From: Saccharicrinis sp.
GTDB taxonomy: Bacteria; Bacteroidota; Bacteroidia; Bacteroidales; Marinilabiliaceae
DNA length: 40,222 bases
Direction of reading: 5' to 3'
Assembly (NCBI GenBank): GCA_024635585.1
Contig: JAGXIP010000144.1
Location: 1-40,222 of the forward strand
The position numbers and the translations under genes were made by a program. This document shows positions 1 through 40,222 of this stretch, one piece after another. The first letter of the stretch is position 1, and every line of letters starts with the position of its first letter. Under the pieces are notes generated by a model. It made no database searches. It was not told the origin of the DNA and worked only from the letters and a program-made list of their open reading frames with translations.

Positions 1-285
1 AAAAAAGTAGTGGTTATCGAAGATTTGATATCTACCGGCGGAAGCAGCCTAAAAGCTGTAGATGCACTACGCGATGCAGGTTGCGAGGTGCTGGGTATGG
101 TGGCCATATTTACCTATGGATTTAAAACCGCCGAAGAAAACTTTGCCAAAAACCAAGTAGAGCTGCACACACTTAGCAACTACCAAGCACTGATAGAAGT
201 GGCAGCAGCTACCGGTTATGTATCCTCAGAAGATGTAAAAACGCTAAGCAACTGGAGAGTAGACCCTGCCAATTGGGGAAAATAG
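1..285 (+). CDS. pyrE: Orotate phosphoribosyltransferase, C-terminal part
   Basis: PyrE joins orotate to PRPP to give orotidine 5'-monophosphate in cytosolic pyrimidine synthesis. The frame is open from base 1, so the N-terminus lies outside the window. The first visible residues contain the PRPP-binding signature VVIEDLISTGGSS (VhhhDDhhTTG type, here with ED), followed by the usual C-terminal helix/strand region ending NWGK. About 94 residues are visible out of roughly 210 expected. The following SRPBCC, birA, rsfS, ftsH and cdsA order is the conserved pyrE neighbourhood of Bacteroidetes (known from the family), which supports the call. No odd features are seen in the visible part. Confidence 0.93.
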   Translation, partial: KKVVVIEDLISTGGSSLKAVDALRDAGCEVLGMVAIFTYGFKTAEENFAKNQVELHTLSNYQALIEVAAATGYVSSEDVKTLSNWRVDPANWGK

Positions 286-692
286 TGTTTTTTTAACGAA
301 GTGTTTAAAAACTAATGCAGCAATCCGCCGATTAGCATGTTTTGATATGCGATAGCAGATTTGTGATTGGCGATTTGTGATAGCAGATTGCTGAGCTATT
401 CTGCTATCCGCAAGTTTCTTGAATTAGTTGCTATATAATAAGGTTATCTGCAATTTCTCCTACTAAGGTTTTAAAAAAATAGAAATAAGCTTTCAATTAT
501 ATTTAGTAAACCTATTTTTTCGAAATAAACCTTAGTAGCATAAGATAAACACCTAACAAAGACCTTATTACCCTATTTTTAGACAAAGCAATACAACCAA
601 AATAATTTGGTTGTATCTGGAAAATAGTGGGTATTTCAAGGATTACATAGTTGGGCCTGTCTCAAACGTTCAGAATATCCAATATTGATTCA

Positions 693-736
693 TTACCGTT
701 CGCTTTCCGAATGCAAGTTCGGAAAGCGAACGGTAA
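693..736. repeat. Perfect 19-bp inverted repeat (hairpin, 6-nt loop)
   Basis: The arm TTACCGTTCGCTTTCCGAA at 693-711 is exactly complementary to 718-736, with loop TGCAAG at 712-717. A 19-bp perfect stem in an AT-rich intergenic region is well above chance. There is no T-run on either side, so it is not a classical terminator. It could be a REP-like element, an RNA-stability hairpin or a protein-binding palindrome. Confidence 0.85.
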
Positions 737-740
737 AAGC

Positions 741-793
741 ATAGTCCTTTAGGGCTATGTGAATTAATAGCAGTAAGTAAAAGGCTTTAAGCC
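741..793. repeat. Pair of mini-hairpins with TTTA loops
   Basis: ATAGTCC-TTTA-GGGCTAT (741-758, one G-U pair) is followed about 24 bases later by GGC-TTTAA-GCC (783-793). On the opposite strand this reads as two stems with TAAA loops split by an AT-rich spacer, the same layout as 6071-6122. The arms differ between loci while the loop and spacing persist. Confidence 0.6.
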
Positions 794-880
794 CGACCTG
801 TATTGTATTGCTGACTGTTTTACTCAAGCTTTTTTTCGATTATCCACTACAAATCATATACAGCCAAAATAATTTAAACT

Positions 881-1291
881 ATGACAAAATTTGAAAGCGA
901 TATAAAAATTGCCCCGCACAGTCAAGAAAAGATTTTTTCTTTTATCTCCAACTTCAATAATTTTGAAGATCTGATACCACAGGATAAAATAAAAGATTGG
1001 GAAAGCACCGAGGACACCTGCCGTTTTAAGGTGGATGGCATTGGCGAAGCTGGCCTTAAAATCATTGAAAAAGAACCATTCAAAACCGTTAAATTTTCTA
1101 CAGACGGAAAAGTACCTTTCAATTTCTTCCTCTGGGTACAGCTAAAAGAAGTAGCCGATAACGATACCCGCATAAAATTGACCTTAAAAGCCGATTTAAA
1201 CCCCATGATGAAAATGGTGGTAGCCAAACCGATAAATAAGTTTTTAAATATGCTGGGCGACTCTATTGCCGGGTATCATTATGAGAAATAA
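881..1291 (+). CDS. SRPBCC (START-like) superfamily protein
   Basis: A 136-residue soluble protein with the helix-grip pattern of the SRPBCC superfamily. An N-terminal strand (KFESDIKIAPHSQEKIFSFI) leads into a helix of the 'aeevfefisdf' type, followed by alternating strands (FKVDGIGEAGLKI, KTVKFSTDG, FFLWVQLKE, RIKLTLKADL) and a long C-terminal helix. These proteins bind hydrophobic ligands, but the ligand here is unknown. In Bacteroidetes a 'polyketide cyclase/SRPBCC' gene commonly sits between pyrE and birA, which fits. The start at 881 gives the whole fold with no extension. No signal peptide is visible. Confidence 0.85.
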   Translation: MTKFESDIKIAPHSQEKIFSFISNFNNFEDLIPQDKIKDWESTEDTCRFKVDGIGEAGLKIIEKEPFKTVKFSTDGKVPFNFFLWVQLKEVADNDTRIKLTLKADLNPMMKMVVAKPINKFLNMLGDSIAGYHYEK

Positions 1292-1306
1292 TTAACTTTT
1301 TAAAAA

Positions 1307-1495
1307 ATGAATTATCTTAATTCTGTTACAGCGTGCTTTATTAATTGGATTGCTAAAATAGGAAAAAATATTATTCCTATACCACTCTACAGATGCAACT
1401 TGCTCGATGCTACCGAGCACGAATTGTTTTCAAAAAGAAATGAGGCACGTCTGGATTCGGCTATCCGCGACCTAAAAAAAGTTTCATTATTTTAA
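1307..1495 (+). CDS. Possible small hypothetical protein (62 aa)
   Basis: A 62-codon ATG frame begins 15 bases after the SRPBCC gene. The product has a mildly hydrophobic N-terminal half (ACFINWIAKIGKNIIPIPLY) and a charged C-terminal half (EHELFSKRNEARLDSAIRDLKK). I do not recognise it. Position and composition are compatible with a small real gene, but no family match, promoter or ribosome-binding site supports it, and it may be a chance frame. Confidence 0.25.
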   Translation: MNYLNSVTACFINWIAKIGKNIIPIPLYRCNLLDATEHELFSKRNEARLDSAIRDLKKVSLF

Positions 1496-1567
1496 AATGG
1501 GTTGTATAATATTCTGGTTCTGTATGATTTATAGCGGGTGTCAGGATAATATTATTGAGCCCATTTA

Positions 1568-1600
1568 GAGCCTGCTCCGCCTTAGCGGAGGCTCTTGTTT
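1568..1600 (+). terminator. Candidate intrinsic terminator
   Basis: GAGCC(TGC)TCCGC, loop CTTA, GCGGAGGCTC forms a 10-bp GC-rich stem with a 3-base bulge, followed by TTGTTT. It lies downstream of the SRPBCC gene and the small ORF. The T-tract is short, so confidence is moderate. Confidence 0.5.
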
Positions 1601-1660
1601 AACGTCATTTTCACCCAGCAATCCCCTACTGCCGCCGGGCAGACATACGGGACTATTCAA

Positions 1661-1775
1661 ATTAAATCCGGCTGCTGCTGGATTTAATGTCTTTACCACA
1701 AAGTGGTAAAATATGAATAGCCATGGGTAAAATCCATGGTAAATTCATTAGGAATATGAACCCCAAAGTGGGTTC
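1661..1775. repeat. Run of four adjacent short inverted repeats
   Basis: ATTAAATCC/GGATTTAAT (1661-1669/1680-1688), TTTACCAC/GTGGTAAA (1692-1699/1703-1710, loop AAA), CCATGG/CCATGG (1721-1726/1733-1738) and GAACCC/GGGTTC (1758-1763/1770-1775). Each has different arms, spaced by about 4 to 20 bases. The layout resembles a tandem set of mini-hairpins rather than one long structure. Confidence 0.7.
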
Positions 1776-1834
1776 AATATTTATTTTTAAATAGATGTGT
1801 TACCCACTATAATCCATATAGCACCCTTTATTAT

Positions 1835-2596
1835 TCAGTTATCACTCTTCCTAACCACAAACTCCACTTCTTTAAAAGCATAGCTCCGCCTTTCGCCTAT
1901 GTCGGTTATTAACTCTAGATGCCCGTAGGGGTTAATTCCCGCAATCGAAGCTAAAAATACCCCATTTTCATCTCTATAAGGATGGAAGCCCTGTTTCCGA
2001 TAAAGCTCACCTAAGTACATGTCGTCAAGCGCATGGGCATTGGAACTCTTCAATACATCAATGTACTTTTCTAAGCTTTGTAGCACCTGCATTAAAAGTT
2101 TTTCTAACTCAAGCTCTTGACCCACAATAGTTTTTAAAGATAAAGGGTTAGGTGCATTGCTCACAAAAATAGTTTGGTTCACATTTATACCAACCCCAAT
2201 AATGCAGGAACTAATCACATCTCGACTAAGAGAATTCTCAATTAAAATCCCACCTATTTTTTTATCCTGATAATAAATGTCGTTGGGCCACTTTATGAAA
2301 AATTCAGACCCATATTCTTTTAAAGCTTCCAATATTCCTAACGACACCGCTTTTGAAATTAAGAACTGCTGGTGTATCTGTATATAGGTTGGCTTAAGTA
2401 ACAAGCTAAAAGTGAGGTTTTTATCCTGCTCACTTTCCCAATGGTTGCCTACCTGCCCCTTACCAGCCGTTTGACTGCCACACACCACAACAGTGTATTC
2501 ATCCAAAGATTCCTTTTGGTGCAGCCATTTGAGGGTTTGGTTTGTAGATGCGAGTGCCGGAAACCGTAATAGGTTAAAATTATTCTTACATGACAT
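1835..2596 (-). CDS. birA: Biotin--[acetyl-CoA-carboxylase] ligase
   Basis: Activates biotin with ATP to biotinyl-AMP and transfers it to the lysine of biotin carboxyl carrier proteins in the cytosol. The 253-residue protein has the biotin/ATP loop GKGQVGNHW (about 45-53, GRGRxGRxW type), KWPND (102-106) and KKIGGILIE (112-120, with the biotin-contacting lysine region), then a short C-terminal beta-barrel domain. It starts directly with the catalytic domain and lacks the N-terminal winged helix of E. coli BirA, so it is a monofunctional (group I) ligase without repressor function. It is divergent from rsfS, with a candidate promoter at 2666-2673. Confidence 0.93.
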   Translation of the reverse strand: MSCKNNFNLLRFPALASTNQTLKWLHQKESLDEYTVVVCGSQTAGKGQVGNHWESEQDKNLTFSLLLKPTYIQIHQQFLISKAVSLGILEALKEYGSEFFIKWPNDIYYQDKKIGGILIENSLSRDVISSCIIGVGINVNQTIFVSNAPNPLSLKTIVGQELELEKLLMQVLQSLEKYIDVLKSSNAHALDDMYLGELYRKQGFHPYRDENGVFLASIAGINPYGHLELITDIGERRSYAFKEVEFVVRKSDN

Positions 2597-2771
2597 GCTT
2601 CATTTCATAGTTGCGCCAATATGTCACATGGCAGTTGATAAAAACTAACTCACAAAAGAGGTCAACAAAAGTAGTTAGTAAAAGCGAATATAAAAATGTA
2701 GTATCTTTGTGTTTTTGTAGTAAATTAGCGGATTCAAAAATACAACATAATTGTAAAGAGGTATAAAATTA
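2597..2771. promoter_or_regulatory. Divergent promoter region birA / rsfS
   Basis: Two matches to the Bacteroidetes -7 element TAnnTTTG face in opposite directions. TATCTTTG at 2702-2709 (plus) lies 62 bases before rsfS, and TACTTTTG at 2673-2666 (minus) lies about 70 bases before birA. Neither has a well-placed -33 TTG, so these are candidates only. Confidence 0.5.
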
Positions 2772-3146
2772 ATGATAAAACAAGAGAACAACCAAACTAA
2801 ACAATTGGTAGATCGGGTTGTTGAGGGTATTCAAGAGCAGAAGGGCACAAATATTGCAATCCTCGACATGCGAAAAATTGACGGCAGCATTTGCGATTAT
2901 TTTATTATCTGCGATGGCAGTAGCAATACCCAAGTAGAAGCCATTAGCAATTCAGTTGATGTTTATGTGGGCAAAAAACTGAATGAAAAACCATTTCACA
3001 TTGAAGGAAGACAAAATGCCGAATGGGTTTTAGTTGATTACGTGGACGTAATTGTTCATGTTTTTCAGCGACCTATACGCGCTTTTTATAACCTCGAGGG
3101 TTTATGGGCAGATGCCAAACGTACAGACATCGAGAATTTATTTTAG
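2772..3146 (+). CDS. rsfS: Ribosome silencing factor RsfS
   Basis: RsfS (DUF143/Iojap family) binds ribosomal protein uL14 and blocks joining of the 50S and 30S subunits when nutrients are scarce. The 124-residue protein has the family pattern: the segment CDYFIICDGSSNTQVEAI (about 42-59), then GRQNAEWVLVDYVDVIVHVF (about 83-102), and the terminal YNLEGLWADA. Length matches the family. It lies 22 bases before ftsH and is probably co-transcribed with it, as in most Bacteroidetes. The ATG at 2772 gives the normal N-terminus. Confidence 0.95.
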   Translation: MIKQENNQTKQLVDRVVEGIQEQKGTNIAILDMRKIDGSICDYFIICDGSSNTQVEAISNSVDVYVGKKLNEKPFHIEGRQNAEWVLVDYVDVIVHVFQRPIRAFYNLEGLWADAKRTDIENLF

Positions 3147-3168
3147 TAAGTTATTTATTATTTTCCGA

Positions 3169-5244
3169 ATGAGCGAAGAACAAAAACAAAAAAACGAACC
3201 TGTTAATCAGGGCGGAAGCAATACAAATCCTAAGTTTCCAAAGTTTAACGGGTACTGGATATACGGCATCATCTTACTTTTACTGATTTCATTTTTTATG
3301 GTGAAACAAGAGGGTGTGGTAAAGAAAATGCCCTACAGTAAGTTTATCGAAAAGGTATTGCCATCCGGCGATATTGAGATGTTGACAGTTATCACCAATG
3401 AAAATGCCTTGGAGGTAGTCATCAAAAAAAATAAACTCGAAAATTACAAGGACGATTTTGGGGATACCTATTCTACTTTAACAGAAGGCACTCCTCATTT
3501 TTTTGTAAAAGTACCATCCATCGACAGTTTTGTGGAAGACCTGCGACGCGTGGAGCAGAGCCAAGGTATATCCATACCCAACAACTACGAGCAGCGATCG
3601 AATTATTTTAACGAAATATTGGGCTTTTTATGGCCATTATTGCTTTTGCTTATTATCTGGGTGTTTATTTTCCGGAAAATGGGAGCGCAAGGTGGCGGAG
3701 GTGGAGCTGGTAACATTTTTAACGTAGGTAAATCCCGCGCCAAAATTTTCGACAAAGAAGCCGAAATTAAAGTCAACTTTACAGATGTGGCCGGTCTGGC
3801 CGAAGCAAAACAGGAGCTGGAAGAGATTGTAGAGTTTCTAAAGAAACCCGAAAAATTCACCAACCTAGGCGGTAAAATACCTAAGGGAGCACTTTTGGTA
3901 GGCCCTCCAGGAACAGGTAAAACCTTATTGGCCAAAGCCATTGCAGGTGAAGCCAACGTGCCGTTCTTTAGCATGTCTGGTTCTGATTTTGTAGAGATGT
4001 TTGTGGGTGTAGGCGCCTCACGGGTGCGCGACTTGTTTAAAAAAGCCAAAGAAAAAGCACCTTGTATCGTGTTTATTGATGAGATTGACGCCATAGGCCG
4101 AGCCAGAGGTAAAAACCCCAACATGGGTGGTAACGACGAACGAGAAAACACGCTAAACCAACTACTTACCGAGATGGACGGATTCGGCACCAACTCGGGT
4201 GTTATATTATTAGCAGCCACCAACCGTGCCGATATTTTGGATAGAGCTTTAATGAGAGCAGGCCGTTTTGACAGGCAAATTCATGTGGAGCTGCCTGATA
4301 TTAAAGAGCGCAAACAGATTTTTGAAGTGCACTTACGTCCGCTTAAGTTAAGCAATGAGGTTAAAGCATCCTTTTTGGCCAAGCAAACACCTGGATTTTC
4401 AGGAGCAGACATAGCCAACGTGTGTAACGAATCCGCCTTGATAGCCGCACGTGGTAATAAAAGTATTGTTGAAAAAGATGACTTCTTAAATGCCGTGGAC
4501 AGAATAGTAGGCGGATTAGAGAAAAAGAACAAAATCATATCAAAGGACGAGAAAAAAGCCATTGCCTATCATGAGGCAGGCCATGCCGCTACAAGTTGGC
4601 TATTGGAGTATGCACATCCTTTGGTAAAAGTAACTATCGTACCAAGGGGCAAAGCATTGGGAGCCGCCTGGTATCTGCCCGAAGAGCGCCAGCTTACCAC
4701 CACGGAGCAAATGTTAGACGAAATGTGCTCGGCCTTAGCAGGTAGAGCAGCCGAAGAATTGGAGTTTGGCAAAATTTCGACCGGTGCACTTAACGACCTC
4801 GAAAAAGTGACCAAACAAGCTTATGCCATGGTAACTTATTACGGTATGGGCAAAAAACTGGGTAATGTAAGTTATTTTGATTCGAGCGGTCAAAACGAAT
4901 ATGGCTTTACCAAACCTTACAGCGAAGAGACAGCCCAGGGCATTGACCAGGAAGTATCAGAAATAATTGAAAAACAGTACCAACGAGCCAAAAAAATACT
5001 TGTCGAAAACAAGGATAAACATGCACAATTGGCCAACCTGCTGCTGGAACGCGAAGTAATATTTAGCGAAGACCTGGAAACTATTTTCGGAAAACGGATG
5101 AGCAAGCACATTATTCAGTTTGATGAGAATGGTAGCGAAAAAAACCCTTTTGAGGATGAAGATGATGAAGATAATAAACCAAGCATAGAGGCTAAAACAG
5201 AAGAGAGCGAAATTACGGACAAGGCAGAAAATAAAAAACAATAA
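3169..5244 (+). CDS. ftsH: ATP-dependent zinc metalloprotease FtsH
   Basis: Membrane-anchored AAA+ protease that unfolds and degrades membrane and short-lived cytosolic proteins. The start is taken at 3169, giving 691 residues; the open frame continues upstream into rsfS, but that extension is not family-like. Visible features: first membrane segment at about 30-45; periplasmic domain; second membrane segment before a Gly-rich linker (about 145-185); Walker A GPPGTGKT (245-252); Walker B with D304-E305; the ATNRADILDRAL...GRFDR second region of homology; zinc site HEAGH (468-472) with third ligand D543 (in ALNDLE). The C-terminus is an acidic tail (EDEDDEDN). The stop lies 6 bases before cdsA. 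Confidence 0.97.
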   Translation: MSEEQKQKNEPVNQGGSNTNPKFPKFNGYWIYGIILLLLISFFMVKQEGVVKKMPYSKFIEKVLPSGDIEMLTVITNENALEVVIKKNKLENYKDDFGDTYSTLTEGTPHFFVKVPSIDSFVEDLRRVEQSQGISIPNNYEQRSNYFNEILGFLWPLLLLLIIWVFIFRKMGAQGGGGGAGNIFNVGKSRAKIFDKEAEIKVNFTDVAGLAEAKQELEEIVEFLKKPEKFTNLGGKIPKGALLVGPPGTGKTLLAKAIAGEANVPFFSMSGSDFVEMFVGVGASRVRDLFKKAKEKAPCIVFIDEIDAIGRARGKNPNMGGNDERENTLNQLLTEMDGFGTNSGVILLAATNRADILDRALMRAGRFDRQIHVELPDIKERKQIFEVHLRPLKLSNEVKASFLAKQTPGFSGADIANVCNESALIAARGNKSIVEKDDFLNAVDRIVGGLEKKNKIISKDEKKAIAYHEAGHAATSWLLEYAHPLVKVTIVPRGKALGAAWYLPEERQLTTTEQMLDEMCSALAGRAAEELEFGKISTGALNDLEKVTKQAYAMVTYYGMGKKLGNVSYFDSSGQNEYGFTKPYSEETAQGIDQEVSEIIEKQYQRAKKILVENKDKHAQLANLLLEREVIFSEDLETIFGKRMSKHIIQFDENGSEKNPFEDEDDEDNKPSIEAKTEESEITDKAENKKQ

Positions 5245-5250
5245 GTATAG

Positions 5251-6063
5251 ATGAGTAATTTTTGGCAACGTGCCCTAACAGGTCTCTTATTTGTTATCGT
5301 AATTGCAGGTGGAATTTACTATCATCCATTTTCATATTTTGCGATTTTCTTTCTAGTAGTTATAGCTGGGGTATATTAACTAAACCAATTTCTAGCCAAA
5401 GCCGATATTAAAATCGACTTTGGTTCGGCTTTGGCGATAGCAATATTTGCCTATGCTTCCTCTTTCCTTGTTCAATCCGGCATATCCAAACCAGCTATCT
5501 ACTTTATATTAATACCCTTGATTTCCATCCTGTTTATTAGAGAATTATTTAAGGAAATCAATACACCATTTACCAATATAGGAGCCGGACTATTGGTTGC
5601 CCTGTACATAGGTGCACCATTTGCATTAATGCACAATTTAGCCTTTTACGAAGGGAATTATAACTATCAATTACCCTTATCGGTATTTATTTTAGTTTGG
5701 ATAAACGATACGGGTGCATATGTTACCGGGATAAGCATTGGCCGTCATAAATTTTTTAAGCGCATATCGCCTAAAAAAACATGGGAAGGAACCATTGGAG
5801 GCTTTGTTTTTACCCTAATCGCCGCCTATGTTATATCTTTATTTTGGAAAGAATTGCACTGGGCGCATTGGATTAATTTTGGAGGAATTATATCTGTTAT
5901 GGCAGTCTTAGGCGACCTAATTGAATCTATGTTTAAACGCTGCATCAACATAAAGGACTCCGGTTCTTTTTTTCCGGGGCATGGTGGATTGTTAGACCGT
6001 TTTGATGCTGTTATTTTTGCCCTCCCCATGGCCGTATTTTACATTGAAGTTTTTGTAAGGTAG
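5251..6063 (+). pseudogene. cdsA: Phosphatidate cytidylyltransferase interrupted by an in-frame stop
   Basis: CdsA makes CDP-diacylglycerol from CTP and phosphatidate in the inner membrane. An ATG at 5251, six bases after ftsH, opens a frame (MSNFWQRALTG, then a membrane segment) that meets TAA at 5377-5379 (codon 43). The same frame then continues without another stop to 6063. With codon 43 read as an amino acid the product would be 270 residues, normal for the family. The C-terminal half carries the full signature: SPKKTWEGTIGG and then SMFKRCINIKDSGSFFPGHGGLLDRFDA. Family alignment suggests Glu (GAA) at this position, so one G-to-T change explains the stop. The downstream part could only start at TTG 5431 (codon 61) or ATG 5629. 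It may be a sequencing error, a recent mutation or readthrough. Confidence 0.85.
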
Positions 6064-6070
6064 AAAGATT

Positions 6071-6122
6071 GGGCTAAAGTCCGATATGAATACAATAAAG
6101 TTCTCCGGGATAAATCCCGGAG
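6071..6122. repeat. Pair of mini-hairpins with TAAA loops
   Basis: GGGC-TAAA-GTCC (6071-6082, one G-U pair), a 20-base AT-rich spacer, then CTCCGGGA-TAAA-TCCCGGAG (6103-6122, perfect 8-bp stem). No U-tract follows, so it is not a standard terminator, although it directly follows cdsA. The arrangement matches the reverse complement of 741-793. Confidence 0.65.
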
Positions 6123-6182
6123 CTAGTTATAATACCTTAAAAGTTAAAATAAAATTGTGCATCAATACCAATTTCTTGGATG

Positions 6183-6190
6183 TATCTTTG
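6183..6190 (+). promoter_or_regulatory. Candidate -7 promoter element (TATCTTTG)
   Basis: An exact match to TAnnTTTG ends four bases before the helicase ATG at 6195. Transcription starting about 5-7 bases after the element would give an mRNA with almost no leader. The nearest TTG (6155-6157) is 25 bases upstream, a little too far. Confidence 0.5.
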
Positions 6191-6194
6191 CACC

Positions 6195-7511
6195 ATGCAC
6201 AAAAACAGAAAACAATATTTGGATAAGCTGGGTATTTCCACCCTTAACCCCATGCAAAATAAGGCCATTGCGGCCATAGAACAAAATAAAGACCTTGTAT
6301 TGTTGGCTCCAACAGGCTCGGGCAAAACATTAGCATTTTTACTTCCTTTGCTGGATAAGCTACGGCTTGATTTGGAACAAACACAAGTACTTATATTAGC
6401 TCCCGCACGCGAATTAGCACTACAACTGGAGCAGGTGATAAAAAGCTTGGGATCGGCCTGTAAAACGCTGTGTTGTTATGGTGGACATTTAATACAAACA
6501 GAAAGAAACAGCCTAAAACATCCACCCCACATCATTGTGGGAACGCCCGGCAGGATTGCAGATCATGTGAGACGTGGGCATATCAACATCAATCATATCA
6601 AATATCTGGTTTTAGACGAGTTTGACAAAGCTTTGGAACTAGGTTTTCAAAGTGAGATGCAAGATATTATCAGTGAACTCAATGCAGTACAACAACGCAT
6701 ACTTACCTCGGCCACCAATATCAACGAAATACCAACTTTTGTGAGGATGAAAGGATACGAAACGTTGGACTTTATTCCCAATAATCAGATTCAGGAAAAC
6801 TTGACATTGAAGGGAGTGCGGGCAGAGGCCAAGGATAAACTGGATGCTTTTTTTAAGTTAGCCTGTATGTTGGGTAATGAGCCTATGGTTGTTTTTGTGA
6901 ACCATCGTGAGGCAGCCGACAGGATTAGTACCCACCTAAATGACATGGGTCTTGCTCACGATATATTCCATGGTGGATTGAAACAGGAGGATAGAGAGAA
7001 GGCGCTTATTAAATTCCGAAATGGAAGCCATCATATTTTGCTCACTACCGATTTGGCCTCAAGGGGCTTGGACATTCCCGATATTAAATATGTAATTCAT
7101 TACCACCTACCCACCCAAAAAGAGGCGTTTATCCATCGTAATGGCCGCACAGCGCGCATGAAGGCTTCTGGTATTGCCTATCTTGTTTTGGGCAATGATG
7201 AACCCATACCCGAATATATTGAGGATAGTTTTGCTTTTGACACTTTAGCGGAAGATGAACCTTTGCCAACCCTTCCCGATTGGCAAACGATATATGTTGA
7301 TCATGGTAAAAAAGACAAAATTAACAAAGTAGATATTGTTGGCCTTTTTATGAAAAAAGGAGAACTGCAAAAAGAAGATATTGGTCTTATTGATGTTTTG
7401 GACTTTTCATCTTTTGTGGCCGTAAAACGCTATAAAGTAAAACAACTGATTAATACATTACAAAACGAACGAATTAAGGGAAAAAAATTGAGGATTATGA
7501 TTTCGACCTGA
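6195..7511 (+). CDS. DEAD-box ATP-dependent RNA helicase, DbpA-like C-terminus
   Basis: Unwinds RNA duplexes with ATP, probably in ribosome assembly. The ATG at 6195 is preferred to one at 6180 because the latter overlaps the promoter element; it gives 438 residues. Motifs in order: Q-motif region (LNPMQNKAI), motif I ATGSGKT-like PTGSGKT (39-45), Ia PARELAL, Ib TPGRIAD, motif II DEFD (141-144, Phe for Ala), III TSATN, IV VFVNHR, V TTDLASRGLDIP, VI HRNGRTAR. Residues from about 365 onward (WQTIYVDHGKKDKINKVDIVGLF...) match the DbpA RNA-binding domain, which in E. coli DbpA targets 23S rRNA helix 92. Motif III has Asn after TSAT. It stands alone; cdsA is upstream and the next gene is convergent. 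Confidence 0.92.
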   Translation: MHKNRKQYLDKLGISTLNPMQNKAIAAIEQNKDLVLLAPTGSGKTLAFLLPLLDKLRLDLEQTQVLILAPARELALQLEQVIKSLGSACKTLCCYGGHLIQTERNSLKHPPHIIVGTPGRIADHVRRGHININHIKYLVLDEFDKALELGFQSEMQDIISELNAVQQRILTSATNINEIPTFVRMKGYETLDFIPNNQIQENLTLKGVRAEAKDKLDAFFKLACMLGNEPMVVFVNHREAADRISTHLNDMGLAHDIFHGGLKQEDREKALIKFRNGSHHILLTTDLASRGLDIPDIKYVIHYHLPTQKEAFIHRNGRTARMKASGIAYLVLGNDEPIPEYIEDSFAFDTLAEDEPLPTLPDWQTIYVDHGKKDKINKVDIVGLFMKKGELQKEDIGLIDVLDFSSFVAVKRYKVKQLINTLQNERIKGKKLRIMIST

Positions 7512-7592
7512 GTGGGTGAAGGGCAAGGAGCTTGGGGCTTGGAGCTTGGGGCAAGGAGCGTATAACTTATAGCATATAGCGGAAAGTTTAGA
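7512..7592. repeat. Low-complexity GCTTGG/GCAAGG repeat tract
   Basis: Directly after the helicase stop come repeated words: GGGCAAGGAGCTTGG, GGCTTGGAGCTTGG, GGCAAGGAGCG, then TATAACTTATAGCATATAGC. The copies are imperfect 7-mers, suggesting replication slippage. No coding content. Comparable tracts follow ppsR (10976) and the folE-like gene (12132). Confidence 0.65.
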
Positions 7593-7621
7593 ATGAATGG
7601 AAAAGTGACATTTCCAATATT

Positions 7622-7659
7622 AAAAAAAGGCACACCTTACCGATGTACCTTTTTCTTTA
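7622..7659. terminator. Candidate bidirectional terminator
   Basis: AAAAAGGCAC pairs, with one mismatch, with GTACCTTTTT across a short loop, giving A- and T-rich flanks on both sides. It sits between the convergent helicase and the small secreted-protein gene, where a shared terminator is expected. The stem is weak in GC. Confidence 0.5.
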
Positions 7660-7689
7660 TTAAACCTTTAACTCTTGTGCGATGCACAA

Positions 7690-8025
7690 TTAGTCTTCCA
7701 AGTTATCTTCATTTTCGAATTTCGTTCCATCCTCGTTGTAGAAATAATGAACGGCTTCGCCTTGCGTATCCTTCACGCTGATTCTGTAAACTTTTTCGTC
7801 ATCAGCAGTTGTTGCAACGGCAGTTTTAAAAATTACTGAATCTTTATTGTCCTTGCTAAAAGCATCAATTACAACAGCAGGAACTTGTTCCTTTGCAACA
7901 TCCTTAAAAATTAATTCTTTTTCTACACCAATTGTTTGTGCTTGCGGTTGTTGCATATCTGCTTGTGCAAAAGTTGTTGCAGTACCAAAACAAATTACCA
8001 GGGCAATCATTACTAAATTTTTCAT
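7690..8025 (-). CDS. Small secreted protein, PepSY-like
   Basis: A 111-residue protein with a clear signal peptide (MKNLVMIALVICFGTATTFAQA, cleavage expected after AQA at about 22). The mature part has the pattern VPAVVIDAFSKDNKDSV...DDEKVYRISVKDTQGEAVHYFYNEDGTKFENED. This resembles the small PepSY-like (BLF) periplasmic domains of Bacteroidetes: a helix with 'VPxxVxxAF', then strands ending in 'YYxxDG'. Function is unknown; such domains are thought to inhibit or modulate periplasmic proteins. The C-terminus is acidic. It is monocistronic, convergent with the helicase gene. Confidence 0.75.
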   Translation of the reverse strand: MKNLVMIALVICFGTATTFAQADMQQPQAQTIGVEKELIFKDVAKEQVPAVVIDAFSKDNKDSVIFKTAVATTADDEKVYRISVKDTQGEAVHYFYNEDGTKFENEDNLED

Positions 8026-8524
8026 CGTTTAAAATATTTAATTGTTAATAATAAATTAATACATTACTTTAAGTTTGTTGTAACTACGACTACTAAAATT
8101 AGTGCCAAGAATTTTCAAAACACATTAAATAGAATACAATACACTATATTTCAACTATTTACGTAAGAGACAAACATTACTTATGCCTCGTACTAAACCT
8201 TACATAATGTATAATTTATGCTACACATTGTTGAAGTAGTTGAGGCGCGTACTCAACATATAGTACATTCATATAAATAATAACAGGAGTGCTTATGGAG
8301 GATATTTGTTATTTAGAGCTATAAGCAAAGTGACTCAAAAAAAAATCATAGTTTTTAACACGAGTATTTTAGTATTAAAATATTTGCGTAGTTTTGGCAC
8401 CCTCGGATTATATGCAATCTGGTGGTGAATTTCCCAGAATGTAGTTCGGAGTTTTACTACAGAATAGGCATTCCCACCATATTGTAGGAGACTAACTGAC
8501 CATTAAAAGTCAAACAATAAACAG
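8026..8524. other. 499-base AT-rich intergenic region, divergent genes
   Basis: No supported ORF. It separates the minus-strand secreted-protein gene from the plus-strand protease gene. The only signal I can name is a -7 match, TAGTTTTG at 8389-8396, on the plus strand, which would leave a leader of about 120 bases with no obvious riboswitch fold. The rest is AT-rich without clear repeats. Confidence 0.6.
8389..8396 (+). promoter_or_regulatory. Candidate -7 promoter element (TAGTTTTG)
   Basis: Matches TAnnTTTG. It would drive the retropepsin-like gene at 8525 and rimK behind it. No good -33 TTG at the expected spacing. Confidence 0.4.
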
Positions 8525-8944
8525 ATGAAGAAGGAGAAAAGAAGTATTGGACGCAAAGAAATAGCCAACTTCCCAGAGCTAAAATTAGATCACATACACG
8601 TTAAAATTGATACGGGTGCTTATACCTCAAGTATTCACTGCCATAGCATTATTGAAAAAGACGGAAAGTTGTTTTGCAATCTGCTGGATCCAGATCATCA
8701 TGCCTATAAAGATGAAGAGTTAATGTTTGAACGATTCAGACAGAAAAAGGTAAGAAGCTCAAACGGAGCAGTAGAAAACAGATACAAAATTGTAAGTGCC
8801 ATCGAGATACTGGGCGAAACGCATAAAATAGACCTGACCCTGACGGATCGTAAAAACATGAAAACACCAGTATTGATTGGGCGTAAGTTTCTTACCAATA
8901 AATTTATTGTGGACGTATCGAAAAAACACACCCAACTCAAATGA
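8525..8944 (+). CDS. Retropepsin-like protease of the RimB/DUF785 family
   Basis: A 139-residue protein of the family often named 'ATP-dependent zinc protease' (PF05618), which has a retropepsin-like fold. Visible: the N-terminal IGRKEIANFPEL, the active-site-like VKIDTGAYTSSIH (about 27-39, D-T-G-A), a middle strand region (QKKVRSSNGAVENRYKI), LTLTDRKNMKTPVLIGRKFL and the C-terminal FIVDVSK. The family commonly neighbours RimK. In Pseudomonas the RimB member modulates RimK-driven glutamylation of ribosomal protein S6. Here it lies 72 bases before rimK on the same strand, so a shared role is likely (inference). No signal peptide, so it is cytosolic. Confidence 0.88.
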   Translation: MKKEKRSIGRKEIANFPELKLDHIHVKIDTGAYTSSIHCHSIIEKDGKLFCNLLDPDHHAYKDEELMFERFRQKKVRSSNGAVENRYKIVSAIEILGETHKIDLTLTDRKNMKTPVLIGRKFLTNKFIVDVSKKHTQLK

Positions 8945-9016
8945 AAAAAAGTATTCTAAATTCATATTACTTTTTTCACTATCTTATATCATATCTTTTA
9001 AAATAAATAATTAACC

Positions 9017-9892
9017 ATGAATATTGCAGTACTATCACGTAACCCAAAATTGTATTCCACAAAACGTTTAATCGAAGCAGGGGAAAAAAGAGGACATCAT
9101 ATGGTTGTCCTGGATCACACCAAATGCGATATGCTAATAGAGCGTAAAAAACAACAGATTTTTTATAATGGCCACGAAGTGAAGGATATTGATGCCATCA
9201 TACCTCGTATTGGTGCATCGGTTACTTTTTATGGCACAGCAGTAGTGCGTCAGTTTGAAATGAAAAAGGTTTTTACCACCACCGAATCGCAGGCATTAGT
9301 GCGCTCGCGCGATAAGCTGCGCAGCTTGCAGATACTATCGCGTGCAGGATTGCACCTCCCAAAAACTGCTTTCACCAACTTTTCGAAGGATAACCAGAAT
9401 ATTGTTTCGCAGGTTGGTGGGGCTCCTTGCGTTATCAAATTGTTAGAAGGTACACAAGGGGTTGGCGTAGTGCTGGCCGAAACAAACAGTGCCGCAGAAT
9501 CGGTGCTGGATGCCTTTGGCGGACTAAAAGCCCGAGTTATAGTTCAGGAATTTATAAAAGAAGCCAAAGGAGCCGACATAAGAGCTTTTGTGGTGGATGG
9601 CGTAGTTGTGGGTGCCATGAAGCGTCAGGCAAAAGATGGTGAGTTCCGCTCTAACTTGCACCGAGGAGGTACCGCCTCTATTATTGAACTGACCGATGAG
9701 GAAGAAAATGCAGCGCTGAAAGCCGCCAAAGCACTTGGGTTGAGTATTGCTGGTGTAGATATGCTACAATCGAATACCGGCCCTAAAATTATGGAGGTGA
9801 ACTCCTCCCCCGGCCTCGAAGGAATAGAATCCGCCACCGGAATAGATATTGCCAACGCCATCATCCGTTTTATCGAACGAAACATCGACTAG
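9017..9892 (+). CDS. rimK: RimK-family ATP-grasp alpha-L-glutamate ligase
   Basis: Adds glutamate residues to a protein C-terminus, classically ribosomal protein S6, using ATP. The 291-residue protein has the RimK N-terminal domain ([18 protein letters not shown]..., then [24 protein letters not shown]), followed by the ATP-grasp fold: [11 protein letters not shown], the lysine region [39 protein letters not shown] and the metal site [14 protein letters not shown]. Length matches E. coli RimK (about 300). The preceding retropepsin-like gene makes a RimB-RimK pair; RimA is absent here. Substrate specificity for S6 is inferred from the family. Confidence 0.93.
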
Positions 9893-9896
9893 GTCG

Positions 9897-10015
9897 TGCG
9901 GCCGTGCGACGGCAGCGGATATGGATTTACAGCTTGATACTCCGAGTGCGAGTCATAGTCGCGCCCGGAGTATTAACCACGCAGTGAAATAATACCCGAT
10001 GCCGTCGCACGGCTC
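9897..10015. repeat. Nested GC-rich palindromic element (about 115 bp)
   Basis: The outer arms GCCGTGCGACGGCA (9901-9914) and its exact complement at 10000-10013 enclose a second stem, ATACTCCG/CGGAGTAT (9937-9944/9966-9973). That encloses a third, GCGA/TCGC (9948-9951/9959-9962). GC content is clearly above the surroundings. It lies between rimK and ppsR without a coding frame. It could be a structured RNA, a REP-like element or a remnant miniature transposon; no target-site duplication was identified. Confidence 0.75.
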
Positions 10016-10123
10016 GCGCCCATAGTGATGAAGTTAGCATTCCGGAAACAACTCGCACCTGGAATAAAAAAATTATTGTTTGCTTAGCAACTTTATTCTA
10101 TCTTAAGCGCAAAATAAATTGTT

Positions 10124-10975
10124 ATGGAAAAAGATGCGAACATGCCCCCTATCTATGTTGTGTCGGGTGGAAAAGGAGTAGCAGGACACACCCTCGTGGA
10201 GTCTATGCTGATTCAATACCCTGATCATAAAATTCCAGTTATTATTGAACCTGAGGTGAGCACTCAGGAACAGATTGATGCCATAACCAACAAAGTGGTT
10301 AAAACAAATGGGGTTGTGGCTCACACCATGGTAGATCACGTGGCGCGGCGTAAATTAATTGATAGCTGCGAAACAAAAAATATCCGCCACTTCGATTTGG
10401 TTGGTAACATGACCGATTATCTGGACACCGTGCTCGATATGAAACCTGCGGAACAGCCCGGCCTATATCGTTTGCGCGACATGGAATACTACCGTAGAGT
10501 ACGTGCCATTGAGTTTACCATACAACACGACGATGGGCAGCACACCGAAAAAATTGCCACTGCCGACATAGTCCTAGCCGGCGTTTCACGAACCGGAAAA
10601 ACACCTTTAAGCATCTACTTGGCCATGTTTGGCTGGAAAGTGGCCAATGTGCCCATTGTACCCGGAACTCCCGTACCCGAAACACTATTTCAGGTTGATC
10701 CACGGCGGGTGTTTGGCCTCACCATTTCTATGGCTTACCTAATTGCTCAACGCAGTAGCAGGGTTAGCCGCATACACATGGATCCCAATACCGATTACAT
10801 CGACCGTCGTAAAGTGCGTATGGAACTTGATTATGCCGCCAACCTGTTTAAAAAAGGTGGTTTTACCGTTCTTAATATTAGTAATAAACCCATCGAATAT
10901 TCTGCCAACGAAATACTTACTATTTTGACCTCGCGTTTTGGTAGCGACAAATGGAAAAAAGATGAAGAGCATTGA
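10124..10975 (+). CDS. ppsR: Pyruvate, phosphate dikinase / PEP synthase regulatory protein
   Basis: Bifunctional kinase/pyrophosphorylase (DUF299 family). It inactivates PPDK or PEP synthase by ADP-dependent phosphorylation of an active-site Thr and reactivates it with phosphate. The 283-residue protein has the N-terminal PIYVVSGGKGVAGHTLVESML, the P-loop GVSRTGKT (153-160), and the following NVPIVPGTPVPETLFQVD and GLT segments typical of the family. Length matches (about 270-280). Which target enzyme it regulates cannot be told from the window; PPDK is the more common partner in Bacteroidetes. It stands alone, with the GC-rich palindromic element upstream. Confidence 0.92.
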   Translation: MEKDANMPPIYVVSGGKGVAGHTLVESMLIQYPDHKIPVIIEPEVSTQEQIDAITNKVVKTNGVVAHTMVDHVARRKLIDSCETKNIRHFDLVGNMTDYLDTVLDMKPAEQPGLYRLRDMEYYRRVRAIEFTIQHDDGQHTEKIATADIVLAGVSRTGKTPLSIYLAMFGWKVANVPIVPGTPVPETLFQVDPRRVFGLTISMAYLIAQRSSRVSRIHMDPNTDYIDRRKVRMELDYAANLFKKGGFTVLNISNKPIEYSANEILTILTSRFGSDKWKKDEEH

Positions 10976-11291
10976 TTGGCAGGTGGCTGTTAGCAGATGG
11001 CTAATGGCTAATGGCGGATGGTGAGAAGTGGACAGCAGACAGCGTAAAGCGCAGAGCTTAGAGCGTAAAGAAAAATAGAAATTCCGTGAAATAAAATATG
11101 GTAGGTTTTAAGGCCTGTCAGCATCCTTAAACCTGACAGCACCAATAAAGTTCATCCTCGGAGATTATGTTTGTTTAATTATTTTATTGTATTCTTAAAC
11201 AAAATAGGTGGAGCGTTGTTTTAAATACGCAACATTAATAGAGTATAATCGTTTATATCCATTAGTGTTCTTAAATTAAAAATAAGATGAG
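10976..11291. other. 316-base intergenic region: repeat tract and alternative hairpins
   Basis: Bases 10976-11070 are a degenerate repeat tract (GGCAGGTGGCTGTTAGCAG, ATGGCTAATGGCTAATGGCGG, AGCAGACAGCG, AGCGCAGAGCTTAGAGCG). Bases 11103-11139 hold two overlapping inverted repeats that cannot both form in simple fashion. The remainder is AT-rich and should contain the promoter of the folE-like gene, but I see no clear -7 match. Confidence 0.6.
11103..11139 (+). promoter_or_regulatory. Overlapping inverted repeats (switch- or pseudoknot-like)
   Basis: AGGTTTTAAGG (11103-11113) complements CCTTAAACCT (11125-11134) with one bulge. CTGTCAG (11115-11121), in its loop, complements CTGACAG (11133-11139). 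The two pairings share two bases, so the RNA could switch between them or fold as a near-pseudoknot. It lies about 150 bases before the folE-like start. Any regulatory role is inference. Confidence 0.4.
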
Positions 11292-12131
11292 ATGAAAGAA
11301 CTACTTGTAAAAACAGTAACCAAAACTGGAAGCTCAAAACTAAACGAGCAAAATAAATCGGCAACTCCTGTAAATGGAAAATTCGATTACTTAAAGGATT
11401 ATGTAGAGGAGCGATTTCAAAAAAAATTTCCAAAAAAGGATTTTTTGACTTCCTGGATCGAGTATAATCATTTGGCCGACTTTAAAATATCTGATAATGT
11501 TGAAAGTGTTGGGGGTATTTCGGAAGAGGGACATTATATTATGCGTAGTATTACGGAGTATTTTTTGACCCAAGCCTTTAAGTCGATGAAAATTGATATG
11601 AACGATCCGAATGTGGGTGGCGAAAAAGGAACACCTTACCGATTGGCCAAAATGTACTGTGGTAACGATTTAAATGATGATACCGAAATGCTTTCCGGGC
11701 GATGGTCAAACAAACCACAGATGACCAGTTTCCCGAATGAGCATGGGCAAAAATACCCCATTACAAAACGTGTGGATATAGTTTCGGTGTGTTCGCACCA
11801 TACTGCACCTTTCAGTACCCTTTTTCGCGACGGTTCTTATGCCGTTATCAGCTATATTCCGGGCGAAAAAATCATTGGCATTTCCAAATTGCAACGTATT
11901 GTAGATTGGGTTTCGCGTAGGGGCCATTTGCAGGAAAACCTTACGAAAATGATTTACGATGAAGTTTGTCTGGCTGCCGAAACGGCCTCAGTGTATGTTA
12001 AACTAAGTGGTTTGGTGCATACCTGCGAATCGTTGCGAGGAACGCAAAGTAATGAAGGGGCTTTTACCAGTGAGTTTTATGGGGGCGATTTTAGTAATTA
12101 CGAAATGCGGAGAGAAGTAAGTGGCGGATAG
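11292..12131 (+). CDS. GTP cyclohydrolase I family protein (FolE-like)
   Basis: GTP cyclohydrolase I converts GTP to 7,8-dihydroneopterin triphosphate, the entry to folate, pterin and queuosine synthesis. The 279-residue protein matches the FolE core: GTPYRLAKMY (TPxRVAKM), VCSHHTAPF (C167, H169, H170), SYIPGEKIIGISKLQRIVDWVSRR, LQENLTKMI and VHTCESLRG (H243, C245). The zinc ligands Cys-His-Cys of the family are present, but canonical CEHH is CSHH here. About 85 N-terminal residues precede the core and the C-terminus is atypical. A QueD/PTPS-like gene follows 169 bases later, which supports a pterin pathway. The substituted Glu leaves some doubt about the exact reaction. Confidence 0.8.
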   Translation: MKELLVKTVTKTGSSKLNEQNKSATPVNGKFDYLKDYVEERFQKKFPKKDFLTSWIEYNHLADFKISDNVESVGGISEEGHYIMRSITEYFLTQAFKSMKIDMNDPNVGGEKGTPYRLAKMYCGNDLNDDTEMLSGRWSNKPQMTSFPNEHGQKYPITKRVDIVSVCSHHTAPFSTLFRDGSYAVISYIPGEKIIGISKLQRIVDWVSRRGHLQENLTKMIYDEVCLAAETASVYVKLSGLVHTCESLRGTQSNEGAFTSEFYGGDFSNYEMRREVSGG

Positions 12132-12215
12132 GAGTTAGCTAGTGGCGGATGGCCGATAGCTGGTGACTGGTGCTGAAAAAGCAGTTGGGAGTAATCGGTA
12201 TAGAAGTTAGAAGAT
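12132..12215. repeat. Low-complexity GTGGCGGAT repeat tract
   Basis: Right after the folE-like stop: GTGGCGGATAGGAGTTAGCTA, then GTGGCGGATGGCCGATAGCTG and GTGACTGGTGCTG. Two copies of about 20 bases plus decay. No coding content. The words resemble the tract after ppsR. Confidence 0.55.
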
Positions 12216-12300
12216 AGAAATAAGCAACTTACAATTGAGAGATATTTGCGGGTTAAAGGGAAAATAGACTTTGAACTAACGCGATAAAAATAAAACCTTA

Positions 12301-12906
12301 ATGATAATCAGAAAGAAATTTAAGTTTGAGGGAGCCCATATTGTGCGGGATTGTTCGAGCGATAGATGTAAAAAATCCTTACATGGGCACAGTTATGTAG
12401 TTGAAGTGTTTTTAACTTCTAACCGACTGGATTTTGGCCATATGATATATGATTTTGGCTTGACCAAAGGAACTATCAAAGATATCATCGACAGCTTTGA
12501 CCATGCCTATGCCATGTGGGATAAGGAGAGTGAGGAATTTAAATCGTTTATAAAAAATAACAGCGACCGATATATAGAAATGCCCATAAGTCCTTCGGCA
12601 GAGTGTTTTTCTCTTACCCTATTGTTTATTATTAATAAAGTTCTGCAAGCCACCGAGTTTAAAAATGGCGAGGGTGAGGTAAGTGTTAACTCGGTACGGG
12701 TCCACGAAACCGAAACAGGCTATGCCGAAGCATTCCTTGAGGATTTGGAGTGGTTTAAATTTGATTTGGCCGACATTACCTTTAGTCAAGCCATTAAAAA
12801 CGAATGGAAAGATGCTGAAATGTATGATAAACTATTGACGTATCATAATGGGGAGCAAAAAACTAAACCTTTTGTTAATCCGGCGGTTGAAAGAAACTTT
12901 GATTAA
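12301..12906 (+). CDS. 6-pyruvoyl/6-carboxytetrahydropterin synthase family protein (QueD-like)
   Basis: The family acts on dihydroneopterin triphosphate, giving 6-carboxytetrahydropterin (QueD, toward queuosine) or 6-pyruvoyltetrahydropterin. The 201-residue protein has zinc ligands H13 (FEGAHIV), H28 and H30 (LHGHSY), the candidate catalytic Cys C23, the DFG-like IYDFGLTK segment, FDHAYAMW and the pterin-anchoring Glu in VHETETGYAEA. C23 is five residues before H28, one more than in E. coli QueD (C27/H31). It is also longer than QueD (about 120), with an inserted segment after FDHAYAMW and a C-terminal tail of about 50 residues. Pairing with the FolE-like gene suggests consecutive steps. 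Confidence 0.83.
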   Translation: MIIRKKFKFEGAHIVRDCSSDRCKKSLHGHSYVVEVFLTSNRLDFGHMIYDFGLTKGTIKDIIDSFDHAYAMWDKESEEFKSFIKNNSDRYIEMPISPSAECFSLTLLFIINKVLQATEFKNGEGEVSVNSVRVHETETGYAEAFLEDLEWFKFDLADITFSQAIKNEWKDAEMYDKLLTYHNGEQKTKPFVNPAVERNFD

Positions 12907-12925
12907 TAGCACATACCAATTTATT

Positions 12926-13231
12926 TTAAAACCACAGTACCATCGATTTGGAAAATAAGTAAACTACAATAACAACTATTAGGGTGGCTAATGTAGTTAA
13001 TAACATCCTTCTTTTTCTATGCCTCGAAATTTCCCGACGGATGTTAATTTTTATCTTCTCCAAATCCTGTTTATCAATATCATTTTGCCGTATTTCTGTA
13101 TGATGATGCCGTAAGAGTTCCTCTTGATAAATGGTTTTTATTAACCGCATTCTATCAACACGTTTCTGTTTAATAGATTCGTTATAGCTTGAACGCTTAA
13201 TCATATCCAATACATGTCCGGCCGAACTCAT
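12926..13231 (-). CDS. Hypothetical tail-anchored small protein
   Basis: A 101-residue protein that I do not recognise. The N-terminal 75 residues are charged and helical (RSSYNESIKQKRVDRMRL, EELLRHHHTEIRQNDIDKQDLEKIKINIRREISRHRKRR). A single hydrophobic segment, MLLTTLATLIVVIVVYLFS (about 76-94), is close to the C-terminus, so it is predicted to be tail-anchored with the basic region in the cytoplasm. It ends 19 bases from the convergent QueD-like gene. No function is proposed. Confidence 0.6.
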   Translation of the reverse strand: MSSAGHVLDMIKRSSYNESIKQKRVDRMRLIKTIYQEELLRHHHTEIRQNDIDKQDLEKIKINIRREISRHRKRRMLLTTLATLIVVIVVYLFSKSMVLWF

Positions 13232-13266
13232 AGAACTGAATTTAAGTATATTTCAAATATAACCAA

Positions 13267-13767
13267 TCATTCTTCATAATCCTCCATTTTCTTCCTCATC
13301 TTTTTTACATCTTCAATTTTAAAATCGCCAAAAAATGAAAGGAGGACTCCATTTTGCTCGCCCTGAAAAATTACATGGCACTCATATACTTTACGGCCGT
13401 TGCGATGCACCCATACTTCGGTGTCCTCGTCCAACTCGTTGTCTTCAACAAGGCTGTAGCTACCTTTTTTCATGTATTGGCGCACCTGATCGATAAAGTT
13501 TTTGTCAGGCTTTTCGTCAGGTTTAAATATCAGCAATCTCACTTCATTCAAATCGCCCGTAACTTTGCTCGTCTCCTCTTCATCGTTACACTCCACATCA
13601 AAATCCATAAATTGGAGCAGGTTTTTCGAAAGCGACAAATACGTTACTTCGTCCATTCCCCGGAGTTCGTTGAACATTTTTTCGGTTGTTTTTTGCTGTG
13701 AAAAAACAAACAAGCTACTTACGCCCATCAGCAACAATATCAGGGCAATTCGAATTAAGTTTTTCAT
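13267..13767 (-). CDS. DUF4252 domain-containing secreted protein
   Basis: The start is placed at the Met at 13767 (MKNLIRIALILLLMGVSSLFVFSQ), because the upstream extension of nine residues would spoil the signal peptide. The mature part has the DUF4252 pattern: DEVTYLSLSKNLLQFM, an acidic linker, EVRLLIFKPDEKPDKNFIDQVR, SLVEDNELDEDTEVWVHRNGRKV and LLSFFGDFKIEDVKKM. DUF4252 proteins are periplasmic or surface proteins of Bacteroidetes with no known activity, often beside ECF sigma/anti-sigma genes. None is seen here. The protein is 166 residues. Confidence 0.78.
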   Translation of the reverse strand: MKNLIRIALILLLMGVSSLFVFSQQKTTEKMFNELRGMDEVTYLSLSKNLLQFMDFDVECNDEEETSKVTGDLNEVRLLIFKPDEKPDKNFIDQVRQYMKKGSYSLVEDNELDEDTEVWVHRNGRKVYECHVIFQGEQNGVLLSFFGDFKIEDVKKMRKKMEDYEE

Positions 13768-13926
13768 ACAATTATAATTTAGATAAATCCACACCCCCTA
13801 ACTGCAAATAGCAGGGCGGTTGCAATATAAATTCCTTTTAACTGTGCCGAAAAAACATGCGGACGCCAACATCAAAAAATTGTATTAACCCGCTATGAAA
13901 TTTATAGCATTTTGTGTAAAGTTTCT

Positions 13927-14358
13927 TTATTCTTCAATGCCAATGTTGAATTTTATAAACTCATCATTCAATAAGCTTTTGTAATCTTTAATAATTCGCA
14001 TTGCTTGCTCTGACTTCGATTTATCATATTTCATCTCTATCTTAACAAACATATTGTGTGCCTCACTTTTAGTCTTTACATTATTAAGTTCTTTCTTTAA
14101 GTATTTGGTGGTTTTAATAGATTTTATCTTAACACCCTCAACGTAATGCCTTATAATTTCAGGATATCTGGCATATAGTTTTTCTTGAATTTGCCCACTA
14201 TTAATATTCTTAACAACAGCGCATAAATTTTCGTAATCTCTGTCAATACTATTCTTTGTTGTTTTTATTCCAATTGTCTCGGAAACCTGAAACCTATTAT
14301 TACAACTACTAAATAAAAATGTCAGACTTACAATCATTAAAAAACATAATTTTTTCAT
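13927..14358 (-). CDS. Hypothetical lipoprotein
   Basis: The first Met could be at 14364 or 14358; the second gives MKKLCFLMIVSLTFLFSSC, with lipobox FSSC and Cys at about 19. The mature part of about 124 residues is rich in Lys and Glu and mostly helical (YENLCAVVKNINSGQIQEKLYARYPEI, TKYLKKELNNVKTKSEAHNMFVKIEMKYDKSKSEQAMRI). No family recognised. Probably an envelope-anchored lipoprotein. It sits between the DUF4252 gene and the PspC genes on the same strand, with gaps of 159 and 114 bases, so it may have its own promoter. Confidence 0.7.
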   Translation of the reverse strand: MKKLCFLMIVSLTFLFSSCNNRFQVSETIGIKTTKNSIDRDYENLCAVVKNINSGQIQEKLYARYPEIIRHYVEGVKIKSIKTTKYLKKELNNVKTKSEAHNMFVKIEMKYDKSKSEQAMRIIKDYKSLLNDEFIKFNIGIEE

Positions 14359-14478
14359 TTTCAAGATCTAAAGATTAATTTAAAAGACTAGGAAGGAGAT
14401 ATTAAGACAATCTTTACGAATTGTTCCTTTTGTTGCACTTCTTGGATACTTAATTCTCTCAGTGTTTACTGATTCAAT

Positions 14479-15960
14479 TTAATTCAATCCGTTATGAATC
14501 AACCATTCAAACTCATCATCCACTTCCACCTTAACACCTTGCGGAACAGTGATGACAACCTGTAGTTTTTGGTTTCTGATTTTACTATTTTCTTGCAAGG
14601 TAAATATCGCATCCAAATTCAAAACAGCCTCTTTCTGCATCCAAAAAAATTCAATATCACGGCCATTTTTTTGCGCTTGGCTAACCGAACCTCCTTTTGC
14701 CGATTTCTTAATTTGAATAGAATAGTCCTGGCCATGCACCAATTCAATACGGGGATTACCCTGTACATAGAGTTTTTGGTTATTCGCATAAATATCTAAC
14801 TGATTTATATCGAACAGATGTTCTTTATAATCAAGGGATCGGGCGGTATCATTAGGCTTTATGTAAATTATACTATCCGAGGGAACCACCAATAATTCTT
14901 TCTTATAAACTTCTTGAGTTACAGTAAAGTCGCGTGCCACCTTGGCAGAAACGTAAAATATCATGATTAAGCCCGCAATCCAAAGTAACAGTGAAGTCAA
15001 TCCCAAATACCTAAACCGTGCGTGAAACCTAAAAACCAATTTAAAGCCCAGATAAAATAAAACCATTACCGGAATGCAGCTTACCAAAATAAGTCCAATA
15101 CTACCAAGTAGCATCTCATTTTCGGATACAAAAAGACCAGGTAACGATGCTACATAGTTGCTCACTCCCGTAAAATCAAAAAAGGTAAAACCAAATGTAA
15201 AAGTGAATAATAGCGACACCAATACAATAAGTGTTGTTATCATTAAAACAACGCCAATTATTACCCCCAACACCCTAACTATACCACCCAGTGCGTTGCC
15301 CATAATATCTGAGCTACGCGAATAAGCTACTGACGACCGCTGGTAAGCATTTGAACGCTTGAAATTATCGTGCACTTCGTTGTACTCATTCTTAATATTT
15401 TCTTGCCACCTCTCGTAAGCAGCAGGACCTCTCATTTGTAACTTTTGGGATATGGTAAGGGCTTTAGGCATCGCAATCCATAATACCAAATAAACAATAA
15501 GGGATGAGCCATAAAAGAAAAAGAGCAATAAAAAAGCTATCCGGAATACCATCGGATCTATATTAAAGTATGCACCAAGGCCACCGCATACGCCACCCAA
15601 CACTCGGCTGTCAGGATCGCGGAATAAACGCTTGCCATACGGGGGCGGGTTTGATTCCGTGAACGATTGCTGACGGGTATTTCCTTCGCTTTCATCTTCA
15701 TCCGCAATATCCTGCGGTTGGCCAATGGTACTGATAACCTCCTCCACCTGACTTAGGGTGATCACCTCTTCCGATGATTCCTTTTTACCATGGAAAAGTT
15801 CTGCAATACGGGCCTCTATATCCGACACAATTTCTTTGGCCTCCTCTTTATCCGAGAAACTTCTTTCAATTTTTTGAAGATATTGATTCAACTTGTCATA
15901 CGCATCTTCGTCGATATGAAAAGCAAAACCATTTAGGTTGATGTATAATGTTTTTTTCAT
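14479..15960 (-). CDS. PspC domain-containing membrane protein (long)
   Basis: A 493-residue inner-membrane protein. Residues 1-85 form a conserved N-terminal domain (MKKTLYINLNGFAFHIDEDAYDKL, then IARIAEL-type and SQVEEVISTIGQPQDI) shared with the next paralogue. Residues 110-169 are PspC (LFRDPDSRVLGGVCGGLGAYFNIDP, then a membrane segment and IVYLVLWIAMPKA). Three or four more membrane segments follow at about 230-345 and a C-terminal region of beta type (about 360-493) that may be extracytoplasmic. PspC proteins sense envelope stress or bind PspA-like partners. This is the last gene of the PadR-PspC-PspC operon, 95 bases after the shorter paralogue. Confidence 0.88.
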   Translation of the reverse strand: MKKTLYINLNGFAFHIDEDAYDKLNQYLQKIERSFSDKEEAKEIVSDIEARIAELFHGKKESSEEVITLSQVEEVISTIGQPQDIADEDESEGNTRQQSFTESNPPPYGKRLFRDPDSRVLGGVCGGLGAYFNIDPMVFRIAFLLLFFFYGSSLIVYLVLWIAMPKALTISQKLQMRGPAAYERWQENIKNEYNEVHDNFKRSNAYQRSSVAYSRSSDIMGNALGGIVRVLGVIIGVVLMITTLIVLVSLLFTFTFGFTFFDFTGVSNYVASLPGLFVSENEMLLGSIGLILVSCIPVMVLFYLGFKLVFRFHARFRYLGLTSLLLWIAGLIMIFYVSAKVARDFTVTQEVYKKELLVVPSDSIIYIKPNDTARSLDYKEHLFDINQLDIYANNQKLYVQGNPRIELVHGQDYSIQIKKSAKGGSVSQAQKNGRDIEFFWMQKEAVLNLDAIFTLQENSKIRNQKLQVVITVPQGVKVEVDDEFEWLIHNGLN

Positions 15961-16055
15961 ATGTTATAAATTAGGATCAAGAAATATATACTGAGATACT
16001 GCTATTCAATTTTTTTAATTTTGTTACTATAAACTAAATCAAAAGCTTATCTTTT

Positions 16056-17036
16056 TTAACAAAACATAAAAGCACCGCCCAGCATGAAACTCAGAATTTT
16101 AACGACAAACGCTGCCAAAACAATAAAGACTAAGACGTAAAGAATTATTTTAAAGGCAGGACGAATCACCAAACCCACAAGGAGAAGCACCATCACAACG
16201 ATGGCCACACCAGGAAAATTGAAAAATGGTAGGTGTCCTAAATGAAAGTTAACACCATTCATAAAACCGGTGTGAAGAAAATTATTATGGATAGCATGCC
16301 CACCAAGAAAATTACTCAGCAAAATCACTCCGCCCACAATGGCAACAATAAGAAGCGTGGTTTTATCGCGTTTATTAAATTTGTTCCACCAGCTCTGTCC
16401 TTTTTTATAGGCATCTGTATCCTTAGCTTTGGAAAACTGCCTTTTCACATCTTCAAACTCATTTTTTATGGTTTTTTCGATATTATCAATAGTTATATTT
16501 TCGCCTTGCATCTGTAACTTCTGAGCCGTAGTTACTGCGGCTGGCACAATAATCCAAAGCAAAATATAGATTGGAATAATGATGCCCAAACCAAAAAATA
16601 TAAGTAAGGCAAAGATTACACGTACCCAAACCGCATCGATGTTTAAGTAAGCACCGATTCCGCCGCAAACACCACCAAGCACTCGGCTGTCGATATCTCG
16701 ATACAATTTTTTGTTAGTTTGCTGATGATAGTTAGTAAAATCCGTTTTTCTAGCGTTACTTTTTCCGTTATCCTCACCATCAAAATCTTCGGGCTGTCCC
16801 ATCATGCCTATCACCTCATCAACCATTATAAGATTAATCACCCCAAATTTACCCACCATCCTTTCACTCAGTAATTCGGCAATCCTGCTTTCGATATCGG
16901 TAATAATCTCCTGTCCTCCTTCTTGATTTATAAAGTAGCTTTTCAGGCGGTCCAGATAAGCTTTTAAATGAGTAAAAGCATCCTCATCGATGTTAAAAAC
17001 TCTTCCGCTCAAATTAATATTTACTATTTTCTTCAT
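16056..17036 (-). CDS. PspC domain-containing membrane protein (short)
   Basis: A 326-residue paralogue of the 493-residue protein. N-terminal domain 1-85 (MKKIVNINLSGRVFNIDEDAFTHL, SRIAELLSER, VDEVIGMMGQPEDF). PspC at 109-168 (LYRDIDSRVLGGVCGGIGAYLNID, membrane segment, IYILLWIIVPAA). A linker with charged residues follows (KNEFEDVKRQFSKAKDTDAYKKGQSWWNKF), then three further hydrophobic segments to the C-terminus. It begins 4 bases after the padR stop, so translation is likely coupled. Both paralogues carry the GGVCGGxGAY core, supporting a common role in envelope sensing; PadR probably controls both. Confidence 0.88.
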   Translation of the reverse strand: MKKIVNINLSGRVFNIDEDAFTHLKAYLDRLKSYFINQEGGQEIITDIESRIAELLSERMVGKFGVINLIMVDEVIGMMGQPEDFDGEDNGKSNARKTDFTNYHQQTNKKLYRDIDSRVLGGVCGGIGAYLNIDAVWVRVIFALLIFFGLGIIIPIYILLWIIVPAAVTTAQKLQMQGENITIDNIEKTIKNEFEDVKRQFSKAKDTDAYKKGQSWWNKFNKRDKTTLLIVAIVGGVILLSNFLGGHAIHNNFLHTGFMNGVNFHLGHLPFFNFPGVAIVVMVLLLVGLVIRPAFKIILYVLVFIVLAAFVVKILSFMLGGAFMFC

Positions 17037-17040
17037 GTTT

Positions 17041-17379
17041 TTACAGTTTTTGCGAGTTGTTTTTTATCACCGTAACGGCATTTACTAATTCGTCCCACGA
17101 TGCGTCCAGTTCGCCTAAAAAGGTAGTACCCTTTTCTGTCAGTTCATAATATTTGCGAGGCGGCCCCTGTGTTGATTCCTCCCAGCGATAAGACAATAGC
17201 CCGGCATTTTTTAAACGCGTTAGCAGAGGATACAAGGTGCCTTCTACCACTATCATCCGAGCATCCTTTAGCTCACCGATAATATCGGAAGTGTACTTGG
17301 CACTGCGCATAAGTATGGTGAGTATGCAGTATTCAAGAATACCCTTCCTCATTTGTGCGGTTGTGTTTTCTATCTTCAT
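17041..17379 (-). CDS. PadR family transcriptional regulator
   Basis: A 112-residue winged-helix protein with the PadR core: LEYCILTILMRSAKYTSDIIGELKDARMIVVEGTLYPLLTRLKNAGLLSYRWEESTQGPPRKYYELTEKG, reported here as a description of residues about 13-83. The pattern of helix, turn, recognition helix (GTLYPLLTRL) and wing (GPPRKYYELTEKG) is clear. The C-terminal helix is short, as in subfamily 2. It is the first gene of the operon with two PspC genes. The candidate promoter at about 17557-17588 is overlapped by palindromic words, so it may repress its own operon. The ligand is unknown. Confidence 0.92.
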   Translation of the reverse strand: MKIENTTAQMRKGILEYCILTILMRSAKYTSDIIGELKDARMIVVEGTLYPLLTRLKNAGLLSYRWEESTQGPPRKYYELTEKGTTFLGELDASWDELVNAVTVIKNNSQKL

Positions 17380-17764
17380 AAGTTTATAATTTAATTTCTA
17401 TCGTCACACTACTGCCCAGCGGTAGGCAGGGAACTCGCCAGTAATATTTATTTTTCAAAGTGAGATGCATTATACCGGCTCGTTAAATCTCATTTATACT
17501 ATACATTTTGAATGTTGAAAGCAACAATACCTGTCTTAACCTTGAATATGGTATTACAAATATATGGTTTTTATCTGGTACCATGCAATACCTAATACTA
17601 TAAATTTATAAAATAATCCACACAGCAACACTTAAAGCATTGTTTTATTGACTATTAGGAAGTAAAAAAATATTTAACGAGATGAGAAGATCTAATATGA
17701 GAAGATAAAATAGTTCTACGTATCTGAAAAAATGAGGTTATTTTTAGTGCAAATTTGAAACAAT
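17380..17764. other. 385-base intergenic region with padR promoter
   Basis: No ORF. It contains the candidate padR promoter (17557-17588, minus strand) with flanking palindromes at 17550-17592. That leaves a padR leader of about 170 bases, with no named riboswitch seen. Near 17682-17706 the 10-mer ATGAGAAGAT occurs twice (17682-17691 and 17697-17706). The rest is AT-rich without recognisable signals. Confidence 0.6.
17550..17592 (-). promoter_or_regulatory. Candidate padR promoter with flanking palindrome
   Basis: On the minus strand TTG (17588-17586) is followed after 21 bases by TATATTTG (17564-17557), fitting the Bacteroidetes -33/-7 consensus and spacing. GGTATT (17550-17555) and AATACC (17587-17592) are inverted copies that frame the promoter, and TGGTACCA (17576-17583) is a palindrome inside it. 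Such a layout suits PadR autorepression, but the operator is inferred. Confidence 0.6.
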
Positions 17765-19174
17765 TCACCCTCCAGCAATCTTTTTTATCATATTACCAAA
17801 AATAAAATGATGAAAAGGTAATACGAGGAGCCAGTAGAATCTGCCCCATAATCCGCGTGGACGGAAAGTAGCAGTTTGTTGCAACGTATCGCCATCTACT
17901 TTAAACTCCAACCAGGCTTCGCCGGGCAATTTCATCTCGGCATAAAGGAGGAGTCGGCCTTTTGATCTATCGGCCAGCACTACCCTCCAAAAATCTAGGG
18001 CATCACCCGCTGCTATTTCATCATCATGGGTTCTACCACGACGCAATCCAACGCCACCAGCCATTTTATCCATGTGGCCCCTTAACCTCCACAGCCAGTT
18101 ACCGTAATACCAACCCGCATTGCCGCCCAGTTTCCAAATACGTTCTATACATTGCCCACGATCGTTAGTTTTTGCTGTTCGGTTATCCACATAACAACCC
18201 AGCACAGGCACTTCGATATATTCTTGTAAGCTGGAATGAAAATGACTGCTGATAACCGAATCCTTCCATGAGGAAACCACCTCGTTTTGCTGGATACGCG
18301 TAAATGCCATCTCAACAGCCTTTTTATAGGACATAAGCTCAATTCCCAAGCGTTGCGCCAAATCGTTGGGCGAGGCCACCACCTCCACCTTCATGCTGTT
18401 AACCAGGTTAACGGCCAAATAATAAGAAGTTGACGTGACAAAATATAACCAATACGACGACAGGCGTGGTGTCATTATAGGCAAGGAATAAATATAACGT
18501 TTCAACTTTCGCACCTGTGCCAATATTAACATCATATCTTTGTAAGTGAGCACATCAGGGCCGCCTATATCGTAAGAATGGTCGTAGGTGTTTTCGTTAA
18601 AGATAGTGCGAGTCAAAAACTGTATCACATTGTGTATGGCTATGGGTTGCGATTTTGTTAAAATCCACTGTGGGGTAATCATCACAGGTAACTTCTCGAC
18701 CAAATCTCTCACTATCTCAAAGGAAGCACTCCCCGAGCCGATGATGATACCTGCCCTTAGCGTGGTAACATGATAGTTGCCCATTTTTAAAATATCTTCC
18801 ACCGCTTTTCGCGATTGCAAATGCTTCGACAGGGTATGATGATTAACAATACCACTTAAATAAACCACATGGCTTAAGTTGGTAGCTTTTACGGCTTGGT
18901 TAAAATTCCGTGCACACGTTGCTTCCTTTGAGTCAAAATCGCCAGTATCGCTCATGGAATGTACCAGATAATAAGCTCCGTCAATATCTATTGGAATATT
19001 TTTTAAGGTATCCTTATTGAGCAAATCTAATTCAATTACCGATACATTTGGGTAAGCAGTTGCAAACCTGTTTGTATCGCGCACCGCACATACCACCTCA
19101 TGTCCATCTTCAATCATTTGCGGCACCAATCGTTTGCCTATGTAACCCGTTGCCCCTGTCAGTAAAATCTTCAT
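17765..19174 (-). CDS. SDR-like NAD(P)-binding protein with DUF2867 domain
   Basis: A 469-residue protein. Residues 1-300 are an atypical short-chain dehydrogenase/NmrA-like Rossmann fold with MKILLTGATGYIGKRLVPQM (glycine motif GATGYIG, 7-13) and GAYYLVHSM. Residues from about 335 to the end are DUF2867 (ERIWKLGGNAGWYYGNWLWRLRGHMDKMAGG, AGDALDFWRVV, AEMKLPGEAWLEFKV, then a hydrophobic C-terminus LLVLPFHHFIFGNMI). This two-domain arrangement is common in Bacteroidetes and Actinobacteria; the substrate is unknown. No signal peptide. It is transcribed toward the padR operon, with the 385-base gap between, so it is probably a separate unit. Confidence 0.85.
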   Translation of the reverse strand: MKILLTGATGYIGKRLVPQMIEDGHEVVCAVRDTNRFATAYPNVSVIELDLLNKDTLKNIPIDIDGAYYLVHSMSDTGDFDSKEATCARNFNQAVKATNLSHVVYLSGIVNHHTLSKHLQSRKAVEDILKMGNYHVTTLRAGIIIGSGSASFEIVRDLVEKLPVMITPQWILTKSQPIAIHNVIQFLTRTIFNENTYDHSYDIGGPDVLTYKDMMLILAQVRKLKRYIYSLPIMTPRLSSYWLYFVTSTSYYLAVNLVNSMKVEVVASPNDLAQRLGIELMSYKKAVEMAFTRIQQNEVVSSWKDSVISSHFHSSLQEYIEVPVLGCYVDNRTAKTNDRGQCIERIWKLGGNAGWYYGNWLWRLRGHMDKMAGGVGLRRGRTHDDEIAAGDALDFWRVVLADRSKGRLLLYAEMKLPGEAWLEFKVDGDTLQQTATFRPRGLWGRFYWLLVLPFHHFIFGNMIKKIAGG

Positions 19175-19283
19175 TCCTATTTATTTAGTGTAAAATTTAA
19201 AGTAAAACATCCAAGTGCATCCAGTGTTTTTGATGGCCTTGATTAAGGTTATTAATATAGCCAATTTTTATGGATGTTTGTCA

Positions 19284-19314
19284 TTGATTCTTTATCAATA
19301 TAAACATATCTTTA
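19284..19314 (+). promoter_or_regulatory. Candidate promoter of the S9 peptidase gene
   Basis: TTG (19284-19286), 20 bases, then TATCTTTA (19307-19314). This is one base off the -7 consensus TAnnTTTG with ideal spacing, about 30 bases before the ATG at 19345. Confidence 0.5.
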
Positions 19315-19344
19315 CACTAGTTAAACCACCAAAAAAAAACACTC

Positions 19345-21516
19345 ATGATAAAACACTTTTCGTTGTTGCTGTTGGGCATCTTTATCCTATCGGCTTGCGG
19401 CAAACCTACAAAAACCAACTCCCTACTCCCCTCCCATCTACCCGAAGCCCCCGTAGCCCAGAGGATTGATACTTTAATAATAACTCACGGCCACACCCGC
19501 ACCGATCCGTATTTTTGGATGCGCTTGAGCGATGAGCAAAAAAACAGCGAAACAACAGACAAACAAACGCAAAGAACCCTCGATTACCTGAACGCCGAAA
19601 ATGCATTTACCGATTCAGTAATGCGGAATACAGTTGAACTGCAACAAAAGTTGTTTGATGAAATTGTAGGACGCATAAAAAAAGATGACGAATCGGTTCC
19701 TTATTTGAAAAACGGTTATTGGTATTATTCAAGATATGAGGAAGGCATGGAATACCCTGTGGTATGCCGAAAAAAAGAAAGCCTGGAAAATGCTGAGGAG
19801 ATAATGCTGAATGTAAACGAACTTGCACAAGGGCACAGCTATTATTCGGCAACTGCCATGTCGGTGAGCCCCGATAACAAAATACTGGCGTTTGCTGAGG
19901 ATACCGTTAGCAGGCGTGTTTACACCACACGTTTTAAGAATTTGGAAACCGGGGAGTTTCTTAACGATGAGATTCCTAACGTATCGCCTGATGGCGCATG
20001 GGCCAACGACAACCAAACCTACTTTTATACCACAAAAAATAAGGTATCGCTGCTAAGCGAAAAAATATGGCGCCACAAACTGGGTTCGGACATAAAAGAA
20101 GATGTGATGGTATATCACGAAAAAGATCCTTCGTTTTATATGGGCGTATACAAAGAAAAGTCAGAAAAATATATTGTCATTTACGCACAAAGCACTTTAT
20201 CCAGCGATTACCATATATTAAATGCCAACGAACCAAACGGCATATTTAAACAATTTACACCTCGCACCGCAGAACACGAATATACCATCAGCCACTTTGA
20301 AAACAAATTTTACATTGTCACCAACGATAAAGCGCAAAATTTTAGGTTGATGGAAACACCTGAGAATGCCACCTCCATGGACAATTGGAAAGAAGTAATC
20401 CCTCATCGGGAGAATGTTTTGCTAGAAGGCATTGATGTTTTCAAAAATTATTTGGTGGTGAGTGAACGCAAAAATGCCTTAAATCACCTCCGCATTATCA
20501 ACCAAAACACCAAGGACGAACATTATATTGACTTTGGTGAAGAGGTATATGTAGCAGGCACTTCAATCAACCCCGAATTCGATACCGAGTTGTTACGATA
20601 TAGTTATAGCTCCATGACAACCCCCTACTCTACCATTGACTATAGCATGAGCACCAAAACCAAGGAAATTAAAAAGGTGCAAGAGGTTATTGGCGGTCAT
20701 AATCCCGAAGATTACAAAGCCGAGAGACAATGGGTTATTGCACGCGATGGAACAAAAATACCAGTTTCATTGGTTTATAAAAAAGGCACCCCTTTAGATG
20801 GTTCGGCGCCGCTATTACTTTATGCCTACGGTTCGTATGGAAACACTATCGATGCCGGCTTTAGCTCCACACGACTGAGCTTGCTCGACAGGGGTTTTGT
20901 GTATGCCATTGCGCACATACGCGGAGGTCAGTCCATGGGTCGTAAATGGTACGACGACGGTAAAATGATGAAAAAGATAAATACTTTTACTGATTATATT
21001 GATTGTAGCCATTTTTTGATAACACAAAAATACACATCTCCCCAACATCTTTATGCCATGGGTGGCAGTGCTGGCGGGCTGTTGATGGGAGCCATCGTAA
21101 ACATGGAGCCACAGTTGTACAATGGCGTTATTGCACAGGTTCCGTTTGTAGATGTAATATCCACCATGCTTGACGAAACCATACCGCTAACCACCAACGA
21201 GTTCGACGAATGGGGAAATCCTAAAAACAAAGATGCCTACGATTATATGTTAAAATATTCGCCCTACGATAATGTTACGGCACAAGATTATCCCAATATA
21301 CTTATAACCACGGGATTATTTGACTCACAGGTTCAGTATTGGGAACCGGCCAAATGGATTGCCAAATTGCGGGCAACCAAAACCGATGATAATATATTGA
21401 TAATGAAAACCAATATGGAAGCCGGCCATGGTGGTGCTTCGGGAAGGTTTGAGCCTTACAAAGAAGTAGCTCTGGAATATAGTTTTATGTTTATGCTGGA
21501 AGGAATTTCGGAATAA
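19345..21516 (+). CDS. S9 family peptidase, oligopeptidase B-like lipoprotein
   Basis: A serine oligopeptidase that cleaves short peptides, in this family often after basic residues. The 723-residue protein has a lipoprotein signal MIKHFSLLLLGIFILSAC (Cys 18), so it is probably attached to the envelope rather than cytosolic like E. coli PtrB. Residues about 60-460 are the beta-propeller (start RTDPYFWMRLSD). The C-terminal alpha/beta hydrolase carries YAYGSYG, IAHIRGG, the nucleophile in MGGSAGGLL (S575), D660 (TTGLFDSQV) and H695 (EAGHGG). This start includes the whole signal. A strong terminator follows at 21532-21588. Confidence 0.92.
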   Translation: MIKHFSLLLLGIFILSACGKPTKTNSLLPSHLPEAPVAQRIDTLIITHGHTRTDPYFWMRLSDEQKNSETTDKQTQRTLDYLNAENAFTDSVMRNTVELQQKLFDEIVGRIKKDDESVPYLKNGYWYYSRYEEGMEYPVVCRKKESLENAEEIMLNVNELAQGHSYYSATAMSVSPDNKILAFAEDTVSRRVYTTRFKNLETGEFLNDEIPNVSPDGAWANDNQTYFYTTKNKVSLLSEKIWRHKLGSDIKEDVMVYHEKDPSFYMGVYKEKSEKYIVIYAQSTLSSDYHILNANEPNGIFKQFTPRTAEHEYTISHFENKFYIVTNDKAQNFRLMETPENATSMDNWKEVIPHRENVLLEGIDVFKNYLVVSERKNALNHLRIINQNTKDEHYIDFGEEVYVAGTSINPEFDTELLRYSYSSMTTPYSTIDYSMSTKTKEIKKVQEVIGGHNPEDYKAERQWVIARDGTKIPVSLVYKKGTPLDGSAPLLLYAYGSYGNTIDAGFSSTRLSLLDRGFVYAIAHIRGGQSMGRKWYDDGKMMKKINTFTDYIDCSHFLITQKYTSPQHLYAMGGSAGGLLMGAIVNMEPQLYNGVIAQVPFVDVISTMLDETIPLTTNEFDEWGNPKNKDAYDYMLKYSPYDNVTAQDYPNILITTGLFDSQVQYWEPAKWIAKLRATKTDDNILIMKTNMEAGHGGASGRFEPYKEVALEYSFMFMLEGISE

Positions 21517-21531
21517 GATATGTTGGTTGTA

Positions 21532-21588
21532 AAAGAAAGGCTGAAAACTTATCCGTTAATACAGGGAGGTTTTCAGCCTTTCTTTTTG
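21532..21588 (+). terminator. Intrinsic terminator after the S9 peptidase gene
   Basis: AAAGAAAGGCTGAAAAC (21532-21548) is the exact complement of 21569-21585, a 17-bp perfect stem with a 20-base loop ending in a T-run. It separates the peptidase gene from the MBOAT cluster. Confidence 0.85.
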
Positions 21589-21629
21589 TGCTTCGATAAA
21601 AATAAAACAACGAATTGAATATTTTATTT

Positions 21630-21637
21630 TATTTTTG
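21630..21637 (+). promoter_or_regulatory. Candidate -7 promoter element (TATTTTTG)
   Basis: Matches TAnnTTTG about 46 bases before the first MBOAT gene, just after the terminator. No -33 TTG at the right distance; T-rich context makes a chance match possible. Confidence 0.35.
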
Positions 21638-21682
21638 GCAACTCATTAAAAATCTTAATAAATACCACACCATACATTCTGG

Positions 21683-23128
21683 ATGCTTTTTAATTCGATA
21701 GATTTTGCCATCTTCTTGCCAATAGTATTCGTACTTTATTGGTTTGCTACAAACAAAAACCTAAAGCTTCAAAATTCCCTAATCGTAACTGCGAGTTATG
21801 TATTTTATGGTTGGTGGGATTGGCGGTTTCTGTCGTTAATACTATTTAGCACACTTGTCGATTATTTTGTGGGGCGTGCACTTGCCAGCGAAGAAACCCA
21901 ACAAAAAAGAAGAATTTACCTTTGGACGAGTATCCTGGTAAATCTTGGTTTTTTAGGCTTTTTTAAATATTACAACTTTTTTATAGCTAATTTTATAAGT
22001 GCTTTCACGCTTTTTGGCAAGGAAATAAATGGCAGCACTTTGAATATTATTTTACCCGTAGGCATCAGCTTCTATACTTTTCAAACATTGAGTTATAGTA
22101 TTGATGTATATAAACGGAAACTAAAACCTACCAACGACTTCATTGCATTCTCAGCCTTTGTGAGTTTCTTTCCTCAATTGGTAGCCGGGCCTATAGAAAG
22201 AGCAACACACCTGCTTCCACAATTTTATAAAAAACGCACTTTCGATTATTCCAAAGCCGTGGATGGGATGCGTCAGATACCTTGGGGGCTGTTTAAAAAA
22301 GTAGTTATTGCCGATAATTGTGCCGAATACGCCAATATGATATTCAACAATTCGGCGGATTATTCGGGCAGCACACTTGTTTTGGGTGCCTTGTTCTTTA
22401 CCTTTCAAATATATGGCGATTTCTCGGGCTATTCGGATATTGCCATTGGTACGGCACGTCTGTTTGGTTTCGACCTGATGCAAAACTTTGCCTTCCCCTA
22501 TTTTTCGCGCGATTTTGCTGAATTCTGGAGGCGATGGCACATCTCCCTCTCCACCTGGTTCCGAGACTACTTGTACATACCCTTAGGCGGAAGCCGGGTA
22601 AACACAGCCCGCGCCATACGCAATACTTTCATTATTTTTATCGTCAGTGGCTTTTGGCACGGTGCCAACTGGACTTTTATTATATGGGGACTTTTAAATG
22701 CAATCTATTTTATCCCCTTACTGCTAAGCGGCAAAAACCGAAAACACTTAAACACGGTGGCACAAGGACGCTATTTACCCAACTTTAAGGAATTGATTTC
22801 GATGGGCTTTACCTTTGCATTAACCGTGTTTGCCTGGATATTTTTTAGGGCGGATGATTTGGCACATGCCATGCAATATATTATGGGGATCTTTAAACAT
22901 CCCAGCTCGTTTTTGTTGCTAAGTGTGTATTGGGAGTACAAAATAGTTTTATTTTTAATCGCATTGTTTATTACCATTGAGTGGTTAGGCCGCGAAGGAA
23001 AGTATGCTATAGCAACTGGCATGAACCTAAATAAGCGCGTCTACAGATGGGCATTCTATCTGTCTATCTGTTTTTTCATTCTTCTCTTTCAAGGTAAACA
23101 ACAAGAGTTTATATATTTTCAATTTTAG
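21683..23128 (+). CDS. MBOAT-family O-acyltransferase, AlgI-like
   Basis: Multi-pass membrane protein that moves an acyl group, usually acetyl, across the inner membrane to a glycan or an accessory protein. The 481-residue protein has about ten hydrophobic segments and the AlgI/DltB-type motifs: ILPVGISFYTFQTLSYSIDVYK, FFPQLVAGPIERA, FQIYGDFSGYSDIAIG, FWRRWHISLSTWFRDYLYIPLGG and VSGFWHGANWTFIIWG with the catalytic His326. Length matches AlgI (about 470-520). It is followed after two bases by the SGNH-like gene, so they are translationally linked. The glycan acceptor is unknown. Confidence 0.93.
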   Translation: MLFNSIDFAIFLPIVFVLYWFATNKNLKLQNSLIVTASYVFYGWWDWRFLSLILFSTLVDYFVGRALASEETQQKRRIYLWTSILVNLGFLGFFKYYNFFIANFISAFTLFGKEINGSTLNIILPVGISFYTFQTLSYSIDVYKRKLKPTNDFIAFSAFVSFFPQLVAGPIERATHLLPQFYKKRTFDYSKAVDGMRQIPWGLFKKVVIADNCAEYANMIFNNSADYSGSTLVLGALFFTFQIYGDFSGYSDIAIGTARLFGFDLMQNFAFPYFSRDFAEFWRRWHISLSTWFRDYLYIPLGGSRVNTARAIRNTFIIFIVSGFWHGANWTFIIWGLLNAIYFIPLLLSGKNRKHLNTVAQGRYLPNFKELISMGFTFALTVFAWIFFRADDLAHAMQYIMGIFKHPSSFLLLSVYWEYKIVLFLIALFITIEWLGREGKYAIATGMNLNKRVYRWAFYLSICFFILLFQGKQQEFIYFQF

Positions 23129-23130
23129 CC

Positions 23131-24099
23131 ATGCGATCGTTCCTAACAAATACACTTTTATTTATGTCTATCTTTATAGGGATAGTAGTATTGATAGAAA
23201 CAGTTTCTTCAGCCATAATTAGAGAGAAGGCTGATTTTAAACTCTCGTCAAATCCTAAATATATTGTAGTAGGGCATTCTCATCCCGAATGTGCCTTTAA
23301 CGATTCTCTCATATCCAATTTTAAAAATATTGCAGAATCAGCGGAAGCTTACTTTTACACCTACTTTAAAACAAAAGAAATAATCAAACACAACCCCTCC
23401 ATTAAAGTCGTTTTTATTGAATTTACAATTAATCAAATAAATGAAAGTGCTAACAGCTGGATATGGGACAATGAATATATTAGCTATAGGTACGCACAAT
23501 ATTCATCTTTTATGGGGCAGAAGGATGAAATATTGCTGTTTAAGAAAAATACTAACGGATACCCTAGCCTATTTTCTCTTTCGATGAAAAAGAATTTGGG
23601 TAGGGTTTTGAAAAGCAACTATAATTTTTCAGAAGATATAGGGGGATATCAATATTTAGCTTTAAGCAAAACTGATTCCTTAATTAAAAGTGCATCAAAA
23701 ACTGATACTAAACAATTAAATAAAGAATTGAGCATCTCGGAACATAACCTCTATTACCTCTCTAAATTAATTGAATATTGCAGAAGTAAGGAAAAAAAAG
23801 TATTATTAGTGCGCAGTCCCATGCACCAACAATACGAAGGCTTTGCGAATGAAGCCCTATTTCTGAAAATATTAAATAAAAAATATGCAAAAATTGATTT
23901 TTTAGATTTCTCAGAATTCCCACTCTCTAATGAATCGTACTTTGATTTAGACCACTTAAACTATAAGGGTGCAAAAGTGTTTTCAACCTTTTTTGCAGAG
24001 CTATTGGATAACGGCCTGATGGATAAAGATAATAAACAGGTGTTTATAGATATTGAAATGAAGGCATTTGGACAAGATGCAGATAGTGATAAACAATAA
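23131..24099 (+). CDS. Membrane-anchored SGNH-like protein, probable MBOAT partner
   Basis: A 322-residue protein with one N-terminal membrane segment (about 5-28, LLFMSIFIGIVVLIETVSSAI) and the rest outside the cytoplasm. SGNH-like marks: VVGHSHPECAFNDS with Ser50 as nucleophile candidate and FDLDHLNYKGA with D272-xx-H275. The GHSH block replaces the usual GDS, and I could not place the Gly and Asn of the full family clearly. Such proteins are typical partners that transfer the acyl group from MBOAT to a polysaccharide (AlgJ/AlgX-like by analogy). It lies 2 bases after the MBOAT gene. Middle region (about 100-200) is not recognised. Confidence 0.7.
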   Translation: MRSFLTNTLLFMSIFIGIVVLIETVSSAIIREKADFKLSSNPKYIVVGHSHPECAFNDSLISNFKNIAESAEAYFYTYFKTKEIIKHNPSIKVVFIEFTINQINESANSWIWDNEYISYRYAQYSSFMGQKDEILLFKKNTNGYPSLFSLSMKKNLGRVLKSNYNFSEDIGGYQYLALSKTDSLIKSASKTDTKQLNKELSISEHNLYYLSKLIEYCRSKEKKVLLVRSPMHQQYEGFANEALFLKILNKKYAKIDFLDFSEFPLSNESYFDLDHLNYKGAKVFSTFFAELLDNGLMDKDNKQVFIDIEMKAFGQDADSDKQ

Positions 24100-24264
24100 C
24101 TTTACTGGTTATAAAACATAACTATTACCTTCTTGTAAATTTCAAAAAACAAGTAAAGTATCTTTCTAACAAAATTAATCAAAAAACTTCTGCCCAAGGT
24201 TAACATACCTTTTCCCTAATATTTTTTTACATTTATCCCTTATTTATCTAACGCTATAAATTAC

Positions 24265-25737
24265 ATGTTAAAACCCCCAAAAATACTTTTATACTACCTT
24301 ATTATTTTGGTGTTGTTTGGGACGCTTAGTTATTTCATACCTGCCGAAGGCTTAAAATTAGGATCTTCGGGATACCGATTGCGTTGGCTATCGCTGGATA
24401 GAATATGGCAAAAAACGGAATCACCCAAAACTGGTATCGCTATCGATTCCACAAAATTGGTGTTAGATGTAGTTGAAGATACAACCAAAGCTACTGCCTA
24501 CAGCATTGATTCATTAACTACGGATACTTTAATAACAGAAGATTTTACATTCTCTGATTCTATTGCAGATAATAATCAAGCCAGCAATTTACGATTAATC
24601 TATCCTTCCTCCTTCAAAGAAATGCTTCAAGCATTTTATCGTAAAATTGAAACTGCCAGTGATTCCGGAAAGGTCATTCGCATATTGCACATGGGCGATT
24701 CGCAAATTGAGGGCGACCGTATTTCTCGTTACCTTCGCCAAAGCTTCCAAACCAACTTTAAAGGTTCAGGTCCCGGATTGGTGCCTTTGTATGATCCTTT
24801 GAAACAATTCCCTTCGGTTTGGATACGCAACAAAGGAGCTTGGAGTGAGCATGTGGTTTATAATTATCCACGACTGATAAAAGGCAATCAATACGGAATT
24901 ATGGGCAAGGTATCTCTTATCGATTCCATAGGGGGATCATCGGTTATCATTACGCGTTCATCGATGGCACAGCCCGGTGCATCCAATTACTATAAGTCCA
25001 GGCTATTTTTAAAAAAGATAGCCCGTCCGCTCACCATTAACGCCTATTGGGATAACCAGCTCATCAGCTCCGACTCATTGCAGATAGACGAAAATATTAC
25101 CGAAATTAACTGGACTTTTCAAAAGGCACCTCAAAAATTTTCGCTCACCTTTGAGTCTGATATCAGCCCTTTGTTTTTAGGAATGAGTCTGGACAGCCTG
25201 AGCGGTGTGGCGGTAGATAATATTGCAATGCGCGGACAATCGTCGCCACGGCTCGACAAAACAGATAAGCAGCTATACAAACAAATGGCCGCCTATATGA
25301 ACATTGGCATGGTGATATTACAATATGGAACCAATATGGTGCCCACTGTAACTGATAACTATGCTTTTTACCGACAAGATTTTTACCAACAGTTACTAAT
25401 TTTAAAACAAACCATGCCGGGAGTGCCCGTAGTGGTTGTGGGCGTGGGTGATGTGGGCAAACTTACCGATGGCAAAGCGGAAGCTTACACACATATCTAT
25501 AAAATTAAGGAGGCTCAAAAAGCGGCCGCGTTTAAGGCTGGATTTGCTTTTTTCGACCTTTTTGAAGCTATGGGTGGACAGGGCTCCATGATTAAATGGG
25601 CAAACGGCGACCCTAAGCTGGCCATGAGCGACTACACGCATTTTAACAAGCCGGGTGGCAAAAAAGTAGCCGATTGGTTGTATGCGTCTATTATGAGTGA
25701 GTATGATAGAAAAGTAATATCGAAAGCCAAGGATTAA
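24265..25737 (+). CDS. SGNH/GDSL hydrolase-family protein
   Basis: A 490-residue protein with an N-terminal membrane segment (about 8-25, YLIILVLFGTLSYFIP), a Thr/Ser/Asp-rich linker (about 55-110) and a large SGNH domain. The four blocks are seen: MGDSQIEGDR (Ser146), a Gly in AMRGQSS, Asn in QYGTN, and DYTHFNKPGG (D456, H459). An insertion between blocks I and II forms a beta-rich carbohydrate-binding-like domain (about 195-320). It probably completes O-acylation or de-acylation of an extracellular glycan with the MBOATs on either side. TATCTTTC at 24159-24166 is a weak promoter candidate. Confidence 0.85.
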   Translation: MLKPPKILLYYLIILVLFGTLSYFIPAEGLKLGSSGYRLRWLSLDRIWQKTESPKTGIAIDSTKLVLDVVEDTTKATAYSIDSLTTDTLITEDFTFSDSIADNNQASNLRLIYPSSFKEMLQAFYRKIETASDSGKVIRILHMGDSQIEGDRISRYLRQSFQTNFKGSGPGLVPLYDPLKQFPSVWIRNKGAWSEHVVYNYPRLIKGNQYGIMGKVSLIDSIGGSSVIITRSSMAQPGASNYYKSRLFLKKIARPLTINAYWDNQLISSDSLQIDENITEINWTFQKAPQKFSLTFESDISPLFLGMSLDSLSGVAVDNIAMRGQSSPRLDKTDKQLYKQMAAYMNIGMVILQYGTNMVPTVTDNYAFYRQDFYQQLLILKQTMPGVPVVVVGVGDVGKLTDGKAEAYTHIYKIKEAQKAAAFKAGFAFFDLFEAMGGQGSMIKWANGDPKLAMSDYTHFNKPGGKKVADWLYASIMSEYDRKVISKAKD

Positions 25738-25832
25738 ATGGCTATGCGCATTAAATTAATAATTTTTTAAGTTTTGGCACAAGCTGTTATAAAACTATTA
25801 TTTTTATCCTCAAATCCATTAAACCACTCACA

Positions 25833-27341
25833 TTGGAAATTGCACTAAGCATATTAAAATATAACCCCAATGCCAGTTTTGTTTTCACACATTACCTGTT
25901 CTGGTTGTTTTTTGGCGTGGTGCTGCTGGGTAATGCTTTGCTGTATAAACGTAGCGTGCTCCGCAATGCTTTTTTGTTTGTTGCAAGTATATTTTTTTAC
26001 TACAAAGCCGGAGGATTCTACTTTTTTATATTGCTATTTTCAACCTTAGTCGATTATTCCATTGGCATAGGCATAGGCAAGTCTAACAAGCAAGGGATAC
26101 GTAAATTTTTACTTGTCCTGAGTTTGATTATAAACCTGTGTTTATTGGGCTATTTTAAATACAGTTATTTCATTGCCGACCTCATCCAGCAAATTACTGG
26201 AACCCAAATCACGGTGATTAATTACTTTTCTGTATTCACCAACGCCCTTTTCAACACACGTTTAGATGCAAGCCATATCCTCTTGCCAGTCGGCATTTCT
26301 TTCTTCACCTTCCAAACCATCAGCTATTCAGTAGATGTGTACAGGCGGAGAATTGAACCCGTAAAAAACATTCTGGATTTTGGTTTTTATGTATCTTTCT
26401 TCCCACAGTTGGTGGCAGGACCAATCGTTAGAGCATGGGAATTTATTCCACAGCTACATCAAAAATATGCATTGTCCGAAAAACGATTTTGGCTGGCAGT
26501 GTGGCTCATCATGGGCGGACTGTTCAAAAAAATGGTCATCTCCGATTACCTCTCCGTAAACTTGGTAGACAGGGTTTTTGACGCCCCCATGATGTATAGC
26601 GGAATCGAACTATTGATGGGGGCTTATGCCTACACCATGCAAATTTATTGCGATTTTTCGGGCTATACCGACATTGCCATTGGAGTAGCCTTGATTTTGG
26701 GTTTTAAACTGCCCGATAATTTTAATCTGCCTTACGTAGCCACTTCGGTAAGCGATTTTTGGCGCCGATGGCACATCTCCCTTTCATCCTGGTTACGCGA
26801 CTACCTCTACGTACCTTTAGGCGGCAACAGAAGAGGTATGACTCGCATGGGCATTAACCTAATGATTACCATGCTACTGGGCGGTCTTTGGCATGGTGCC
26901 GGGTGGTTATTTGTGATTTGGGGCGCGTTGCACGGCTTGGCGCTACTGTTTGAGAAAATATCTTTCAAAGCCCTTAAAAAAGCAAAGCTGAGAATCCCCA
27001 AGTTTATTGGCTTCCTCTTCACCTTCCATTTTATCGTAATCACCTGGATAGTTTTCCGGTCGCCCGATGTAGATACACTACAATTGTTTTTTATTCGCTT
27101 GTTTTCGGCATTTTCCATTTACGACATGAGCAAACTTTTCAATTCGTATTCTGGCGTAGTGTTAATTATGTTTGTGGGGTATATGATGCATTGGCTACCT
27201 TCGGAACTGGAAAGGCTTGTTAAATGGAAACTTGTTAAAGCCAACGTAGTCATTAAAATTATAGCTGTAGTTGTTTTTGGCCTCATCATTTATCAGTTTA
27301 GTCAAATGGATATCAAGCCATTTATCTATTTTAGGTTTTAG
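25833..27341 (+). CDS. MBOAT-family O-acyltransferase, second copy
   Basis: A 502-residue AlgI-like membrane protein. Motifs: LLPVGISFFTFQTISYSVDVYRR, FFPQLVAGPIVRAWEF, MQIYCDFSGYTDIAIG, FWRRWHISLSSWLRDYLYVPLGG and LGGLWHGAGWLFVIWG with catalytic His354. It differs enough from the first MBOAT that it is a paralogue rather than a recent duplicate. No ATG lies in the open frame upstream (stop at 25752), so TTG at 25833 is the likely start; this N-terminus (EIALSILKYNP) suits the family. It closes the MBOAT-SGNH-SGNH-MBOAT cluster, 95 bases after the SGNH gene. Confidence 0.9.
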   Translation: MEIALSILKYNPNASFVFTHYLFWLFFGVVLLGNALLYKRSVLRNAFLFVASIFFYYKAGGFYFFILLFSTLVDYSIGIGIGKSNKQGIRKFLLVLSLIINLCLLGYFKYSYFIADLIQQITGTQITVINYFSVFTNALFNTRLDASHILLPVGISFFTFQTISYSVDVYRRRIEPVKNILDFGFYVSFFPQLVAGPIVRAWEFIPQLHQKYALSEKRFWLAVWLIMGGLFKKMVISDYLSVNLVDRVFDAPMMYSGIELLMGAYAYTMQIYCDFSGYTDIAIGVALILGFKLPDNFNLPYVATSVSDFWRRWHISLSSWLRDYLYVPLGGNRRGMTRMGINLMITMLLGGLWHGAGWLFVIWGALHGLALLFEKISFKALKKAKLRIPKFIGFLFTFHFIVITWIVFRSPDVDTLQLFFIRLFSAFSIYDMSKLFNSYSGVVLIMFVGYMMHWLPSELERLVKWKLVKANVVIKIIAVVVFGLIIYQFSQMDIKPFIYFRF

Positions 27342-27470
27342 GTATGCTGCCTTTTAACATCTTATTTTTTTATCCATAGATTATATTTTCAACTAAAGTG
27401 CATAAACTTTCAACACCATTTTTTTGTTTAAATAGCCAAGAAATAAAATTATCCAACTAAAATAACAGCT

Positions 27471-27848
27471 ATGAAAAACAAAATTCTTTTTGTTGTTAGT
27501 TTATTATTCGGCCTGATGTTTATCAATGCCGGACTTAACAAGCTTTTAAACTATATGCCCGTACCTGAAGATTTACCACAGGAGGTAATGGTTATGTTTG
27601 ATGCCATGACGAAAATTACCTGGCTGATGCCGCTCATTGCCGTTTTTGAAATTATTGGGGGCATTTTGATAATAATACCACGGTTGCGAGCTTTGGGTGC
27701 ACTTGTTTTAACTCCAATAATGGTTGGCATTGTTGCTCATCACATAGCACTGGGAGATCTAAATCCGCTTCCATTTGCGATGGCTGCAATTCTTATATGG
27801 ATTATTATTGAAAACAAGGTTAAATATTTACCCCTTATTAAAAAATGA
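27471..27848 (+). CDS. DoxX-like membrane protein
   Basis: A 125-residue membrane protein with four hydrophobic segments and the DoxX pattern: LLFGLMFINAGLNKLLNYMP at the start (FxxaGxxKL), MPLIAVFEIIGGILIIIPRLRALGALVLTPIMVGIVAHHIAL in the middle, and the final IIWIIIENKV segment. DoxX-like proteins are associated with respiratory or redox functions, with no clear reaction for this subgroup. It lies 129 bases after the MBOAT gene and 44 bases before the DUF4256 gene, so it may be in one transcript with the latter. Confidence 0.85.
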   Translation: MKNKILFVVSLLFGLMFINAGLNKLLNYMPVPEDLPQEVMVMFDAMTKITWLMPLIAVFEIIGGILIIIPRLRALGALVLTPIMVGIVAHHIALGDLNPLPFAMAAILIWIIIENKVKYLPLIKK

Positions 27849-27892
27849 CAATCGCCCAATAGCCAATGAAATAAAAGATAGGAGAAACTGTT

Positions 27893-28465
27893 ATGCAAGA
27901 CAGAGGAGAAAAAGAGGCATTGTCGCCGACACAACAAAAAGAGCTTTTGGCTATATTGAAAACCCGTTTCGAAAAAAATATGAACCGCCATAAAGGGTTG
28001 GAATGGGTTAAAGTAGAGGAAAAGTTGGTAGTCGATACAGAAAAACTATGGTCACTCAACCCAATGGTACACACCGGCGGTGAACCTGATGTTATTGGGT
28101 ATGACAAAAGTACCAATGAGTTCATCTTTATTGATTGCTCGATGGAAATTCCCAAAGGCCGCAGAAGCATTTGTTACGACAGCCAAGCTCTGCAATCGAG
28201 GAAAGAAAACAAACCTAAAAATAGTGCAGTGGGCATGGCTACCGAAATGGGCATTGAACTTTTAACGGAAGATCAATATCGTGAGCTCCAAAAACTTGGA
28301 GACTTCGACACAAAAACTTCCAGTTGGATAGAAACACCTGATAATATCAGAAAATTGGGTGGTGCTTTATTTTGTGACCGCCGCTACAACACTGTTTTTA
28401 CGTACCACAATGGAGCAGAATCTTATTATGCTGCTAGGGGTTTCCGAGGCTTACTGAGGGTGTGA
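27893..28465 (+). CDS. DUF4256 domain-containing protein
   Basis: A 190-residue soluble protein matching DUF4256 over its whole length: LSPTQQKELLAILKTRFEKNMNRHKG, a middle TGGEPDVIGYDKSTNEFIFIDCSMEIPKGRRSICYD segment (residues about 61-96), SRKENKPKNSAVGMATEMGIELL, LGGALFCDRRYNTVFTYHNGAESYYAARGFRG. Found in many bacteria with no assigned function. ATG at 27893 gives the standard N-terminus. The neighbouring DoxX and PhnB-like genes are common co-travellers of small stress or accessory proteins but do not reveal its role. Confidence 0.9.
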   Translation: MQDRGEKEALSPTQQKELLAILKTRFEKNMNRHKGLEWVKVEEKLVVDTEKLWSLNPMVHTGGEPDVIGYDKSTNEFIFIDCSMEIPKGRRSICYDSQALQSRKENKPKNSAVGMATEMGIELLTEDQYRELQKLGDFDTKTSSWIETPDNIRKLGGALFCDRRYNTVFTYHNGAESYYAARGFRGLLRV

Positions 28466-28698
28466 AAACGGAAATCAATTATCCTTTGGGGATTAACTGC
28501 TGTGGCAAGATTTTAAAAATATATTATCAAAATACCGGAGCACCTACACAAGTTTTTTTACGAATTAACCATTGGATCCATCCAATAAATTAGAATATGA
28601 ACCTTACATTTCTCTATTTCATTTTAATTACTTAATTAATGTGATAGACTTCTGTACCTGAATTAATAATTATCTAACTCATCTTAAATCTTTACATT

Positions 28699-29121
28699 AT
28701 GAAAGTAAACCCTTATCTAAACTTCGACGGCCAGGCCGAAGAAGCATTCCTTTTTTACAAATCCGTTTTTGGCGGCGAATTCACCGGAAACATGAAAATG
28801 AAGGACGCACCAGGTGGAGACGAACTCCCAATCGCTGAACAAAACCGTGTGATGCACATTTCGCTTCCCATCGGAAAAAGCACTCTACTAATGGGCTCGG
28901 ACACCGCTCCTTCTATGGGAAATATACTCAAAAAAGGGAATAACAATTACATATCACTCCATCCTGAAAGCCGGGAAGAAGCGAACAGACTTTTTAATGG
29001 GCTTTCCGCTGGTGGGGAAATAGAAATGCCAATGGAAGACCAGTTTTGGGGTGATTATTTTGGTAGTTTTATAGACAAGTTTGGCATTTGTTGGATGATT
29101 AACCACAATCCTGAATATTAA
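28699..29121 (+). CDS. PhnB-like VOC family protein
   Basis: A 140-residue protein of the glyoxalase/bleomycin-resistance (VOC) superfamily, PhnB-like subgroup: MKVNPYLNFDGQAEEAFLFYKSVFGGEF at the start, VMHISLPIGKSTLLMGSD in the middle and WGDYFGSFIDKFGICWMINHNP at the end. Despite the database name '3-demethylubiquinone methyltransferase-like', no methyltransferase motif is present. Substrate unknown; cytosolic. It is flanked by gaps of 233 and 218 bases, so it probably has its own promoter. Confidence 0.9.
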   Translation: MKVNPYLNFDGQAEEAFLFYKSVFGGEFTGNMKMKDAPGGDELPIAEQNRVMHISLPIGKSTLLMGSDTAPSMGNILKKGNNNYISLHPESREEANRLFNGLSAGGEIEMPMEDQFWGDYFGSFIDKFGICWMINHNPEY

Positions 29122-29189
29122 AGAATGAAAAAAAGTGCCATTGAAAACACCTTTGTGTGTGTGTTGGTGATACTTCAGAAAAAATTACG

Positions 29190-29246
29190 ATACAGATTGG
29201 GCGGAATTTTGCTTATTTTATCAGTGCAAATTCGCCCAATTTGTAT
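29190..29246. repeat. Long imperfect hairpin
   Basis: ATACAGATTGGGCGGAATTTTGC (29190-29212, described by key bases) is almost complementary to 29226-29246, with two non-pairing or G-U positions and one bulge over about 21 pairs and a 13-base loop. It lies between the PhnB-like and DUF1697 genes and is followed by an AT-rich stretch rather than a clean T-run, so it may be a terminator or a stability hairpin. Confidence 0.6.
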
Positions 29247-29339
29247 TATTTAATATAAAGGTCAGATAAGGTAATTGTTCCTACCCTTAACTTATATTTC
29301 CATACGTATTATAAATTGATAAATTCAAAAACAACCCAT

Positions 29340-29849
29340 ATGGCAACACTCATTGCATTATTACGAGGGATTAATGTTGGCGGCAATACCCTTTTGCCCA
29401 TGGCAGAACTTAGAGAAATTTGTTCTGGTTTAGGATTCCTAAATGTGCGCACCTATATCCAAAGTGGAAATATTATTTTTGAAAGCAATTTAAGGGAGGA
29501 GAAAGCTTTAAAAATATTGGAAAATGCACTTCAAGCCAAGAAAGAAAAACATATCGCTGTTATAATCCGGTCTCCGGATGAACTGGAATCTATTATTTCC
29601 AACAATCCATTTCCCAATGCCAAACCAAATCAAGTAGGTGTTCTATTTCTATCCTCTTTGGTACAAAATGATTTTTTAAAAGAGATTACGATTAAAGGAG
29701 ATGAAGAAGTAACCATTTTGGGACGCGAGGTGTACATCCACTACCCCAACGGAATGGGGCGATCGAAACTAAAATTACCCAAAATGGCAGAACTGGGTAC
29801 TGTTCGAAATATAAATACCGTGACCCGACTTGCGGAGATGAGCCAGTAA
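29340..29849 (+). CDS. DUF1697 family protein
   Basis: A 169-residue protein. The start at 29340 (MATLIALLRGINVGGN) is chosen over an upstream ATG at 29316, as DUF1697 proteins begin with this motif. The rest fits: PMAELREICSGLGFLNVRTYIQSGNIIFES, VIIRSPDELESIISNNPF, VLFLSS, then YIHYPNGMGRSKLKLPKMAELGTVRNINTVTRLAEM at about 134-168. No enzymatic function is known. Cytosolic, probably monocistronic, and the last gene before the polysaccharide utilization locus. Confidence 0.9.
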   Translation: MATLIALLRGINVGGNTLLPMAELREICSGLGFLNVRTYIQSGNIIFESNLREEKALKILENALQAKKEKHIAVIIRSPDELESIISNNPFPNAKPNQVGVLFLSSLVQNDFLKEITIKGDEEVTILGREVYIHYPNGMGRSKLKLPKMAELGTVRNINTVTRLAEMSQ

Positions 29850-29991
29850 ACCAAATTTAAAAGCATTTGAAGCCAATTGTTTTAAGTGCATTTTTATTTT
29901 TAAATTCGCCATTATTTAACGCGTAACAATTCAAATCACTATTATCAGTAACCAATTACACCCATTCTGTTCCGTACTTTAGGTTTCGCTC

Positions 29992-31644
29992 ATGAATAAA
30001 ACTTTGTTTCTTCTCATATATCTCCTTTGTTCTTCTTCGTTATTTGCCAAAAGCGAATTGGATTCTCTTATCGTTTTGCTGGAAAACACTATAAAGGAAG
30101 CACCCATTTACGAACAGAAAAAGATCAATAAAATTGAGAGCATTAAGAATATTTTGGCGAATACGCACATTAGTAAAGAGCAAAAGTTTTTTGTCAATGG
30201 CCAATTAATAGAGGAGTATTTAAAATATAATTTCGACTCTACACTCCATTATGTAAATCTGAATCAAAAATTGGCCGAAGAGTTGGGTAACCCGGAACTG
30301 CAAGTTCAGTCCAATATAAGAATGGCTTCTGTACTTGCTTCTTCGGGCAGATATTTTGAAGCCGTTGAACAACTGGAACGTATTGATAAAAAACATCTAT
30401 CAAACAGATACCTTATTGATTATTACAATGCCTTAATTAAAGTATATAACGATTTAAATTTTTATACGCCTTCCGTGCAAAACAAGCAGAGATACTCCAC
30501 CATCTTAAATGAGTACATCAATTTATTATTGCCACTTTTAGATAAAGAATCGGATCAATATCTGTCCATCCTTGAAAAACAGTACCGTGATCAACGAAAT
30601 TTAACGGAATGCGAAAAGATAAATACACTACGCTTGTCCAGAGCAGAAATGGGAACCAGTGAATATTCCCTAATAACCTTTGAGCGTTCTTTGCTATTCG
30701 AACTAAAAAATGAACCACTTTTAAGAAAAAAGTACCTGATTCTATCGGCTATATCTGATATTAAAGCAGAAGTTAAAGACAATGCTTCATTAACAGAACT
30801 GGCTTTAATACTTAACGAAGAGGGAGATGTTGAAAGGGCACACCATTTCATTATGTTCTCGTTTAAAGATGCCTCCTTTTATAATTCACGCTTACGATTT
30901 ACTGTCATTTCCGAAATTTTACCCGTCATCACAAATGCCTACCAAATTAAAACGGCTCAACAGCAAAAAACGTTAAGCAAACTTCTCGTCATTATAAGTG
31001 TCCTATTGTTTATACTGTTGCTGGCTATATTTTTCATACACCGACAATTGCGCTCTTTAAAAAAAGCACAAGGCGAATTAAAAAAAGTAAACGATCAATT
31101 AAAACTCCTCAATTACAACCTAAAAAACTCTAACAGTCAATTGAATGTAGTTAATGACAAGCTTGCCGAAGCCAACCAATTAAAAGAACATTACATAGGT
31201 AACTTCCTCACCATTTTTTCTAATTACATAGATAAACTGGATGAGATGAACAAAATGGTGAATAAAAAGATAGCAGCCAGGCAGTTTGAAGAATTGTTCC
31301 GATTAACCCAATCAAAAAAATTAATTTATACCGAAATACAAGAATTTTATAAAAGCTTTGATGATACGTTTTTGCATATTTTCCCAAATTTTGTGGAGCA
31401 GTTAAATAATTTACTGACACCCGAAGAGCAAATAGTATTAAAGGATGAAGAAAGGCTAAATACCGAGCTTCGCATATTTGCACTTATCCGATTGGGCATT
31501 AATGATAGTTCTAAAATCGCCAAACTACTTCGCTATTCGGTTAATACCATTTATAATTACCGCGTAAAAATTAAAAATAAGGCTCTTACCGATCGCGATA
31601 ACTTTGAAAACAGCGTCATGCTAATTGGTGTGGCCAAAAAATAA
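29992..31644 (+). CDS. DUF6377 domain-containing regulator
   Basis: A 550-residue membrane protein typical of Bacteroidetes regulators placed beside SusC/SusD pairs. A signal peptide (about 1-19, ending SLFAK) precedes a helical, TPR-like extracytoplasmic region (about 20-325). One membrane segment follows at about 331-351 (LLVIISVLLFILLLAIFFI), then a coiled coil (about 355-400, repeated LKKVNDQLKLLNYNLKNSN pattern), the DUF6377 core (YIGNFLTIFSNYIDKLDEM) and a C-terminal helix-turn-helix-like part (LGINDSSKIAKLLRYSVNTIYNYRVKIKNKA) of LuxR-like type. It probably senses a glycan signal in the periplasm and activates the susC promoter 300 bases downstream (inference). Confidence 0.85.
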   Translation: MNKTLFLLIYLLCSSSLFAKSELDSLIVLLENTIKEAPIYEQKKINKIESIKNILANTHISKEQKFFVNGQLIEEYLKYNFDSTLHYVNLNQKLAEELGNPELQVQSNIRMASVLASSGRYFEAVEQLERIDKKHLSNRYLIDYYNALIKVYNDLNFYTPSVQNKQRYSTILNEYINLLLPLLDKESDQYLSILEKQYRDQRNLTECEKINTLRLSRAEMGTSEYSLITFERSLLFELKNEPLLRKKYLILSAISDIKAEVKDNASLTELALILNEEGDVERAHHFIMFSFKDASFYNSRLRFTVISEILPVITNAYQIKTAQQQKTLSKLLVIISVLLFILLLAIFFIHRQLRSLKKAQGELKKVNDQLKLLNYNLKNSNSQLNVVNDKLAEANQLKEHYIGNFLTIFSNYIDKLDEMNKMVNKKIAARQFEELFRLTQSKKLIYTEIQEFYKSFDDTFLHIFPNFVEQLNNLLTPEEQIVLKDEERLNTELRIFALIRLGINDSSKIAKLLRYSVNTIYNYRVKIKNKALTDRDNFENSVMLIGVAKK

Positions 31645-31947
31645 AATCGAACTGCCTTAAAAAGCAGATTTTTATTTTTGATAGAGTTTCAATTCTATCT
31701 AAAATTAATACGTTTATTTAGGATTTTTAACTTTACATGCACTTAACCCATCCACTTTTTTACAAAATCCCACATCGTTTAACCTTCACAATTTCAGCCA
31801 CATAAACCATCCGTAGGTCTAATTCAATCTACTTTTCCACTACACACCTTAGTTCTTTATTTGTTTTTACCTTCTCTTTACAAATAGTAAAAACACACCT
31901 CGTTTTTACATGAGTAGCAACATACATTAACAAATAAATACTTAATT
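31645..31947. other. 303-base leader region upstream of susC
   Basis: Begins with a terminator-like structure: CTGC/GCAG hairpin at 31650-31668 with bulged A/T extension and a T-run (31669-31679). GATAGA (31680-31685) and TCTATC (31694-31699) form a palindrome with an 8-base loop just after it, a possible operator. TATTTTTG at 31673-31680 fits the -7 consensus but overlaps the T-run. No ORF. The rest is C/T-rich with no named signal. Confidence 0.5.
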
Positions 31948-34905
31948 ATGAAGAAATCTATTTTGTGGGCGTATCACAAATTTATAGTATGCGCAGTTAT
32001 TGGACTGCTTTTGTCCATTAACATGACAGCCCAGCAACCAAGCGTCAGCGGAAAAGTGACGGATAAAAGTGGCGACCCCATTCCAGGCGTTTCCATTGTC
32101 CTTAAGGGCACAACCATCGGAACCATATCAGGGATTGACGGTGACTTCAACCTTAGCAGTGAGATTCCTTTGGATGGCACACTAATTTTTAGCTTTATAG
32201 GGATGCAAACCAGGGAAGTCAATATGGAAGGACGATCGCAAATAAACGTTACCCTGATGGACGATATGCTCGGCTTAGATGAAGTAATTGTTGTGGGATA
32301 TGGAACGCAGGAAAAAAAGGATATTACTGGTTCCGTGGCAATGGTTAGTTCCGAAGAATTGGAGTCTCGCCCCAACACCCAACTTGGATCATTAATTCAA
32401 GGACGGGCAGCAGGAGTACGTGTAGTATCCGCATCAGGTAAACCGTCGGAAGGCTTAAGCGTGAGGGTTCGTGGAACCAACTCAGTTACAGCAGGAAGTG
32501 AACCTTTGTATGTAATAGATGGAATCCCAACCAGCGATACACGCTCTTTAAACCCTGCAGATGTAGAAACCATGACTATTTTAAAGGATGCTTCTTCTGC
32601 AGCCATTTATGGTGCACAGGGAGCTAACGGTGTAGTTTTAATTACTACTAAAAGAGGTAAGAGCGGCAAATCAAAAGTAAGCTTAGATGCATACACTGGA
32701 TTTTCAGAAGTATGGAATACCCTTCAAGTTTTAAATGGTGAACAGTATCGTGATTTAATGACCGAAATGGGACAGTCAACCGATTGGCAGCGATACAATA
32801 ATAATACAGATTGGCAGAATGAGGTATTCAAAAGAGGGGTGTCGCAAAACTACCAATTGTCCGTGTCGGGGGGAAATGATGAGACTACCTACTACATTTC
32901 TGGTGGCTGGGTGAAACAAGAAGGAGCCGTGAGGAGTGCCCAAATGGATAGAGCCAACTTTAAAGTCAACCTGAATCATGAAGTGAATAAATGGCTAAGC
33001 CTGGGAACCAGGATAGCTTATACCAAATACTCCGATGTTGATGTGAACGATAATAACGCAGTTAACCAAGGAGGAGTATTAACCGGGGTAATTAACACAC
33101 CAAGTGTTATTGGCATTTATAACGAAGATGGAACGTTTACTTCCAATCCTTTCCAGAATTGGGAAAACCCAATTGCCAGTACCGATGGTTCGGAGCGAGA
33201 ATATAAAAATGATCGTTTTCTGGGAAGTATGTACGTAAAGGTTGATTTTTTAAAGGATTTTTCTTTTAAAAGTAATCTTGGGGTTGACTATAGCAATGGT
33301 ATTTATGATAGTTTTCTGGATCCTTATTTAACCAGCTATGGGCGAGCCAAAGGTGGAATTGCAAACAACAATACCAATCGTAATAGCTACTGGATGATAG
33401 AAAATACACTATCCTACAATAAAAAAGTAGAAAGCCATTCGCTTGAAGCGTTAATTGGTGGTGTGGCTCAAAAATATTTATGGGAGAGCAATTACATCAC
33501 AACCGAAAACTTCTCTAGTAATGGTATTACAACCACAAATGCAGGTTCTATTATTACATCAGCTGGCAATACAAAGTCGGAGAAAACAAATACATCATTT
33601 ATTAGTAGGCTAAATTATTCATTTGATGATAAATATCTACTGACAGCCAACTTTAGGGCCGATGCCTCCAGTGCTTTTGGTCCTGATAACCGTTGGGGTT
33701 ATTTTCCATCATTTTCTGCCGGATGGCGTATATCTCAAGAATCATTTATGACAGGATTTGACTTTTTGAATGATTTAAAAGTTCGTGTTGGTTGGGGAGT
33801 AGTTGGTAACGACCAAATCCGTAATTATGCATATTATGGTTTAACAGGTTCTGGGGCAAATTATCCAATTGGAGGACAGGCTATGCCGGGAACATATCCT
33901 GCTGCAATTGACAACAATAGTTTGAAATGGGAGGAGTCTGAACAAACCAACGTAGGACTGGATCTTAATGTTTTTAATGGTCGTGTTCAATTAACAGCAG
34001 ATGCCTACATGCGTAAAACAAAAGATTTATTGTTAGATGCTCCTCTCCCACACAGCACAGGATACGATAATGCCTTACAAAACATTGGAAATCTTGAAAA
34101 TAAAGGTTTAGAATTTAGCCTGAATACAGTTAATATTGATAAAGCCATCGAGTGGAGTTCAACATTCAATATTTCTTTTAACAAGAACGAAGTAACCAAC
34201 CTGGTTGTAGAAAGCTTGCCTATGGGCAACATTGCAGGCAGAGGAGAGGCCATATTACTAGAAGAAGGTCAACCTTTGGGAACCTTATACGGATACGTGT
34301 GGGGTGGTGTGGACCCAGCAACCGGAAATGGTTACTATGTTGACCGAAATGGAGAAAGCACCTTTGATCCAACTCCTGAAGACAGGAAAATTATTGGAGA
34401 TGCTAACCCTGATTTCTTTTATGGAGTAAATAATTCAGTGATGTATAAGGGAATTGGGTTAACTATCTTCCTGGAAGGTAGTTATGGAAACGACATGTTG
34501 AATGCCACTAGAATAGATTCAGAGGGAATGAGTGATCCTAAAAATCAGTTGTTAACCGTTAACAACAGATGGAGACAAGCTGGTGATGTAACAAGCATTC
34601 CTAAAGCAAGCTGGGCAAACACTGATAACTCACGCATATCAACACGATTTATCGAAGATGCATCTTACTTAAGGGTTAAAACCATCACTTTAAGCTATGA
34701 TATTCCTCAAAAATTCGTGAAGAAAATAAATCTTGACAGGGTTAAAATTTATGCAACAGGGGAAAACCTGTTTACCGTAACTGATTATTCAGGCTTCGAC
34801 CCTGAGGTGAATGCATTTGGAGGCTCTAATACCATGAGAGGCATTGATTATGGAACCTACCCGCAAACACGAAATATCATCTTTGGTTTAAATGTTACCT
34901 TTTAA
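31948..34905 (+). CDS. SusC/RagA family TonB-linked outer membrane protein
   Basis: Outer-membrane channel that imports oligosaccharides with energy from TonB. The 985-residue protein has a signal peptide (about 1-28, ending MTAQQ), a carboxypeptidase-regulatory-like domain (about 32-112, VSGKVTDKSGDPIPGVSIVLKGTTIGTISGIDGDF), the TonB box region DEVIVVGYGTQEKKDITGSV (about 111-130), the plug with LIQGRAAGVRV and IRVRGTNS-type, and a beta-barrel ending RNIIFGLNVTF. Length matches the family. The susD-like gene starts 6 bases later, so they form a complex. The substrate is inferred from the GH30 genes. Confidence 0.96.
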   Translation: MKKSILWAYHKFIVCAVIGLLLSINMTAQQPSVSGKVTDKSGDPIPGVSIVLKGTTIGTISGIDGDFNLSSEIPLDGTLIFSFIGMQTREVNMEGRSQINVTLMDDMLGLDEVIVVGYGTQEKKDITGSVAMVSSEELESRPNTQLGSLIQGRAAGVRVVSASGKPSEGLSVRVRGTNSVTAGSEPLYVIDGIPTSDTRSLNPADVETMTILKDASSAAIYGAQGANGVVLITTKRGKSGKSKVSLDAYTGFSEVWNTLQVLNGEQYRDLMTEMGQSTDWQRYNNNTDWQNEVFKRGVSQNYQLSVSGGNDETTYYISGGWVKQEGAVRSAQMDRANFKVNLNHEVNKWLSLGTRIAYTKYSDVDVNDNNAVNQGGVLTGVINTPSVIGIYNEDGTFTSNPFQNWENPIASTDGSEREYKNDRFLGSMYVKVDFLKDFSFKSNLGVDYSNGIYDSFLDPYLTSYGRAKGGIANNNTNRNSYWMIENTLSYNKKVESHSLEALIGGVAQKYLWESNYITTENFSSNGITTTNAGSIITSAGNTKSEKTNTSFISRLNYSFDDKYLLTANFRADASSAFGPDNRWGYFPSFSAGWRISQESFMTGFDFLNDLKVRVGWGVVGNDQIRNYAYYGLTGSGANYPIGGQAMPGTYPAAIDNNSLKWEESEQTNVGLDLNVFNGRVQLTADAYMRKTKDLLLDAPLPHSTGYDNALQNIGNLENKGLEFSLNTVNIDKAIEWSSTFNISFNKNEVTNLVVESLPMGNIAGRGEAILLEEGQPLGTLYGYVWGGVDPATGNGYYVDRNGESTFDPTPEDRKIIGDANPDFFYGVNNSVMYKGIGLTIFLEGSYGNDMLNATRIDSEGMSDPKNQLLTVNNRWRQAGDVTSIPKASWANTDNSRISTRFIEDASYLRVKTITLSYDIPQKFVKKINLDRVKIYATGENLFTVTDYSGFDPEVNAFGGSNTMRGIDYGTYPQTRNIIFGLNVTF

Positions 34906-34910
34906 ATAAA

Positions 34911-36395
34911 ATGAAAATGAAAATTAAAGTATATATAATAAGCAGTTTGCTAGCAGTTTCGCTATGGTCATGTAACAATTTCCTTGACTTGAAACCCATT
35001 TCGGAAGAAACTACAGCAACAGCCTACGATTCATATAGCCAAATAGAGGCTGCCTTGACAGGAACTTACGAATCTTTTCAATCAGATACATACGTTTGGA
35101 ACAATATTACTTTTCAGGATGTGAGGTCTGATAATTATTATGCAGGAGGGGACAATCCTGAAATATTTGAAGTTGATTTTCTGAATATTTCTGCCACCAA
35201 CTCTAAAGTGTATCAAAGTTGGTCGAACTTATACAATGCCATATTAAAGGCAAACATTGTATTAGATAAAGTTGATGGAGTTAATGATCCTTTGCTATCC
35301 GATAAACGAAGAAACCAGATAAAAGGAGAAGCATACTTTTTAAGGGCTTATCATTATTATAACCTGGTAAATTTGTGGGGTGGTGTACCTCTTATTTTAG
35401 CACCCACTTCCTCAACTGAAGCCAGTGCAGTTAACGTTCCTCGTTCTTCTGCAGCAGAGGTTTTTGAGCAAATATTAATTGATTTGGACATGGCAATAGA
35501 TTTACTTCCTGACACCTATGGAGATGAAGCTTCTGTCAATAAAGCTCGCGCAACTACAGGGGCAGCTAATGCACTAGCTGCTAAAGCATGCGCACAAAAG
35601 CCTAATCCCGATTACACCAAAGCACTTGAATACATTGCTCAAGTTGAATTAAGTGATGCAAATTACCAACTCATTGATTATGCACATCTATTTGACGGGA
35701 ACCATTATAACAATGCGGAATCTATTCTTGAAATTCAATACCTGGGAGGCGACGAAGGAAACTGGGGCCCGCAGATGTTATTGCCGCCTTCAATTTCTGG
35801 CGATACCTGGAGGAAGTTTATTACACCTTCTAACAATTTGGTCAACGCCTTTGATGCAGAAGGTGATGAGGTACGAAAGAATGCAAGCATTTTATTTGAA
35901 GACATCACCAGTTGGGTAGATGAATATTGGGGTAATGCTTCCGGCAGTGCAATACCTTTTGCCTATAAATGGAAAAATGCCATGGGCTGGGCCAGTACCG
36001 ACCGTCAGTATATTTTGCGCTATGGAGATATTGTGCTCCTGAAAGCAGAAGCATTGAACGAAACCAACGAACTGGAATTAGCTGTAGCTGAAGTTAACCG
36101 TATCCGAACCCGTGTAAACTTGGATCCGTTAACCGCTGATAAAACAAGTAGCAAGGAAGTATTGCGTTTGGCAATTTTGAATGAACGCCGTCTTGAATTA
36201 GCACAGGAAGCCCAACGCTGGGACGACTTGGTACGTTATGGGGTTGCTGTTGAAACAATGAATAATCTGGTAGAAATTGATTTAAGGGATAATCAACCGG
36301 TGGCTTATGGAATGACTGAAGCCAAAATTCTACTTCCCATTCCTCAGCAAGAACTTGATAGAAATCCTGCTTTAGAAATCAATCCATCAAATTAA
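34911..36395 (+). CDS. SusD/RagB family nutrient-binding lipoprotein
   Basis: Surface lipoprotein that caps the SusC channel and binds glycan. The 494-residue protein has lipoprotein signal MKMKIKVYIISSLLAVSLWSC (Cys 21), then the SusD start NNFLDLKPISEETTATAYDSYSQIEAALTGTYESF (about 22-56). The helical TPR part includes IKGEAYFLRAYHYYNLVNLWGGVPLI. The C-terminal family end is present: YILRYGDIVLLKAEALNE, VNRIRTRV, LAILNERRLELAQEAQRWDDLVRYG, and LLPIPQQELDRNPALEINPSN. Length is typical. It follows susC by 6 bases. Confidence 0.96.
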   Translation: MKMKIKVYIISSLLAVSLWSCNNFLDLKPISEETTATAYDSYSQIEAALTGTYESFQSDTYVWNNITFQDVRSDNYYAGGDNPEIFEVDFLNISATNSKVYQSWSNLYNAILKANIVLDKVDGVNDPLLSDKRRNQIKGEAYFLRAYHYYNLVNLWGGVPLILAPTSSTEASAVNVPRSSAAEVFEQILIDLDMAIDLLPDTYGDEASVNKARATTGAANALAAKACAQKPNPDYTKALEYIAQVELSDANYQLIDYAHLFDGNHYNNAESILEIQYLGGDEGNWGPQMLLPPSISGDTWRKFITPSNNLVNAFDAEGDEVRKNASILFEDITSWVDEYWGNASGSAIPFAYKWKNAMGWASTDRQYILRYGDIVLLKAEALNETNELELAVAEVNRIRTRVNLDPLTADKTSSKEVLRLAILNERRLELAQEAQRWDDLVRYGVAVETMNNLVEIDLRDNQPVAYGMTEAKILLPIPQQELDRNPALEINPSN

Positions 36396-36492
36396 AAAAA
36401 TATGAAACGAGCCATGAGAATACTTGACACACTGGAGAGATGATTATTGGCGAGTTCCATCGAATGTATTTGAAAGTTAAAACTATAATGAG

Positions 36493-38199
36493 ATGAAAAT
36501 TAAAAATATATTATTTGTCCTGATGGCCACTTTGTTGGTCTGGGGCTGCGAAGAGGAAAGCAACCTTCAACCCGAAGGTAACTGGGAATTGAGCGAACCT
36601 TCCGTAATGCAATTCAACGATGGCAATAAATTGGTTCTGGATGAATCGGAACCTTTGAGCAACATTGAATTTAAATGGAACCAAGCTGTTTCTTCGGCAG
36701 GTTATGGTGTGTATTATACTGTTATCATTGATTCTTTAAATGCAGCAGATTCAAATCACCCTGTTATATCGCTGCAGGCTAAGAATGGTGGCAAAAGCAC
36801 GAGTGCCAGCATTAGTACCTTAGCCCTAAACGAAGCATTATACATGGCTGGTTTTAAACCCGGTGAGGACATCGAGCTTCAATGGTCTGTTGTGGCATCT
36901 TGCCTTTCTAAAACAAGCAAAGACCAAGCTCCTGTAACCATGGTAAGGTATGACGATGATAATTTATATCTATCAGGCAAAGCCACTGAAGTTGGAGATA
37001 ATGTAAACAAAGCAATTCTGATGAAACGTTTACAAAATGCAGCAGGTGAAAAACTGAATTTATTTGAATCCTATACTCAACTAAAAGCCAATGAAGGATT
37101 CCTGATTTATAACGGACGTAGTGAAAATGCGATTGCCTATGGAGTTGATACGGATGGAAATCTAATTCGCGATGGTCAAGCCATAACTGTTGATAATGAA
37201 GGGATTTATAGAATCAATATTGATTTTGAAGCGATGACTATTTCCTTCTTTAAAATAGACCGTCTGGCTCTTATAGGAGGAGCACTGGAAGGAGGTTGGG
37301 ATTCGGACGAGGCACTTGAATACAAAGGAAAAGGTGTATGGAAAGCGGATATAAGCTTTGTACAAGCAGGCGGATATATTATCAGAGCCAATAACGGTTG
37401 GCAAGGTATTATGAAACAAGTTAATGAAACGGCAAATGAGGTTGTTCTTGAGGATTTTGGAAATGCGCATGGCTATGCTTTAAATGATTTCCAGCAAAGC
37501 GAAGCAGGCTATTATACCGTAACCTTAAGTTTAACAGGAGAAAAGTACACCTTGGATGTAGAGAAATTGCCCGAGGAACGGATGTATGTAATCGTGAACA
37601 GTGCGGATGCCTACGAAATGACTTTGGTGGGTGATGGAAGGTTTGCAACAACAAGTTATATTGCTTTACAAACTACCGACAATATTCTGGTTAATACAAA
37701 ATCAGATGGTAGCGGAACAAGTTACAGCATTAGTGGAGCCATGGACCAAGGCGATGGCGATAAGGTAGAGGGTACTTTAAGTTTATCCGAAAGCAACACA
37801 TCTTTTTCTCCAGCTGTTGACCAGGCCTATGGATTTGTGGTAGATGTAAAAACCAGTGAGTTAAAATGGTATTATTATAACCTGAAACTATTCCATTGGG
37901 ATGATGAAGCAGATGGTGGTTGGGATGCCAAAACAGAAACAGTGCTAACTTATTCACATCCTTATATATTTACGGCAACAGCTGCTTTACAAGCAGACTT
38001 TGAATCTAAATTCTTCTCTCCATGGGATATCCAATTTGGAGCCGGGGCAAACGATAACCAAACTGCGCTGGTAGGAACCGCAACTAACGATTCAGGAGCT
38101 TCAAATCTGAAAAACATTACAACAAGTGCCAATTATAATATTACGCTAACAGTAGCACCTGATTTTGCCACTGCGAATTATGAGTTTGTCGCTCAATAA
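36493..38199 (+). CDS. SusE/SusF-like outer membrane protein
   Basis: A 568-residue surface lipoprotein (MKIKNILFVLMATLLVWGC, Cys 19). Residues about 30-130 are a SusE-type immunoglobulin-like domain (ELSEPSVMQFNDGNKLVLDESEPLSNIEFKWNQA). Three further repeats follow at about 155-255, 258-365 and 370-470, each of SusE/F carbohydrate-binding type (LALIGGALEGGWDSDEALEYKGKGVWKADISF is typical), and a similar last part containing FHWDDEADGGWD. Binds extracellular glycan and helps feed SusC/D. It lies 97 bases after susD and 16 bases before the GH30 gene, so it is in the PUL operon. Confidence 0.88.
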   Translation: MKIKNILFVLMATLLVWGCEEESNLQPEGNWELSEPSVMQFNDGNKLVLDESEPLSNIEFKWNQAVSSAGYGVYYTVIIDSLNAADSNHPVISLQAKNGGKSTSASISTLALNEALYMAGFKPGEDIELQWSVVASCLSKTSKDQAPVTMVRYDDDNLYLSGKATEVGDNVNKAILMKRLQNAAGEKLNLFESYTQLKANEGFLIYNGRSENAIAYGVDTDGNLIRDGQAITVDNEGIYRINIDFEAMTISFFKIDRLALIGGALEGGWDSDEALEYKGKGVWKADISFVQAGGYIIRANNGWQGIMKQVNETANEVVLEDFGNAHGYALNDFQQSEAGYYTVTLSLTGEKYTLDVEKLPEERMYVIVNSADAYEMTLVGDGRFATTSYIALQTTDNILVNTKSDGSGTSYSISGAMDQGDGDKVEGTLSLSESNTSFSPAVDQAYGFVVDVKTSELKWYYYNLKLFHWDDEADGGWDAKTETVLTYSHPYIFTATAALQADFESKFFSPWDIQFGAGANDNQTALVGTATNDSGASNLKNITTSANYNITLTVAPDFATANYEFVAQ

Positions 38200-38215
38200 C
38201 TGAAATTTTACACCC

Positions 38216-39667
38216 ATGAACATAAAAAAAATGTCAATTATATCATTATTACTAACAATCGTCAGCTTGATGGGAGTTCAATGCTCCGATAACGATGGCG
38301 CCACACCAGCTCCTCCTCCGATAACATCGGAGGAGTTGGATGTGTCCCTTTACCTTTCAACGTATGATGGGATTGCTAAATTTAGTAAGCAGGACAAATC
38401 TTTTACCCAAGCTTCAGAAAACAGCAACCCAACCATTACTATAAATACGGGCGAGACTTATCAAACCATGGATGGTTTTGGGTTTACGTTGACCGGGGGA
38501 AGTGCCATGCATTTATACAACATGAGTTCCTCCAAGAGGCTTGCTTTGTTAAATGAGTTATTTGCGCATGATGAAAACAATATTGGTGTAAGTTACCTTA
38601 GGGTAAGTATTGGAGCTTCTGATTTAGATCCTTATACATTTTCGTATAATGATTTAGGAGCAGGTGAAACAGATATCGATATGCAGCAATTCTCACTGGC
38701 ACCGGATAAAGCCTATTTAATCCCGATACTAAAGGAAATTTTGGCCATCAATCCTGATATTAAAATAATGGGATCTCCGTGGTCGGCACCAACCTGGATG
38801 AAAACAAACGGAGCAACCAAAGGAGGAGAACTTAAACCGGAGTATTACCAGGCATATGCCAATTACTTTGTGAAATATGTGCAGGAAATGGCTAAGGAAG
38901 GAATAACCATTGATGCCATTACCGTTCAAAACGAACCATTGCATCCGGGAAATAACCCTAGTATGTTTATGCCGGCAAGCGACCAGGCTAAATTTGTAAA
39001 GTCGGCATTGGGCCCCGCTTTTGAAGCTGAAGGAGTCAATACTAAGATTATTATTTACGATCACAATGCAGACAGAACAGATTATCCGATTAGCATCTTA
39101 GATGATGCAGAGGCCAATAAATATATCGATGGGTCAGCATTTCATCTGTACGGTGGCGAAATTGGAAATCTAAGCGCTGTTCACGATACTCATCCCGATA
39201 AAAATCTGTATTTTACAGAACAATGGGTTGGTGCCCCTGGGAATTTTGGCGAGAATATGCTCTGGCATACGCGTAACCTGATTATTGGAGCTTCTCGCAA
39301 TTGGTGCAAAACAGTATTGGAATGGAATCTGGCAGCAGACCCTGACCTGAAACCCCATACCGATGGTGGATGTACCGAATGTCTGGGAGCATTAACTATC
39401 GATGGTGACGCTGTAGTTCGCAATCCTGCTTATTACATTATAGCACATGCTTCCAAATTCGTGCGCCCTGGATCTGTTAGAGTTGATTCAAACATGCCTT
39501 CAGGACTGCCCAATGTGGCTTTTCAAACGACTAATGGAGATATTGTAGTAGTCGTACTAAACGATTCTAGCGATAAGAAACAGTTTAATATTGAATTAAA
39601 TGACAAAATGACTTTAGTAGAATTAGCTTCTAAATCAGTGGGAACATTTGTTTGGAAACAAAAATAA
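38216..39667 (+). CDS. Glycoside hydrolase family 30 protein
   Basis: A retaining beta-glycosidase of GH30 (glucosylceramidase / beta-1,6-glucanase / glucuronoxylanase fold). The 483-residue protein has a secretion signal (about 1-23, lipobox-like MGVQC), a Ser/Pro-rich linker, then QTMDGFGFTLTGGSA (about 83-97), VSYLRVSIGASDLD, IKIMGSPWSAPTWMK, the acid/base Glu240 in TVQNEPLHPG, the nucleophile Glu335 in YFTEQW, and a C-terminal beta domain ending VGTFVWKQK. Complete and family-length. The neighbour is a second GH30, which points to a beta-glucan substrate; a beta-1,6-glucan is a fair guess by analogy to Bacteroides PULs with SusC/D/E and GH30, not proven. Confidence 0.92.
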   Translation: MNIKKMSIISLLLTIVSLMGVQCSDNDGATPAPPPITSEELDVSLYLSTYDGIAKFSKQDKSFTQASENSNPTITINTGETYQTMDGFGFTLTGGSAMHLYNMSSSKRLALLNELFAHDENNIGVSYLRVSIGASDLDPYTFSYNDLGAGETDIDMQQFSLAPDKAYLIPILKEILAINPDIKIMGSPWSAPTWMKTNGATKGGELKPEYYQAYANYFVKYVQEMAKEGITIDAITVQNEPLHPGNNPSMFMPASDQAKFVKSALGPAFEAEGVNTKIIIYDHNADRTDYPISILDDAEANKYIDGSAFHLYGGEIGNLSAVHDTHPDKNLYFTEQWVGAPGNFGENMLWHTRNLIIGASRNWCKTVLEWNLAADPDLKPHTDGGCTECLGALTIDGDAVVRNPAYYIIAHASKFVRPGSVRVDSNMPSGLPNVAFQTTNGDIVVVVLNDSSDKKQFNIELNDKMTLVELASKSVGTFVWKQK

Positions 39668-39677
39668 AAAAAATACA

Positions 39678-40222
39678 ATGAAGAATTTATTTATAATAGC
39701 GATTATATCTGCGCTTTTTGTTGGGTGTTCCAACCCAGACCCGCAGCAGCAACAAAAATATGTTGCCAATGAATTTTCCCCCTCCGGAAAAACCGTTACC
39801 GTTTACTCAACCGATAAGGAAAGTGGCGACCGTATGGCGTTAAAACAGAATGCCAGTTTTAGCGAAGCCTCACAACCCATGGAAACGGAGCTGTCCGTAT
39901 TTGTAAACCCGAACAAGCAGTTCCAGTCCTTTATAGGTATTGGAGGTGCCATTACCGACGCATCTGCCGAAGTTTTTGCCAAGCTATCCGAGGATAAACA
40001 GCAAGAATTTATGGACGCTTATTATGGCAAAGATGGTATCGATTACACCTTGCTGCGCACCACCATTCACAGCTCAGACTTTAGCTCGGGCAGTTATACT
40101 TATATAGAGGAAGGCGATAAGGAACTAAAAACCTTTTCCATCGAACACGACAGGCAATATCGTATCCCTATGATAAAACGAGCCATAGAAGCGGCTACCG
40201 AGCCTTTGTTATTTTACGTGAG
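39678..40222 (+). CDS. Second GH30 glycoside hydrolase, N-terminal part
   Basis: The frame starts at ATG 39678, ten bases after the previous GH30 gene, and is open to the window end, so it is partial (about 181 residues). It begins with a lipoprotein signal MKNLFIIAIISALFVGC (Cys 17) and a Gln-rich spacer. A beta segment (VTVYSTDKESGDRMALKQ) follows, then the GH30 start NPNKQFQSFIGIGGAITDASAEVFAKL and DYTLLRTTIHSSDFSSGSYTYIEE. The catalytic Glu residues lie beyond the window. It differs strongly from the upstream GH30, so they probably have different bond specificities or act in sequence. Confidence 0.9.
   Translation, partial: MKNLFIIAIISALFVGCSNPDPQQQQKYVANEFSPSGKTVTVYSTDKESGDRMALKQNASFSEASQPMETELSVFVNPNKQFQSFIGIGGAITDASAEVFAKLSEDKQQEFMDAYYGKDGIDYTLLRTTIHSSDFSSGSYTYIEEGDKELKTFSIEHDRQYRIPMIKRAIEAATEPLLFYV

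Follow-up and report, generated by a model that had tools for sequence, protein, structure and literature searches.

We analysed a 40,222-nucleotide stretch of DNA from Saccharicrinis sp. (hereafter the window), which is contig C257 of a draft genome, G000 (310 contigs, 4.85 Mb, 90.5% complete and 2.5% contaminated). Its cdsA gene follows ftsH at a 6-base spacing that is the same in the nearest relative used for comparison, Saccharicrinis sp. LH_M88 (G002), and carries an in-frame stop codon. The NCBI taxonomy assigns Saccharicrinis to the Marinilabiliaceae. The features around the stop are as follows.

3112-5244, + strand: ftsH, ending in TAA 6 bases before cdsA
5251-6063, + strand: whole cdsA frame of 270 codons, with ATG at 5251 and TAG at 6061-6063
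5251-5376, + strand: cdsA codons 1-42, 5' of the stop (from the reading frame and the comparison with G002)
5377-5379, + strand: in-frame TAA, codon 43 of cdsA, which is Glu in near relatives (from the reading frame and the alignment)
5380-6063, + strand: cdsA codons 44-270 and TAG, matching Pfam CTP_transf_1, with the catalytic half intact (from the profile match and the 4q2g alignment)
5431-6063, + strand: possible re-initiated ORF of 210 aa with a TTG start (codon 61), the longest ORF 3' of the stop (a weak, inferred feature)
6180-7511, + strand: DEAD-box helicase gene (DbpA domain) downstream of cdsA, used as a dN/dS yardstick

Apart from codon 43, all 269 codons of cdsA are open, 42 of them preceding the TAA and 227 following it, and a preliminary description of the locus as a single frame interrupted solely at 5377-5379 is confirmed on the sequence. 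Read through its one stop, the frame matches PF01148 with 186.6 bits, over the gathering score. Codons 44-270 alone match with 175.5 bits, and the 42 residues before the stop gave no PF01148 match on their own. The product aligned with Thermotoga maritima CdsA (PDB 4q2g) through the catalytic region (E 2.9e-22). The CdsA signature has the form K-R...K-D...G-H-G-G...D-R..D. We took this signature and the C-terminal catalytic aspartates as a criterion of family membership, and both are present in the 4q2g alignment, where the earlier statement that the C-terminal signature is intact holds. We also took as a criterion an uninterrupted frame across the N, M and C domains, and this is broken by the TAA at codon 43. 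CdsA is described as essential in E. coli in a passage of PMC6362211.

The preliminary description expected Glu at codon 43 and proposed an alignment with close relatives, and the alignment bears this expectation out. Among 120 aligned rows, 9 fall short of the column; the 111 that reach it include 9 gaps, the window itself and some genomes present twice, and Glu is the commonest residue (81/111). All of the 13 nearest rows, which come from the genus and its neighbours and represent at least 10 genomes (three pairs with equal identities may each be the same genome twice), have a sense codon for Glu. The stop is shared by none of these 13 rows and occurs in 1 of the 111, the window itself. The G002 contig (C257), which is identical to JAGXIO010000167.1 over the 12,025 bases compared, has a codon one base away from TAA, in line with the earlier claim that TAA is one change from GAA, whereas the codon of G006 is two bases away.

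The dN/dS of cdsA between the window and G002 was 0.065 overall, 0.064 for codons 44-270 and 0.036 for codons 1-42, the last value resting on few changes (dN 0.010; 1 nonsynonymous and 7 synonymous differences). Between G002 and G006 it was 0.055, and the downstream helicase gene gave a value similar to that of cdsA (0.059). The stop at codon 43 is the sole private change of the window at a cdsA column that is invariant in the 13 other rows, and 75 columns are invariant across all 14 rows. The neighbouring ftsH, with 393 invariant columns in 10 rows, has no private window change. By a rough bound, any period in which cdsA escaped selection covers less than about 8% of the time elapsed after divergence from G002. 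Because dN/dS is as low as 0.065 and no other invariant column carries a private change, selection on cdsA appears to have been kept up until very recently. Judged by its sequence, this is a normal cdsA under selection, encoding a predicted CDP-diacylglycerol synthase, just downstream of ftsH. An old pseudogene, with a replacement of some other kind, would account for the presence of one in-frame stop, but is therefore barely conceivable. Derived changes numbered 40 synonymous and 20 nonsynonymous on the window branch (the stop counted; 2 of the other 19 nonsynonymous changes are artefacts of counting where one codon holds more than one change) and 28 and 7, respectively, on the G002 branch. 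This nonsynonymous excess (20/60 vs 7/35) would fit a slight relaxation, but it is not significant (Fisher p 0.24).

Equal conservation on both sides of the stop is also what would be predicted if programmed or leaky read-through of UAA, or a suppressor tRNA, yielded full-length CdsA. However, the stop is found in none of the compared relatives, and TAA is the commonest terminator among 31 hand-picked window genes, ending 18 of them, the adjoining ftsH included. Moreover, no UAA-reading tRNA was seen among the 25 tRNA loci found, 24 of them named by ARAGORN, in an incomplete search that scored 150 of 356 candidates; tRNAs for Ala, Glu, Ile, Phe and Trp are missing from these 25 loci. The read-through raised in the preliminary description is thus unsupported, and we regard it as highly unlikely.

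Interrupted cdsA genes were sought across the order. By stop flags, cdsA is broken in 3 of 398 genomes, namely G000, G036 and G239, where 398 is a hand count of genomes with a PF01148 match (39 + 150, among the matches listed, + 80 + 80 + 61, minus 12 repeats); 14 further genomes searched gave no PF01148 match. In G036 (contig C510), cdsA is interrupted by TGA at codon 34, the one other clear nonsense case; in G239 (contig C13) the frame changes near an N, which is probably an assembly fault. No second copy was found in either genome, each having one PF01148 match. The fourth of the four flagged best matches, in G219, was dropped, its stop being the natural end of cdsA, and the stop flag on a paralogue in G020 lies before its ATG. 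Since the flags count stops only, ignoring frameshifts, and some matches are partial (e.g., in G056, G109, G154, G225 and G384), interruptions may be undercounted. A broken cdsA at a low rate in drafts of this order calls for caution and merits a check against reads.

With the catalytic half entirely 3' of an early stop, translation might restart, for instance at TTG 5431, to give a C-terminal piece that might make CDP-diacylglycerol either by itself or together with the N-terminal one; the nonsense codon of G036 is likewise early. The in-frame starts 3' of the stop are TTG at codons 61, 90 and 115, followed by ATG at codon 127. Against a restart, the TTG at 5431 (codon 61) is a normal Leu codon, unchanged in G002 and replaced by CTG in G006, and the first downstream ATG comes as late as codon 127. 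Mapped by eye onto the CdsA domain layout outlined in a passage of PMC7018664, the codon-61 product would miss the N-domain helix and part of the dimer domain. A restart would also free codons 1-42 to decay, and their undecayed state speaks against it. Re-initiation at TTG 5431, one of the options put forward earlier, is conceivable, but we consider a restart very unlikely.

A search for a second copy, also proposed in the preliminary description, yielded only one further PF01148 gene over the cut-off in G000, and this gene is diverged and seems to be of a kind that does not replace CdsA in E. coli.

Contig C237, 4664-5392: CdsA2, intact, 242 aa, with a PF01148 match over the cut-off

CdsA2 is 34% identical to the cdsA product in a local match over residues 140-255 of the latter, has its best PF01148 stretch at 96-235 and retains the GD and DR.D aspartates. 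It matches T. maritima CdsA (4q2g) with an E of 1.8e-15 in an alignment that spans residues 14-229 and is weak at the N side. Its neighbours are a TauE-like gene on one side and a PF01148-like ORF with a weak score (16.4 bits, below the cut-off) on the other, and an SDR-like gene (PF07993) and a CDP-alcohol phosphotransferase gene (PF01066) belong to the same block. The whole block (L115:3232-10442) consists of DUF6134, TauE, CdsA2, the PF01148-like ORF, the SDR-like gene, the CDP-alcohol phosphotransferase gene and DUF5686, and its product may be an unusual phospholipid. A second strong PF01148 match of the CdsA2 size class was found in 7 of 41 genomes. G002 has one PF01066 match.

If cdsA were truly lost, CdsA2 might supply CDP-diacylglycerol and make the loss tolerable. 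This would accord with its being an intact protein that keeps the aspartates and matches T. maritima CdsA, with its place beside the PF01148-like ORF, the SDR-like gene and the CDP-alcohol phosphotransferase gene, and with G002, which has no second PF01148 match and an intact cdsA. However, a collinear copy of the block occurs in G001, G004 and G006, and all three keep cdsA intact. Furthermore, neither dN/dS nor private changes reveal decay of cdsA in the window, and G036 and G239 are interrupted without a second PF01148 match. CdsA2 appears to resemble CdsA mainly in the C-terminal half, as E. coli YnbB is described to do. According to passages of PMC7018664 and PMC6362211, YnbB makes CDP-DAG in vitro, and the latter states, as data not shown, that even overproduced YnbB did not complement a cdsA knockout. 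By this analogy CdsA2 is a doubtful stand-in for CdsA, and a loss tolerated through it seems quite improbable.

The quality of the draft bears on whether the stop is an error. We hand-picked 26 complete window genes that have a partner in G002; cdsA is interrupted and the other 25 are not. In G000, no stop lies within the matched stretch of 48 of 49 ABC_tran matches and of all 25 TonB-barrel matches; the 49th ABC_tran match, below the cut-off and with 10 stops, is probably no gene. Stray stops thus appear uncommon in G000. True genes account for two further stop flags (3052-5244 and 14479-15960), which fall in N-terminal extensions 5' of the likely starts, and the remaining flags in the window are on wrong-frame or antisense ORFs. 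A codon-score scan for stop-split genes over 275 kb of G000, a span that takes in the window, gave 7 candidates, of which 5 were junctions with an ATG within 4 codons and 2 were weak, and a stricter version gave none. Since cdsA was absent among the 7, the scan is insensitive and no conclusion was drawn from it.

Two other regions of the window were noted. At 29992-39667 lies a DUF6377/SusC/SusD/SusE-like/GH30 block that the G002 contig lacks at the corresponding position. At 21683-27341, two MBOAT O-acyltransferase genes flank a 322-aa ORF (23131-24099), which gave no hit in Pfam at E 1e-5 and has no counterpart in the G002 contig.

The stop is absent from relatives and the sequence on both sides of it is otherwise conserved; for these reasons we favour an otherwise normal cdsA in which a base error or a variant of very recent origin very probably explains the TAA at codon 43. 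Of the options in the preliminary description, base error (with a very recent variant beside it) appears to fit best, and the other three, namely a second copy, read-through and re-initiation, are weak. Between error and variant, we infer that a single-base error in the draft assembly would be the probable origin of the TAA. This is more likely than a nonsense mutation that arose very recently and is carried by the sequenced strain or by a fraction of its population, which we regard as a minority possibility. Set against an error is the otherwise clean state of G000 where checked; an error would therefore need one stray base, and a high error rate lends it no support. On the likeliest account, the stop needs no biological mechanism of its own. 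It is improbable that the strain has just lost full-length CdsA, with the YnbB-like paralogue or a re-initiated C-terminal CdsA sustaining bulk phospholipid synthesis. If this were true, the N-terminal part of CdsA would be dispensable in some Bacteroidota, and a real stop would offer a natural experiment on whether the bulk of phospholipid synthesis can be sustained by a CdsA paralogue or a truncated CdsA.

With regard to known systems, CdsA2 and E. coli YnbB also have in common a nearby CDP-alcohol phosphotransferase gene, which in E. coli is ynbA. As in G036 and G239, the break in the window is early and lies in a draft genome. In those two genomes it hits the only PF01148 match; it is TGA at codon 34 in G036 and TAA at codon 43 here, whereas in G239 the frame changes near an N. 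Compared with CdsA, the CDP-diacylglycerol synthase of the PF01148 family (T. maritima 4q2e/4q2g), the cdsA product is alike over its whole length and in the C-terminal signature, and it is the in-frame TAA at codon 43 that sets the cdsA of this contig apart.
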